Source of the DNA: Symbiodinium sp. CCMP2592
Taxonomy: Eukaryota > Sar > Dinophyceae > Suessiales > Symbiodiniaceae
Assembly (NCBI GenBank): GCA_905221615.1
Contig: CAJNDT010002024.1
Coordinates: forward strand, 797,357-861,356
Reading direction: 5' to 3'
DNA length: 64,000 bases
In this document: positions 1-64,000 of the stretch, one piece after another
How the letters are laid out: each line of letters opens with the position of its first letter
Numbering within the stretch: position 1 is the stretch's first letter
Program-made: the position numbers and the translations under genes
Notes under the pieces: generated by a model
The model's database searches: none
What the model saw: only the letters and a program-made list of their open reading frames with translations
What the model was told of the DNA's origin: nothing

Positions 1-149
1 AAATCGTTGAGAGCTGAGGCTTTGAGCACGGGATTCCCGACGCTGCAAGCCTTCATGAGACCCGCCTCCAGACGCAAAGTTGGGCATGCCTACCTTACTA
101 TGTTATACTATATTTTTGCAACTATGTCTAATATATATTTAGGCCGTAG

Positions 150-1340
150 GGAACAAGTTTGCAAGCAACTGAGATCGCTGCATCTTTCAATTACTGCTAT
201 TTGGGAGTGGCTCCTATGTACCTGGACCCGAACAACATGATCCCGGAAGAGGTGGAGAGGTCAGCCGCTGATGTGATGGGTGAAAAAATTATGTTCCCCC
301 GAGCTTACTTTTCGGAGTGCCGGGCGGATTGGAAGTTCATGAAGGACATCGGGGACATGTGATTGGAGTTTCGTACATGCACACTGATACTTTCAAGCTT
401 CGGATGTAGGAGCTGCTATGCCTGGGTGCAGCCTGGAACTGCAAGCAGTTGTGTCACATGTGCCAAGCCAAAGACAACGACTACCTCAAGTTTCCTTCGC
501 AACTACCGTTCCTTCCTCGACGAGGGTGGCAGGACTTCAAGTCAATCTGCAAACCCTACCAGGGCTTCCGAAGCTCCTTGTCTTCATGCATGTACACAAT
601 CATGATCGCAAAAAAATGTTTACGGAATCGATCTTCAGCTTCATCCTGAGGCCATGTGCTGAGCATCAGGGGCTTTCATCATTCTGCACTTCGATGGTGC
701 AGCATGCACAGCATAAATCTTGGCATATGCCACTGGGTGGTGGGATCGGTGATGCTCATGCTTTTGAAGAACGAGGACACTCGGGATTCATGTGCACACA
801 CCTACAAAGCTAAACACGTGTGTACTGTTCAATTTCAATTGCTGCAGGACATCTGGCCGGCACCCGCCGGCACGCTTGCGAAGGAAAGGACGAACGTCAG
901 ACTGAACATCGCACACTCGGAGTTCATGGAATGGACTCGGGCGAACAAGATCGAGCAACATGCTGCACAATATGTGTACATGTGTGCACAGCAGCAGATC
1001 ATGGCCTGCTAGGTGGCCTGCACATGTGTAGTTATCAAAAATAGCCAGGCACTCGCAGCCCGAATTTCACGCACGAAACCTTCGAGATTCTGTATCGGGC
1101 TATGCAGAGATGAGCATGAAGGCTCACAATGCCCCTTGGTTTGCATTAGGTTTCGACTTCGGCGCCTACATGTGCAATTTGTGCCACATACCATGTTGTG
1201 ACTTTAGGCTCGTGTCGTGACTGGATGGTTATGCCATCTACTGCTGAAGCTGTGCGACTCCCACGATTTTCGCTCGGACCGAGAGTTGTCTGAAATGGTG
1301 AAGACCGTGCAACATCGCTGCAAACAGATCGTTTATGGTT
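150..1340 (+). pseudogene. Frame-broken coding remnant, probably an old mobile-element ORF
   Basis: Several protein-like stretches follow one another on the plus strand but in different frames: 159-362 (ends RADWKFMKDIGDM), 449-649 (starts MCHMCQAKDNDYL), about 656-780 (MHSINLGICHWVVGSV), about 870-970 (TNVRLNIAHSEFMEW) and about 1080-1150 (MKAHNAPWF). The order and style (a Cys-x2-Cys stretch, then a His-rich LGI-type stretch) resemble large repetitive ORFs I associate with dinoflagellate genomes, but I cannot name the family. Stops and shifts between the pieces argue for a decayed copy, although introns could explain some breaks. Function is unknown and the left end may continue outside the window. 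Confidence 0.35.
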
Positions 1341-1344
1341 TGGA

Positions 1345-2380
1345 GCAGGGCTACGTTTTTTCAGGCCCTATACACCCTAACCCTGTAATTTGATGATCAG
1401 GTATTGGCTCAATGAGTTTTTCAACCGGATGGAAAAAAACGGGCGCTTTTTGAGCCCAAGTGGCAAAGCTGAGCTCGAGGAGGCATGCGAATCTTGGCAA
1501 AGGTTTTTTTGTTTTTAATGCTGTGCAGTGTGCACACATCAAACACGAACGTATGCTCAGGACAAATGCTGCATCAGCTATGCTGCACTTGCGACAATGG
1601 CAGCCCAAAGATCCGACCGATTGTGGCCACTGCGACCCAAGTTCCACGTGGCTTTCTGGCACTATCGATCATGTTAAGCATAGCATGGGTTGCAGCTCTA
1701 TTGCAGTATGTTGATCTGAGGCGTTTCAAGAAATTGTTTTCATGGCCATGATGGATGGCACCACGGCGGCACATATGAAAACTTATACAATGAATTCCAA
1801 CGCCTCAAAGTGCTATTTGCCAAGGTCAGAACCCGAAATATGGGCATACATTTAGAGATGAGGGGTACATGGGTGCGGCAAAAGGCAGGATGATGAAAGA
1901 ATCATGTCATCGGATCATGGCTGCATCGTTTGATCCACCCTTGCCCCCTGTGCGACAGCCATTGCTCGACGATGCCATCGAGCAACTCTGGAAATGAGCT
2001 TCTTTCGACGTGCTTATGGTGAGCGATTCGGCAGCAAGTGGAGTGTGCATGGCAATTCTGATTTCAACCCCGGTTTGCTGTTGATTCGAGGTTCCCGAAC
2101 ATGCCCTAGACCGTCGAGCAGTGGGGCAAAATGATGAGCGAGTGGATTCCTCTAACCCCACTAAACCCAAAGCCTCAAGCCTAAGACTATACACGTTTAA
2201 AGTATGATTATATATACTATTCTTATAAAAATATATATAATATATTACATATATATTTATACGATTACATCTATTTATTGCCCACAATGGTCTCAGATAA
2301 CGATTTCAATTGACCATGACTTTTCACGCTGAGGTCTCGTATGTTGATAACTTAGGAGCCTCTGGGTTTAAAAAGCCGGT
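1345..2380. other. Stretch without a recognisable gene
   Basis: No reading frame here has convincing protein character. A short CCCTAA-like run lies at 1370-1386, and an AT-rich tract with alternating TA steps occupies about 2200-2275, just upstream of the kinase gene. Upstream exons of that gene could lie here unseen. Confidence 0.4.
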
Positions 2381-4203
2381 ATGGAGAGCCATGGACTCTA
2401 TGCAGTATGGCTACTTCGGCTTGCAGGTGGCTCATCTTTTCTCTTCGTTTTGCTCGGCTTCCCCTGTGCAACTTTCAACTGGGATGTGTGTTTTCGCGGC
2501 AACTCCTTGACGAACACCGTCCTGGGCCTGACAATCCCTCTGCTCGCTCCCAGCAACAAGACAGAAGTCTTGCTTCGAATTTTTCTGTTGCTGAATTCCT
2601 TCGGCATGTTCACAGTGTCACTGCACTGGTGCTCAGACTTCGACTCATGGGCTATCGGCACGGTCATTTCGATTCTCTACCAGACTCTGAGCGGGATTGT
2701 GCTTGTTAAGTCTCACGTGCGAGAGCACGTTGCGTTTCACGCCGTCGGAACCGTTGCTTGCTACATGCTTCGGGCCGAATCTTCTAACTCACTGATGGAA
2801 GGCCGTCAATGGGCGGCAATCATGGTGTCAGTGGCGGTATTGTGCGTTTCCGTGATGTGGCTACTGGCCAGAGACCTTGCCGGAGAGGTTGCATTGAAAA
2901 CGCTGGAAGATCATCTGGGTGCTTTGCGGATTCCGCTCGATAAGCTTGAGCAACGCACATCGGCACTATCAAGCGACGCAAGCACCCGAAACTCTTCTGG
3001 CTCACGCACGCCAGGCTCGCCACTAAAAGTGAGCAAGTTTGATCTGCCTGACGGCGGTCCGCCGAATTTGGAGCTTCTACATTATGTCAGTGAAGGTTCC
3101 TTTGGCAGAGTCTACTGCTGCAATTGGGGTGGCCAGCGCGTAGCTGCCAAGGTAATGGCCTTGCAGCCAGGGCACCGAGTCGATCCGATCAGAGACTGGG
3201 CTTTTGGGAGTACCATACTTTACTACTTTTTTCTCAAAGGAACTACTTCATGAATACAAGTTTACACTTGTTTTACCTGTTATCTCCCTGGTTACTGAAA
3301 AGCTTAGGAGAGGCTACTCTTTGCCAGAAGCTCTCCCACGACAACCTCGTCCAGACCTACGAATTCTTTGAGCACTCGGCAGACACCGCGGATCCAGGCT
3401 GCAGCGTGCAGGTCTGGATACTCCAAGAATGGTGCGACAAAGGCACTCTTGGCAGTTTCTGCACCATCCCTCGTTGGGATTCGAGTGGCCTGAGATACGT
3501 CAGGTGCATTATGTCAGATGTGGCGAAGGCCTGCTGCTATTTGCACTCAATTGGCGTCATCCATGGCGATCTCACGTCGCAAAATGTTCTCCTGCAGACA
3601 CGTGCGCCGGGCCACGCAGGGGAGATAGAGTTTGTTTGCAAGCTTTGCGACTTTGGTTTGGCACGGGTCTTGGAGCAGGGTGTCACCTCACTGATGACTG
3701 CACAGCTGGGGACCGTTTCGCACATGCCACCCGAACTCCTGGACTTCGATGACGGGCGCCTGAGCATGAAAGCAGACGTCTATGCCATGGGTATCCTGCT
3801 CTACCAGGTCAGGGGCCCAGAAAAGAACGTAAGCATAAGCCTTCTAAAGGGATATCCCTACCTTATTGACCTTCATTATGAGGGGGTTTATATGTGATAT
3901 CCCTATCCTCGCGTTTGCTTATGTGCTTTTTTGGGAGCCCTGCCAGGCAGTTTTGGGAAAGCTCCCTTATGCAGGGATGCTGGCACCGCAAATCATCGCC
4001 TTTGTGGGATCGGGAGGCTGCCTTGAATTACCTCCAGAGCTACCTCATGAGGTTCACAGGATGTTTGAACTCTGCATCTTGGTAGCTTTGGATCAGTCGC
4101 CTTCAACTGTTTGGTGTGCCGCAATCCTAGTCTGACCGATGTCGTTTCCTTTAAAGAATTTGCAATCCAAAATTTAGTTTGTCCGTCGGAAGGTAGGATG
4201 TAA
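2381..4203 (+). CDS. Multi-pass membrane protein kinase (TKL-like), multi-exon
   Basis: A gene for a membrane-anchored protein kinase in at least three exons. Exon 1 (2381-3209) encodes about six hydrophobic segments, a short Ser/Thr-rich linker, then the start of the kinase lobe: glycine loop GSFGRV and VAAK lysine. A 98-nt GT-AG intron (3210-3307) restores the frame and joins to REATLCQKL, which supplies the helix-C glutamate. Exon 2 (3308-3807) carries the catalytic loop HGDLTSQN, DFG, a PPE in place of APE, and the MKADVYAMG stretch. A 139-nt GT-AG intron (3808-3946) leads to exon 3 with GKLPYAGML and LELPPELP. The last part (NPSLTDVVSFKEF, stop at 4203) is in another frame from about 4099, so there is one more small intron or a frameshift. 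The HGD catalytic loop makes it a non-RD kinase; other key residues are present, so activity is plausible. The start is uncertain: a stop sits 12 nt upstream of the ATG at 2381, and an AG/G acceptor at 2425 could mean an earlier first exon. The likely role is membrane signalling; the ligand is unknown. Confidence 0.75.
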
Positions 4204-5298
4204 GGCCCTATAAACCCTAAACCCCTAAACCCTAAACCCCTAAACCCTAAACCCAGCTGTAAGGCACAGCCAGATCCTCGAGTCACCGTCCCTCTGCTCT
4301 GCAGCTTCTGAACCATTGCGCTGCGATTTCACCGTGACGGGCATATATAGGGTTGCTAGTAGGTATGTTTCATGCATGGCCGCCACTTTGGCCTTCTGAG
4401 TCATGCGAAGAGAGAGATTTATATACCATGCGTGCTCAAGGCATGCACTTGCTACTCCGTTATCGACCCATTTTCCTAACAGGGGCTGTTCCAAGCTGCA
4501 CATCCGACTGGCTCATTTTCTCGATTCCGTAATTCCGGATTATGCCTCCACTAAAGGGGGGGAGCTTCATATTGTAATCCAAGGTTTCCTTCGTCAAGTA
4601 AGGGAGGTCTTGGGCTCAAGGTTCCGGGGCAGCTTGGACGACAGGGAGGCGCCGGCTGCTCGCCTCGCTGGCCCGCCGCTGTCAAGTAGTCTAATATCGT
4701 TGAATCCCGCAGGAAAGTTCAAAAGAGGTGTGTGGTGTGCGGTAGGTATGACTGTCTGTGGACACTGAAACAGCAAGGTGTGAGCATCAGACCCCTCCGG
4801 AAACGCTTGGCAGGCGAAGGTTTGCAAGCGCCCTGCTTTTGACACCTATAGAAAGCCCGCAGGAGGCCCTCTCCCTTATGATTCCCCAAAACCCTCTCCG
4901 TTATGGTAGAGCTTCCGAACACATCTGGAATCCAGTGCCCTCAAAGTGAAGTTTCCCCCTGCCTGGAACCCTAAGTCCTAAAAGTTCTTAGCCCACTGAA
5001 GTTCGTGCCCACGAGATTTCCGGTTCAAGCTTTAGGATCCCACACTCCTTCAACACCGAAGAGTTCAGGGCCAGGGAAAACCCAAAGCTCAAAGCCTAAA
5101 GCCATGGAGCTCAAGCTGCATAGGCTAAATGGCTGGGGTGTTCGCAGGCTCTACACCTGGTATACCCAAGATCGCGTTCTGGCAGAAGGCAGGTGTCGTT
5201 TCTCTCTCTTGCCCTCTGTGTCCCTAAGCCCTAAACGCCCTAAACCCCAAACTTTCATTCCTAAACCCAAACCCCCTAAGGCCAGCAAGCCCTAAATG
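4204..5298. repeat. Telomere-like repeats and unassigned sequence
   Basis: Begins with a CCCTAAA array at 4204-4256, directly after the kinase stop. Another degenerate run lies at 5223-5294. Between them an exon-like open stretch occurs at about 4610-4690 (contains GSLDDREAPAARLAG), without clear borders. No complete gene is seen. Confidence 0.5.
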
Positions 5299-5337
5299 CC
5301 GTACTTCTGCCTGACTGGGAAGTTCTTCGTAGTCCAC
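5299..5337 (+). CDS. Exon-like fragment with a GTGAGT donor
   Basis: Thirteen codons read PYFCLTGKFFVVH and run straight into GTGAGT, a strong splice-donor sequence, at 5338. Protein-like composition and a donor at the codon boundary suggest a real exon of an unidentified gene. The upstream acceptor is unclear. Confidence 0.35.
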
Positions 5338-5404
5338 GTGAGTTTGGCAGCTGGTTTTCGCATGTGCATTGTTGCTGCTCTTCTTCTATTCCAGGGGCCA
5401 GACT

Positions 5405-5450
5405 AATTTGGCGGTTCCTTATTATAAGTATGGTATAATATACCCCAAAG
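5405..5450. repeat. Hairpin family C fragment
   Basis: Contains the family C centre (TTCCTTATTATAAGTATGG, then TATAATATACCCC) without the full GGGGCC termini; a truncated copy. Confidence 0.45.
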
Positions 5451-5637
5451 TCGGTCCTCCATCTGTTACTATGTAGCGCAACTTTAAGCTGCTAAACCCT
5501 AGACCCTGCAGTTCCAGCCCCGATGTCCGCAAGAAGGTTTCAGATGTCCACCTGTTCTGATCCGCGGTCATAATTGGGGTCGTAGTCAGAAGATACTACC
5601 TCCCCCTAAACCCTAAACCCTAGACCCTACTCCGGGA

Positions 5638-5710
5638 GTCACCGAAAACCACCTGAAAGCCGCGGAACACTGGCGGCTTTCGGCTGAGGCCCCTGAGCAT
5701 TGGTGGTTGT
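5638..5710 (+). CDS. Exon-like fragment with a GTAAGC donor
   Basis: Open stretch starting VTENHLKAAEHWRLSAE and ending EHWWL, followed by GTAAGC at 5711. The residue mix is that of a folded protein, not of the surrounding repeats. It has no recognised homologue. A CCCTAAA array ends just upstream at about 5632. Confidence 0.35.
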
Positions 5711-5783
5711 GTAAGCTTGCGTTGTATGTCTGCTTGTGCAGGCGAAGGATTGTTAGTATAGAGTCCTCAAAATTGCCTGCATG

Positions 5784-5868
5784 ATTCCTTAGGGCTCCTT
5801 TTTTTTGTTATTAATTTACGTACTATGAAGGAGCCGTTAACCCTATTCTATTAAGGCCCCTAGATTCG
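5784..5868. repeat. Hairpin family C element (degenerate)
   Basis: Ends in CCCTATTCTATTAAGGCCCC, the usual right end of family C, and has a T-rich centre. The left terminus is weak. Confidence 0.5.
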
Positions 5869-5927
5869 GCCCTTCACCTGGCTACAGCTGCTGCCAGAAG
5901 CCAAAGCCCTCAACCCTAAACCCAGCC

Positions 5928-6058
5928 TACTTGGAGGATCAGGGGACTTAGGAAGTAAAGTTATAAATCCCCTAATTGGGGTTATAAGTTATAAGTTTTT
6001 ATAAGCATAGTTGCCTTTTTTACAGCGCTAGTTACTAAGTCCCATGATCCTTTAAGTA
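5928..6058. repeat. Hairpin family B element
   Basis: 131 bp from TACTTGGAGGATCAGGGG to CCCATGATCCTTTAAGTA. The ends are inverted repeats of each other. The interior has CCTAATTGGGGTTATAAG and TATAAGCATAGTT, as in all family B copies. Confidence 0.75.
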
Positions 6059-6238
6059 GACCCCACGATGTAGCGCAGGTTTCGGGAGAGCACCGTTTAT
6101 CACTTGGGTCCAAAATATCGTGACCAAGAAAGCCGTTGTAGTATGTAAATGCAATTCACAAACCGAAATCTGGACCCACACACGAAATCCTGCAAATACT
6201 GTACACTTGAGGCCTTGACTTTAAGTCCGAAACCCAAC

Positions 6239-6375
6239 CCCTGTAAACGCATAACCCCGTGAAGCCCTAAAGCCCTAGCCCCTAAATCCTAAAAACCCGA
6301 AAAATCCTTAAATCCTGAACCTAAACCCCTAAACCCTAAACCCCTAAACCCCTAAACCCCTAAAACCCTGAACCC
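6239..6375. repeat. Degenerate CCCTAAA array
   Basis: C-strand telomere-like motif with many one-base variants (CCCTAAA, CCCCTAAA, CCTAAAACC). Orientation is opposite to the array that follows at 6449. Confidence 0.7.
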
Positions 6376-6377
6376 GC

Positions 6378-6431
6378 ATCGCGGCCGGAGGTCAGAGAGC
6401 ACAGGAGGCCTTCAACCGGTCGTCCGGGGCA
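6378..6431 (+). CDS. Exon-like fragment between two telomere-like arrays
   Basis: Eighteen codons (IAAGGQRAQEAFNRSSGA) have ordinary protein composition and sit exactly between a C-strand array and a G-strand array. Borders are not defined. Confidence 0.25.
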
Positions 6432-6448
6432 CATGGGGGTTTCGGGCT

Positions 6449-6566
6449 GTAGGGTTTTAGGGTTTAGGGTTTTAGGGTTTTAGGGTTTAGGGTTTTAGGG
6501 TTTTAGGGTTTAGGGTTTAGGGTTTAGGGTTTTAGGGTTTAGGGTTTTAGGGTTTAGGGTTTTAGG
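6449..6566 (+). repeat. TTTAGGG/TTTTAGGG telomeric array, left flank of the retrotransposon
   Basis: About 118 bp of tandem telomere-type repeat in which 7-mers (TTTAGGG) and 8-mers (TTTTAGGG) mostly alternate. It stops abruptly at 6566, where unique sequence of the retrotransposon 3' end begins. The same alternating array, same strand, resumes at about 15876. Confidence 0.9.
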
Positions 6567-6664
6567 CAATTCCGGGTCGGCAGAATCCGGTACTCGTACG
6601 TGAGACTACCGCCATGACAGTTGCATGCAGCTTGCAGGAACAGAATCTAAAAAACTACATCGGC

Positions 6665-9600
6665 TCAGTACTCATCCATAACGCCACGAATAAAGGAAGC
6701 AGCAGCAGAGCGCAGCTCAGCATCCTCATCAAGTTGACAGCGTATCTTGTTTCGAAGAACATGGAGTTCGTGAGGGATTGTCGATAAAGCATCCTTGGCC
6801 GCCTGATCAGCTCTAGAGTTGTGGAAGATCATCCATAAATCCTTGGGGCCCACAGCAGAGTGGACTGATCGATGAGCCTTGACCCAAGATATGATGAAAG
6901 TATGGTTCCGTCTTTTCTCTAAAAGTTTCGCCGTCGTAGCCAATAGGTCTCTGTCCGGATGATTGATCCATTGTTTCATCTCAAAGCCATGAGTCTGGAT
7001 TTTCAGGATGTCTCGAACCACAGCAGAATTGTCACAATACACATGCAGGTTGCAACAAATGGCAAGAGCTGTATTAACTGCGAAAAGTTCCGCACGAAAA
7101 ACTGACTGCTTCACCCCAGGTAGGATGCCTTTAGCCAGAATTTGGTTTTGGGGGCCTGATTCCGCCGCACGTGTCACAGCCCAAGAACATGTCCTCAGCT
7201 CATCACTCTCATTATCCAAGGCAGAACCATCTGTAAAAATGTACTGCACCGCTGAACTGTCCCAATCAATGGCCACATCATCCATCTGCAAGTTATTGAG
7301 ACCCTGTCGGTATTCGTCAACAAGAGGCAACTTCGGGGAAAGGGCCCCAAAAAGCCGATACTTAGGAAGATTGCAAATACACTGCCAGTTCTTTCCATGA
7401 CGAAGGTGTTCAGTCGCAGGGCAATGAAAAGCACGATGTACCATAGTATCCTCTTCCCCACAGAACTCGCAGTTGGATTCAGAATTCTTCTGGACTTTGC
7501 ATTTGCGGTTGTTTGGAAAAAGACCTCCCAATCGCATCTTGTTGATGAAGCCCTCCATGAGACGATCTTTATGCTTGGGGAAAACACTCCTTGACAGTGA
7601 GAAAGAATCCAGATCACCCAAATGTTGTTTGGTTTGAAGAAGGGGTAACAACTTGTCTTCCCAGGAGTTCAAGATTCGTTCTGCAAACTGTGAGACTGTG
7701 ATATCCCAAATATTGAAGGTCCAGCCATCTGGGGTTTGGCACTTCCCATCCGCATATAAAGCCCATCCAAGTTCATGAAGTTGATTTTGCACAAGTCCCA
7801 CCGATCCTTTGGTCTTGCCTTTGAAGAACTTTTGCCCATCCACAACAAGAGCCCAAACCTTCTTGGTGTCCTCCGGGTGCTGAGCGAACATTCTCAGGAA
7901 GGCAGCAAACCTAACTTTGGCCACCACAAGAAAAGGTTCATAGCACGTGCCCGAAAACAACGGCGCCATGTAGTGAAGGTGGTACTGCTGTTTGCCCCAA
8001 ACTGTATGGTTGCTTTTTGCTCGTACATCCTTGAGAAAGTCCTTTCCAGTAGCCCAGCATTGTGCACCAAAGAAGACCATCGGGAAGATTCCTCTGGTCA
8101 ATATGGCAGTTTTCCGGCGAACATCCCATGGCATATACTTCAAGCGGTTCAGCAGCACTTTGGACTTTTCCCACCTGTCATTCCTGGTTTCAACCGAGGC
8201 CCGATTTGACGTTTGCAAATTCACTCCCAGATTCTGTAGGTTGCTTGCCAGTCCAATGTTAATACCGTTGTTCACCAAATTCCCCCGGAGCGCCCTTGCC
8301 AACTTCATCGACGAGGCAAACACATGTGACTTGGGTAGTGAAAGAATGAGGCCACATTTCCTTGCCAATGTTGCAATCAACTGAATAGCATCAAGCAGCT
8401 TTGTAGGTTGTTTGGTGAGCATCATCCAATCGTCCACATAAGAGAAAATCTGCACCTCAGTCTTCTGTTTGACATACCTTGTGAAGCAAAGGGTCATCAA
8501 GATCATCTGTACCACTGCAATGGGGCATCCTTCTGGCACACCCACCGATGAGTAGATTTCCGAGCCCCAGGACTTCCCGCAAGTAAAATGTCTTTTCAAA
8601 GACCCAAGAAAAGAAGAATAAGGCATCCAGACAGTATCCAGTCCCAACTTCTTGTTGATTTGCTCCAGTAGGGGTCTCGATAAAGTATTGTAAGCCTTGG
8701 AGAAATCCAGTGATATACCAACCAGATCAACCTGTGTCAACAAAGCTTCTTCAAGCTGGAGCTGGATGGCAGCCGTCATATCTGCTGATGATCTCCCAGG
8801 GACCGACCCATATAAGGAATTTGGGAGGATTGTTTTGATGTGCTGTAAAACTTTTCTCGTGATAATTTTTCCCCACAGCCTAAAAACCGAAGCCAGGATC
8901 GTGATAGGCCGAGTTGAAGAAATGTCACCAATTGTGTCATCTTTGCGAAGCAACGCCATTCTTGCATGCACCAAACCATCTGGCCATTTTCCAACAGCTG
9001 TAAAAAGATTCAGCATCTGAAGAAGATACGGCTTCAAAGATTCCGGAATATTCTTGAGCTCGTAGTTGCTAAAACCATCCATTCCTCTGGCTTTTTGGAC
9101 CGGAAGTTTCTTGAGCGCCCATTCCAATTCCACCATTGAAAAAGCAGTATCCATCCGGGGAAGAGAAGGTAGAGCAGCAATAGCATCCTGGATCATGACA
9201 TCATTCATCGGTTCATCTCTTTTTGTATTCCAGAACTGGTTCCAGTATGTGTGAGCTTCCTGTAAGATCACCTGGGGTATTGCCGTAGGAAGAACCTGAC
9301 AAACAACACCAGACTGGATTTGACCCTTGATCTTCTGGAGCTGAATTTTGCCTTGATGTGACTTGACCACTTTCGCTTCTGCACCATTTTGTTTCCACGT
9401 AGCACCAAGTTTGATACACTGAAGGTCATCATCACAAAGGATGCATCTCTGAGGTCCTTTTTTCTTCGTCCGGCACACTGTCACATGGAGTGGAACTGAC
9501 ACATCCAGCGAGTCCACGCGAGGATATCCAGGGGGCTTGATTGCCTTGAAGTGTTTCGAAGCTCCTTCTTTCCAGTCCTGAGCAAAGACCTGCGACACAT

Positions 9601-11050
9601 GATTATGCCTATGCTTTCTAGTACAATCACGCCACTGAATCTCACGTTCTCGCAGTTGTTGAAACATCCAGGATGCCTCAGCTACTGTAGGTGGTGAGAG
9701 GGGAAACGAAGGTGCCACCTCCTTCATCCACCACTTCTGAAAACATCCCGAGAATCCAGACGAACGCAAGATCGATCGCCACGTAGCCATCAAAGATAGC
9801 TGTCTCCCAGAGAACTCTGTCGCAGAGGGGTCCGTGCCATCCAAACATTGTCTCTGGCTGATGTAGGTCTGTAGACGGCGAATTTGTCTGATCCTCTGCC
9901 TCAAAGTCAAGGACTGCTCGTCACCAGTAGGGTTGAATTCTCCCACTCTAGCCTTCTTGATTGGCTGCTGGGGGGCCTCTTTTCGAAATCGTACTTGGCC
10001 ACGACCACAAAAGCGAGCTCCAAACTGTATGTTTTGTTCATCATGTAGAAGATATTGGAGCTGGGCTTCATAAGCCTCACAGAAAGCCTTCCAGACCCAG
10101 TCCACATCTCGTTGTTGAAGAGCATTGTCCAGGTTGGTCTTGGCTGAACAGGGCAGATAGGCCTGGCTCAGCTTTTCTCTGTCCAAGTTCAGAGACTCGA
10201 TGGGTACAGGCATCCTGTAGGTCTGGAATTGGCGCGGCTGTACCGACCAGTCAAAGGTTGCTTGTACTGCTCTGTGATCTGTCTCAGCTTGGGCAGAGAC
10301 TTGAAATCCAAGAAAAGATGGCGAAGCTGCAGAGTTGAATAAAACATAGTCGATCCGCGAGGAGTCTTTGAATGTCATCGCAGGTTCCTTGCCATCACGT
10401 TGTTGTTGTACAAGTGCAGCATCTTTCCATCCCAGTTCTTCCATTGATTGCCATACTGCCAGTTCTTGCACATTGCAGTTAAGGTCTCCCAAAATAATGG
10501 CTGGGCAGTCGAAGTCCATGGTTCTGTGGACTGCCTCCCGAAGAAGCTCTTCGTTGTGTAGGTCAGCATCTGGTAGTCCTTGGTGAAGTCCATATACTGC
10601 CACCACAAGAATATAACCATCTTGATGTACAACCAGGGCATCGACCACTCTCGCCGTATTCCAGTTGTCAGAGGTCCAAGCTCGAGTGAGTGGTCGAAGG
10701 GGAAGCGACGAAAGAATAGCAGCCCCACTCGCCTGGCCTTTTGTAACACATTGGCGATGATCTGCAAACGTCCTCTTGTCAACCGGCTTGCTGCACACCA
10801 GGTGTTTCTTTTTGGCATGGGCTTGCTTAGTCGCCTTCTGTTGCACAAAGGTGGTCGCTGCAGTCTCGGTGTAGGCAATGACCTCGGAATCGTTGCTGGC
10901 AAATCTTCCATCATCCAGAAAAGCATTCAAGGACTGTGTGTTGAGGCCTGTGATCCTCATTGGCCCAGGATTCTTTGCTTCACCAACTCGGGTCCCAAGC
11001 CAATCGTTGTGCTGCAAAATGCAGCAGGGCATTCTGTTCCACTCCATCAT
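6665..11050 (-). CDS. Retrotransposon ORF3: AP endonuclease / reverse transcriptase / RNase H polyprotein
   Basis: A 1461-residue protein that nicks target DNA and copies the element RNA. Residues 23-30 are GEAKNPGP, a 2A-like motif. The AP endonuclease domain covers about 31-270: E62, GDLNCN at 188-193, IDYV at 233-236 and the DH pair at 258-259. The reverse transcriptase lies around 640-950: LDFSKAY with D782 and the YVDD box at 871-874. A C-x2-C-x7-H-x4-C zinc-finger-like motif (C1194, C1197, H1205, C1210) follows. RNase H occupies about 1265-1425 with D1274 (TDGSA), E1321, D1340, H1393 and D1415. An extra Cys cluster (C536, C539, C545) lies between endonuclease and RT. No stop or frameshift breaks it. 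The start ATG at 11050 overlaps the stop of the upstream small ORF as ATGA, and a second in-frame Met follows immediately. Endonuclease plus RNase H points to I- or Tad-like groups rather than R1, but clade assignment needs a tree. Confidence 0.95.
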   Translation of the reverse strand: MMEWNRMPCCILQHNDWLGTRVGEAKNPGPMRITGLNTQSLNAFLDDGRFASNDSEVIAYTETAATTFVQQKATKQAHAKKKHLVCSKPVDKRTFADHRQCVTKGQASGAAILSSLPLRPLTRAWTSDNWNTARVVDALVVHQDGYILVVAVYGLHQGLPDADLHNEELLREAVHRTMDFDCPAIILGDLNCNVQELAVWQSMEELGWKDAALVQQQRDGKEPAMTFKDSSRIDYVLFNSAASPSFLGFQVSAQAETDHRAVQATFDWSVQPRQFQTYRMPVPIESLNLDREKLSQAYLPCSAKTNLDNALQQRDVDWVWKAFCEAYEAQLQYLLHDEQNIQFGARFCGRGQVRFRKEAPQQPIKKARVGEFNPTGDEQSLTLRQRIRQIRRLQTYISQRQCLDGTDPSATEFSGRQLSLMATWRSILRSSGFSGCFQKWWMKEVAPSFPLSPPTVAEASWMFQQLREREIQWRDCTRKHRHNHVSQVFAQDWKEGASKHFKAIKPPGYPRVDSLDVSVPLHVTVCRTKKKGPQRCILCDDDLQCIKLGATWKQNGAEAKVVKSHQGKIQLQKIKGQIQSGVVCQVLPTAIPQVILQEAHTYWNQFWNTKRDEPMNDVMIQDAIAALPSLPRMDTAFSMVELEWALKKLPVQKARGMDGFSNYELKNIPESLKPYLLQMLNLFTAVGKWPDGLVHARMALLRKDDTIGDISSTRPITILASVFRLWGKIITRKVLQHIKTILPNSLYGSVPGRSSADMTAAIQLQLEEALLTQVDLVGISLDFSKAYNTLSRPLLEQINKKLGLDTVWMPYSSFLGSLKRHFTCGKSWGSEIYSSVGVPEGCPIAVVQMILMTLCFTRYVKQKTEVQIFSYVDDWMMLTKQPTKLLDAIQLIATLARKCGLILSLPKSHVFASSMKLARALRGNLVNNGINIGLASNLQNLGVNLQTSNRASVETRNDRWEKSKVLLNRLKYMPWDVRRKTAILTRGIFPMVFFGAQCWATGKDFLKDVRAKSNHTVWGKQQYHLHYMAPLFSGTCYEPFLVVAKVRFAAFLRMFAQHPEDTKKVWALVVDGQKFFKGKTKGSVGLVQNQLHELGWALYADGKCQTPDGWTFNIWDITVSQFAERILNSWEDKLLPLLQTKQHLGDLDSFSLSRSVFPKHKDRLMEGFINKMRLGGLFPNNRKCKVQKNSESNCEFCGEEDTMVHRAFHCPATEHLRHGKNWQCICNLPKYRLFGALSPKLPLVDEYRQGLNNLQMDDVAIDWDSSAVQYIFTDGSALDNESDELRTCSWAVTRAAESGPQNQILAKGILPGVKQSVFRAELFAVNTALAICCNLHVYCDNSAVVRDILKIQTHGFEMKQWINHPDRDLLATTAKLLEKRRNHTFIISWVKAHRSVHSAVGPKDLWMIFHNSRADQAAKDALSTIPHELHVLRNKIRCQLDEDAELRSAAASFIRGVMDEY

Positions 11051-11256
11051 TGAATTATAGTGTGTAAATAAATTAAAGCCATAACCACTTTGTCCAGTCG
11101 TAACACCGTCATCCGCGTGGTGGTAGGCAGAAAAGAAGTCACTTGCACATCGGTCAGAGCAGTAGTTGTCGCCGTGTACCGAAAAACCGTCCAGAAGGAG
11201 TTCCAGACGAATTGGTCGGGCGCGTTGCTGTCACGCCCGTTGTTTCTTGGGCTCAT
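11047..11256 (-). CDS. Small linking ORF between retrotransposon ORF2 and ORF3
   Basis: Sixty-nine codons begin inside the end of ORF2 (ATG at 11256, 26 nt before the ORF2 stop ends) and stop in the ATGA that starts ORF3. No domain is recognised; the sequence begins MSPRNNGRDSN. It is in the +1 frame relative to ORF2. It may be a separate small protein, a frameshift extension of ORF2, or simply the path by which ribosomes reach the ORF3 start. Confidence 0.45.
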   Translation of the reverse strand: MSPRNNGRDSNAPDQFVWNSFWTVFRYTATTTALTDVQVTSFLPTTTRMTVLRLDKVVMALIYLHTIIQ

Positions 11257-14221
11257 CCTTCCCGGAGCCTTCCCTCTGTGGCGAGGGTGTTCTCTTCCGC
11301 AGGTGGCTCATCTGATCCTTGACTTCACCCATGAGCTCCTCCTTGAGGGTCATCTGTGCCATTTGGAAGTCCTTGTTGAGGTCCTGGCGGTTCGTCTGGA
11401 GGGCATTCGTGATCGCTGCCGTGTGTTGGCCAAGCTGTGCTGTGATGGCCGAGGTAATATCATTGAGTCCCTGCTGGAGCTTCTCATTGATGGCGTCCTG
11501 CTTATTGGCCTGAGCCTGCACAGTTTTCTTGAAGGACTGGAGGTCCTCCTTGAGGATCGCATGCGCCGACTGCTGCTCTGCATGGAACTGATCCATCTTC
11601 TTCTGCAGTCTGTCTTCCAAGTCCGCTGCAGCTCCCATATCGCAGTCCATCTGCATGTTCATCCTTGGCATCTGTGGTGTGTTACTGAAGGTAGCCGATG
11701 TTCCAGCAACAATCCAAGGAACCATCTTCCCAGAGCCTTTTCCTTTTCCTTTGCCTTTGGATTTTCCAGCTCCTTTGGGGCCTCTTTCAGAAATCAGCAC
11801 TGTGCCATGGTCGGCAAGGTGGACGAAGCTCGTAGGAGGCTGTTCTGCACCAACCAACCAAACCCTTGGCTGGATCTGTCGAATCGCCAGGCTGGTCCAT
11901 TTGATCTGGTTGAGAAACTTCTGGACCTCGACTTGGGAGCAGCTGAGGGGCAGGTTCTGGACCTCGTAGTACATCTTGACAGACAAATGGTAGGGGGTGT
12001 CCGCCAAAGGTTGCCATCCAGGCTGCCACTTCTGCTTCAGTCGTGAGAAGTCATCCACCTTGACACGGATCCCACAACCAGTTTTACTTCTGACCAAGCC
12101 AAAAGCCTTAGGCTCAGCATTCGCCATGATAGCCAACTCCGAGATTGGCCTGTCAGAGAACCAGACGACCTTGAAGGCTGGGTCCACTCCATTGTCCGCA
12201 TGCCTGGGTGCAAAGTAGACTCCCGGGCACATTGCTCGCAACACAACATCTCGGAACTCCCTCTTGATCCTGAGGAGGATGTAGCATGTGTCGGCATTCT
12301 TGAAATCCTGGGTGGGCTTGTTGTTGAGGAAGAACTTTCGGCCCCAGGAGGCAAAGGTAGCCTCCTCCAAGGCTGGCACCTTCTTCTTGATGTACTTCAA
12401 AGGGCCTTCTGTAACCTCATCCCATTGGGCAGTTTCCTTCTTCACGATCTCGGCTGCCATGATAATGCCATCCAGCTCATCCACTTTGATCTTTGTACTT
12501 TCACCAACCAAGGAAATCTGCTTGCAACCCAAATTGATCATCTGGGCCTTGATGAGGATCCTCCTGTCTTCGGCATTCCGGCAGGGGATTTCCACTTCCT
12601 TGACCGGGAATTTTCCAGAGGTCTTGATGTTGTTGCCGATGACCAGTGCCGCCAGCTCCTCTGAGGACATATGTTCTTGATTTTGTAGAAGAAGTTCTGC
12701 CTCACGTTCCGTGACCAGTGCCACTCCAGTGGCACCATGTGTAATCTTGGACAAGGCACTCGGGTGGGCCCCAGACTCGGTGAGGAAGAAGTTCGCCTCT
12801 AAACTCCACTGAGCCCTTTCCTGGATCGCTGCACTCCATGGATCTTCATGTTGGAGGGGGTCGTCATCTGGTTGGAGCACCTTGGCTTTGGGTCTGTGGC
12901 GGCTTTCAGATTCTTTAACCAATCTGGTACTGCATGACGACTTCAACTTCGACCACGGGTCGAAGGATGCATAGGCATCGCGGATGCCCTTCTCCCCGAC
13001 TTGGCTCCGGATTTCCTCAATCCTCTCATCAAGGGCTTCCTCTGGGACACCCTTCTGCTTAAGGAGGCCTCTGAGCTTGGAAACCACACCACCAGCAGTT
13101 CCTCCTCGTTGTCGACCTCTGGCAAAGATCTTGCATCCTGTGGGCAATCGGGCCGCTGTGGTAGTTGCACCGATGGGTCTTCCAGTGAGGAGAAAGAAGA
13201 GTGTTCCAGCAGGGATCCCCCACTCGTCTTCCGTGATCTGGTCCAAGGTTCTGGGATCATCGCGGCAGCAGGGCAGGATCTGTCCCTGGAAGTCGATATA
13301 GATAGCTTCAGCTGCTGGAGGGTGTCGAATCGGTCCATAATTGATGGTTGCCGGGATAGCCTCCGAGGTCAGGCCTGGCATCTTGTTGGTCTCGTCCAGT
13401 GGCCTTGCATCAGCGAAGCTTTCGGAAAAGGGGAGACCACGTAGAGGTGCTTCCACTTCATAGGGCTGTGTCGGGTCGATCGCTGTATCCCGTGGGCCCT
13501 CCACATTGTTGTCCACGGGGGTCGCAGGGGGAGGATCATCTCGACCATCAACGGAGCCATCGCTCGTCCCATCATCACTGCTTTCTCCTCCTTCATCAGC
13601 ATCTTCTCCAGCATCTTGTGAATCTGGGGGGCTTGGCATGGCATCAAACTTCTTGAAGATGTCGAGCTCCTTGCTGTTCTCAATCTCCGAGTGACCGTCC
13701 CATCGAATCCATATGTAGTCCCCAGACTCAATGACCGCCGGCCACGTGTCTATGGGCTTTCCATTGATGTGGATGATGTCAGGTCGTTCACTGTGTTGCA
13801 TATTGTAGGTCTGTCGTAGGGCCTCCCAATGCAATATTGAGGGCATCCACCATGCTTCCGGAACAGCCGCATCCACCAAGACCAAAGCAACATCATATCT
13901 CGAAGGGATTTCTCCAGCAATGATCCAGTTGTCGTTGATGTAGGGGATCTTTGCCAGGGCCATCTCCTCAGGGGGGATCGCCAAGAACTCGGCAACCTGC
14001 TTGTGAACCGTCATCGTCTTCTCGTTGGTGTCGATGGCAATGCCCGAGCTTCCTCCAGTAGTCTGGAAAAGTCTGTACTCTTCCCGTCCATCATCCTCTG
14101 GGTCCGATTGGAGGTCCTCGTAGACGACCCGGGAGGGCAATTGGCTGGCCCTGACTCCTCCGGAAAAGCAGTGACTCCAGCTGGATCTTTTTTCCAATGA
14201 GCCGCTGTCGCAAGGTTCCAT
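11231..14221 (-). CDS. Retrotransposon ORF2: Gag-like nucleic-acid-binding protein
   Basis: A 996-residue protein, presumed to coat the element RNA. The N-terminal ~200 residues look folded (contains IPYINDNWIIAGE and WDGHSEIENS) and end in an acidic Ser/Asp/Glu stretch near 200-240. The middle holds alternating charged and hydrophobic segments; near residue 760-810 a stretch with MYYEVQNLPLS and RVWLVGAEQPP resembles an RRM-like fold, which is a weak call. Residues about 815-832 are a Gly/Lys linker (GAGKSKGKGKGKGSGK), typical of RNA-binding tails. Residues about 865-975 are predicted by eye to be a long coiled coil rich in Gln, Lys and Glu, followed by a basic tail ending PKKQRA. The order fits a LINE ORF1/Gag role. 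It overlaps the methyltransferase-like ORF by 131 nt in the +1 frame, so its own ATG at 14221 may be reached by reinitiation or frameshifting. Confidence 0.85.
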   Translation of the reverse strand: MEPCDSGSLEKRSSWSHCFSGGVRASQLPSRVVYEDLQSDPEDDGREEYRLFQTTGGSSGIAIDTNEKTMTVHKQVAEFLAIPPEEMALAKIPYINDNWIIAGEIPSRYDVALVLVDAAVPEAWWMPSILHWEALRQTYNMQHSERPDIIHINGKPIDTWPAVIESGDYIWIRWDGHSEIENSKELDIFKKFDAMPSPPDSQDAGEDADEGGESSDDGTSDGSVDGRDDPPPATPVDNNVEGPRDTAIDPTQPYEVEAPLRGLPFSESFADARPLDETNKMPGLTSEAIPATINYGPIRHPPAAEAIYIDFQGQILPCCRDDPRTLDQITEDEWGIPAGTLFFLLTGRPIGATTTAARLPTGCKIFARGRQRGGTAGGVVSKLRGLLKQKGVPEEALDERIEEIRSQVGEKGIRDAYASFDPWSKLKSSCSTRLVKESESRHRPKAKVLQPDDDPLQHEDPWSAAIQERAQWSLEANFFLTESGAHPSALSKITHGATGVALVTEREAELLLQNQEHMSSEELAALVIGNNIKTSGKFPVKEVEIPCRNAEDRRILIKAQMINLGCKQISLVGESTKIKVDELDGIIMAAEIVKKETAQWDEVTEGPLKYIKKKVPALEEATFASWGRKFFLNNKPTQDFKNADTCYILLRIKREFRDVVLRAMCPGVYFAPRHADNGVDPAFKVVWFSDRPISELAIMANAEPKAFGLVRSKTGCGIRVKVDDFSRLKQKWQPGWQPLADTPYHLSVKMYYEVQNLPLSCSQVEVQKFLNQIKWTSLAIRQIQPRVWLVGAEQPPTSFVHLADHGTVLISERGPKGAGKSKGKGKGKGSGKMVPWIVAGTSATFSNTPQMPRMNMQMDCDMGAAADLEDRLQKKMDQFHAEQQSAHAILKEDLQSFKKTVQAQANKQDAINEKLQQGLNDITSAITAQLGQHTAAITNALQTNRQDLNKDFQMAQMTLKEELMGEVKDQMSHLRKRTPSPQREGSGKDEPKKQRA

Positions 14222-15824
14222 TGGGGCCTTGCTCTGCTTGGTCGTTCTTCATCGTGAGAATAGCCCAACCATCGATGACAAACTCCTCCAGCAGGTCATA
14301 GGCCAACCATGTATTCTGCAAGTCGTGGATGCCTTCCTGAAAGAATCTGTTCATCTCAGTCTCTTCCAGAGGGTCCTCTTGGCGGTGGCCCAGAACTGAA
14401 AGGAGGACTCCCATTGCTTGTACAGGTAGAAGGCATGCTCCAAGAAGAAGATAGGCGTCCTCCTCAAAGGCAGGGAGGATGGTCTTGCCACTGAAGCCAA
14501 AACATCGCAAGGCTTCCCATTTCGAAATGGATCGGACCCTCGCCCTTCCAGACGGTAGGATGGGGTAGTAGAGGCCCTGCTTCTTGAGGACCATCCAGGG
14601 TAGCTGTAGGACACGACCATAGTTCACAGGGAGAAGAGGAAGAGGCTTGGCCATGTCAACTGTCCTCAGCGCCAGTGGAGCGCCAACCAGTCCTTTCTGC
14701 CAAGCTGGCAGCAGTTCGCGACTCGTGATCTTCGTGAAGTCCGTGTGCTTCACCACCAGGTTCTCCTCCATGTCTTCTGGCATGTTCTGCCAAATGCCGG
14801 GGAAACAGGCCAGAGGAGGCAGGCTCTCCGGCTTGATCATCTTGAAGGCCTTTCCGCTGGAGGGGTGGTCTGCTGTATTCCAGAACACCATGCAATAACG
14901 AGTTCTTTCTGCAGGTGTGTGCTGGCTTGGATCCAAGAAGCCCTTCCAAACACACTTGTAGCCACACCACTTGAACACATCCATGATCGTTTTCATATCT
15001 TCATGATGGGCAACACGGGGTAGTGTCTGGAGAATGAAGGTCCTCCTCTGAATCAATCGCAGCACCATGAAAAGTTGCCACCATCCCATGGATTTCTTGC
15101 CTTCGCGAAGTCCTTCACTGCCACTCAAGAAGAGGTCGATCGGCGGCGAGGCCACCACAACCTCCACATTCTTTCCATGCACCCCTTGGAGCCATCTGAG
15201 GTCTAGCAGGTCGCCCCAAAAAACATCAAAGGTAGCCTGATCTCCTGTACCAGAGAAGAGGGTCGCATCCTGGTTGTTGAGCAACACGTTGGAAATCGCC
15301 AGCCCATCATGGTCAATTCTCATGGCCACTTCCATGGGGAGGGCTGCTGCAGCAGCTGAGAAGCCGCTGAGGCCTCCACAAAAGCAGTCCATCATCGAAA
15401 CCACGGCGTCCGTCTGGGTCGGCAAGCGTATCGTAGCTCGCTGCTCCTGGATCTCCGGGAACCGTAGGCACGTCTTTCCCTTTGGATCCTTCACCACCTT
15501 TGCTCCAACAAGCATATAGACTTCATTCTGTCTCACACGTCCCCGAAAAGACGTCGCATCGAAGTAGACAACCTCGCCGGTCGCTCTTGGGAAGCGGTCT
15601 TCGCCTCCATCTCCGATGACATTGGAGAGCTTCAGGTGGATCACATTGGCCATTCCGTGGTGCATGGAGTCCATGCTTGCAATTTGCACTGCAACATTGA
15701 ACTCCTGGTCGCGGGGCATCTCATTGATCCCATAGCTTGCAATCCACCCTCTGGCGCAGATGAAGTCCAGCTTTTCCGGTATGGTACAGGCCGAGTAGGC
15801 CATCTTTTCCATGAAGGATTCCAT
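14091..15824 (-). CDS. Retrotransposon ORF1: C5-cytosine-methyltransferase-like protein, catalytic Cys absent
   Basis: A 577-residue protein with the motif order of DNA C5-methyltransferases. Motif I is DCFCGGLSGFSAA (146-158, SAM binding). Motif IV is VVVASPPIDLFLSG (223-235), where the invariant Pro-Cys pair has become Pro-Ile (I229; codon ATC at 15140-15138). The motif VI Glu-Asn-Val position reads QTL (about 266-268). Motif VIII keeps the RxR (R307, R309) but not the Gln. Motif IX is RVRSISKWEALRCFGF (429-444) and motif X GACLLPVQAMGV (462-473). SAM-binding fold and C-terminal motifs are thus kept while the two main catalytic residues are lost, so classical methylation activity is unlikely. 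The N-terminal 140 residues have no recognised domain. The frame is open upstream of the chosen ATG, so the start could be some codons earlier, close to the telomeric array. Retrotransposon-borne methyltransferases are established in dinoflagellates; a separate, catalytically altered ORF in this setting is inferred from the sequence alone. Confidence 0.8.
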   Translation of the reverse strand: MESFMEKMAYSACTIPEKLDFICARGWIASYGINEMPRDQEFNVAVQIASMDSMHHGMANVIHLKLSNVIGDGGEDRFPRATGEVVYFDATSFRGRVRQNEVYMLVGAKVVKDPKGKTCLRFPEIQEQRATIRLPTQTDAVVSMMDCFCGGLSGFSAAAAALPMEVAMRIDHDGLAISNVLLNNQDATLFSGTGDQATFDVFWGDLLDLRWLQGVHGKNVEVVVASPPIDLFLSGSEGLREGKKSMGWWQLFMVLRLIQRRTFILQTLPRVAHHEDMKTIMDVFKWCGYKCVWKGFLDPSQHTPAERTRYCMVFWNTADHPSSGKAFKMIKPESLPPLACFPGIWQNMPEDMEENLVVKHTDFTKITSRELLPAWQKGLVGAPLALRTVDMAKPLPLLPVNYGRVLQLPWMVLKKQGLYYPILPSGRARVRSISKWEALRCFGFSGKTILPAFEEDAYLLLGACLLPVQAMGVLLSVLGHRQEDPLEETEMNRFFQEGIHDLQNTWLAYDLLEEFVIDGWAILTMKNDQAEQGPNGTLRQRLIGKKIQLESLLFRRSQGQPIALPGRLRGPPIGPRG

Positions 15825-15875
15825 GCTCGAGCGTCGGTAGGAACAGCCCTGCCGCTGGAAGGCCCTCGAGCCCAG

Positions 15876-16010
15876 GGCTTTTAGGGTTTTAGGGTTTAGG
15901 GTTTTAGGGTTTAGGGTTTTAGGGTTTAGGGTTTTAGGGTTTAGGGTTTTAGGGTTTAGGGTTTTAGGGTTTAGGGTTTTAGGGTTTAGGGTTTAGGGTT
16001 TAGGGTGGTT
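15876..16010 (+). repeat. TTTAGGG/TTTTAGGG telomeric array, right flank of the retrotransposon
   Basis: About 135 bp of strictly alternating 8-mer and 7-mer telomere repeat, ending in three plain 7-mers. Same strand and same variant register as the left array at 6449-6566, as expected if one array was split by the insertion. Confidence 0.9.
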
Positions 16011-16845
16011 TTAGGGCTTTCGGGTTCCTTAAAGGGCGCTTTAAAGGGAACGGATCTGTAGGGTTTAGGGCTTTCGGAAAGTTCAGGGTTCAGGGTGTAG
16101 GGCTTCAGGGTTGAGGGCTTTCGGAAGGTATGGGGTTTAGGGTTTAGGGTTCCTTTGACGGATCTGCAGGTTTCGGTTCATCAGGGCTCTATAACAGTTG
16201 CGGGGCTGCAGGGCTTGTCGTTTAGTTCCTGCGAGGGACCTCGGTAGTTGCTGGCTTGTGCTAGGGCTTTGCGTTTGCGGCTAGGACGTTTATTAGAGTT
16301 GAGGGGTTTAGGGTTTAGGGGTTTAGCATTTAGGGGCTTAGGGTTTATTTTTATCAGGGTTTTACGGGCACAGGGCTAGCATAGCGACTGTAGAATGGTC
16401 GGATCTTCGAGTTGTTCTGGGTGTCCGACCACGGAGTTAAAGCAACCTTGACCATAGTCTAGCGATGAGGGTAAGGGTTGAGGGCTTAAGGGTCTAGAGC
16501 GTGAGGTTGAGTGCAGAGTTTGTAGCCTTAAGCCTTAGCGTTTTTAAAAGTATCCCAGTTGGCTATTTGCTTAACCGCGAGAGATTAGACAATGAAGCCA
16601 AGAGCTGGAAAGTTGCTTGAAGAACCGCAAGCTCACAGTGGTGCTTTAGACCTGCAGTCAGACTCTACGGGCTTCGGTGTTAGACGGCTTAGGCTTTCGG
16701 GTGCAGGGTTTGGTAATCTAGTCGGTCTAGGCATTAGGGTTCCGGGTTTGGGGGTTCAGGGTTGAGGGTTTAGCAGAAGCATCATCCTCATGAAGGCGTT
16801 TCCTAGCCTTGGCTTCATACATAGGATCCTCGAATTCTCTTGCAG
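16011..16845. repeat. Degenerate G-rich telomere-like sequence
   Basis: Many scattered variants of TTTAGGG (GGGCTTTCGGG, GGGTTCAGGG, TTTAGGGGTTTAG at 16307-16325), decaying with distance from the array. No gene is recognised. The stretch ends in a pyrimidine-rich TTCTCTTGCAG that could be a splice acceptor for the next feature. Confidence 0.55.
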
Positions 16846-16884
16846 GCCGCACCCCAGAAAGCCTCGCAACACCCCATCTACACC
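16846..16884 (+). CDS. Exon-like fragment after a TTGCAG acceptor
   Basis: AAPQKASQHPIYT follows directly on TTCTCTTGCAG/G, a good acceptor. The fragment then runs into a CCCTAAGCCCTAAA motif, so its 3' border is unclear. Confidence 0.3.
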
Positions 16885-16979
16885 CTAAGCCCTAAAAGGT
16901 GCCCGGGCCTCACTCACACCCCTCCTTTAGGCTTGGCGCTGGTGCTACCTACAGCCACTCATCGCCCCCCGAAGTCAGA

Positions 16980-17215
<236 letters not shown>

Positions 17216-17328
17216 CATGATGTATATGTATGCATACAAAATTACACTGCAATACATACTGAGATAGCATCATACATTACATTTCACAATATTCTAATCT
17301 GCGCAAAGCCATCAAGCCCACACCCACA

Positions 17329-17528
17329 ATGAAGCCCGAAACCTTCAGCCACAAGCGCTTTCACCATGTTCCCGGAGTCCCTAGCAGTTTATTCGCTGGC
17401 CACGTTTTGGTTGTGCAGGCGCCAGAGGCTGCCAGCAGATCGGCTACAGGAGACACGGTAGCTTTGGAGATTCAAGAACGGATAGGGCTGCATCGGGCTC
17501 CTTTCTCTAATGTTCCGGGTTCAATGTC
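17329..17528 (+). CDS. Exon-like open stretch
   Basis: Open for about 66 codons from ATG 17329 (contains VLVVQAPEAASRSATGD). A GTTGTGCAG/G at 17411-17420 could be an acceptor for the second half. It runs into a CT microsatellite at 17529. Function is unknown. Confidence 0.25.

Positions 17529-17577
<49 letters not shown>
17529..17577. repeat. (CT)n(TA)n microsatellite
   Basis: Simple CT repeat followed by TA repeat, the same combination as at 16980. Confidence 0.9.
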
Positions 17578-17791
17578 GTCGAACAATACCTTCTGCAGGA
17601 CCTGTCAAAACTAGCCCGAAGCCACGGTCCACTGATGCATCCTGCACTCTGAACTCTCTCAGACCCTTAACCCTGAACCCTGCCGGCTCCTAAGCCCTAA
17701 CGCCTGGGTGCTCGTTGAAACGTGCCGGGTTCGAATGCTTGGGAGGTCGGTCCCAAACCCGCACAGCCCTGAGCTTCTAGCTTCCCCTAAA

Positions 17792-17895
17792 TGGGAGTTT
17801 CCGAGAATTGGGGGTACCTTATTTAGGGGTCCTTATAATAAGGATCCTATCATTTAGGGTACTACATTAGGGTCCCCTATTTTCGGAAACTCCCA
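17792..17895. repeat. Hairpin family A element with AAAT duplication
   Basis: TGGGAGTTTCCGAGAATTGG at the left and ATTTTCGGAAACTCCCA at the right form long inverted repeats; the centre is GGTCCTTATAATAAGGATCC. AAAT occurs on both sides just outside GGGAG and CTCCC, consistent with a 4-bp target duplication. Confidence 0.8.
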
Positions 17896-18439
17896 AATCC
17901 TGAACCCTAAGAACCCGAGTGCTTGACGGGTAGGGGTCTGTTTCTTGCGAGGGAGCTTAGATCTTTCCTAGGTTCTTCAGTGGTGCCCTTTTTGTTGTGG
18001 GGGTCTCCTTGGTCTTAACGTTGAGACTGAACACCAGGACAAGGTGCTACAGGGCCAAAGTTTTTTGACACCGAAGCTCATAAGGTTAAGCTTCAGCTCC
18101 TACTTGATAACTAGAGATTCACAAGGGGTAACTATACTTATAACTTCTACTTGCTCATAACCCCACTTAAAGCACTCATACCCTATCTCCCCCAACCCCT
18201 GGAACCTTCAAAGCCCAGAGCCCTGAACCCCCCTACTGCTTGTATTTCGTTCAGGACCTTGTCCTAGGTACCGATTTGGGGGTAGCCTTAATCTTAATTT
18301 ACGTTGCTTTATTAGCAGTCTTAATGTTTGAATTGGAGCCCTAACTATGAATATTTTGGGGACTGATGCGAAGTCGACACCTAGTGTCGATTCTCGGGGC
18401 GCCGGCTTCAGAAGCCCCGAGAAGGCTGAAGAACGCAGG

Positions 18440-18790
18440 GTTTAGGGTTTAGAGATTCAGGGTTTAGGGTTTGAAGAGTTTGAGGGCTTACATAGAGGTT
18501 CAGGGTTTAGGGTTAAGAGTTTAGGGTTTAGAGTATAGAGTCGGTTGAGGGTTTAGAGATCTGAGTCTTGCTTCCTACACCCTATCCCTGCGCGTCCTGT
18601 CAGCTTCGAGGCCTGGGGCACTGAAACTCCGAAGCCAGAAGTAGAGTGATGACCAAACCCTTTAAACCCTCTAAACCCTAAGCCCTCTAAGCCCTAAGCC
18701 CTCTAAACCCTAAACCCTCTAAACCCTAAACCCAATGACCCCAGACCCTACAAACCCTATAATAAGCCCTAAGAGCCCTATAAACCCTAC
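18440..18790. repeat. Degenerate telomere-like repeats, strand switch
   Basis: G-strand type motifs at 18438-18565 (GGGTTTAGGG variants) are followed, after about 90 bp of other sequence, by C-strand arrays at 18655-18790 (CCCTCTAAACCCTAAG). A short exon-like stretch (GAGFRSPEKAEERR) lies just before, at 18397-18438. Confidence 0.6.
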
Positions 18791-18856
18791 ACCCACAAAT
18801 GCAGAGGACCTGAGGAGGATGGGGCCATCAGTACAGGCCTGGACCCGGGAATTGAA

Positions 18857-18957
18857 CGGTTGATGAGATAAATCCCGCATTACCCAAAATAAGAATTATA
18901 CCAGAACTCCCATAGTCTCGGGTCATTAAGGCAATGCAGGGTTTATATCATCAACCG
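18857..18957. repeat. Hairpin family D element
   Basis: Starts CGGTTGATGAGATAAATCCC and ends GGGTTTATATCATCAACCG; the centre carries AAGAATTATACCAGAACTCC and CATAGTCTCGGGTC. The inverted ends pair for about 25 bp. Confidence 0.8.
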
Positions 18958-19009
18958 AAGCACGTCGTGCAAGCAGGCATTGTGCATGTGGCTAGCTGTT
19001 TCTGGTCGA

Positions 19010-19600
19010 CGGAGCTGTCTATCTGTGCATCTATCTTTCTTTTTGTTGATCTGTCTATGTATCTATCTATCCATGGATCAGCTAATTAGTTGTCTATCTA
19101 TCTTTCGCAATAACTATAAACATTTGTTGCTTCTGTCGTTGTTTCTTTCGTTCGTTCTCTTTTGTTTCTGTCTAACTATCTCTGTAGCTGCCTATATGAC
19201 GGTTTGCACATCTGACGATCAGGCTATCTATCGATCTGGCTATCTGTGCATACATCCACCCTGCCAGCCAGAGAGCCAGACAGCCAGCCTCCCTCCCTCC
19301 CTCCCTGCATTCCTGCATTCCTCCCTGCATCCATTCCATCTATCCATCCATCCATGCATGCATCCATCCATGCATCCGTCCATCCATCCATCCATCCTCC
19401 ATCCATCCATAGATCTACATATATCTGCATACATAAAAGTGCATGCTGTATGTATGTATGTATGTATGCATGTGTATGTATGTATCTACGTATGTATGTA
19501 TGGATGGATGTATGTATGCATGTATGTATACATTTCTCTCTCTCTCTCTCTCTCTTTCTTTCTGTCTGCCTGCCTGCCTGCCTCTCTGTCTACTCATGGA
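19010..19600. repeat. Compound tetranucleotide microsatellite
   Basis: A run of related simple repeats: CTAT/CTGT variants, CCTC, CATC (19330-19405), TGTA (19445-19530) and CT/CCTG (19535-19585). Apparent reading frames here are by-products of the repeats. Confidence 0.9.
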
Positions 19601-19642
19601 ACTAGTCTTGCCTTGTCCGGCTTGTTTTTCATGACTTTGTAC

Positions 19643-20019
19643 TACAGTGAAAACCCTGTATAAGAACCCCGTTCGGCGAGAGTAGGGTACCCTAAGGTTC
19701 TTAATTTCCATTACATGTGATTTTGCCGTTCGAGCAGCTAGGGTAGGCTCAGGTTCTTAACCACGTTCTTATCCGATAACTTGACCGAGGGCTCTCATGA
19801 AATTTACTTTGGATTCTGAATTTCTTGTGGGGGCAGTGGGCCATGGGGGTCTGGAAAATTTAGTTTTCAATTCTAAAATTTCCACAGCTCGTCGAAAGGA
19901 CTCGGGGCGGAGGGCATGGCCAGGGGCCCTCCAGAAATTTCCTTTTGGATTCTAAATTCCGCCTTGGGTAGGGGCTCAGGTTCTTAAACAGCGGGTTCTT
20001 ATACAGTCTTTTCACTGTA
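19643..20019. mobile_element. Non-autonomous DNA transposon with TA duplication (pogo/mariner-like ends)
   Basis: Begins CAGTGAAAACCCTGTATAAG and ends with the inverted copy (CTTATACAGTCTTTTCACTG), flanked by TA on both sides; 373 bp inside. The first 26-30 bp of each end pair, and nearby inner parts (GGTTCTTAA, AGGTTCTTAA) also repeat. Interior has no ORF. TA target and CAGT termini fit the Tc1/mariner-pogo group; the autonomous partner is not in this window. Confidence 0.75.
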
Positions 20020-20099
20020 CTTCATCTTGCCTTATACCATGTTACCTTATACTGTCTTATCTTATCTCGTCTTCTTTTCCCTGATCTTCTGTTTTATTC

Positions 20100-20285
20100 T
20101 CTTCTCCGCTCTCGTCTCTCTCTGTCTTTCTGTCTCTCTCTCTCGCTCTCGCTCTCTCTCTCCTCTCCCTCTCTCCCTCCTCTCTCCCTCTCTCCCTCTC
20201 TCCCTCCCTCTCTCCCTCCCTCTCTCCCTCTCTCTCCCTCTCTCCCTCCCATCTCTCCCTCCCCTCTCTCCCTCTCTCCCTCTCT

Positions 20286-20373
<88 letters not shown>

Positions 20374-20395
20374 CTCTCTCGCTCTCTCTTGTGTG
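20100..20395. repeat. CT-rich microsatellite/minisatellite
   Basis: About 300 bp of CT and CTCTCC units. Long frames on both strands here (Ser/Leu/Pro or Arg/Glu runs) are repeat artefacts. Confidence 0.95.
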
Positions 20396-21821
20396 CGTGT
20401 GCTCACGTGCCAGAGGGTTCTTCAAAGAACTAGTTGTACAGATGTTTGCGCAGTGAAGGGGTGGATGTTGCTCAGGGGCGGAATGTGATGAGTGGGGTGG
20501 GAATAAAGCCCTTGACATTGCTAAATCCCAAAACCGTTAAATGCTTGAAACAACCCTCAGCCATAAACCGCCGTGTTCGTGGGCTCTAGGATCACGGATC
20601 TCTCGCCGGCGCATTCAGAGTCGAGGCACGGCCTCCTTTGCGTCCCTTCTTCGGCTTTAGAGTTTACGGGGAGTTTTTGGGTTTTGGAGTTCAGGGTTTA
20701 GGGGTTTAATATTTAGGAGTTGAAGGTTTCAGTGTTTCTTCAGTGTTTCTAACGTAAACGTTCCTGTAAAGGCTTGTGTAAGGATTGGTATAAGGGCTAT
20801 GGCGCATAGAAGCACTCAGGGCTTCTACGGTGAGGGCTGTTTGTAAAGATCCGCAATGGTGACTATAAGCTGTATAGAAGGTTCTTTATGAGCTGCATTA
20901 CTCAGGGCTTGTACTATAAGGGGTATTATGAGGGTTTAAATGTAGGAGCATTGAGAAATAGAGCGATGGAAAATAAATAATACCAATATAGGCACCAGAA
21001 AATAGTAGACAGCTTAGGGTTCCTGGCTCCATGTAGTGTGTGACCGTTCAGATGTTGGGGTTTTAAGGCAGCTGTTGAAGGTTAAGGGTGTCATGCTTCT
21101 GTTTGGGGTCAACTTGTCATATCAATCGCATTTCAAGTCGTCAGCATCATCAATAGTTGCGGTTCGTAGCATCCACGAGAGTCTATATTGTTGGCAGCAT
21201 GCGTGTTGATGTCGTTGCTCTTGCTGTTGCTTTTGGTAGTGACGGGTTGTGCTTCTGAGTAGCGGCACCATCATGTGATGATTGCTGGAAGCAGTGATGC
21301 AGTTGTAGGTTATGCGGCTGTCGCTAGTCTTTCGTCCTTGAATCATTATATGTAATTCACCAGAGCATAAGACTCGCGCAGTCGGGTTCAATCAAATCAG
21401 ATGCCCTCAGAATAGAGTCTTGAGTTTTCGTTGGTGGGTTCGGGCAAGCAAAACCTGCAGAAGAGCTTGATATCTCCACCATTTCCTCAACGATTTTTGC
21501 TAGACGCCAGAGAAGAGACAGATGTAGCGGTCTAGCATACTCTCGGCAAAACAATATCAGTTCCAACACGGCCAATTCCCATTTCGAACGCTCCTGACGA
21601 TGCTCGAAATGTCTGTCTACAGACTTGGAAATTCGGGATCTAGGGTGTCCGGTCCAGGCGGGTTCCGAGGGTATAGGGGCTGGCCAGATTGATAGCTACG
21701 CTGATGCTAATTCCCAGTGCCCCACAAGAACTTCTAATCTGTGCGGCTCAAACGGATTTTCCAGAGGCCTGCCGATGCTGACTGCGCACAGCCCGGTAAG
21801 AGATGTCGTGGCAAATGCACA
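20396..21821. other. Stretch without a recognisable gene
   Basis: Contains a weak G-rich telomere-like tract (about 20660-20730), a trinucleotide-like stretch at 21130-21300 (GTTGCT/CATCAT), and otherwise unassigned sequence. No splice-bordered exon was convincing. Confidence 0.35.
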
Positions 21822-21940
21822 TGGGAGTTTCCGAAAATTAGGGGTACCTTATCTTGGGGTCCATAGTCCTTATAATAAGGATCCTACTGTTTAGGGGCTT
21901 AGGGCATTATATCAGGGTCCCCTAGTTTCGGAAAGTTTCG
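21822..21940. repeat. Hairpin family A element (right end damaged)
   Basis: Left end TGGGAGTTTCCGAAAATTAG and centre CCTTATAATAAGGATCC are intact. The right end CTAGTTTCGGAAAGTTTCGG lacks the final CTCCCA. Confidence 0.7.
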
Positions 21941-22376
21941 GAAGCCCCCTGACATAGCTCCAGCAATGAGGCTGGCAACTTCAACGACAAAAGGCAAAGA
22001 CTAGGAGGCAGGTTGGAAGTTGTTTGCCGAACAACTAGTGACAGTAACGCCCAAGCGAATGAACATCAATTGCAATGGTGCACTCAGTGCTTTCTGTTTA
22101 CAGCCTTCTCCACGGAAAAGCCTTTCACACGTCCTGAGTGTTGGAAGTTTGAGTTAAGTAGCAGCCGTGTTCTTCGCTTTCACAATAAGATTGTTCTTCA
22201 TTCTCATCGTCCTCGTCTTCAGCGGTTGCATTACTGCAGCCAGGCTTCTTCTGTGAGCCTCAGTACCCCACAGACCCCTGCACTTGTTTTCAAGCAAACA
22301 GACCACTTGACGTCGGGGCCCTGAGCCGACATTTATCCTAAACTCCTAAACCACAGACTGAGCCGGGTTTTAAAGG

Positions 22377-22481
22377 GAACTCCAGAAAGTTGGAATATGG
22401 ATTAATTAATGGTAGGATCCCCTATAATTTACCTTAAAGGGGTTAGGATAATAATATTCCAACTTTCTGGCTTCTACTGTA
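22377..22481. repeat. Hairpin family F element
   Basis: CCAGAAAGTTGGAATATGG near the left is mirrored by ATATTCCAACTTTCTGGC at the right, which continues into TTCTACTGTA, the same terminus as the elements at 34869 and 35170. Confidence 0.75.
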
Positions 22482-22617
22482 GAGACTCTCAACCCTCGAA
22501 TCCTGGACCCAACCTGCCCAAAGACCTGTAATGCGAAGCGACGACGCAGACAAGTCTTGAAATTCACCTTCTCCTCTGGCGCACCCTAAACCCGAAACCC
22601 TAATGAACCCTAAGCCC

Positions 22618-22741
22618 TACTTAAAGGATCATGGGACTTAGTAACCCGGATTATAAGTATGGTAACTGTGCCTATCGTTTCTTAGAACCCCAATTAAGAG
22701 ACTTATAACCTAACTTACCAAGTCCCCTGACCCTCCAAGTA
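22618..22741. repeat. Hairpin family B element
   Basis: From TACTTAAAGGATCATGGGAC to CCCTGACCCTCCAAGTA, with the usual CCCCAATTAAGAGACTTATAA interior split as in other copies. Confidence 0.75.
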
Positions 22742-22852
22742 AACCACCCTTAGGTGCTTCAGATGCTGCTCCTTCTCAGCCAGCTCATCGCTCTGCATGC
22801 CATCCTCATCTCAGCATGGGCTCGGGGCTCACGTCACGGCTCTCTTCCCAGA

Positions 22853-22949
22853 ACTTCCAAAATCCCTTAATTAAGGAATAGACCTTAAATTATAGTAGGA
22901 TCCCTAATATGATTTAAGGTATATTCCTTAGTTAAGGGATTTTGGAAAG
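22853..22949. repeat. Hairpin family H element
   Basis: TTCCAAAATCCCTTAATTAA at the left pairs with TTAGTTAAGGGATTTTGGAA at the right; centre is TAGTAGGATCCCTAATATG. Confidence 0.8.
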
Positions 22950-25015
22950 TCTAGGTTTGTTTGGGCTTCGCGGGGTGCTTCACAGATGGATTTCCTTGGA
23001 GAGCTCAGAACGGAAGAGCGAGATAATGTTTGATAGCCAAACTCTTGCGAGCACACACACACACACTCTCTCTCTCTCTCTACCTCTCTCTCTCTCTCCA
23101 CAAACATGTTTACATATATATATATATATATATGTATGCATACATTTGTATGTTAGTTTGTGTTAATTGGTTGCCTGCTCAGTTTGTTTGTCAAACAAAA
23201 CTTCTAGGTATGACAAAATGTGAACTTCGATAGAAGTTGAAGTGCCAACGTGCGAGTCATCAGTTGAAAGGTCCAACACTAGCAGTGATGATCTTTATGA
23301 TGAGGTTCGTTGTTCGCGCCCTTCAGCAGGTCACTAGGGTTGTCTTCGTTCAATGCCAGCATGAGTAGTATTAGGTGGGTCTTTACAGCACTATAGCGAT
23401 CCTGTTATGTCCGTTATAGAAGTACCTATAGTCACGTTTTGGTTCTAGATGGAGACTACGGCTCTTTCCTGAAACTCCCATCATCTGTTGGCTTTTGTTG
23501 GCAGAGAACCCTTTGAACTTTCAGCCCAAGTTTGTCTACCATTTCCGGGGGGAAGGCTCAGTAGCAGTCGACTCGAACTGACAAATTGATACTGAGCCTA
23601 CTGGGGGCTATTGGGGTGCGTGCTCGAACTTGGTTAGTTCGTGGCGGCGGCATGAGATTGCAGAAAAGTAGCATCGGTATGCCTTGAGGATCATCTTCGC
23701 ATGGAGGCTTCTGCGTAACTTCTCAAATCGCTTTGGTGGGGTTGAGGGCTCCTTAACCACAAATCTGCAGAGAGTTGGGGCTCTGAAACTTCTAACCCTA
23801 CCCTAAACCCTAGACTCTGATCCCACTACAGGCCGTGTGCCCGAGCACTTCAGCTGCCCAAGCCGCAGCCTTGGACAGGGAGTCGTTCTTTCCCGATTCG
23901 CTTCAAACCCCAGAGTGAACCGAAGCCCCACAGGATGTAGGGTTTGGGGTTTAGGGTTGAGGGGGTGGCAGTAGAAATAATGTGCCGGAGTCATTATATA
24001 CCTCTGACTGTTGTTTCTTAGGGTTCTTTATTCTGCTTACGCACAAGAAAAACAACCCAAAACCCTATTCTCCTTCTTGAGGCCTCCACATGCAAATTAT
24101 TCGGTGGACTCTTGGCTTGGTTTCCGGTTTCGCACTTTGTGGTTCTCGGGTGCTTGTGAGTCGACGCTCGGAACTCTGTTACGATCCACTTGTAATTATT
24201 GGGGGCCCCTGTATTACGCGCACCAACATGTGCCAGTGGTTGCACAGGTTCTCGGAGGCATATCTTCCAAGTTGATATTAACAAGTAACAGTCTGCGATC
24301 CTTCTCTCAAGACGTAAGGGTGCGGGGTTCCCGCGAATTTTCCAAAAGCTGGTTCGACACTCCAAAAGCAGGATCTGACCCGCGCGCTCCCCAGAGTCGG
24401 GCTGTGTGAGTGCAGATCTAGCCATTAGGGCTCTGCGGTTAGGATAACTATAGGTGTGCCTTAATGAACCTTAATGATTAGCATGCTATAGTAACTTTAC
24501 GGTCTATAATAAGGAAGCACTATGACAATTATTCCGACCACTATACGACGATGCCAAGGGAGCACCAGCGACATTTGAGGAATTCGAAATGCAAGTCTGT
24601 ATTCCAAGACTAGGTTCTTGTTTAGCAACTTACTTACCGGTACCACGTTTGCGTAAACAACAGGTCGGAGCTTTATTGTAACCTACTTATAAGTTCCTTA
24701 AAAGAACCCAGAAGATTCGTAGCCTCAGCTCTGAAGATAATGCTGCTCGCAACAATTAGAGTCAGGGGTTAGGGCTCAGCTGCTTTTTCGTTCCACACAG
24801 TGGGATGGTTAAGGGTTTACGGTTTGGCTCATGCTACTGCAGCGCATGCTGCGGCAAGCTCACGCAGTAGATCTTAATTTTCCCAACTTCGACACTTGGA
24901 TACATCTATCGTTGAAACAGTGCAGACAGCGCGACAGTGCAAGATCGATTTTCTTCAACTCGCCCCATAGTGTGTTGAGGTTTGCTCGGACCAATAGCAG
25001 ACAGACACAACTGTC
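22950..25015. other. Unassigned stretch upstream of the dehydrogenase gene
   Basis: Holds a CA/CT/TA microsatellite at 23055-23142, short telomere-like motifs at about 23800-23815 and 23936-23960, and otherwise sequence without recognisable coding content. The promoter and 5' UTR of the downstream gene presumably lie in the last few hundred bases; no defined element is visible. Confidence 0.35.
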
Positions 25016-25837
25016 ATGTTGCAATCAACCCTTCGCATAGCAGCCGCTCGATCTTTTGCCAGCTCTGTGTACCGCCAAAAGTCTGCACTGGTCACCGGAG
25101 GGGTTCAGGGGCTGGGAGAAGCCATTGCTCGTCGACTCGCTGATGATGGGTACAAGGTTGTCATCGCAGACGTGCAGGATGGACAGCCCCTCGCTGAGGA
25201 GATTAAAGGCAAGTTCGTTAAAGCCGATGTAACTGATCCCAAGCAAGTAGAGGCTGCTGTGAAGCATGTCGTTGAAGCCTATGGAAGTCTCGACGCCCTC
25301 GTGAACAATGCTGGAGTTGTTGGATCCCAAGTATTGCTTGCAGATTATGACATCGAGGAATGGAGACGTGTCATCGACATCAATCTGAACGGCGTCTTCT
25401 ATGGTCTTAAGTACGGACTGAAGCAAATGGTCCAGCAAGAGACTGGCGGCAGCATTGTCAACATGTCGTCTATTGCTGGATTCCGCGGACTTATCAACTT
25501 GGGCCCCTACACGGCTGCTAAGTTTGCAATACGCGGCATAACACGTGCAGCCGCCGTCGAGTACGGCAGCAACAAGATTCGCGTCAATGCTCTCGCGCCC
25601 ACTGGCTGTGAAACACCCATGGTGAAGACCTTTATCGAGCAGAGCTCTGATCCGGCTCTCACCCACAGCACCTTGACTGGTTACCATGCGATTCCTGCGA
25701 TTCCGCAAGCAAGGGACGTGGCTGATGCATGCTCCTTTCTCTTGAGTGACCAGGCTCGGTACATCACTGGCCACACACTGCCCGTGGACGCTGGTGCTCT
25801 GAGTCGAGTTGCTAATGCCCCGGAGCGATTCACCTAG
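25016..25837 (+). CDS. Short-chain dehydrogenase/reductase, probably mitochondrial
   Basis: A complete, intronless 273-codon gene for an NAD(P)-dependent oxidoreductase of the classical SDR family. The cofactor loop is TGGVQGLGEA (T-G-x3-G-x-G, about residues 27-36), NNAG follows at about 96-99, and the catalytic set is Ser in MSSIAG, Tyr and Lys in YTAAK. The C-terminal PVDAGAL is also usual for the family, and the length is typical. The first ~25 residues (MLQSTLRIAAARSFASSVYR) are basic, Ser/Ala-rich and acid-free, which looks like a mitochondrial presequence; the Rossmann fold starts right after. The ATG at 25016 is the first that includes both. An Asp follows the second beta strand (IADVQD), which usually favours NAD over NADP. 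The substrate cannot be told from sequence. It stands alone among repeats; the lack of introns could reflect retroposition or transfer, neither proven. Confidence 0.93.
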   Translation: MLQSTLRIAAARSFASSVYRQKSALVTGGVQGLGEAIARRLADDGYKVVIADVQDGQPLAEEIKGKFVKADVTDPKQVEAAVKHVVEAYGSLDALVNNAGVVGSQVLLADYDIEEWRRVIDINLNGVFYGLKYGLKQMVQQETGGSIVNMSSIAGFRGLINLGPYTAAKFAIRGITRAAAVEYGSNKIRVNALAPTGCETPMVKTFIEQSSDPALTHSTLTGYHAIPAIPQARDVADACSFLLSDQARYITGHTLPVDAGALSRVANAPERFT

Positions 25838-26335
25838 TTTTAAGACTGCTCCTCCCGCAACAGACGTAAATACTGCGGCGTGTGGAATGGACAGCACGCT
25901 GCGGCGATGATACCTTGCACGGAGACTGGAAAGACTATGTGTGCAATTTCGTTGCCACCAGGTGATTTGGCATCAAGTCCGCAGCATCCATGTTCCCAAA
26001 TGCATAACCCATCCATGGCCCTAAACCCAAGATCCTAAACCTACCCAAAAACAAAACCCGAAGCCCCGCCCCTGAACACACTATAGAATCCTAAATATTG
26101 ACCATTTTTCCTGAAGGTTCCTTATTATTCTTATACTACAATGGAGCTCAAAACCCGATTCTAATTATTAAGGCCCCTGAACTACACCCTTGTGGTAGCC
26201 CTTCCAAAGAACCCACTAAAGGAACCTTATTCTGACTGTTTTACTGTTAATGATTAGTGATTAGTGGTACTAGTTTTACAAATATTAGTAGCAGTATTAT
26301 TGTTAGTGTTCGAATTCTGCAAACCTACTTTTAGA
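25838..26335. other. Downstream of the dehydrogenase; hairpin C fragment
   Basis: Non-coding sequence with a few CCCTAAAC-type motifs at 26020-26040. A truncated family C element is at 26105-26180 (GGTTCCTTATTATTCTTATA to CTAATTATTAAGGCCCC). No poly(A) signal is recognised with confidence. Confidence 0.5.
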
Positions 26336-26348
26336 CATATATATATAT

Positions 26349-26385
<37 letters not shown>

Positions 26386-26497
26386 ACATATCGGTTTAGA
26401 TATAGATAGATATGCATGTATGTATGTATGTATGTATGCATGTATGTATTCATGCATGTATGTATGCTTGTATGCATGTCTGCATGTAAATACCTAT

Positions 26498-26534
<37 letters not shown>

Positions 26535-26536
26535 GC
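26336..26536. repeat. (TA)n and (ATGT)n microsatellites
   Basis: TA repeats at 26336-26385 and 26500-26533 flank a TATG/CATG tetranucleotide tract at 26412-26480. Confidence 0.95.
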
Positions 26537-26699
26537 ATAGATACAGACGTATGGCAAAATTCGTCACAATGTTGAAAGAGGGATGTCTAAAGGGACAAGG
26601 GCTCCACAAGGGTTCCTTGAGGGCTCTGGAAGGGTTCTGTGGCTTTGCTCGATACGGAAACCTTGCGACAGAAATATCTCTGAGTGCGCACGGTTGAAA

Positions 26700-27376
26700 G
26701 GCACCAAATAAACTCTCTATCCTAGCCGTATTCCGAAGCCCTGAACCCTGGAATACCTACCAAAGGCCTCAATGTTGCAAAACTTTGCCCTCCTCTGCTT
26801 CTACGTCTTCTACGTGCGGGGAGCTTAAGGGGGCTATTGAGGGTTTGTGACTTAGGGCTTGAGGTTTTGCGGTTGAGAGTTTTGGATTTAGGGCTTCAGG
26901 GTTTCGGGCTTAGGGTTGAGAGTTGTGGATGTGGGGCTCGGGGCAATCTAGACAGCAGTCTTGAAGAGTTTGGGAAGGAGAGCCTAATTTAGGGCAATCG
27001 GGGGCTTTTGGGTTTCGTGTCGAGGACTTTGGGGTATTGGGGCTTCAGGGTTTGGGCCTTCTTAACTTCCAGAAGTCAGAGCTTCCAAAGTTATGTCTCT
27101 ACATAAGAGTCTTTCGAAACTCGAAAGCACCGGTTTAGGGTGTGGCGTTTCGACTTCTTTTGGGTGTAGAAGTGGTCATTGCTCAAGTACGGGCTTAATC
27201 CAATGGCAGGCGTGGGGATTTCTAAGCCGTAGCACCGCCTTGTCCTTTGGTGCATGATGTGTCACGGTCCCTAAACCCTAAACCCTAAACCGTTTCTGAA
27301 CGTTCCCCAGAGTTAAGAGAGGCATCGAGCGCTGAGTCCCAAGATCCGACTACAGTACAAGCAGTAGCAACCGATG
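26700..27376. other. G-rich degenerate stretch, no gene
   Basis: Decayed GGGTTTAGGG-like motif (26825-27060) and a short clean CCCTAAA run at 27271-27291. Nothing coding is recognised. Confidence 0.45.
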
Positions 27377-27489
27377 CTAGGATGCCCAGTAGTACCCTTC
27401 TTCCCTTTTTGTAGTCCTAGGTTCCTTATAAAGTTACCCAATACCAAAAAGAGAGGCCTTTTTATTCTTAGGTTACTAGGTATCCTAGG
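27377..27489. repeat. Hairpin family G element
   Basis: Starts CTAGGATGCCCAGTAGTACC and ends TTAGGTTACTAGGTATCCTAG. The interior TCCTAGGTTCCTTATAAAG and CAATACCAAAAAGAGAGGCC is nearly identical to the copy at 36567. Confidence 0.8.
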
Positions 27490-27865
27490 ATGAGAACGAG
27501 AAGGTCATGTGCACAAGCACAGATATGCGCACACGCGAACCTTGGTGTTGTGCACGTTCCACCCCGCTGTGTTTGCCGTCTTGGTGATTTGTTTTAGTGA
27601 ACACTATCTCTATCTCGGGGAACCCAGACCCTCTAAAGCTGTGAGCCCTGAAGCCCGGAAAGGGCCAGTTTTTACCCATCTAGCACGAGTTTTGGACACG
27701 GAGGTTTGAATCCAGAGGATCCCCGCTCCCATATTCAAGGTAGTTGCCCTGTATACAGGAATACGCGTAACAATCTGCTTCAAAAACTGTGCTTTCATTG
27801 CATTGTTTAGACCCTCGATCTGTGTCTTTCCCAAAGCACTTACGCATAGGGCATTAGTTAAGACC

Positions 27866-27993
27866 TACTTAAAGGATCATGGGACCTAGTTAGTAACTAG
27901 GGCTATAAATTAAGTAACTATACTTATAATTACTTGTAACCCCAATTAGGGGACTTATAACCCTACTTACTAAGTCCTATGATCCTCCAAGTA
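27866..27993. repeat. Hairpin family B element
   Basis: Typical copy: TACTTAAAGGATCATGGGAC at the left, CCTATGATCCTCCAAGTA at the right. Confidence 0.8.
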
Positions 27994-28110
27994 CCCAGGT
28001 TCCCCCGGCTCCCAAGGCCAAACCTGAAGCTCGAACTAAGCCTGAAGCGCGACGCCCCAAGCCCTCAACATCGTGAACCCTAAACCCTTAGCCGCTGAAA
28101 TCCCTAAGCC

Positions 28111-28201
28111 CTAATTGGGGCTATAAGTAATATAAGTAGTTATGAGGATATGGTTGCCTTGCTTATAACCTTAGTTACCAGATGCTATGATCCTGCAAGT
28201 A
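28111..28201. repeat. Hairpin family B element, left end missing
   Basis: Begins inside the element (CTAATTGGGGCTATAAGTAA) and ends GATGCTATGATCCTGCAAGTA. The missing left half is replaced by CCCTAAGCC-type sequence. Confidence 0.6.
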
Positions 28202-28381
28202 TACCCCTAAACCCTAAACCCTAAGATTTTGTACAGGAGCCAGCACCTGAGACTCGAGACAGCCCAGGGTCTACTTGATCCTCTCTGCCTTGCAGCTGAG
28301 TTACGACGCCTGGAGCCCGTGGATTCTGAAAGGAATACCTAGGGTTCCGGAAAATGTTATAAGGCTTATAGGGTTTAGTGG

Positions 28382-28474
28382 ACTCCAATATCCCTTGATA
28401 AGGAATATACCTTGAATTTTAGTAGGATCCCTAGTATGAGCTAAGGTATTTTCCGTTGATAAGGTATTTTGGAA
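28382..28474. repeat. Hairpin family H element
   Basis: CCAATATCCCTTGATAAGG and GTTGATAAGGTATTTTGGAA are inverted ends around TTTAGTAGGATCCCTAGTA. Confidence 0.75.
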
Positions 28475-29335
28475 GGTCTGGGTTTTGGGCTTTTATTTCC
28501 CAGGAGAGGGAAGCCATGCTATTGATAGGTCTTAGGTATTGTTTTGGGATAATCTTGAATTTCCCAGACTGCTTAACATAGAGCCCCTCTTTACAAATAG
28601 TTTTGCGGACTGTTGAAATCGTCGCCTAGTGTTGTTAGGGCTCTTAGGGGTTTTGTAAAGGTGCAGTCAGGTGATTCAGAGAGCATGGTGCCTGGCGGCT
28701 TGTTGAGTGCAGCGTGCCTGCCAACAGTTCCTCCTGAATCGTAGACTGCAGTGCATACCGACTGACGGGATATAGACCGTTACACGGTTTAGGGTTTAGG
28801 GTTTAGGGGCCGTTGAGGCAACAAACCCAGAAACGCAGACAAAAACGCACGGCACCCTGAGCCCAAACACCCTAGAACACTAAACCCGAAACCCCGAAAC
28901 CCTGCGGACTACAGGGGTATATGAACTGTTACAAAAATGTCCTACACACCTGCAAAAGCCTTTTCAAGTCACGTAGGGTCCTGCAAAAGGGGGATGTCCA
29001 ACCCAAGCGACATCAAGGTGCACATCGTGCGGGGCGGACTCGGTCTGACCCACAGCGCCCCGTGGCCTCACGAAAGCCTTCCTGCAGGGGCCCATTATAT
29101 TACTTTACGCACAGAGTATATAAAATTTGGGTACCCTTGGGGTTCGTTTAGGCTGTAGAGTGCAAGGATCAAGTTTTAGGACCTGTGCTTTTGGGTTTAG
29201 AGTCTTGGATTTGGGTTAAGTAAGGTTTATAGTCCAAGATTTGGCGTGTTTGGTTTCGGGAACTGGGTCTCGGGGTCCAGGATCTACATTCTAAGTGCAG
29301 GGTTTCAGAGTTCAGGGTTTGGGGCGTGGGGTTAT
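28475..29335. other. Unassigned stretch before the 43-bp satellite
   Basis: Short telomere-like motif at 28790-28806, C-type motifs at 28860-28900, and open frames at 28937-29095 with mixed composition but no recognisable domain. Turns G-rich from 29160. Confidence 0.35.
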
Positions 29336-30730
29336 GGTTCGGGTTGTCTTGCTGACTATTGGGTGTAGGCTTAAGGCTGGTTCGGGCTGTCTTGCTCACT
29401 ATTGGGTGTAGGCTTAAGGCTGGTTCGGGCTGTCTTGCTCACTATTGGGTGTAGGCTTAAGGCTGGTTCGGGCTGTCTTGCTCACTATTGGGTGTAGGCT
29501 TAAGGCTGGTTCGGGCTGTCTTGCTCACTATTGGGTGTAGGCTTAAGGCTGGTTCGGGCTGTCTTGCTCACTATTGGGTGTAGGCTTAAGGCTGGTTCGG
29601 GCTGTCTTGCTCACTATTGGGTGTAGGCTTAAGGCTGGTTCGGGCTGTCTTGCTCACTATTGGGTGTAGGCTTAAGGCTGGTTCGGGCTGTCTTGCTCAC
29701 TATTGGGTGTAGGCTTAAGGCTGGTTCGGGCTGTCTTGCTCACTATTGGGTGTAGGCTTAAGGCTGGTTCGGGCTGTCTTGCTCACTATTGGGTGTAGGC
29801 TTAAGGCTGGTTCGGGCTGTCTTGCTCACTATTGGGTGTAGGCTTAAGGCTGGTTCGGGCTGTCTTGCTCACTATTGGGTGTAGGCTTAAGGCTGGTTCG
29901 GGCTGTCTTGCTCACTATTGGGTGTAGGCTTAAGGCTGGTTCGGGCTGTCTTGCTCACTATTGGGTGTAGGCTTAAGGCTGGTTCGGGCTGTCTTGTTCG
30001 GGCTGGTTCGGGCTGCTGCACTATTGGGGTAGGCTTAAGGCTGGTTCGGGCTGTCTTGCTCACTATTGGGTGTAGGCTTAAGGCTGGTTCGGGCTGTCTT
30101 GCTCACTATTGGGTGTAGGCTTAAGGCTGGTTCGGGCTGTCTTGCTCACTATTGGGTGTAGGCTTAAGGCTGGTTCGGGCTGTCTTGCTCACTATTGGGT
30201 GTAGGCTTAAGGCTGGTTCGGGCTGTCTTGCTCACTATTGGGTGTAGGCTTAAGGCTGGTTCGGGCTGTCTTGCTCACTATTGGGTGTAGGCTTAAGGCT
30301 GGTTCGGGCTGTCTTGCTCACTATTGGGTGTAGGCTTAAGGCTGGTTCGGGCTGTCTTGCTCACTATTGGGTGTAGGCTTAAGGCTGGTTCGGGCTGTCT
30401 TGCTCACTATTGGGTGTAGGCTTAAGGCTGGTTCGGGCTGTCTTGCTCACTATTGGGTGTAGGCTTAAGGCTGGTTCGGGCTGTCTTGCTCACTATTGGG
30501 TGTAGGCTTAAGGCTGGTTCGGGCTGTCTTGCTCACTATTGGGTGTAGGCTTAAGGCTGGTTCGGGCTGTCTTGCTCACTATTGGGTGTAGGCTTAAGGC
30601 TGGTTCGGGCTGTCTTGCTCACTATTGGGTGTAGGCTTAAGGCTGGTTCGGGCTGTCTTGCTCACTATTGGGTGTAGGCTTAAGGCTGGTTCGGGCTGTC
30701 TTGCTCACTATTGGGTGTAGGCTTAAGGCT
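29336..30730 (+). repeat. 43-bp tandem satellite, 32 copies
   Basis: The unit starts GGTTCGGGCTGTCTTGCTCA and ends GTGTAGGCTTAAGGCT. Fifteen units run from 29336 to 29980, then one 62-bp aberrant unit (29981-30042), then sixteen units to 30730. The first unit has two substitutions; nearly all others are identical, so expansion was recent or is kept homogeneous. Confidence 0.97.
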
Positions 30731-31481
30731 TAAGGTTCGGGTTGGCCCCTTGCAGTCCCTTCGCAGGGCATTACTGAAGGGGTTCAGTGTGCATCGCAGG
30801 GTTTGGGGGTTCAGGGTTAACGGTTTTGGTTTAGTCGACCGATTTCTGGATTTAGTATGGTTTAGTTCTTCAGGGTTGCAGGGCTTCTAGGGATGGGGTG
30901 TAGTCCTAAGTCATACATACCGTGGCCCTAAATCATTAACCCTAGGCTTCCCTAATATAGGGCCCTTAACATTACCTATACACTATTTTGGGGGGTTCCT
31001 TATAGTTAAAAAAGTAATGGGCACCGAAACCCTCTTCACAAAACTTGAGCCCCACCTACGTTAAAGAAGCTTGAGCCCTAAACTCCCAAGTTCAAAAAGC
31101 TTGAGCCCTGAATCCTAAACTAAATGCGAAACATTCGGCCCCATAGCTGGAACCTTACATCCCTAAACCCTGGACCCGAAGCCCCAAACCCTAAACCTTG
31201 TATCCCTAAACCCTAAACCCTCAGCTCAAGCACAAGCGGATACCAGGTCGACATGGTCCCCTGGCTTCTTTTCAAGGCCGCCCTGCTTTGAGGATTCAAG
31301 GTTTTACGAGATGAGGGTTTAGGGCTTTAAGAGTCGAGGGTTTAGGGTTTTTAAGAGTTAAGGTCTTAGTCTTAGGCCTAGTCGCAACGTTTGTCAGTGG
31401 GGCTTTAGTTGGGTCTTACTCTTGTGTTTTGGTGCCTTAGGGTTCCCTAAAGCCTAAACCGCCTAAACCCTGAACTCTGAC
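30731..31481. repeat. Telomere-like motifs and a family C fragment
   Basis: A degenerate family C copy lies at about 30950-31030 (AATATAGGGCCCTTAACATT, ACTATTTTGGGGGGTTCCTT). C-type telomere-like motifs at 31160-31222 and G-type at 31310-31350 surround the rest. No gene. Confidence 0.5.
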
Positions 31482-31583
31482 GTAGGAACCTGATTAAGAA
31501 ACGTTGGGTCCTCATTTGGGTTCCTTATATGAACCCTAATATACAGGGGCTATAGGGCCATTTTTTAAAATCAGGTTCCTACA
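31482..31583. repeat. Hairpin family I element
   Basis: GTAGGAACCTGATTAAGAAA and AAAATCAGGTTCCTAC are inverted ends; the centre has GGTTCCTTATATGAACCC. A second copy is at 44888. Confidence 0.8.
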
Positions 31584-31597
31584 TTAACCCTTTGAAC

Positions 31598-31700
31598 TGG
31601 GTGTTTCCGAGAGTAGGGGAGCTTAATATAGTACCCTAAATAGTAGGATCCTTCTTGCAAGGACCCCAAAATGAGGTACCCCGACTTTCGGAAACTCCCA
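31598..31700. repeat. Hairpin family A element, reverse orientation
   Basis: GGGTGTTTCCGAGAGTAGGGG to CGACTTTCGGAAACTCCCA split over 103 bp; interior TAGTACCCTAAATAGTAGGA is the reverse of other copies. Confidence 0.75.
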
Positions 31701-31863
31701 ACTCTAAGCCCTAAACCCTTTATAGAACCCACATCGATCGATCCCTTTAAGGAACCCTTAAAGGATCGCTTTAGCAAGGAACCCCGAACTTTCGGAAAAT
31801 GCCGCGGGTTCAAGATGTTGGAGCTCTTCGGTTCTGGCAGCTCGTGAGCTTCTCGTAGTAACT

Positions 31864-31967
31864 TGGGTGGTTGTCAAAATTAGGGTCCCTTTTGCGGGTC
31901 CTTCTTATAATGCGGCACCTAATACTTAGGGTACCCAAGAAGGGACCCTAATTTTGACAACTACCCA
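31864..31967. repeat. Hairpin family E element with ACTT duplication
   Basis: GGGTGGTTGTCAAAATTAGG mirrors CCTAATTTTGACAACTACCC; ACTT stands on both sides. The right flank continues ACTTGCAG/AATGGGC, a possible splice acceptor at the edge of the element, with an open stretch (NGLNIRLNAL) behind it. Confidence 0.85.
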
Positions 31968-32231
31968 CTTGCAGAATGGGCTTAACATCCGGTTGAACGC
32001 CCTGGGTCCTAAACCCAACAACTTAGGCTTACTTGTGTTGCAACGTTGGTGGTCTGGCAGTCTTGACCCGAAATGATACCTGCTGCTTCTGTCGGATTGT
32101 GGTGTCAGAGCTTCTTAGCTTGATGATCTCATGTGCGCGTTGCTTTTCGTGCTATCTTGAGTCGGTAGGCTGAATACCACCAGGAGAAGGGGGACCTCAA
32201 GTCCTAAACCCCTAAACCCTAAACCCTGAAA

Positions 32232-32800
32232 ACCCCCGTGTTGGGTGCATAGTGGGTGTATGTGGAGTGTCCTCTCCAGACTCCAGGCGTTCAGGGTTTA
32301 GGGTTTACCTCAACCCCCCAAAAACCTACCATCTTGAGTTTAGTGATCCTTGTTATAGGTTTCTGGTATATGTCCTTGAAGCGGAAGTTTATTTGGGAAT
32401 CCTCTCTGGTTGTGGCCTTGGACTTTAGGGTTGAGGGCGTAATTTAGGGTTTAGGGTTTAGGGGTTATAGGTTTGACTTTCGTATCCAAGCAGTCTAAAT
32501 ATCTATCTCAACTCCAAACCCTCAGCCTGTAACCATAAACCCCTGTTGAATAAGTAGAAGCCCAGTCTCATTTTCTCCTAGGCAAGGCCCTACGCTTCCC
32601 TGCTTGACAGACGCATGTCCGACCGACACTCAATCCTCCTAAACCTTGAATGCTAAACCCTGAACCCAGTTATCTCAGCCCGAAATCAGATCATGCAGCC
32701 AGGGATTTTAAGGATGGCATGTTGTAGCTTTGCAGTGAAGGGCTGTGAACGATGAAATGATCGCACTCAACAAGCATCGCGGAGGACCTCAGGACGAGTG
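32232..32800. other. Stretch with telomere-like motifs, no gene
   Basis: Motifs of both orientations (32200-32232 C-type, 32290-32308 and 32445-32470 G-type). No coding content recognised. Confidence 0.4.
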
Positions 32801-32892
32801 AGCAATACTATTTTGGGGGTTCATTACTATTGCTATTAAGATATAATGGTATAATGGGCCCCAAGACGCTATTCTAATTATTAAGGCCCCTT
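32800..32892. repeat. Hairpin family C element
   Basis: CAATACTATTTTGGGGGTTC at the left, TATAATGGGCCCCAAG in the middle, CTATTCTAATTATTAAGGCC at the right. Confidence 0.7.
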
Positions 32893-33961
32893 TATTAATT
32901 GGTGGCATATCTTGGGCCAGTGCATGAGATGGCTGATCGGGACATGGTTCTGCTCTGACTCACGCCTTCGCGCGAGTATACCGGACTACTTTGCATCCGA
33001 AGTATTGAAGAGATAGCTTCCTTGTCTGATACCGCCCTGTTTGTTAGCCTCAGTATCTAACTCATACTCTGTTGCATATCATGGGCCAATGCGTGAGCTG
33101 GGTGATCGGCTGCTGTGGGTTCTTATTCAGGGGTTTTACGGTTTCGAGGCACCTTCCGGGCCTGCCGGTTAAACGTGAAACATTTACCCTATTCCCCAGA
33201 TTTCTTTAAACTCTCACATTGCAGTCCTGGTCGGAATCTTTGATGCGAGGTGTACACGACCGTTCCCTTTCTTGAAGAGCTTCGCGTGTTGGTCTCAGGT
33301 TTTACTGCGCGTTCTAGGTTTTGATTCTTGTGGACGGGGCTCAAGGGGAAGATTGAAATGGTGAGGGTCCCTTAGACGGTTTCAATTTGTTTTTTCGAAC
33401 AAAGGTATTTACTTGTGGTTTCCTGTGGCCTGCGAATGAGGCCCGGACCCGTGGATCCTAAACCCCAGCTCGACAGATTCTGGGTTTGTCTTTATCACGA
33501 CTCGGAAGAAGGATGTCTTGCGGCCGAACCTCCGGATTTCTCTCAGCGTGCTTCTGTCGAACAACGACACTTGCGATGTAGTTGAATTTCTATGTTGTAC
33601 GGGTGCTTCTTCTGCTAGGGCTGCTCTTCCTACGTACTTCAGCGTACATGCGTATTGACGACTATCACCAGGACGAAGACCAGGTCACCAATTCTAATGC
33701 ATCCGCCACATCTATCTTAAGGGTACTTAGAAATAGTTTTTAATTTCTGGTTATTCTAATCCCTAAGAAACAGCTACAATTGAAATTTTTGCAAGGGTTC
33801 CAAGTTCAGTATAGCTATGTGCAGCTACATTCTACTTTTTGGCTGAGCGCCACATTCGCTGGCCTAAACCCTAAACCCTAAACCCTAAACCGTGGCCCCA
33901 AATCCGATTTTGCAAATGGCTCTCAATCCCCCCCGAAGTCTGCAAAGCCATAACCCCAAAC
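32893..33961. other. Stretch without a recognisable gene
   Basis: A short direct repeat (CATATCTTGGGCCAGTGCAT at 32904 and a close copy at 33076) is the only structure besides a clean CCCTAAA run at 33861-33892. Confidence 0.4.
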
Positions 33962-34070
33962 GGGCCTAAGTAATCATCAGTACTCAGTACTATTTTGGGA
34001 GTTTCTTACAATAATTCCAGGAGAATGGGCCCCCAAAGCATATTCCAATTATTATTCAGGCCCCTATATT
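33962..34070. repeat. Hairpin family C element
   Basis: Starts GGGCCTAAGTAATCATCAGT, has ACTATTTTGGGAGTTTCTTA and ends ATTATTCAGGCCCCTATATT. Confidence 0.7.
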
Positions 34071-34350
34071 GAAGCCTCGACCTCAGGTCTTGACCGACTG
34101 GACGGTCACAGAGACATCCATGAACCTTTTCATGTGGTTCAAGCTGGAGGACCTTTGGAAGCGGCGGGCGGCGGGGCTTCTGAAGGGGAAGTTCTTAAAC
34201 CTAGCATAACCCTATGTAGCCCGAATTAGGGGACTTATAAAACCCCAAATTTGAAAGCTACTTACTAGGTATGGCGTTTGGGATCGGGTTTAGGGCTAGT
34301 GTTTACAGCGTAGGGCGTAGGTTGCCCGGACATCCGCAAGGTATGTGTAG

Positions 34351-34451
34351 GATCTGGCACCCACCCCTTTGAGGACGCCCAGCAGAACCTGTACAAAGTG
34401 AGGTGCGACATGAACGCCCGGAAGTACGTGCCCGACGCCATGCTTTTCTGA
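34351..34451 (+). CDS. Exon-like fragment, apparently a terminal exon
   Basis: After GTGTAG/G an open stretch reads GTHPFEDAQQNLYKVRC, then DMNARKYVPDAMLF and a TGA at 34449-34451. Composition is strongly protein-like. Immediately upstream is CGCAAG/GTATGTGTAG, so donor- and acceptor-like signals lie only ten bases apart. The gene is not identified. Confidence 0.4.
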
Positions 34452-34868
34452 AAAGCTGCACCCCTAAACTAACATCCTACACCACATCCAACTGCTGAAC
34501 TTCCTAAACGCATGTTCCGCATCCTAGACCCTAGACCTTTGTTTACATAATTCTCTAAACCCTCTGACCTATCCCCTAGAGGGTTGGAGTTTTCAGAGGC
34601 TTTTGCGCATAGACTTCGGGCTTCAGTTTTTGAATCACACTGCTCTTAACGATGGTTTTGCGTTGTGTCGTTGTTAGTCTTGGCATCATGGTCGTGGCAG
34701 TTCCGGCTACTGTGCAAAGACGAACACACCCAAGCAGCCCGAACCCCGAATGCCTGAGCCCTGAAGCCATGAAAACCGTATAAACAAGCCCTGAGGCCCC
34801 GAACCATAAAACCCTAAGCCCTGTAGATCCCCTGAAGGAGCCCTTATAGTACCCTTTAGAGGAACCCT

Positions 34869-34984
34869 ACAGTAGAAGCCAGAAAGTTGGAAACCCCATA
34901 GCCTCAATCCTTAAAAGTAATGTATAAGGAATCCCAGCACTATTTTGCCTTTTTCCGGTTTCCAACTTTATGGAGTTTACTGTA
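34869..34984. repeat. Hairpin family F element with TA duplication
   Basis: TA then CAGTAGAAGCCAGAAAGTTG at the left, and CCAACTTTATGGAGTTTACTG then TA split at the right. Interior GGAATCCCAGCACTATTTTG matches the copy at 35170. Confidence 0.8.
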
Positions 34985-35089
34985 AACCCTAAACAGTCCG
35001 GGTCTTAGGTCGAAGGGCTCAACAGCTCGGAATTCGCACGTTCTGTGTGTTGCCAAGAGGCTTCCCCAAGGCGGCTAAGGGTCTAGGTT

Positions 35090-35113
35090 TAGGGTTTAGG
35101 GTTTAGGGTTTAG
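35090..35113 (+). repeat. Short TTTAGGG array
   Basis: Three to four clean G-strand repeats lying between the two family F copies. Confidence 0.7.
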
Positions 35114-35169
35114 CTTTGGGGTGAAGTGAATGCATTTCTCGAGATGAGCTTGGTCTCTTGAAACTGAAT

Positions 35170-35285
35170 ACAGTAGAAGCGCAAAAGTTGGAAACCCCAT
35201 AGCCTCAATCCTGAAGAGTAATGTATAAGGAATCCCAGCACGATTTGCCCTTAGTCCGGTTTCCAACTTTATGGGATTTACTGTA
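35170..35285. repeat. Hairpin family F element with TA duplication
   Basis: Second close copy of the element at 34869, again flanked by TA; about 185 bp away and in the same orientation. Confidence 0.8.
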
Positions 35286-35579
35286 GTTACAGAGGGAGAA
35301 AGGGTTACATTGTGGTTTTGCGGGGTCATTCAGGAACCTAAAGACCAAACCCTCATAAACCCTTTGCTCCGGGCCCCTAAAACGCCACATGCTCAACCCT
35401 AAAGCCATAATGCCTCCGCACGCACGTCCCAAAGCCACATCCCCAATGCCAGGTGAAGCCGTATGCCAAACGCCCCATCCATGAGAAGGCGCTTTTGCAG
35501 GAGCAGCATTTGGGTTGATTAGGTTGCGGTGTAAGGTTTAGGTTCGCTTGCGTGTATTTAACCCCCAAGCTTAAAGTTC

Positions 35580-36217
35580 AGTTTAGGCGCGGGTTTAGGG
35601 ATCTAAGGTTTAGGGTTTTCAGGGTTAGGTTTTGATAGAGTTGATCGGCTTTCGGCTGTTCTCTCGAGATTCCGAGAGGCCTTCGACATCTAAATAACGG
35701 TCCTTGGAACGCAAAGAGTCAAGCCAAGTTATATTGAAATCTACAGACGCTCAATCTACCTATCTACCTAACTACCTGCATACCTACCTATCTTTCTAGC
35801 TGTCATCCATCGGTCTATCTGCTTGGCCATCTACGTAACATCTATCCGTCTGTCTGACCTCACCTATTCCTCACCTGGTCCACCCTAATTATTCTATTCT
35901 TTTCGATGTCTATCTCTAGTTATCTATCTTCTTCGATCGAGGTCTGTATATCTATGTTTAAACCTCTGCATAAATGTTGCTGCGCTGAGTTGCAGAGCTT
36001 TAAGTGCGTTGTATGAAGGCACCCCCAAGGTCGGAAGACTTGTGAAAACAAGCAGTTGTTCGGAATGCTCCTTCCGGATATACTGCTTCTAGGGGTTAGT
36101 TTAGTATACATCCCTCACGATCTCTTCTGAATCCCTATAGATCCTCTAGAACTTTGATAAATCCTTATAGATCCCTTCTACATCCCCACAGTTCCCTTCT
36201 AGATCCACATTGAACGA
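35580..36217. other. Stretch without a recognisable gene
   Basis: Telomere-like G-rich run at 35590-35625, then a CTAT/CTAC tetranucleotide-like tract (35755-35925) and unassigned sequence. Repeated TAGATCC phrases near 36130-36210. Confidence 0.4.
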
Positions 36218-36323
36218 TGGGAGTTTCCGAAAATAGGGGACCCTAATATAGTACCCTAAATAATAGGATTCTTATTATAAGGATCCCCAAATAAGGTATC
36301 CCTATAATTTTCGGAAACTCCCA
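36218..36323. repeat. Hairpin family A element, reverse orientation
   Basis: TGGGAGTTTCCGAAAATAGG at the left and ATAATTTTCGGAAACTCCCA at the right. A second solitary right end (CTAATTTCCGGAAACTCCCA) follows at 36412-36433 after a CCTTTAAAGG-rich spacer. Confidence 0.8.
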
Positions 36324-36491
36324 AACCCTAAACCCTAAACCCTACAGATCCCTTTAAAAAAACCCTGTATAGATCCCTTAAAGGAACCCTTAAAGGATCC
36401 CTTTAAAGATACCCCTAATTTCCGGAAACTCCCAGATCTTTCCCTAAACCCTAAATCCTAAACCCTAAACCCTAAACCCCTCCCAGATCTT

Positions 36492-36566
36492 TCCACGGTC
36501 CAGGTGCTCCAAGGTGGTCTCTTCTTGCTCGCCCTGCGCCTTCTCCTGCAAGCGGGGGTTACAAAC
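36492..36566 (+). CDS. Exon-like fragment abutting a family G hairpin
   Basis: TVQVLQGGLFLLALRLLLQA is open and hydrophobic (possible membrane helix) and stops exactly where the hairpin begins at CTAGG. The last bases (GGGTTACAAA) are repeated on the far side of the hairpin. Confidence 0.35.
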
Positions 36567-36679
36567 CTAGGATGCCCAGTAGTACCCTTATTCCCCTTTT
36601 CTAGTCCTAGGTTCCTTATAACGTTGCCCAATACCAAAAAGAGAGGCCTTTTTATTCTTAGGTTACTGGGTATCCTAGG
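36567..36679. repeat. Hairpin family G element with 10-bp direct repeat
   Basis: Near-identical to the copy at 27377. GGGTTACAAA lies on both sides, the clearest long flanking duplication in the window. Confidence 0.85.
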
Positions 36680-36828
36680 GGGTTACAAAAAAGGTTGAGT
36701 CCTAGGATTTAGGGTTCCTTTAAAGAGAGCTATGAGGGTACCCTTAAGGGGCTCCTTTAAGGGATCTATAGGGTTTTTTGGGTTGAGGGATATATATATA
36801 TATATATATATATCTATCTATCCTGCAC

Positions 36829-36903
36829 TACACATTATAAGGAAGATACCATAATTCCCATAGTTTAGAGTCCTTAGGGTCATGCAGGATTTTGTCCATC
36901 AAC
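36829..36903. repeat. Hairpin family D element, left end lost to a TA/CTAT microsatellite
   Basis: The right half ends CATGCAGGATTTTGTCCATC. The left terminus is replaced by TATATA/CTAT repeats at 36790-36828. Confidence 0.65.
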
Positions 36904-36904
36904 A

Positions 36905-38325
36905 GAAGGTCTATGGAATTTTGGGCTCAAGGCCAAGGACTTCGGTGTAGGGTCAAGGGTCTTGGCTCGAGAATGCTTTGGGGGTTCATTCAAGGCTTCG
37001 GATTTGCAAGAAGATGGTGTGCTGCTAGGACCTTGAACCCAAACCCCAGAGCGCATTGGGTGCTGGTTTCTCAAGGCTATCAGACTTTCAGGGTCTGCGC
37101 CAAACCCCTAAAACGCGTGGCAGTCTGGGGTAATATGGATCTGCGTGATTACTGGCTCTACTCCTTTGGGCTGCTTGATTTAAATATACAGCCCCAGGCA
37201 ATGGGGTGTAGGGTTTAGGGGGTGTTGGGCGTAGGGTTAACTGTCTGGATTAAAACTTTAGGTGTTTAGGGCTTTAGGTATTTAGGGCTTGGGAGTCGGA
37301 CCTTGGGGTTTAGGGTTTCGGTCTTAGGGTTCAGATCTTGTCGGTCAAATATCAGGGTTCAGTAGTTTTCTGAAACAGCTTTCTTTCGTCATAGACAGAA
37401 TGTGATACTCTTGCAACATAGCTCGGGCAGATTTCGTAATATTGAGTCTAGATTATTATAGGTTGACAAGCATCTTTGTTGTCACATCGGAGCATTGAAA
37501 GGCCGGCGCATGAGTTCCACTCGGAAGAATCTGAATTCGACCCAGAACCTGAAATCCTACACCTCCTACGTAAAAGGTCCTGAAAAGTCGAACCCTAAAT
37601 CCGCTAAGTCCTGAGCAGTCCGTGTTATTCGTAGCCCAAAAGCCCCAAGCAACTTCAGCCCCTTGCGCGCGACTTGCTCCACTCTAAGGTTTGTGCTCAT
37701 TGTTGGACCTGTTACTTACTTCTCGACTGCGAACCTCTTTCTGAAGAGCCGCTGGGAATGTGTGAGGATGACTGTCCCAGAAATCCGAAGTGATGGACAG
37801 GGAGGACATATTGTTGGGGGGTTTAGGGTTTAGGGATTTCAGGAAGAGCATTCACTAAAAAGCCTTCCATTTGCCATGTGGGATAGAGGCGCCTTGACAG
37901 GTGTTTGATAAGGCGATTTGCATGTGATTGTGGAAGCGCTTTTGTTAATAGCCAGCATTCTTATTTTGCTTCTCTTCGCTGCAGCTGGATGCACTTCAAG
38001 AGACAGTCTAGACCCTAAAACCTAAGCCCAACACCCTGACCCCAAAGCCCTAAACCCTCAAAGCCTTAAATCCCGAACCCAAAATCCTGAATCCAACAAT
38101 CAAAAACCGCACCAGGACCCCCCAATGGCCCTTTGATGGAGCCCTTATGGTCCTGGATAGTGGGTTTGTCGGGTATATTTGCGGGCAGTTGGGAGATCTA
38201 AGTAAACCCCGAAGATCCAAGGCAACCTGGTCTATACGGGCTCCTTGAAAGCCAGCTTAGAGGCCTGGCTCTGCATGACGCTTCCTCAGGGCATTAGGAT
38301 CCTAAACCCCCAACCCAGAGACTCC
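36905..38325. other. Stretch without a recognisable gene
   Basis: G-rich telomere-like motifs at 37205-37340 and 37818-37835, C-type at 38010-38100. An open stretch at 36892-37218 has mixed composition and no domain. Nothing firm. Confidence 0.35.
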
Positions 38326-38400
38326 ACTATCCCTTAACTAAGGATTATCCCTTAAATCCTATTAGGGATCCTACTATAAGTTCAGGAATCTACTTTACTT
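38326..38400. repeat. Hairpin family H remnant
   Basis: CCACTATCCCTTAACTAAGG and AGGGATCCTACTATAAG match family H; the right end is missing. Confidence 0.5.
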
Positions 38401-38473
38401 CACGGATCTTAGAGCCTCTGGGAACCCTGAAGGCCTACAAACGAAAGGTTGCTGTGTTCGTGCTTTTCGGGGA

Positions 38474-38545
38474 AACCCTAAACCCTAAACTCTAAACCCT
38501 AAAACCTAAACCGGTTTAAGGTTTAGGGTTTAGGTTTTAGGGTTG
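38474..38545. repeat. Inverted telomere-like arrays meeting at CCGG
   Basis: Five C-strand units run up to AAACC, then GGTTT and four G-strand units leave in the opposite direction. The order is C-strand then G-strand, the reverse of a simple end-to-end telomere fusion. Confidence 0.75.
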
Positions 38546-38892
38546 CATGGAGCTTCAGAGCTGTTCTATAGGGATTGCTTCGGGGGGCCGCATTTTGGTG
38601 TGAAAGGGCTTCGGTTTAGGGTTTAGGGTTTAGCTTCCCAGGGATGTATATAGGGCTGTGTAAGGCTTTATGGCTTTACGGGGTTTTGCATAGGGCGTGT
38701 TTTGGGGCATCAGGGCTTCAATCCAGAGACAGCAGGACGAAGAGTAACTGAAACGAGCGCTGCTGCGGTTCGTCGTACTGCCGCGCACAGATTCACTATG
38801 CACTTCAACTTTGCGAGTTTTGTAGACACCTCAAAGCATCCGTGACAAGGTTGCTGGACTGGTCCAGGAACCCAGAGTTAGGGGATGAAAAT

Positions 38893-38997
38893 ATGGAGGC
38901 CTTCATAAATTCAATACGGTTTTGCGGCCCATTATACCATAGTTATAATAAGGAACTCCCAAGAAAGTGTTGGTAATTATTTAGGCCCCGATATTAC
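38893..38997. repeat. Hairpin family C element, reverse orientation
   Basis: GGAGGCCTTCATAAATTCAA at the left, CATTATACCATAGTTATAATA inside (split), GGTAATTATTTAGGCCCC at the right. Confidence 0.65.
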
Positions 38998-39270
38998 CTA
39001 CTGCCGTCCCAGCTACTTGTAGCGGTGCACCAGACCGTCGGCGCTGTGCAGCACCAATTGCTCCTGATGTATGCGGTCTAAATGCAACTCGAGCTGGCTG
39101 GAGACTACCAGCAGGCAAGTTCCGAAAATACACGTCCGAAGCCATAAACCTGAAACGCCCGAAGCCCTAAACCCTAAACCCCTAACTAACCCCCTAAAGC
39201 CCCTGGTTGCCCTGAAGCCCGACAGCCCGAAGAACCCGATGCCTGAACCCGTTGAACTGGTGCACCTGAA

Positions 39271-39380
39271 CTAGGATGCCCAGTAATGCCCTTATTCCGT
39301 TTTTGTAGTCCTAGGTCCCTTAAGTTACCCAATACCAAAAAAGGATCCCTTTTCTATTCCTAGGTTTTCGGGCATCCTAG
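39271..39380. repeat. Hairpin family G element
   Basis: CTAGGATGCCCAGTAATGCC to TTTTCGGGCATCCTAG with the usual CCAATACCAAAAA interior; more diverged than the other two copies. Confidence 0.8.
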
Positions 39381-39442
39381 TCAAAGACGGCCAGGTTGAA
39401 GTGGCAGGAGGAGGCATCAGCCAGCTCTTTGGCTGATGGTAC

Positions 39443-39545
39443 TATAGGAGCCTAAATAACTACCAATACTATTGTTAGGGTTTCTTACTATAAGTATAGT
39501 ATACTGGGCCCCAAATCCCTATTCTAATTATTAATGCCCCTGAAT
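39443..39545. repeat. Hairpin family C element
   Basis: TATAGGAGCCTAAATAACTA, then ACTATTGTTAGGGTTTCTTA, then CTATTCTAATTATTAATGCC. Confidence 0.75.
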
Positions 39546-39945
39546 CAGGGTGGCCTGCGGCCAAGGCTTTTAAAGTTTAGCGTGTAGCTTGAGTAGGGCT
39601 TTTAGAGCTTAAGGTTCATTAAAGATATGAACCTCCCACCCATGCAGAATCGTCGGCTGCTCTGATCTGTGTAGAGACTCGGACCTCTGAAAACCTCACC
39701 CCCAAAGTGGCCCGAAACCCCAAACCCCTGAGCCTTCTGAAACCGGCATGCATCCATTTCAAGACTCTTCTAGAGCCCTTGGAAAGGACCCCTCGGACAC
39801 TTCACGCAAAACCTTCATGATTGGAATCCTTATGGGGACCCCTTAACACCCGCCCCCCCAACCACTCCCCGATTTCAATTGCTTGCTAAGAAGAGAGTGC
39901 GGATCCGAGTTTCTGAGGTGCCTGACACTCTAACCTTATAACCTA

Positions 39946-40145
39946 AATCCCAAACCCGAATCACCTTGAAGCCTAAATCCCAGACCCTAAACCCTAAACC
40001 CTAAATCCCAAACCCGAATCACCTTGAAACCTAGATCCCAGACCCTAAACCCTAAACCCTAAATCCCAAACCCGGATCACCTTGAAACCTAAATCCCAGA
40101 CCCTAAACCCTAAACCCTAAATCCCAAACCCTAAACCCTAAACCG
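39946..40145 (-). repeat. 59-bp tandem repeat containing telomere-like units
   Basis: Three copies of a 59-bp unit starting AATCCCAAACCCGAATCACC and ending in three CCCTAAA repeats. A few substitutions separate the copies. Confidence 0.85.
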
Positions 40146-40267
40146 AACCACTGGGTTCCCCAGCAGCAGCCCTAGAGCTGGCTGCTGTTTTAAGCCGAGG
40201 CTTCCCTTATATGACTCGGCGCAAGCAGACATATCCCTTGCCAGCAGCCCGAGACTCAAGAGTTCGA

Positions 40268-40361
40268 CGGTTGATGATATAAATCCTGCATTACCCATAA
40301 TAAGGAATATACCATAGCTCCCATAGACAAGGGTCCTTAAGGTAATGCAGGATTTATATCA
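40268..40361. repeat. Hairpin family D element
   Basis: GGTTGATGATATAAATCCTG to GTAATGCAGGATTTATATC with centre AATATACCATAGCTCCCATA. Confidence 0.8.
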
Positions 40362-40387
40362 GGGGTTCAGGGTTTCGAGGCTTTGGC

Positions 40388-40494
40388 TGTCTGGTACCAG
40401 GGAATGGGGAAATGGGTCCCTATAGTAGCCCCCATATAATTCCCAATAATGGTCTCCATAATCCATTCCCCCATTCCCTACTAAGAACCAGACA
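40388..40494. repeat. Hairpin family K element
   Basis: TGTCTGGTACCAGGGAATGG and CCATTCCCTACTAAGAACCA-GACA are inverted ends. It is the only copy seen, 27 bp after a family D element. Confidence 0.75.
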
Positions 40495-40669
40495 GTTGGG
40501 GCTTCGGGGTGTCGGGCTCAAATAGGGTACAGCACTCGAGCCTTCTTGCTCAAGTTTCTGCATCCGGCCTACTGAGACTTCTTTGAACCAGAGAATGAGC
40601 GGCTTTATTTGGACTTCGGTTTTTGGAAGGTACTTCGGGGTGGCTTGTTGGTCTTCGAACAAAGGCTAC

Positions 40670-40850
40670 TCTTGCACACACACACACACAGATATTTGTG
40701 TGTAATATGTGTGTATATATATATATATATGCATATGGATGTAACCTACACCTTCTCTCTCTCTATCTATACATATATATGTATATATACACATGTGTAT
40801 AAATAAATAAGTATATATATATATATATATACATGTATTACACACACACG
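40670..40850. repeat. CA, TA and CTAT microsatellites
   Basis: Short simple repeats at 40675-40690, 40715-40732, 40755-40805 and 40810-40850. Confidence 0.9.
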
Positions 40851-41042
40851 AATCAGGTCATGAGTACGGGCTTGTGGCAGTCCTGCTAGCTGCTAACTCG
40901 ACCAAGTAGCCTTGAGCCAATATGCAAGCCACGGTCTAGGGTTCAGGGTTCCTGACCACCACCACCGACAACAACAGCACCACCACTACCATTCTCTGGC
41001 CAACACTCTAGGATCAAGCTAATGGATTCGCTGCTCTGAGGT

Positions 41043-41150
41043 GAAGTGGCCAGGCAGTTCGCCATCAGCAACCCCAGCGTGGGCAATGCGGTGGACCTGA
41101 ACCTACAGAGCCCTGACAGCCATTGCTCTTCCCGGCTCAGCGGTGTTGGA
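41043..41150 (+). CDS. Exon-like fragment
   Basis: VARQFAISNPSVGNAVDLN is followed by LQSPDSHCSSRLSGVG in one frame with GC-rich codon use unlike its surroundings. Borders are not clear; CCAG/G at 41053 or GGAGTAAG at 41149 are candidates. Confidence 0.3.
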
Positions 41151-41206
41151 GTAAGGCGTCCAAACATAGTGTGGGGTATGCAGCAGCCGCAGTTTAAAAG
41201 TTTCAT

Positions 41207-41966
41207 AGTGTTTCGGTTGGAGCTCCGACATCACGCCATGACGCGAAGATCTCATGAACGGGCATTGCGGCATCGGAAGTTGTGGATAATACTACGGAGC
41301 CTCGGGACTTATCGAATTAAAGGCTTCGCAATGAGGCCTTCGACCATCTTCCCGTCTATGTCCCGCCTTTGAAGTCTTGGCGCCTGGTCCCACAAACCTA
41401 GTTTCCCCAAGTGGCAGCCCAAGCGATGGCCCTCCCAACCAGGATTGCCAAGTGCCCCAACCCTGAAGCCCTGAATTCCCCATTGAGCCTTAAAGCCTAA
41501 AGCCCTAAACTCCCACTTGACCCCTGGTCCCAGAGTCTTAGCATGGCCCAACCCTGGGCCAGCATTTAAGCTTTGTAGGCTTTCCCCTAAATCCTAAACA
41601 CCGCACCCCCAAAACCAAAAAGCCGGTTTCGGTTTAGGAACCCGGCGAAGTCAGGATTGTGAAGTTCCCCAAGTCGGCAGACAATCTTTGGCTCGTGTCG
41701 AACTCCCTGCGCTACCAAGTAGCCAAACAGCTGAGCACCTGTGCCGCAGATTTCGGGATTTTGTGGGGCTTTTAGCCTATGAGTTCACCATAGAAGTGTT
41801 TTTAGGCATTGACATATACCTCAGTGTGAAAAATGTCCATTCCAAGGCCACGTAAGACTAAGGCCCAGAACTTGTAGCAGCAAACATCAGACGGGTACAG
41901 CTGCCAGTGGGGAGGTAGTGATGGTGGTAGCTAAATCCAATAATGCCAACTTACCCAGAATGCAAG
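41207..41966. other. Stretch without a recognisable gene
   Basis: Open frames at 41292-41551 are composed of degenerate repeats. No domain or splice-bordered exon is convincing. Confidence 0.35.
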
Positions 41967-42071
41967 TGGGAGTTTCCGAAAATTAGGGGTACCCTATTCA
42001 TGGGGTCCTTATAACAAGGATGCTACTATTTAGGGTACTATATTGGGGTCCCCCGTATTCCGAAACTCCCA
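41967..42071. repeat. Hairpin family A element with AAGT duplication
   Basis: GGGAGTTTCCGAAAATTAGG to CGAAACTCCC, with AAGT on each side. Confidence 0.85.
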
Positions 42072-42121
42072 AGTCAGTCTGGATTTGGGTGCATTTTCTT
42101 AGTCATTCCTAGTTTCGCCAT

Positions 42122-42224
42122 GTGGGTGGTTGTCAAAATTAGGGTCCCTTTTTGGATACCCTAAATATTAGGTGCCGTACTATATTAGGGATCCAAAAAG
42201 GGACCATAATGTTGACAACTACCC
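42122..42224. repeat. Hairpin family E element, reverse orientation
   Basis: GGGTGGTTGTCAAAATTAGG to TGTTGACAACTACCC. Flanks ATGT and ATAT differ by one base. Confidence 0.8.
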
Positions 42225-43520
42225 ATATTCGTATCTACAAGGAAAGCACTCTAGGGTCTCTAGGCCGAAGCGTTGGCCGATGGATTTCTGCTTGAGCTCT
42301 TAGGGTATGAGCCTCAACATGATCAGGGGTAGTTCTCCTTCTTTGCAGTTCCCATGTATCCGATTTAACTAAAGGCTGCAACCACCCAAGCCGATTTGAA
42401 TTCGTGAGTCGCCTCTTCTGCACGAAGGATTCTACTGTTGAGAGGTTGATCCCGCAGTCCACACTTGCAGGCTGTAGTGTGTAGGACTTTGCACGAATAC
42501 TTGCCTTGGTTCGATCTGGCTTGAGAGTTAGGGTTTGGGTTTTTGGGCTTTGCGGCCCGGATGATTTGAAATTCGAGGGCTCGGACGGAGAAGCTTGAAG
42601 TGGGGCCCTCGGCCCCTAAACAGTCCCTAAACCCAAAGCCCTAAGCCCTTGACATCCCTAAACCCTCAAACCTCCCTGAGCCAGAGCAGGCGACAACCAA
42701 ACCAAAGCCAACCTGGTCATCGCCTACCAGTTTCAAGGCTGAGCTGGTTCTTTCTAGGGAAGCGGGGGGAGGAGCTTATTGGGACTACTATAGGGGACCT
42801 TAAGGGACTAACTATCGTAGGGATCCATTCCTAAACCCTAGACCCTGAACCCAAAACTCTAGACCTGAACCGCTTCAAGTCGGGGAGCGGTGGAACTGGG
42901 CGGAAGGGGAGGCTTAGGATGCACGCACTGTCTGGTACTGCCACATCTGTGCATGTACATGCATATCGTAGACAGACAGGTAGATGGATGGATTGATCGA
43001 TGGAGGGATGGATTGCTGGCTAGCTGGCTAGCTGGCTGGCTGGCTGACTGCATGGATGGAGGGAAGGATGGATGGATGGATGGATGGATAGACGGATACA
43101 GATACATGGATAACACTGATGCATGTATGCGTATCGTTTTTGAATGAGAGTGTGTGTAGTGAGTGTGTGTGTATATACATATTACACCGACAAAAAGTTA
43201 CGTAAGTGTGTGCTCACATTGCATTGTGCATGTGTGTTCTTGATGTCTATGTATCTGGTCAATCAGCCCTCGCGTTCAGATACGTGTATACTTGAAGGTC
43301 TTCATAAGGTACACATAGATGGGTAGGAAGGTGCTGCGGGTACTTGGCTGGTTAGCCAGTTGGTTACCCGGCTGGACGACTGAGTACACATGAGTACACA
43401 CATACATTCACACATGCATGTGTATGTATGTGCAAACAAAGATACGATTTGGCGATCTGCTGTTCGATGTACACCTGCATGGACCCTAAACCTTAAACCC
43501 TAAACCCTAAACCCTAAATC
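42225..43520. other. Stretch with GGAT/GCTG microsatellite, no gene
   Basis: Microsatellites at 42975-43100 (GGAT, GCTG) and 43400-43430; a CCCTAAA run at 43484-43518. Reading frames here are repeat by-products or unassigned. Confidence 0.45.
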
Positions 43521-44887
43521 TGCATCATACATACATACATTCGGGCTGAGTGCTGCCGGATTTCCGGCTCTTCTGCCACCTTCGAGCTTTCAGTTGCTAT
43601 GCGACTACCGACTGCAGTTTTGATGTTTGTTTGTGTCAGTGCTTCTAATGGAATCTAGTGATGGTGATAGCTAGTAGCTAGACATGGTGTGAAGAATAGT
43701 AGCAAAAAAGGGTGTCAGTTAAACCGACAGTTCAGCGCCATCCTCCCGGCAGCATAACGACCATTCGCAATAAAGCATGACAGCTGCAGTGACGATAACA
43801 CTACCAGTACCTGAGAGGGTGAGGACGACGATTCGGGCATCATAAGGACACGAAGGGCACAGTTAGGAACAAGGGGGGTTTAGGGTTTAGGGTTTCGGGG
43901 TTCCTGAAGTCCAAGACGAAGTAGCTTCGGGCTGAGGCAGTTGACTTCTACAAGGCCCTTATATGAGGTGCCCCTTATTTTCAGAAGCCCCGTTGAAAGC
44001 CAAATGAATACCCTTGCAAAGCCTTATGCTGCATACGAACCTTGTGCACGTAAGCCTAATTTCAAAGAGCCTGCCTAAACCCTAAACCCTGAAAAGAACC
44101 TAAACCCCTAAACTCTAAACACCTAAACCCCTAAACTAAACTCTAAGACCCTAAGCCGCAGGCAATCTCACCACGACTGGAAGGGGTCTTGGACGTACCC
44201 CGCCTGTGGCCCTCAGCAGCGAGCAGGCACCCCTCCTACGGTTCAGGGATTCGGGTTTAGGGTTATAGCAGGATGTAGGGTTTCTACATTAGGAGTTACT
44301 AGTAGACATTTTGTATGAGGGGTTCAGGGTTTAGGGTTGAGGGTTATAGCAGAATGTAGGGTTTCTATATTAGGAGTTACTATGAGACATCTTGTATGAG
44401 GGGTTTAGGGCTTCGGGTTGGTTGGGATTTGTGTGTCGATGTATGGTGTTGAAAGGTCGTTTCAGGGTTTGGTGTAGGGTTCGGTGCGTGTGGGTTTAAT
44501 GTAAGGGCCTGAATGAGTCGAACAGGGTTTTGGGGCTTCCTTATTAGAGGTATAGTATACAGTAATATACCCCCCGAAACCCTAAGCCCTAAACCCTAAA
44601 CCCTTATTATAGGTATAGTACAATATACCCCAAACCCTATTTTTTCATTATTCAGACATTAGCTTGAGGCTTTCGGGCTCCGGGCCTTGAGCAGAGTGCG
44701 TGAAGAAGGCAATAGACAAATCTGAGGCCCGGAATTCTACCGGTCTAGGGTTCAGTGATGTTTAGGGTTTGGGGGTTAGGGTTTAGAGTTTAGGGGTTTA
44801 GGGTTCAGGGTTTAGGGTTGAGTGATGTTTAGGGTTTAGGGTTGAAAAGGAAGCCTTGAACCCTAAGCCCCGAAGACTGAACCCACT
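43520..44887. repeat. Telomere-like motifs, a 77-bp tandem duplication and family C fragments
   Basis: A ~77-bp block containing AGGGTTTCTACATTAGGAGT is present twice at 44255-44405. Two partial family C units with TATAGTATAC/TATAGTACAA lie at 44535-44660, separated by CCCTAAA repeats. G-type telomere-like motif fills 44745-44850. Confidence 0.5.
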
Positions 44888-44984
44888 AATGTAGGAACCT
44901 GATTCAGAAACCCTGGTTCTTTATTAGGGCTCCTACTATTTCGGGGTCATAGGGCCAGGGTTTCTTGATGAGGTTCCTACATTA
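44888..44984. repeat. Hairpin family I element
   Basis: AATGTAGGAACCTGATTCAG mirrors TTGATGAGGTTCCTACATT; second copy of the element at 31482. Confidence 0.8.
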
Positions 44985-44985
44985 C

Positions 44986-45084
44986 CGTCGATTCTTCCTG
45001 AAGGTGCGGTTGATTCAAGGGGAGAGGGTGCCAGGGAACCTTGCCGAGTACCAGATGGAGGTTCACAAGGTCACTAACCCCCCC
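44986..45084 (+). CDS. Exon-like fragment between two hairpins
   Basis: RRFFLKVRLIQGERVPGN and LAEYQMEVHKVTN read in one open frame, filling exactly the gap between a family I and a family B hairpin. Protein-like composition; no homologue recognised. The frame closes inside the following hairpin. Confidence 0.4.
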
Positions 45085-45210
45085 TACTTAAAGGATCATG
45101 GGACTTAGTAACTAGGGTGATTAATGAAGGTAACTATACTAATAACCACTTATAACCCCCAGTCAGGGTACTTATAACCTTACTTACTAAGTCCCCTGAT
45201 CCTCCAAGTA
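45085..45210. repeat. Hairpin family B element
   Basis: TACTTAAAGGATCATGGGAC to CCCTGATCCTCCAAGTA. The sequence after it (45211-45289) is again open (ends YMFWQKAQKF). Confidence 0.85.
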
Positions 45211-45452
45211 ACCCCCGCCCTAAGGACCAGAGCTCAACTATCAGATGCCCCAGTTTCATACATGTTTTGGCAGAAGGCCCAGAAGTTTTAATTAGGGTGT
45301 AGGGTAGAGGGTCCGTATGTCATGCGGAGAAAGAGCCATTGCATTTAAAAAAAAGAGGACGTATGATGTATGATGCTTCAGTTCGGCCTCAGTTTCGGCT
45401 CTGGGTCACTAGATGTCTGTATCGTCATAAGACGTGATCCTGGCAGTAGGGG

Positions 45453-45576
45453 TACTTGGAGGTGCAGGGGACTTCGTAAGTAGGTTATAAGTAGGGCTAT
45501 AATTGGGGTAACTCCATTTGGGGTACTTATAACTCTACTTATGACCTACTTACTAAGTCCCCTGCCCCTCCAAGTA
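45453..45576. repeat. Hairpin family B element, most symmetrical copy
   Basis: TACTTGGAGGTGCAGGGGAC and its inverse GTCCCCTGCCCCTCCAAGTA pair almost fully, followed inward by TTCGTAAGTAGG / CCTACTTACTAA. Confidence 0.85.
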
Positions 45577-46384
45577 GTGCAATCAGTAGCCGACAGAAAC
45601 ACGCCTGGCCTGGTACCAACAGAAACAGACCGATGCAGTGTCCGTGGCTGTGTTGGCCGGAAGGCAAGACTAGCGAGCGTTTAACCCTTTGAAGAACAGT
45701 GTTCAGGTACAGACGCTCGCTGAAGCCCTGCAGAACACCTCCTTCGAAGGCAAGCTGCAAGCTGAGGGCGTAAAGGGTTGCTGCTAGTACGGATCCTGAT
45801 GGTAAGTTTTAGTCTCTTGGGATTTATAGAACCCTACCTGAATAGACAGGTCAGCCTTTTTGCAACCAGGGAAACTCAGCAACCAAGATAGAAACCCTAC
45901 AAACACTGGGGTCCTGAAGATTTCGTCATGGTATTCCGTTGTAGCCGCTATACAGAATACAGTGCGATATATCAGTATATCCCGACAACCCTGTAAGTAT
46001 TCAGGCCCTATACGACCACTCTTTGACAGGCGAGGCATCCATCGACGTTCCTTGTGGGCTTCAGACCCAGCTGCTGGTGGATTCGTCGGGACAGGCACGA
46101 GCACAAAGCAGGTCAGAGCGGGTTTCTTGAAATGTGAGGACTCGATGTTTGCTTAAGAAACCTCTGAGTCGAGCTGGAGGTTAGGACTCAATGTTTAGGG
46201 GTCCTTGTAAGAAGGACCTTACAGTAACAATGTTTGTGATTCATATTGGAGGACAACCGCCATGTCGGAGTCTACGAGCATCCTGCGTTGAACTTCGGGC
46301 ATTGGCCACCATTGGCTTTAGGATTTCGCAGGACGACTTGGAGGGAAAAAGAACCACGGCGTATACAGGAGCCTGAGTGCTTCT
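45577..46384. other. Stretch without a recognisable gene
   Basis: Open stretches on both strands around 45784-46156 have mixed composition without a domain. No repeats of note. Confidence 0.35.
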
Positions 46385-46468
46385 GAATACTATTCCTTAG
46401 GGTGCCTGATGATGATCATGGCACAATATACTCAAGATCCCTATTCTAACTATGAAGGCCCTATATTA
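46385..46468. repeat. Hairpin family C element (degenerate)
   Basis: GAATACTATTCCTTAGGGTG, then ATGGCACAATATACTCAAG, then CCCTATTCTAACTATGAAGG. Confidence 0.6.
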
Positions 46469-46661
46469 CGAGGATGGTGAAGCTCGGCTCTTGAATCATT
46501 CGCTTCTGCCGTGACATGCTACCAAAGTTTTTCTCTCACCCATTAGATCGAGAAGCCTTGACTCAAGATGCTAAACTTCCTCAAACTAGCATGCATCGCA
46601 TGCCACAGTCCCAGGGAAGGTGTTAGTCCCAGGCTGGCTAGAGCTAGATGTATCAAACTGG

Positions 46662-46730
46662 GAGGGGGGGGGGGGGGGAGGGGGGGGGGGGGAGGGGGGG
46701 GGGGGGGGGGAGGGGGGGGGGGGGGGGGGT
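46662..46730 (+). repeat. Poly-G tract with periodic A
   Basis: About 68 bases of G interrupted by only four A, ending directly in TTTAGG-type motif. Confidence 0.95.
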
Positions 46731-46734
46731 TTAG

Positions 46735-48002
46735 GTTTTAGGGTTTAGGGGGGCGGGGATGAGTTGTCTTCATGGGCCGCTCACTTGGATGCTCGGCGGT
46801 AGGGGCCGATCATGTCGCACTGATATGAACGCAGGTGGCGGCGATGGGCACCCACTCGTCATTGAGCGCCTGGTCTGCAACTGCTTTCAAAGCGGTTTGC
46901 ACAAGAGATATTGGCGACAGTTTAGCACTCGGTAAGGCCATCGTCGGCGTCGTCGTCTTTCTCGTCAACGTTTTCGTCATCAACAGCAGCATCTTCTTCT
47001 TCATCATCATCGTCCTCGTGATCGCCATCATCAGCATCATCAGCTTCATGCTAGTCAGCAGTATGTTTTGCATTGCTGAGCGCTGCACTCACCGGCGTCA
47101 GTGTCGTCATCGTCGCTCTTATCATGATCCAGAAAAGCATAGTCATCAACAGGTTGGTGCGCATCTTCGTCGTCTAAGCCCGCACACTCCCAAACTCCCA
47201 AACCTTAAGCCCGGAATCCTGACCCTAAGCCGCTGATTCTTCCGCTCATGCCATCCCTAAGCCCCTTTTTTTATAGCAGAGTTTCAGAATCGATCTCTAC
47301 AAGGGTCAGTAATGGGTCTTTGAGGGCTACTATACGGGTCCTGGGCCTTGACTATGCACATTAGCTTAACCTCTGAACCCTTATCACTGAGCCGTCTGAG
47401 AAGTAAACCCAGCCCCGAAGTCCTAACCTAATTTACAATGCCCCGAACCCTCAGCACTCAAGAACTACATTCAATAAGAGTCGCATGTCTTTGCTCATCT
47501 TGAGCCCCCTAAACCGTCAGGCGCAGCCCCAAACAACAGTCAGCAACACGAAAACAGACCTAGCCCCGAGACCCAGCCCAGCCAGCGCGGTTCGATCAAA
47601 ACTGTTGCGCCCAAACCCGTAACAAATTCTATTAAGCTCTAACCCTTAGAGACGTAAACCCCAGCAAGAACGATCAAACCCTGGGACTTAACCTATCCAT
47701 GCTGTGCCCTAAACCCTGACCACACCCTAAGCCCTAAATGCTAAGCCCTGAAAAACATAAACTCTGAACCCTGCACCCTGAATCCCTAAACCCAAAACAA
47801 AACGAATCCACAAGTGCCCCACTGTCCTGGCTTTGTAGCCTCTTCGCAGACCGCAAGGGATGGGAGAAAAGGAGCTCAAAAAAAAAAAAAAAAACGAATC
47901 CCAAGCCACGGGCCCCCAAACCCTACAGCGCCAGGCCTGACCTTGTCTTCTGAAGCTGGTTCTGTGCTGCCCTCCTGGTCAATGGTGGAAGACTCGGCTT
48001 GC
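46735..48002. other. Trinucleotide-rich and telomere-like stretch, no gene
   Basis: A CATCATCGTC-type trinucleotide tract at about 46930-47050 produces long hydrophobic or charged frames that are artefacts. C-type telomere-like motifs at 47700-47790, poly-A at 47878-47894. Confidence 0.45.
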
Positions 48003-48142
48003 AATATAGGGGCCTTAATAGTTGCAGATACTGTTTTGGGGGTTCTTGGTTGTTAATATAGTATAATCTACCCCCCCAGCTCCCCCCCCCCCCGCAAAAA
48101 AAAAAAAAACACACTAGTGCAATTATGAAGGCCCCTATATTA
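48003..48142. repeat. Hairpin family C element with internal poly-C/poly-A insertion
   Basis: AATATAGGGGCCTTAATAGT and GGCCCCTATATT form the ends; the middle has gained C- and A-runs (48071-48109), making this copy about 35 bp longer. Confidence 0.8.
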
Positions 48143-48882
48143 GGCTTCTGGGTGCTCCAGAGCTTTGGTATAAGGTATTCAGTCTTGTTGCCAAAAGTAT
48201 GCATTTTTCTGGTAGCTATGGTGTTCTATGCTCCCAAAGAAACCTTGTCTGCTCTCCTGCCCTAGCCACAAAGCCTTGAAGCAGACCCGCTCCGAAAAAT
48301 CCTTTACATCCTAGACCCTATAAACTCTCAACCGGTAGACTCCGAAAGCCCTTCCTGCACAGTGGCCGTAAGGGAATGGAGAAAGTCCCATTGCAACGAA
48401 AGCACAGACTGCTAGACCCAAACCTCACATTATGCCCCTGAGTTACGGGTGTACGGTTAACTGGTTAAGTATTGATTAGGGGGCGACTAGGGGGGCAGGG
48501 TTTTGAGTCTAGTTTTTGCGGCGTTGTGCAAATTCCTGAGATGCTCCACCCCAACCCGGCAGATTGCAAGAATCCCTGCCCCCTGCCCCCTTGCGTCCTG
48601 CCCTTCCCTGCTTGCCCTGCCCTGTGCCCTTGCTGCTAGAACGGAAGAAACGTGCGATGGCATGAGTTTAGGCTTCACACCCTGAAAGCAAACGGTTTGG
48701 GTGGCTTGGCCGCCTTGTACGGCGTCGGGCGGGAAAGAAAGAAGGACGAGCCTGCTGTAGACAAGCTTTCACAGCTCCTCGCCACAGTACGATGCAATCG
48801 ACACAACCTTGCAGCCAGATACTCTCGCTTACGCGCTATTCCACGACAAATCCTAAACCCTAAACCCTAGCCCTTGTTATAG
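48143..48882. other. Stretch without a recognisable gene
   Basis: CCCTGCCCT-type repeats at 48570-48630 and unassigned sequence; ends in a CCCTAAA run and the TTGTTATAG acceptor of the next fragment. Confidence 0.35.
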
Positions 48883-48960
48883 GCCGGTGGCTGCAAGCCC
48901 TGCCCATCCCTGGCAGCCCGGCTACAGGGCGTGGAGGCCTCGTTCCGCATATCGGCTGTC
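48883..48960 (+). CDS. Exon-like fragment after a TTATAG acceptor
   Basis: After CCCTTGTTATAG/G the frame reads AGGCKPCPSLAARLQG then VEASFRISAV. The GC-rich codons contrast with the flanking telomere-like motif. The downstream donor is not obvious; GGCTGTCGGGG follows. Confidence 0.35.
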
Positions 48961-48964
48961 GGGG

Positions 48965-49565
48965 GGTTTAGAGCTTGCTAGGGTTTTTAGGGGTTTGGGG
49001 GTTTAGGGTTCCTTAGGGCTTAAGGTCGAGGGTTGAGGTCGGTTTCGGATTTCGCGGTTAGGCCCGGTGTCAAACGGGTGCCGAGTTGATCCTTCTAATC
49101 TTGCAGGTGTGGGGTTCAAGTTCAAACTTGAATCCTCAAAGCAAGCTGTGTTTGGCCCTTACACCCTGACCTACCCCCTTATGCCAGCCTCAGCGAGCCA
49201 ACGCTCTGTTAAGCTTCGCATAGGAAAGCGGAGCCGAAGTCACAGCGAACACCAGAACTGGGAGAATCTAGGGATTCCGACTGACGGCCTCTTAGGTATG
49301 AGGCATGGTAACAGGCATGAATACTTACATTGGCTTTGGAGGATGACTTACACCATTGAGTAGCTTAAAGCATCCGAGGGAGTACTAATCATTGCTGTTG
49401 CTCCAGGCCGCTGTAGAGTAGACTTCGAAAAGCTGTATATCAAAACAATCAATAAACCTTGTAGGATGTTTTTATCACAGCATACTCTCGTGCACGATTG
49501 TACAAGTTGGTATTAATATACAAGTCCCTAACCCTAACCCGAAAATTCTAAAGTCAATGCACTAC
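48965..49565. other. Stretch without a recognisable gene
   Basis: G-rich telomere-like motif at 48963-49065, then an open stretch 49067-49363 (FKFKLESSKQAVFGPYTLTY) with some protein character but no domain, preceded by CTTGCAG/G at 49100-49107. Confidence 0.3.
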
Positions 49566-49636
49566 TATAGGGGCCTTGATAATTAGAATAGGGTTTTGGG
49601 GTATCTTATCTTATTATTATAATAAGGGCCCCTTTA
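49566..49636. repeat. Hairpin family C element (short)
   Basis: TATAGGGGCCTTGATAATTA at the left, ATTATAATAAGGGCCCC at the right; reverse orientation and only about 70 bp. Confidence 0.65.
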
Positions 49637-49734
49637 TGACTCCAAACCGCAAAGCCACTCGGGTCAGGAAACAGCTGTGGAAGCCTGCCCCGTCTCCTTC
49701 CAAGTGGCCAGCGAAAAGGCGCCCTTGGGCTTAA

Positions 49735-49975
49735 GGCTTTGAGGGTTTAAGGGTTTCAGGGTTTAGGGCTTTGAGGGCTTTAGGGTTTAAGGGTTTAGGG
49801 CTGTGAGGGTTTAGGGCTTTGAGGGTTTAGGGCTTTGAGGGTTTAGGGCTCTGAGGGTTTAGGGCTTTGAGGGCTTAAGGGTTTAGGGTTGCAAGGGTTG
49901 AGGGTTTAAGGGTTTAGGGTTGAGGGTTTTAGGGTTCAGGGCTTAGGGTCTAGGGTTGGGGTTAGGGGCTGAAGG
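49735..49975 (+). repeat. GGGTTTAGGGCTTTGA higher-order repeat
   Basis: Telomere-like units alternate with GGGCTTTGA to make a roughly 16-bp periodicity over about 200 bp. Confidence 0.75.
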
Positions 49976-50060
49976 GCCCTGAACCCTACACCTTAGATCA
50001 ATCTGTCGGGCCTGAGAACCTTAAATCCTAAACCTAATCCACAGGCTGCAACAGGACGTA

Positions 50061-50195
50061 AGTAAGACATAAGTTGGGTACGGCCCCCACTCAGTATGTA
50101 ATAGTTGAGTAATATGCATCATATAGATATACTAGGACCTTAATAGTAGCCCTATTATAGACTCTTACTGTATGGGGGCCGTACCTAAGACATAA
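50061..50195. repeat. Hairpin family J element
   Basis: AGACATAAGTTGGGTACGGC and GGGGGCCGTACCTAAGACATAA split share inverted GTACGGCCCCC ends and a direct AAGACATAAG phrase on both sides, possibly a target duplication. Single copy seen. Confidence 0.65.
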
Positions 50196-50228
50196 GCGTT
50201 ACACATCCGAACTAGCCGATCCCGAACG

Positions 50229-50312
50229 AGTCTCACGAAGACTGGGCCTCAGAAACCCTGCTCCGGGAAGAACTCTTAGAGGCCCTTACTGTCCAGCTGA
50301 GTGATCCTAATA
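50229..50312 (+). CDS. Exon-like fragment ending at a family D hairpin
   Basis: NESHEDWASETLLREELLEA and LTVQLSDPNTA read in one frame, with strongly protein-like (helical, acidic) composition. It ends exactly where the family D hairpin begins; the frame stays open through that hairpin. Another exon-like fragment starts after the next hairpin. Confidence 0.45.
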
Positions 50313-50413
50313 CTGCTGATGGGCAAAATCCTGCATTACCCTTTATAAGGAATATACCATGGTTCCCATGGTTTAGAGCCCTTACGGTCATGCAGGATTT
50401 TGTCCATCAGCAG
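50313..50413. repeat. Hairpin family D element
   Basis: CTGCTGATGGGCAAAATCCT mirrors AGGATTTTGTCCATCAGCAG. It directly adjoins a family A element. Confidence 0.85.
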
Positions 50414-50415
50414 TA

Positions 50416-50518
50416 TGGGAGTTTCCGAAAATAAGGGGTACCGTATTTTGGGGTCCTTCTAGTAAGGACCTTACTACTTAGGGTACTATATTAGGGTCCC
50501 CTGTTTTCGAAAACTCCC
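50416..50518. repeat. Hairpin family A element with GTAT duplication
   Basis: GGGAGTTTCCGAAAATAAGG to TTTTCGAAAACTCCC, with GTAT on both sides. Confidence 0.85.
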
Positions 50519-50520
50519 GT

Positions 50521-50580
50521 ATCAAGGTGCTTGAAGAGAAAGGGCTCATCAACCAGGGGTCTGGAGTATGGTTCAGGCGT
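50521..50580 (+). CDS. Exon-like fragment starting after a family A hairpin
   Basis: IKVLEEKGLINQGSGVWFRR begins at the edge of the hairpin duplication. With the fragment at 50229 it makes a plausible continuous coding sequence once both hairpins are removed. Confidence 0.45.
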
Positions 50581-50895
50581 AGTGTAGGCATTGTTTAAGA
50601 GCACCGCCCCCTAAACTTCAAGCCTGAACCGTGTAGGAAGGCGAGGCAAGTTGCTGTTATTTCCGGGCTTCGTTCAATCCAACTTCGTCTTCAAGCCAAG
50701 TCCGAGAGATACCGCCCGCAGACAGTTAGAACTAGCGTAAAGTGTGCTCTTAGAATGTGTGGTCGTGCGGGGCTGACAGGCATGCCGTGTCGAACCGTGT
50801 CGGACGACCATAGGCGTCCCTAAACCCCAAACCCCTTCGGACGTGAAAACGTTTATGCTGAACAAACTCTAGTCTGATTCTTAAGACCCCAAGAA

Positions 50896-50925
50896 TACTT
50901 AAAGGATCATGGGACTTAGTAACTT
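50896..50925. repeat. Hairpin family B left-end fragment
   Basis: TACTTAAAGGATCATGGGAC followed by TTAGTAACT, then unrelated sequence; a full copy begins 50 bp later. Confidence 0.7.
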
Positions 50926-50974
50926 TGAAGGGCTCCTAAAAGGGCTCCTATAAGGGATCTATAGGGGTTTAAGG

Positions 50975-51117
50975 TACTTGAAGGATCATGGGACTTAGTA
51001 ACGAGGGTGACAAAGAGGGTAACTACACTTATTATTACTGAAAGCTTATAATTACTTATAGCCCCAATTAGGGGACTTATAACCTTACTTCCTAAGTCCC
51101 CTGATCCCCCGAGAGTA
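50975..51117. repeat. Hairpin family B element
   Basis: TACTTGAAGGATCATGGGAC to CCCTGATCCCCCGAGAGTA; interior slightly longer than usual. Confidence 0.8.
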
Positions 51118-51179
51118 TGCATTACGCAGAGAAGATCCAAACCGATGCGCTAGTCCGGTAGCCTGCCAAGTTTTGGAGT

Positions 51180-51545
51180 TTGGTTTATGAGGGCTTTAGG
51201 GTTCATAGGGTCTAGGGGTCTAGGGGTTTAGGGTTTAGGGCTTCAGGGTTTATAGGGTGGAGGGGTTTATAAGGGCTTTAGGGTTTATAATGTCTAGGGG
51301 GGAGTTGGGGTCTATAGAGTTGAGGGTTTAGGTTAGGGTGTTGGAGTTTGGCGTTTAGGGTGTATAATGTCTAGGGGGGAGTTGGGGGTTGTAGGGTTGA
51401 GGGTTTAGGTCAGGGTTTTGGAATTTGGAGTTTAGGGTTTATAGGGTTTAGGGGGGAGTTGGGGGTTGTAAGGTTGAGGGTTTTGGGTTTAGGGGGAGTT
51501 AGGGTTTAAAGGGTTGAGGGTTTGGGTTAGGGTTTAGGGTTTCTG
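51180..51545 (+). repeat. Degenerate G-rich telomere-like tract
   Basis: Irregular GGGTTTAGGG, GGGGGGAGTTGGGG and GGGTTTATAGGG units for about 360 bp. A further run is at 51630-51690. Confidence 0.7.
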
Positions 51546-51689
51546 GGTTCTCCTTCCCGAAATGTCTTGGACATCGTGGAAGACCGTGAGCTCCTGAACA
51601 TCTAAACCTGTTATCCGAGTTATTGCAGAGATCGGGGTTTAGGGTTTTGGGTTTAGAGTTTAGGGTTGAGGGTTTTGGGTTTAGGGGTA

Positions 51690-52175
51690 GATCTTATGCA
51701 AAATTTGGGGTCCGGATGACCCTCCAGTTGAGACAATCTTGAGGCATCAGCTGCGGCCGTCTGACGAGATACTAGGATTGTAGGAGCCCAGCGAGGCCCA
51801 TGCTACTGGTAGAACGCAATATAGGAATTTCATGGGAATCCTTCAAAAGGAGCCCTGAAAGGACCCCATAAGGCCTAAAAGGAATCTGGGGTTCCTGTAA
51901 AGGGGAACCTAGGCTTCCTTTAAAGGGAACCTAGGACCCAGAGTTCCTCCAAAGGGGCCCTCAAAACCCATGACTCTTCGGGCCGTATGAGGTGGCTCCC
52001 ACGCCGGTGGGCAGCGAGAGCTCCAGTGCTTCCTACAGCATCATGGGCATCTACCTAGGCTGGATGGGGGCAATATAGGGGCTTCATGTCCGTGAATAGT
52101 AATATTAAGAATAATACTAGTAATAATAATCATAACAATAAGTTATCATAATGATATTAATAATCGCAATAATAG
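51690..52175. other. Stretch without a recognisable gene
   Basis: CCTTTAAAGGG-type phrases at 51850-51960 and an AAT/ATA-rich tract at 52085-52175. No coding content recognised. Confidence 0.4.
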
Positions 52176-52413
52176 CATAGGGGCTTACATAACTACCAAT
52201 ACTATTTCGGGGGGGCGGTTGCTTAGAAAACTAGAGTATAACGGGCCATAAATACCTAGGCTGGATGACGGTAGGGTTCGGGGTTTAGGATGGTTCAGGG
52301 TTTAGGGCTGGATGAGAGTAATATAGGGCCCCCTAAACACTTAGCCAATACTATTTTTGGGGGGAGTATAATGGCCCCAAAACCCTATTCTAATTATTAA
52401 GGCCCGTGTGTTA
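52176..52413. repeat. Two family C hairpins
   Basis: A partial copy (CATAGGGGCTTACATAACTA to about 52250) and a fuller copy at 52320-52413 (ATATAGGGCCCCCTAAACAC to CTAATTATTAAGGCCCG split). Confidence 0.65.
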
Positions 52414-52584
52414 GGGTGGGTTTGGGGCTCAGGGTTAATTGTGGGGTTGAGGGAGGGTATAGGTTGTGAGGTTGAGCCCTGAACCTTATAAGCCGTACCA
52501 CCCTAAACCCAGCCTTTCATCACTTTTGGGTTGAAACCCCTAAATGCTCTGCCCTGAACCCCTAAACCCTTTTCCTCATAACCC

Positions 52585-52709
52585 TACTTGGAGGATCAGG
52601 GGACTTATCATGTAATGTTACAAGTCTCCTAATTGGGGTTGTAAGTATTCATAAGTATAGTTACCTTCTTTTCTAACCCTACTTACTAAGTCCCATGAGC
52701 CTTTAAGTA
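52585..52709. repeat. Hairpin family B element, reverse orientation
   Basis: TACTTGGAGGATCAGGGGAC to CCCATGAGCCTTTAAGTA. Confidence 0.8.
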
Positions 52710-52851
52710 TGGGACTCAGAGCTGCAAGATACCGTCCCCAAGCCCGATACCCGAATTCCTAAACCCTAGACACATAGGGTTCTTACGATTTCCGATTTAC
52801 GGCTTCGGCTTCGTAACGTTTCAGAGTTGGGGCTTGGGGTTCCAGAAGTTT

Positions 52852-52955
52852 GGGTGGTTGTCAAGATTATGGTCCCTTTTTGGGTCCCTGTTTTAGTATG
52901 GCACCTAATATTTAGGGTACCCCCAAAACGAGACCCTGATGTCGACAACCACCCA
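52852..52955. repeat. Hairpin family E element
   Basis: GGGTGGTTGTCAAGATTATG mirrors GATGTCGACAACCACCC; flanks GTTT and ATTT are similar. Confidence 0.8.
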
Positions 52956-53044
52956 TTTGTGTTCAGGGCAAGATAGGGCTGAAAGATTTGGCACTTCTAA
53001 GTCTGCTTCGGCTTTGGGAGGTGCTAGAGTCGTGACAGCCAAGA

Positions 53045-53220
53045 TTCGGGCTTAGGATTTAGGATTTTAGGGTTTAGGCTTTAGGAACTTAGGGTTTAGG
53101 CTTTAGGATTTAGCATTTAGGATTTAGGAATTTAGGGTTTAGGAGTTTAGAATTTAAGATTTAGGAATTTAGGGTTTAGGAGTTTAGAATTTAGGATTTA
53201 GGAATTTTAGGCTTCAGGAT
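53045..53220 (+). repeat. TTTAGGA/TTTAGGG variant tract
   Basis: About 175 bp of TTTAGGATTTAGGAATTTAG type units, a variant in which GGA often replaces GGG. Confidence 0.75.
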
Positions 53221-53329
53221 TTCGGGTTTCGGATACGGTTCAGCAGGGGTAATAAAGGCTTTGAGGACGAAGAGGGCCCCAGCCCTGAAGCCTGAGTGCT
53301 GACCTGAATCGCCAGCAGGCCAGCACTAT

Positions 53330-53436
53330 ATGGAAGTTTCCGAAAATTTGGGGTACCTTATTTTAGGGTCCTTATAATACGGATCCTAATATTTAGGATA
53401 CTCTATTAGGGTCCCCTATTTGCGGAAACTCCTATA
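53330..53436. repeat. Hairpin family A element with ATAT duplication
   Basis: GGAAGTTTCCGAAAATTTGG to TTTGCGGAAACTCC with (T)ATAT on both sides. Confidence 0.8.
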
Positions 53437-53775
53437 TCATTCCGTGTGTGTAGCATAGGGGGTCGGAATAGAAGCTACTGTTGATGATATAAATCCTGCA
53501 TTACCTTAAGGACCCTAGACTATGGGAATTGTGGTATATTCCTTATTATGGGTGATGCAAGGTTTATATCATCAACCGTATACCATTCCGTGTGTGTAGT
53601 ATAGGGTGTCGGAATAGAAGCTACTGTTGATGATCTAATAAATCCTGCATTACCTTAAGGACCCTAGACCTATGGGAATGATGGTATATTCCTTATTATG
53701 TGTAATGCAGGATTTATATCATCAACCGTATATCATTCCGTGTGTGTAGTATAGGGGGTCGGAATAGAAGCTAGG
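53435..53775. repeat. Tandem ~147-bp block with two family D hairpins
   Basis: TATATCATTCCGTGTGTGTA followed by GGGGTCGGAATAGAAGCTA occurs three times (about 53435, 53580, 53730). Family D hairpins at 53480-53577 and 53625-53727 sit after the first two copies. The second hairpin carries small changes. Confidence 0.85.
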
Positions 53776-54164
53776 AGTGGACATCTCATAGAGATCTTGG
53801 ACACGATTTGGATGTCCTATCTCGATGCCTGAAGTCCTCCGCAGGTGTTGTTTACACCATTGGGAGATTCCTGCGCAACTGGGAAGGCATCTTAGGCTTT
53901 CTGTCATTCGAAAACCCCATGCAACAGGGGGCAGCGGTGGTGCGATAATGCCGATTACCGTAATTCCCAAAGACTCTAGACCCCAGATCCTTAAACCAAC
54001 AACATTAACTCCAAAAGCACAAAGCGCTATGGGGTTTTGTGGATGGGGCGCAGTTTCAGGCTACGTGCGTCCGTGCAACGCTATACGGTTCTATTTTCAA
54101 AAGTAGGGTTGAGGGGATTTGTTCCATACCCCATGAATAGGGCTCAGGGTGTAATGTACTCATA

Positions 54165-54268
54165 TGGGAGTTTTCGAAAATTAGGAGTACCGTACTCTGG
54201 GGGTCCTTGTAATAAGGATTCTACTACTTAGGGTACTATATGTTTGGGTCCTATTCTCGGAATCTCCC
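54165..54268. repeat. Hairpin family A element
   Basis: TGGGAGTTTTCGAAAATTAG to CTATTCTCGGAATCTCCC; flanking duplication not clear. Confidence 0.75.
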
Positions 54269-54571
54269 CTTTACCGGAAGGTTTGCAATTCGGAATCTAG
54301 TGGTCACTCTTCGGGTGCTACTTTGGCTGCAAACTGAATCCTAAGTCCCCTCAAGACATTGAAGCCTCAACAAAAGTTCTAAACCGTCGATCACACGCAC
54401 ACTAAATCCCAAACCATAAGCCCTTCATTTAAAGCCAGAGCCGGAGCATCTATGCGACCCCTTACAGCGTATGGGACGTAGCTGAGGGTCCGTAGCGCAG
54501 ACAGCTACCAAGCCTTAACTAAACTCGAACTGACCAGGGAGCCAGACATCCTAAACCCTTGGCCCTAGACT

Positions 54572-54679
54572 CTAAAGGGAACTCCAGAAAGTTGGAATAT
54601 GGTTTCAGGGTAGGATCCTTATAATTTACCATAAAAGGGTTTAGGATAACCATATTCCAACTTTCTGGCTTTTACTTTA
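54572..54679. repeat. Hairpin family F element
   Basis: CCAGAAAGTTGGAATATGGT mirrors ACCATATTCCAACTTTCTGG split; close match to the copy at 22377. Confidence 0.8.
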
Positions 54680-54829
54680 TGAGGGTTTTGGGGTTTGGGT
54701 TATTTACCTGCGATTTGGGGTTTAGGGTTTAGGTTATTGAAGGTGGGGGCATTCAGGGCATTCAGGGTTTAGGTTTTTTCATTACATCTGCATGACGGTT
54801 CGCATTCGCAGCTGTAAGTATTTCATTCA

Positions 54830-54934
54830 TATAGGGGCCTAAATAGTTACCAATACTATTTTGGGGGCTTCCTCATTAAAAGTCTAGTATAATGGGCCCA
54901 AGAACCCTATTGTAATTATTAAGGCCCCTGTATT
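54830..54934. repeat. Hairpin family C element
   Basis: TATAGGGGCCTAAATAGTTA to GTAATTATTAAGGCCCC; ACTATTTTGGGGGCTTCCTC inside. One of the cleanest copies. Confidence 0.8.
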
Positions 54935-55065
54935 ACTGCTTTTTCGGAGCTTGGTGGACTCGTGCGCCAGACCTTAGGCATCGGCGGCTTCGGGTGATAC
55001 AAGACCTTTTTCATCAGGTGTAATTCATCGGATGTCGAATGTCGTGGACTGCCGCGACATTTTGT

Positions 55066-55257
55066 AGGCCGTCGGCGTGGCCGTGGCTGTCCGAAGAATG
55101 GCTGAGAGACTTCGGGAAGACAGGTCTTCAACGCTCTCAAGGAGGCATGGCTTCAGCTTCAGAGTGCCTAGCCTAGAAGACAGAACTTGGCCCCCGCCTC
55201 GCGATGAAGAGGAACATGGCCACAGAGCTTGTGCATCTCCTGCCGAAGGGCCGTAGG
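55066..55257 (+). CDS. Open coding-like stretch with stop, possible terminal exon
   Basis: One frame reads MAERLREDRSSTLSRRHG, then FSFRVPSLEDRTWPPPRDEE and HGHRACASPAEGP before a TAG at about 55255. Charged, protein-like composition without a known domain. A family B hairpin follows at 55292. Confidence 0.3.
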
Positions 55258-55291
55258 AGCTCTTGGCACGGCAGGATTCCATACTTACAGG

Positions 55292-55406
55292 TACTTAAAG
55301 GATCATGGGACTTAGTAACTATGTAGGGTTATAAATAAGGTAACTATACATATAAGTACTTATGAACGTATAACCTTACTTACTAAGTCCCCTGATCCTC
55401 CAAGTA
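55292..55406. repeat. Hairpin family B element
   Basis: TACTTAAAGGATCATGGGAC to CCCTGATCCTCCAAGTA, about ten bases shorter than most copies. Confidence 0.85.
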
Positions 55407-55946
55407 GCTGCTGTGACAAATCCTTGCAAAGCCATTTATAGTAGGCTTCTGCGCTGCAAAGCGCAGATACTTGGGATTTGCGAGGCATGCGGCGAGTGAC
55501 TCCCTACATCTGTCCGTCGTAGGAGGTCGGCACAGACATTTACATAGATCGCTTTCCCTTTCCCCATAAAATAACTTGAGCAAGGCAGCTCTATCCATCT
55601 ATCTATTTTGTCTATGTATGTATGTATATTTTGTGTATTTTGCGTTTGGGGTTTGCGACTTCGGGGAGCAAGTCCAGTAGGATACGCTCTGCAGACCTTT
55701 TGCCGAGCCCGACAAGCCAGACTCCCATACCCTCCAACTACCCGGTAATCCCTCATTATACTCAGAGCCTCACTATTTCGGACCATAATGGCTCGAGTAA
55801 GGGCACTTTGGGACTCCATTGCATAATGTATTGTACTGTAATGCAACATACCGTAGAACACAAGATGATACGACATAACACCCTTACCCTAAACGCTAAA
55901 CCCTAAGCCTTGGGTCCTGGCCCGGACTCCACGGAAACTGTGCCGA

Positions 55947-56018
55947 GGCCTCGTGTTCCAGGATGCCTCCAAGCGGGTGATCTACGAGGAGATGAACGAC
56001 ACGGAGCTGCTGCAGGCG
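55947..56018 (+). CDS. Exon-like fragment with a GTAGTA donor
   Basis: GLVFQDASKRVIYEEMND then TELLQA, followed by GTAGTA at 56019. Codon use is GC-rich and the composition is clearly protein-like. The upstream border is undefined (frame open back to 55920). A family A hairpin follows within 35 bp. Confidence 0.45.
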
Positions 56019-56051
56019 GTAGTACCCAGATTACCCAGTCTGGGCCGGCAT

Positions 56052-56143
56052 ATGGGATTTTGGAGCCTTATTTTGGGGTCCCTTTAGTAAGGATCCTACT
56101 GCTTAGAGTACTATATCAGGGTCCCCATTTCCGGAAACCCCAG
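56052..56143. repeat. Hairpin family A element (diverged)
   Basis: Interior CCTTATTTTGGGGTCCC and AGTAAGGATCCTACTGCTTA are typical; the left end is decayed, the right is TTTCCGGAAACCCC. A solitary right end also lies at 56286-56314. Confidence 0.65.
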
Positions 56144-56845
56144 TATATACATCAAGCTTGATTATGGCGGCACGGGTTAAAATGTCTTCGTCATACGTTT
56201 GTTTTGTTGTTTTTTTGGAGGGGAGGGGCGGGGGTGAGTCAACTGAAATGAAGGATCTGACTAATGGTCAATGTAGGTCTATACAATAGGGTCCCCTACT
56301 TTCTGAAGCGCCCAAATAAGAAGCATCAACTGACAGCATACTCCAAAATCATCATGTTGTTGATTATAGACCTCTTCGTGACAAAGACCGCCAGATATGC
56401 CAGATGAAAGCGTGTTGCCAGTGTTTCGAGTCCACCAGCATGGAACCTATCGAAAGTACCCATACCTTCACAGTTTTCCGTCTATGTGCGTGCGACGCTT
56501 CACTTGCACATGCGGGTTACGACACAATCAATGTTGGCGAGAAGGTCGTGCTGCAGAAACTCATAGTTTTCGTAGCTCCGACACAACTTCCTTGGAGGCG
56601 ATAGGTACTGTTGTCGTGGACAAGTTAGTCGATTCTGGTAGTTAACTACACCAATAGAACCCGATCCTTTTTTTAATGTTGGATTCATTGAGTTCCCTTT
56701 AAAGCTGAGCAGGGAAAGGGAAATAGTCGTTTTGTAAGGGGTCTCCTTGGGAACAGTGGAAGTGTTGTTGACAAGATGGCAAGTACAAAATGGACCAAGG
56801 GTCTTGCACTGTTGTCGCGAGAGAGGTGCCTTCTAGGCTCCACAC

Positions 56846-56952
56846 ATGGGTAGTTGTCAAAATGATGGTCCCTTTTGGGGTCCCTAGTATAATACGGCAC
56901 CCGCTATTTCGGGTACCCAGAGGGGGACCTTTTATTTTTTACAACTACCCAC
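56846..56952. repeat. Hairpin family E element with ACAT duplication
   Basis: GGGTAGTTGTCAAAATGATG mirrors TTACAACTACCC; ACAT on both sides. Confidence 0.85.
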
Positions 56953-57006
56953 ATGTTTTCCCTGGCGCCGTTTAGGGTTCAGGGTTTAATGTTTCAGCTT
57001 CAGGTT

Positions 57007-57103
57007 TTACCAGCACCCCCCAAGTCCTCTCTGTAGAGCCCTGATGGCCCTAATTGCGGGTACTTGGGGTACAATAGAGGGGTGGTTGGAGGGTGCTGGT
57101 ATA
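57007..57103. repeat. Hairpin family L element
   Basis: TTACCAGCACCCCCCAAG and GGAGGGTGCTGGTATAA are inverted ends around GGCCCTAATTGCGGG. Single copy seen. Confidence 0.65.
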
Positions 57104-57910
57104 AGGTTCAGAGGGTTTAGGCCTTAGAGGTTAGGGTTCCGCGTTGAGGGATCCTGGGAGGTCCTTCGACAGCCCGATATCATGTTTTTGGCTGCTGCCG
57201 GAAGCCATTCATCCGTTGAAGGTAGAGGGTCTGAATACTTGGTAAGATAAACACCCTCATAGTCTCAATACAATTAGAGCACGGGATACCTCAAATGCCA
57301 AAACTATTCGTTAGTAGAGGCTTATCTATTATCTTAGTGGCTGTAAAACAAACTTTTCAACTTTTGCCGGGAATGGGTTGTATGATGCCTAGGATAGCAA
57401 TAAGAGAGGGTTGCTGGGGGGGTTAGAGAGGTAAAGAAGGGGATGGGAAACTAGTAGAGGTGATTCTCAAGGTCTTGTTTTGGGTTTTTAAATGGGGGTG
57501 TATGGGTTTGAAATAGGCCGCATAGCTGTAGTGCTCGAACGTAGTCTGACGACGTCACAACAAGCCTTGAACTTTACCCCTCCTCCCTAAACCCAAAATG
57601 TATATCCTTACACCTTCAGACACCTAAACCCTGGAAAGCTGAAGCCCATCACCCTCAACCATGGCACCACCTTAAACCCTATCGTCCCAGATCCCTACTA
57701 ACTACAGACTCCCATCACCAGTGCCATAGGCCTTCAAGCTTCGTAGTCCACCCACCCTAAAGCCTAAAACCGTAACCTCGACCCTAATAATTTGAACCCA
57801 ATGACACTAGACCCGAGAGGCTAACAGCTGAATGCCACCACACTAATCCCCAACACCCTAAAACCCTAAACCCTAAAACCCTAAGCCCTAAACCCAAACC
57901 CTTAAATCCT
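57104..57910. other. Stretch without a recognisable gene
   Basis: Last region with telomere-like motif: degenerate C-type phrases from 57580 and a cleaner array at 57858-57905. No coding content recognised before 57911. Confidence 0.4.
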
Positions 57911-57960
57911 GCCCGCGACTTCATCGTCTTCTTCAACGACATGGGCCGGCCGCTGCCTGA
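57911..57960 (+). CDS. Exon-like fragment at the border of the GC-rich segment
   Basis: ARDFIVFFNDMGRPLPE is open and strongly protein-like. It follows the last telomere-like array and precedes GGTTTTTTAG. The frame stays open through the hairpin repeats to about 58594, but that continuation has repeat-driven composition. Confidence 0.4.
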
Positions 57961-58049
57961 GGGTTTTTTAGTTTTAGGTAGGACCCTAAGACCCGGTTGG
58001 TTTCCCTCCCTAACCCCGCATGACTTGTGCTTGAGTTGTTGGCAGCTCA

Positions 58050-58435
58050 GTCAGGCGGTGCCGGTTCTTCGTGAGCCGGGCACCAGCCGATTGAGCTGCA
58101 GGGGGTCTTCGGTGCCGGTTCTTCGTGAGCCAGGCTCCGTTGCCCCCTCAGTCTGGCGGTGCCGGTTCTTCGTGAGCCGGGCACCAGCCGACTGCGCTGC
58201 GAGCCTTTGGTGCCGGCTCTTCGTGAGCCTGGCTCCATTGCGCTCCCGGTCAGGCGGGTGCCGGCTCTTCGTGAGCCAGGCTCCCATGCCGACCTTCGGT
58301 CAGGCTTGGTGCCGGTTCTCCGTGAGCCGGGCTCCGATGCCGACCGAAAGCTCTGAGGCCTCGCCTGAGCTTTGGAGTTTTGGTCAGGCACGGTGCCGGT
58401 TCTTCGTGAGCCGGGCTCCGATGCCGATCAAAATC
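58050..58435 (+). repeat. Seven-copy hairpin repeat (GGTGCCGG...GAGCC)
   Basis: Copies begin at about 58057, 58111, 58158, 58209, 58257, 58308 and 58392. Each reads GGTGCCGG[TC]TCTTCGTGAG then CC. GG[TC]TC and GAGCC pair around a TTCGT loop, and GCC pairs with GGC outside a one-base bulge. The T/C difference keeps pairing (T-G wobble versus C-G). Spacers of about 20-55 bp differ but often carry TCAGGC before and CCGATGCCGACC after the hairpin. Confidence 0.9.
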
Positions 58436-58599
58436 TTCACAGCCGGCATGATTGGCCCGAGCGTTTCGGTCAGCTCGGCCGATGCCTGGACTGGCCCATT
58501 GTGGTGTGCCGTCCGGCTGGGTTTTTTTCAGGGTGAGGCCCCAGAAACCCCCCCATTCGGATTTGGGATTGTGACCCCAGATTCACCCCCCTAAGTTTC

Positions 58600-59560
58600 A
58601 GGGTGTTGCGGTATTGATTCGGGTTCGGGGTGGCCTTCGAGCCTTTGGGGTTTGGTTTGGGCCTGGGGTCTAGGAGGGTGGTTTAACTTGGTGCGTCTGA
58701 GGCCTGACCATCACCGCCTGACCGTCGTGGCGCCTGGCCAGGCAGGTTTCGCAGTGAAGTCCGTTTCCAGCTTAAATTTGAAAACTGTATGGCCATTTCA
58801 CTCAGGTCTGACCATTCGTAAAACTGATGATGCCCGGCACCCGTTACTTCGCATGTTCTTTCTGACTGTTGTGTCACTGGCTTAGGTCTGACTTGGACAA
58901 TGCTGGCTGACGAGGGGTGCCTGGTTCCTGGCACGGTACCGCACCACAGCATTGCATCCTGATTGACTGTCTCGTTGTGTGTCTGAGGCCTGACCTTGGC
59001 TGATGTTGCGAGGTGCCCGGGGGCTTCGCCTGGGTCTGCCTCACAGTGTCGCTGGACTGAGGCCTGGCGTTGGGCATCTGATGACGAGGTGAGGTGCCCA
59101 GATTCTGATTCGCAAGCCCTTAGACTTTGCACTGTTGTTTTAAGGCCTGATCTCAGCCCTTGGGTTCGTCGGTTGATGATGCCAGGTGCCCGTTTCTGCT
59201 TCACATTGCAACATGTCATGGTGTTCCCTAGCCCGGTCTAAAATACGAGGAAGCACCATGAGACCCGCTCTAAGGCAACATCCAGGTTTCATGATGCGAG
59301 GTGCTTGGTCCTGTGTCTGATGCACTTGGGCTGGCCACACTGTTATTTGATTGAGGCCCGACCATGGCAATGGACGACGACGATGAGTTGCGTCAATATT
59401 TGGATGCGGGGCGCCCGGTGCTCTTCAGGAGACTGGTCTTGGTTCGCCGGTTAAGTTCCCCCCCCATGCGACGGAGGTTTGACTTTGGATTGGATGACGA
59501 CGTGCGGTGCCCGGTTCTTCTCATGTTCCTGCATGCACTTAGTGTTTATTGTTGCAGTCC
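58600..59560 (+). repeat. Degenerate ~100-bp tandem repeat
   Basis: A pattern of [CT]GAGGCCTGACC, then about 20 bp later GATGATGAGGTGCCCG, then a TTCTGCTTC-type phrase recurs at about 58705, 58805, 58883, 58983, 59057, 59140 and 59350. Units are strongly diverged. Frames here have no domain. Confidence 0.6.
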
Positions 59561-60015
59561 GTTTGGTTTGTCGGCACGATTTGTCGAGGCTGGAGCCTGC
59601 TGCATCCTCTTCGACTTCCTCGTCTGAGGACCGTGTGCTCCGTGCCATTGAGATGTGAACATGGTTGGCATGGATGAAGCGTGGCTTGAGCATCGGCTGT
59701 GCATGCTGCTTCTTTCTTCTCAGACTCGTCATGAGTTCATGATTTAGCATTTCCGGTAGATGACTTAGGTGCAGTCACTTCTTCAATCGTCAAAAAAATC
59801 AGCGACTGCGGATCCTAACTTAAAGAAAGCTCCTTGGATGGAGCTTCCCATCACATGTGTCACATGTGGACAGACATCTGCCTGAAACTTACACAGACTT
59901 ACACTGCAGCATTCCTTCGGTAGTACACCGGGACAGATCCCACTTTTGGAGCCCAAAACCGGGTCTGTAATTGGCCGACTTAGCACCCCGCTCCCAGCTT
60001 GGAGCCTCCGAAGCC
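59560..60015. other. Stretch without a recognisable gene
   Basis: Unassigned GC-balanced sequence between the degenerate repeat and the lysine-rich gene. It could hold that gene's promoter or earlier exons; nothing specific is visible. Confidence 0.35.
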
Positions 60016-61015
60016 ATGACATCGTCTTCGGGTTCCTCTTCTTCGTCATCGACAAGGTCATCCTCGTATTCAACCTCCTCGTCTGACAGTGACGTTCAGG
60101 AGCAGCCTGAGAGGCCTGAGTGTTAGCCGTCGTGTCGTTGACAATTGAATGATGTGTCCTGGCAGGCAGCAGCGAAAGAAGCCGAACGTTCGAAAGCGTC
60201 GGCAAAACCGCGAAAGGCTGGCCCGAGAAGCTGCCGGGAGCAGCAATGACCACCTGAGGTTGGTACCTGCTGCTGGGAGCAGCCTGAGGGAGGCTGAGAA
60301 GAAGGAGGACAAGAAAGACGAGAAGAAGTCTGAAAAGAAGGACGACAAGAAGGAGGCGAAGCTGCCTGACAAGAAGGTGGAGAAGAAGGAGGACGAGAAG
60401 AAGCCTCCAAAGGCGGAGGATGAAAAGAAGGCAAAGGAAAAGAAGGATGACAAGAAGGCTGAGGAGGCGGCTAAGAAAAAGGAAAAGAAGGATGACAAGA
60501 AGGTCGAGGAGGCGGCTCAACAGAAGAAAAAGGAAAAAAAGGACGACAAGAAGGCTGAGGAGGCGGATGACAAGAAGAAAAAGGAAAAAAAGGATGACAA
60601 GAAGGCTGAGGAGGCGGATGAAAAGAAGAAAAAGGAAAAGAAGGACGACAAGAAGGCCGAGGAGGTGGAGGAAAAGAAGAACCAGGAAAAGAAGGAAGCG
60701 GCTGAGGAGTGGGCTTTGCACCGCCGCAAGGCTGAGGAAGCCGTGAGGAACCTGAAGAGGCCTTTGACGCCTGAGAAAGGGCACGGCAAGGGCAAGAAGG
60801 GCCGGAAGGGGAGGGGGAAGGGGAAAGGAGAAGAGAAGAAGGAAAAGAAGAAGAAGGATAAGAAAAAGAAAGATAAGAAGAAGTCCAAAAAGGACAAGAA
60901 AGACAAGAAGAAAAAAAAGGAGAAAAAGGAAAAGGATGAAAAGAAGCATTTGTTGACTGATCCTGAGTCCAGAAGATATTGTGGCATGTCCTTTGAGGCT
61001 TCTTGGCTGATTTAA
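60016..61015 (+). CDS. Lys/Glu/Asp-rich repeat protein, probable two-exon model
   Basis: Exon 1 (60016-60119) encodes a Ser-rich acidic start (MTSSSGSSSSSSTRSSS...). A 46-nt GT-AG intron (60120-60165) would join it in frame to exon 2 (60166-61015). Exon 2 opens with a basic stretch (QQRKKPNVRKRRQNRERL), then about six units of KKEKKDDKKAEEAD, a short mixed segment (EEWALHRRKAEEAVRNL), a Gly/Lys stretch and a Lys-rich tail before a short ordinary C-terminus ending FEASWLI. The alternative is a single exon from ATG 60149. It is low-complexity, probably disordered or helical, and likely nuclear by composition. Long antisense frames over it are mirror artefacts. No function can be given. Confidence 0.45.
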
Positions 61016-61020
61016 CTCCT

Positions 61021-61160
61021 CTGAGTTTTCGTGGCATGTGTGAGTTCGAGCGTCTGTCGGACAGCAAGGAGCTGCTGTCGATGTACGTCTCGCGTGCCTC
61101 GGTCCTGGTCTTTCTTCGAGACTCGGTGAAGGCCGGGCTTCGTGACCTTATTAAACCCTG
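61021..61160 (+). CDS. Exon-like fragment
   Basis: LSFRGMCEFERLSDSKELLS and MYVSRASVLVFLRDSVKAGL form one open frame with ordinary protein composition, in another frame from the lysine-rich gene. It may be a further exon of it or of another gene. Confidence 0.35.
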
Positions 61161-61461
61161 TGCCTGAGAAGCCAGTTCATCAATGTGTCGGCAGGGAGCA
61201 CCGGACCGCTTCACGGAGGGGACGTTCAACTGTCCGGTGCCTGAGAATGCCGACCACAAGGAGACCCTGAAGCAGGCGGGAGTCTGCACCTGGCATTCTG
61301 TTGTTTTTGAATTTGTCGCAGCGCACATCTGGGCCAGGTGTTGATACACAGGGTGATACACCAGAGGGCCTACCTGAGATGGTGGGCTCTCAACAGCCCT
61401 GCGGCATTCCACAATGCAATGAGGACGGCAGGCCTCCACGAGCCTTGGACTGCATCCACTC

Positions 61462-61686
61462 TTGCTCCATTTCGTCATTATGCTACATTTCGTGTTTTCC
61501 GTCATTGACATTGAACGTCATCTCACTGAGGTGCCTGACATCTATGACCTCTCAGCTCCTGGCAATGGGCCTCCTCCTCCTCCACCACCACCACCGCCTC
61601 CGCCAGCGACTGACCCTCCGAAGGGAAAGGGCAAGGCCGGCAAGGCTAAGGGGCCTGAGCCCAAAAAAGGCGGCAAGTCCGGGTAG
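61462..61686 (+). CDS. Pro-rich, Gly/Lys-tailed coding fragment
   Basis: IDIERHLTEVPDIYDLSAPG leads into a run of twelve prolines, then a GKGKAGKAKG-type basic tail and a TAG at 61684. It looks like the C-terminal exon of a protein with a disordered tail. Start undefined. Confidence 0.4.
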   Translation: MLHFVIMLHFVFSVIDIERHLTEVPDIYDLSAPGNGPPPPPPPPPPPPATDPPKGKGKAGKAKGPEPKKGGKSG

Positions 61687-61689
61687 GCC

Positions 61690-62380
61690 AAACCCTAAAT
61701 TCTAAACCCTATCTAAACCCTACATGTGTCAGCCTGATCTACCTGGCCATTCCGCCTGATTTTCATGCCTCCGTCTCCTGGGGTGCCCTCTAAATGGCGG
61801 GCCCACTGCAACAGCTTGATCTCCGGGGTGCGGCGGCAAAAAGAAGAGTCGAGTTCACTGCACAACTTTGCCAGTTTGTCTTTAAAAGTTTCGTGCACAG
61901 AGCCATGACTGCTTTTGGGAAGGACTCCTCCTTCTGTTTCGTCTGGGCAGCTGCGGCCTGAGCATACCGGTGCCCCTGCAGTGCCTGGAATCGGAAATCC
62001 ATGAACATCTGGTTCAGGTGCTTTCGTGATCATCTTTCACTTTGCCTTCGGTTCCTCTGGCTTTGGACTTAAATACCCTGCCTCCCATGACTGCCCACTT
62101 GCGACACGACAGGTCTCGGATGCCTGACCGTGTGGACGAGCTGCCGTCGTTGCAGAGTCTGTGGGGGACCCGGTCAAGTGGATTCGCCAGCCTGGATTTG
62201 GGCATGTGTTTGATGCCATGCGTGCTGCCTTTAACTTTTTTCCTGTGTGCTGTGGATCAAGATCACTGTCACATGGCATGGCAAGCCAGGGTTGTGGCAG
62301 CTTGCAGGTCTGATTTATGAATGTTGGGTTAAACCCTTAGGGTAGGCCAAAACTTTTGGGGAGAAGGGCTGATCGTCGCC
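61690..62380. other. Stretch without a recognisable gene
   Basis: A short CCCTAAA-like run at 61690-61723 and unassigned sequence with recurring GCCTGA. Confidence 0.35.
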
Positions 62381-62383
62381 GCC

Positions 62384-62650
62384 ATGGCACTCTCGGAGCA
62401 GGAGAAGGACCATGCTCTGTGGGCAAGCCTGATGCGGAGGCTTGCCATGGAGGACAGGATGAACATCAGTGCACTGCCTCGTCGCTCGGCTGAAGTGGGA
62501 TGTCTGAAATGTAAACTGACCATGGCCAATGACTTCCTGCCTTACTTAGGCAGACCACCGCGGCTTGACAACCAGGTCTTTGCTTTGTCCCAGTGGTACG
62601 ACGAGCATGAGGCTGAGGCCGACCGGGCAGCAATCCGGCTGCATCTTTAG
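62384..62650 (+). CDS. Small coding-like ORF with a CxxC
   Basis: Eighty-eight codons from ATG 62384 (MALSEQEKDHALWASLMRRL) with a Cys-x2-Cys (GCLKCKL) at about residue 60. Good protein-like composition up to QWYDEHEAEADRAA. Could be complete or a first exon; no family recognised. Confidence 0.4.
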   Translation: MALSEQEKDHALWASLMRRLAMEDRMNISALPRRSAEVGCLKCKLTMANDFLPYLGRPPRLDNQVFALSQWYDEHEAEADRAAIRLHL

Positions 62651-63270
62651 TGCCCTCTGGTCCGAGTCCGATGTGAAGCACCATGCTGAAAGGCAAGGGC
62701 GAATGCTAAGGTGCACTCTGTTTTGCATGACCGTGCGCCTGACCTCCTCTGGGTTTGCTGCAAGTGCGGCGTCGACATGGCAGCCAAAGCTGAGTCTCGG
62801 CTGCAGCTACAATGACAATTAAATGTGATGTGCCAGCATGCGAAAAGTTCCAGCGGTGCATGTTGCATCCAAGGGCCTGGTCTCATTGCTGCTGCACCCG
62901 CACCCGAATGCCCCGGCGTATGCTCATCGAACCACCGTCCTTCTGACACGTGGCTCGTCTTTCAACTTTGGGGGGTATCTTTTCTGGAAGCTGTTCATTG
63001 CCTGAACTTCAGGCGAGTGGGTGTGGGACAGCAGCTTCACCAACGTCACCGCCTCCAAGTTGGTGATGAAGCACGTCAGGGAGAAACTTGTTGGCTGTAT
63101 AGTAAACTTTTCCATTTTGGGGGTTCTTTATAACTAATGTAGTCGATTCTGACACTTTCAACTTTTATTCCCTGACTGAGGAAGTCTGACTGGCTTCAAA
63201 CCGAGCACAGCTCATGGCGAAAAATTCGCCAGTCTGTTCGAGACCGTACAGCTGGAGAAGGCCCCCGTCC
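62651..63270. other. Stretch without a recognisable gene
   Basis: No convincing frame; CTGA-rich phrases continue. A family-C-like phrase TTTTGGGGGTTCTTTATAA is at 63112-63130. Confidence 0.3.
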
Positions 63271-63271
63271 A

Positions 63272-63583
63272 GTGCCTGACCCCACAGACCCATGGTCTGA
63301 CAATGACAACAATGACGTGTCTGAGAACGACGACACGGGGACCTTGGGGACCGTGCCTGCTGACACGGGCAGCACCAGGGCATGGGCGTCTGAGCAGCAG
63401 CCGTCGTCTGACAATCAGGAGCGGCAGCAGTGGCGGTCGTCTGACAATCAGGAGCGGCAGCAGTGGGCGTGGTCGTCTGACAATCAGCAGTGGCACGGCT
63501 CGGGCTGGCGTTGGCGATCGTGGTCTGAGTGGCAGGAGGCGGCCGACGGAGACAGCGACGAAGATTCCAGGGCATGGGCCTGA
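63272..63583 (+). CDS. Acidic, Gln/Trp/Ser-rich repeat ORF
   Basis: 103 codons with an acidic start (PWSDNDNNDVSENDDTG), three SSDNQ[EQ]-type units (SSDNQERQQW twice) and a Trp-rich patch (WHGSGWRWRSWSEWQE). Trp/Gln-rich patches of this style occur in dinoflagellate retroelement Gag-like ORFs, but this link is weak. Low complexity; possibly a fragment. Confidence 0.35.
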   Translation: MPDPTDPWSDNDNNDVSENDDTGTLGTVPADTGSTRAWASEQQPSSDNQERQQWRSSDNQERQQWAWSSDNQQWHGSGWRWRSWSEWQEAADGDSDEDSRAWA

Positions 63584-63589
63584 CTGAGT

Positions 63590-64000
63590 CTGAGGCTGCC
63601 TGATGACTGAGGGGTGAGTGGTCTTCCGCCTGAGATGAAAAATGCACTTTGCAGTGCGGGCGTGTACTGAGTCACTGAGTACTGCGTCTGACATGCATTG
63701 TGAGAGATTTGCCGTGCCCGAGGTTGGGTCGGATGTCATGCTCGGCGATGGCCTCTCGCTCAGACGGGCATGTCCACATGTGCAGCTGCCTGGCCTGATA
63801 CTTTTGTTTTTGTCAGGGCACAGCACGACTTCCTGGTGGCATTGGGCAGGCGAGTCTTACTTATCTTGTTCTTGATTACAAGAAGCATTTTGCATCCGGA
63901 GGAGCTGGCCTGACATTGGATTGGGAGGGATACGTCGACTCAGACCAGGCCTTGAACTCAGATGCCTTATCACTGGTCGCACCTGTCCCACTGTCTAAAT
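63590..64000. other. Right edge of window, CTGA-rich, no gene assigned
   Basis: Very dense CTGA tetramers (for example CTGACTGAGTCTGAGGCTG at 63581-63599). A coding segment may run off the edge. Confidence 0.3.

Follow-up and report, generated by a model that had tools for sequence, protein, structure and literature searches.

We describe a LINE retrotransposon of the dinoflagellate Symbiodinium which is, very probably, a site-specific and endonuclease-carrying element with a short telomere-type sequence as its target, found here as interstitial TTTAGGG-like tracts. In the window (the whole stretch of 64,000 nucleotides that was analysed), the LINE body occupies positions 6567..15879 with the minus strand as sense, its 3' end lying at 6567 and its 5' end at 15879 (GAGCCCAGGGCT read on the plus strand), and both boundaries are common to relatives. 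It is bordered by two telomere-type arrays, at 6450..6566 and 15880..16006, that both read TTTAGGG on the plus strand with an alternation of 7- and 8-base units (TTTTAGGG TTTAGGG). The right array is the more regular of the two, and the left one ends in TTTTAGG, which abuts the LINE 3' end. The alternating 15-mer TTTTAGGGTTTAGGG occurs 13 times on the plus strand of the window, 12 of them inside the two arrays; outside these it is present once on each strand, at 46736 (+) and 57864 (-). Plain or degenerate TTTAGGG, on either strand, is scattered through the window outside the LINE, mostly between 4 and 58 kb. An earlier note on this DNA had already described a minus-strand retrotransposon of about 9.3 kb with both junctions in same-strand 7/8 TTTAGGG arrays, and this layout is confirmed here.

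The note had also proposed that one array was split by the insertion, and the phase of the repeats bears this out. When the flanks are joined at a 14-bp target site duplication TTTAGGGTTTTAGG, inferred at 6553..6566 and 15880..15893 (both on the plus strand), the unit lengths run ...7, 8, 7, 8, 7, 8... unbroken across the join, and therefore the two arrays are the halves of a single target. The length of this duplication is ambiguous because the array is periodic (29 or 44 bp also preserve the 7/8 phase), and 14 bp is the value that fits the copies outside arrays. It is these other copies, and not the window alone, that exclude chance as the cause of the array flanks. Although the array had been called telomeric, 99 kb separate the copy from the closer end of its 903-kb contig, it is flanked by non-telomeric DNA to the left (6.4 kb) and to the right (48 kb), and TTTAGGG is dispersed, so that the array is better described as interstitial. 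The 3' UTR (6567..6664, minus strand), whose core yields 13 matches in the genome, carries no poly(A), and the sense 3' end reads GGAATTG|CCTAAAACCC, as the note had it. An Rfam scan of the window gave no match at gathering scores. A dinoflagellate host agrees with the DNMT-bearing LINEs, the TTTAGGG repeat and the size of the genome, and a look through the analysed loci revealed no word resembling a spliced leader.

Further 3' ends were searched for across the whole 1.098-Gb genome with a pattern placed inside the 3' UTR, the junction itself not being used. This pattern, which reaches the closest subfamily only, was found at 13 places including the window, 12 of which had a readable junction (window counted); L032, with no recognisable junction, was left out. 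YTAGG stood directly before the LINE in 11 of the 12, and at least three YTAGG were present within the 60 bp before the junction in 8. The junction of L026/L038 reads GTAGGG with no array, and the next base is A where G is usual; YTAGG stands without an array in L027 and L030, and L031 shows two YTAGG in the 60 bp. Five more distant 3' ends, fetched at the distance predicted from ORF1 in copies 38-42% identical in that ORF, read CTAGG (C504), TTTGG (C2291) and TTAGG (C5226, C1247 and C453), that is, YTAGG in four of five. Pooling all readable 3' junctions, YTAGG was found in 15/17 with the window and 14/16 without it, and GG in 17/17. Thus, the other copies align at one register of the repeat, and it is not the case that most of them lie in non-telomeric sequence. 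Among the matches that consisted of array only (L006-L020), none had CAATTCCGG, the start of the 3' end in the window subfamily.

As background we took 20 random 2-kb pieces, read on both strands, from contigs already known to carry hits. In this sample YTAGG amounted to 0.5%, and at least three YTAGG in 60 bp to 2.2%, of 77,600 positions on both strands. TTTAGGG, which is dispersed and abundant in the genome, was counted 175 times in the 40 kb sampled, and it could be argued that such DNA is so common that random insertion meets it with no targeting at all. We regard this as extremely unlikely, since the background frequencies contrast with the 15/17 and 8/12 observed at the junctions, and the abundance of TTTAGGG is insufficient to explain them. 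In a TTTAGGG-rich genome an intergenic preference could add to the bias, but the fixed register argues against this being the whole story. The evidence for targeting comes from one genome.

Both flanks were compared in 16 copies (L044 and L045 are not among these pairs), and a repeated target stretch was found in 14 of them, in 13 by exact match and in L043 by eye (14 bp with one mismatch; the exact match given by the script is 11 bp at another offset). Comparison of both flanks of L034 and L042 revealed no repeated stretch. The length was ambiguous in the window copy, L035 and L036, where the flank is periodic, and unambiguous in ten copies: 18 bp in C2291, 16 bp in L037, L038 and C504, 15 bp in C5226 and C453, 14 bp in L040, L041 and C1247, and 7 bp in L039, bearing in mind that one or two bases at the left of the measured duplications may be chance matches. 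Hence, nine of the ten measure 14-18 bp, with TTTAGG followed by G as the typical end, and the base after the duplication is G in 13 of the 14 copies with a repeat. When the six bases to the left and the eight to the right of the nick were compared with TTTAGGGTTTAGGG, a 14-mer picked after the sites had been seen, at least 10 of 14 positions matched in 12 of the 14 copies, the misses being L036 (8/14) and L038 (6/14), versus 0.7% of 79,440 background positions. YTAGG flanks the insertion on either side and is therefore part of the target DNA. One TTTAGGG register together with target site duplications in other copies substantiates the telomere-repeat-targeted integration suggested in the earlier note.

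The 7/8 alternation is rare, and in the window it is practically confined to the two ends of this copy, which might be taken to mean that the flanking arrays belong to the LINE, either as terminal repeats or as a templated telomere-type tail on its RNA. However, the length and wording of the flanks vary from copy to copy, with short or absent arrays in L026/L038, L027 and L030; some duplications contain locus-specific bases that are not telomeric (for example AACAAGGTGAGTAGGG and CGTTTTGAGTTTAGG), and an undisturbed AACAAGGTGAGTAGGGATATTG adjoins L038. Because the arrays vary between copies, and L038 is full-length with no array, the arrays are target and not element. The contrary reading, to which we assign a very low probability, is refuted, although templating may yet account for one or two bases (GG) at the 3' tip.

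The same duplications bear on another account, in which LINE cDNA was joined to a chromosome end, telomerase then added TTTAGGG, and the site became interstitial later. In Drosophila, HeT-A and TART cDNA is attached terminally to the chromosome end and no duplication is made. The polarity would fit, as the G-rich strand carries the cDNA on its 3' end and continues beyond it with TTTAGGG, and the family does share with HeT-A/TART the joining of LINE cDNA to telomere-proximal DNA. In contrast to those elements, however, it inserts internally and with a duplication: the non-telomeric bases within duplications, and the non-telomeric DNA on both sides, indicate insertion into continuous DNA. Moreover, the sites examined lie inside contigs, although the one closest to an end (C504) is within 4 kb of it. 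We therefore hold terminal addition to be very improbable, if slightly less so than the other alternatives, and prefer insertion of a targeting LINE; from the contig-internal position of the sites, its targets are, as far as the assembly shows, interstitial TTTAGGG-like DNA. Assemblies do fail at perfect periodic arrays, and unrelated contigs might have been collapsed at telomere-like repeats, but such an artefact is hardly credible when 14 of 16 other 3' junctions show YTAGG in differing surroundings and the duplication is unambiguous in ten copies.

The 5' ends of further ORF1 relatives were inspected in 14 slices, 13 of which, all but L069, show the end. By eye, ten of the 13, which are 38-42% identical to the window in ORF1, reach TTTAGGG-like DNA within about 20 bp; of the other three, L073 does so weakly, and no such DNA was seen at the 5' ends of L066 and L079. 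With array-type DNA beside relatives this divergent, the insertion rule must be an old one for this lineage. The specificity is not absolute, as L038, L027, L030, C2291, L066, L079, L034 and L042 deviate in one way or another. Scans of IMG/VR with ORF2 and ORF1 gave no matches.

ORF2 (6665..11050, minus strand; 1,461 aa) is intact and, from Pfam and motifs, encodes an APE-type endonuclease, a reverse transcriptase, a CCHC-like knuckle and an RNase H. The reverse transcriptase (RVT_1, E 8.6e-20) carries YVDD at aa 871, and the RNase H foreseen in the note is supported by RNase_H (E 5.7e-11). The endonuclease match is weak but recognisable (Exo_endo_phos, E 3.5e-4, 20.8 bits, below the cut-off of 24.5), accompanied by the words GDLNC and TDH, and NPGP is found at aa 27-30. 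A sequence ranking against the PDB, which is a ranking and not a phylogeny, places L1 ORF2p (3.8e-15) before the R2 protein (4e-6).

Upstream of ORF2, the window contains two open frames on the minus strand, of 577 aa (14091..15824) and 996 aa (11231..14221; no Pfam match at E 0.001), that overlap in different reading frames and had been counted as separate ORFs of a three-ORF LINE. Frame comparison shows that they correspond to the N-terminal part and the C-terminal two thirds of ORF1, respectively, and that in relatives the two are in frame. In six relatives ORF1 is one frame (C5094, 1,566 aa; C4900, 1,548; C1247, 1,547; C5226, 1,540; C453, 1,534; C504, 1,490), and therefore this is a two-ORF LINE; in the remaining relatives found with the 577-aa ORF the frames are shorter or interrupted. 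Judged from these frames, the window ORF1 is broken by a frameshift between about 14.1 and 14.2 kb, so that the description of all ORFs as intact holds for ORF2 and not for ORF1. Programmed frameshifting inside ORF1 was considered and rejected: in the near-full-length copies L035, L036 and L038 (pieces mostly of 55-61% amino acid identity), both stretches are in frame at this point and the breaks fall at other places, which makes decay the likelier cause.

Two domains were recognised in the N-terminal part of ORF1. The first is an OB fold (aa 26-141; 15402..15749, minus strand), drawn from a structure model built with 13 sequences, whose pTM of 0.45 suffices for no more than this fold and a portion of the methyltransferase core. 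Its structure matches include Pot1, TEBP alpha and Teb1, but RPA, SSB, HIN-200 and lysyl-tRNA synthetase score alike, so we rejected a POT1-like identity, and nothing telomere-specific follows from matches so unspecific. The second is a C5 cytosine methyltransferase-like domain (aa 137-477; 14394..15416, minus strand), for which comparison of a profile of 13 family members with one of four canonical-DNMT relatives from the same genome gave a probability of 99.8. The window protein had no match in a single-sequence Pfam scan. When five family members were scanned for PF00145, L084 passed (1e-6), L087 (1.6e-4) and L038 (0.0087) remained below the cut-off, and L083 and L091 were unmatched. Foldseek with the ORF1 model retrieved DNMT1 and M.HhaI, the core being of low confidence and the fit good over about 100 residues only.

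Motif IV reads SPPI in place of SPPC in the window (Ile codon at 15138-15140), and the corresponding residues of the 13 family sequences are I, V, F, F, C, S, C, S, S, G, G, G and C. The catalytic Cys is thus absent in ten of the 13, window included, and kept in three, versus PC in all four canonical-DNMT relatives, and also in L080-L082; the two families share 21-27% identity. Consequently, the methyltransferase-like ORF of the note stands as to homology, but it is not a separate intact ORF and in the window copy it has lost the catalytic Cys. For the N-terminal 390-570 codons, a span that takes in the OB fold, pairwise dN/dS was 0.04, 0.07 and 0.06 (the third near saturation) for three pairs without the Cys and 0.27 for a pair with it, five of nine pairs being saturated. 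ORF1 probably serves the particle as its RNA/DNA-binding protein and not as an enzyme, and the family offers an example of a captured DNA methyltransferase that selection has maintained despite the loss of its catalytic residue.

In the canonical-DNMT copies L080, L082 and L102, TTTAGGG-like DNA on the sense strand precedes the 5' end, which is the side opposite to that of the window family. The run in L080 is degenerate, and in L102 some 13 bp separate it from the 5' end. L081, which is 5'-truncated, has no TTTAGGG-like run before the break. We consider a SART-like side in these relatives a lead only, for the cases are few, concern 5' ends only and come from a TTTAGGG-rich genome.

As read from the genome, the copies display a fixed register and a fixed polarity, duplications mostly ending in TTTAGG, truncated forms, and a target that lies outside the element. 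We propose that the ORF2 endonuclease would nick the G-rich strand at TTTAGG^GTTTAGGG (TTTAGG^G), and that the freed TTTAGG-3'OH would prime reverse transcription at the 3' terminus of the LINE RNA, which reads GGAATTG in this subfamily; because priming would take place directly at that end, the insert would receive no poly(A). A second cut on the C-rich strand, some 14-15 bp away, would allow the insertion to be completed, duplicating roughly two telomeric units, and early dissociation would produce the 5'-truncated copies. That the specificity is set by the ORF2 endonuclease, as well as the order of these steps, we infer from the junctions.

To our knowledge, LINEs that combine an APE-type endonuclease with specificity for telomere repeats are found mainly in insects; TRAS1 of the silkworm is a LINE of the R1 clade. 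The TRAS1 endonuclease of Bombyx mori nicks the TTAGG strand at TT^AGG (PMC7265360). Like TRAS1, the window LINE sits in a telomere-type repeat at a fixed register, and the G-rich strand would be the one nicked first, in this case on TTTAGGG, the telomere repeat of dinoflagellates (PMC11453091, PMC11508785, PMC7789003). Unlike TRAS1, its nick would fall at TTTAGG^G, it has no poly(A), its targets are interstitial and its ORF1 is DNMT-like. SART1, also from B. mori, is described as a telomere-repeat-specific LINE that requires at least three repeats and whose poly(A) is joined to AGG of the repeat (PMC7265360); it differs from the window family in its opposite polarity and in having poly(A). 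Hence, the TRAS/SART likeness drawn in the earlier note holds for the register and, with TRAS, for the polarity, but not for telomeres proper, as the sites read for the window family lie within contigs and pass into non-telomeric DNA to either side. A literature search by title and abstract, with supplements and most subscription papers outside its scope, found no telomere-targeted LINE in dinoflagellates. With its other nick register and no poly(A), this protist lineage would be an independent case of endonucleases coming to read the telomere repeat. The idea that interstitial TTTAGGG tracts of dinoflagellate chromosomes are a refuge for mobile DNA becomes testable, and so precise a junction is of practical interest for site-specific DNA insertion.

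In architecture, the nearest counterpart is SymbioLINE-Dnmt of Symbiodinium, reported to have an ORF1 with a DNMT followed by an ORF2 with Exo_endo_phos, RVT_1 and RNase_H, target site duplications, conserved UTRs and no poly(A) (de Mendoza et al. 2018, PMC5890265). Its key DNMT residues are conserved, yet the element tested gave no DNA methylation in yeast, RNA methylation being suggested instead (PMC5890265). We found no target specificity noted in that work, in whose main text 'telomer' appears once in a general remark (PMC5890265), and DNMT-bearing LINEs would now gain an insertion rule that we did not find in the literature by title and abstract. The window LINE likewise has a DNMT-like domain in ORF1 upstream of the reverse transcriptase ORF (by the profile homology above), the same three ORF2 domains (Exo_endo_phos below the cut-off), duplications in 14 of 16 paired copies and no poly(A). 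In contrast, the catalytic Cys is lacking in 10 of 13 members of its family, and for this reason we file the family as a sister lineage of SymbioLINE-Dnmt and not as a member of it. One may speculate, in a joint reading that we consider possible but rather doubtful, that telomere repeats are the target of the entire DNMT-bearing LINE clade in this host, in two lineages of opposite polarity, as TRAS and SART are, the window lineage priming on the G-rich strand and the canonical-DNMT lineage on the C-rich one; that the DNMT of the former is now a non-catalytic nucleic-acid-binding coat protein beside the OB fold, perhaps serving to find TTTAGGG; and that repeated insertion with two-unit duplications helped to spread TTTAGGG tracts through the chromosomes. 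Among known systems, SymbioLINE-Dnmt is the closest, as a sister-like element, and silkworm TRAS is the closest in function.

TTTAGGG motifs on both strands were found scattered outside the LINE over positions 4000-58000 of the window, as well as over 20 random 2-kb pieces sampled from the same genome (L046-L065), a distribution that is unusual for interstitial DNA. The sampled pieces carried 175 copies of the motif in 40 kb, very unevenly spread and with none in 4 of the 20. The window also contains a tandem repeat with a 43-bp unit (29335-30730; 32 copies, 95% matches). By eye, protein-kinase-like coding stretches were recognized to the left of the LINE (2372-3897), their presence in more than one frame suggesting introns. 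An unbroken open frame at 24998-25837 resembles, likewise by eye, a short-chain dehydrogenase/reductase.

Among the 3'-end copies, L034 (C80) has roughly 345 bp of 3' sequence that is 92% identical to the window element when the array portion is counted in; after position 618 this stretch abuts unrelated coding-like sequence without a duplication, marking L034 as a chimaeric or rearranged copy. Separately, a short palindromic element, possibly a repeat of MITE type, is arranged around GGAATATTCCTTAATTAAGGGGTATTGGAGTCTCTGGG and lies within or adjoining the LINE 3' ends of L044 and L045, and a similar element occurs in L080, a relative with a canonical DNMT domain.

The stretch at the start of the window ORF2 closes with VGEAKNPGP (10961-10987). 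The near-full-length copies L035 and L038 begin ORF2 likewise and relatives carry IGEASNPGP, motifs that resemble the end of 2A translation-skipping peptides.

In the canonical-DNMT relatives L080 (at about 528), L082 (at about 540) and L102, TTTAGGG-like DNA in sense orientation immediately precedes the 5' end, whereas in the window family it is placed oppositely. Counting against a reversed polarity, the 5'-truncated canonical-DNMT copy L081 has no TTTAGGG-like DNA before its 5' end. It is nevertheless possible that the canonical-DNMT LINEs and the window family insert with opposite polarities, as do TRAS and SART of silkworm.
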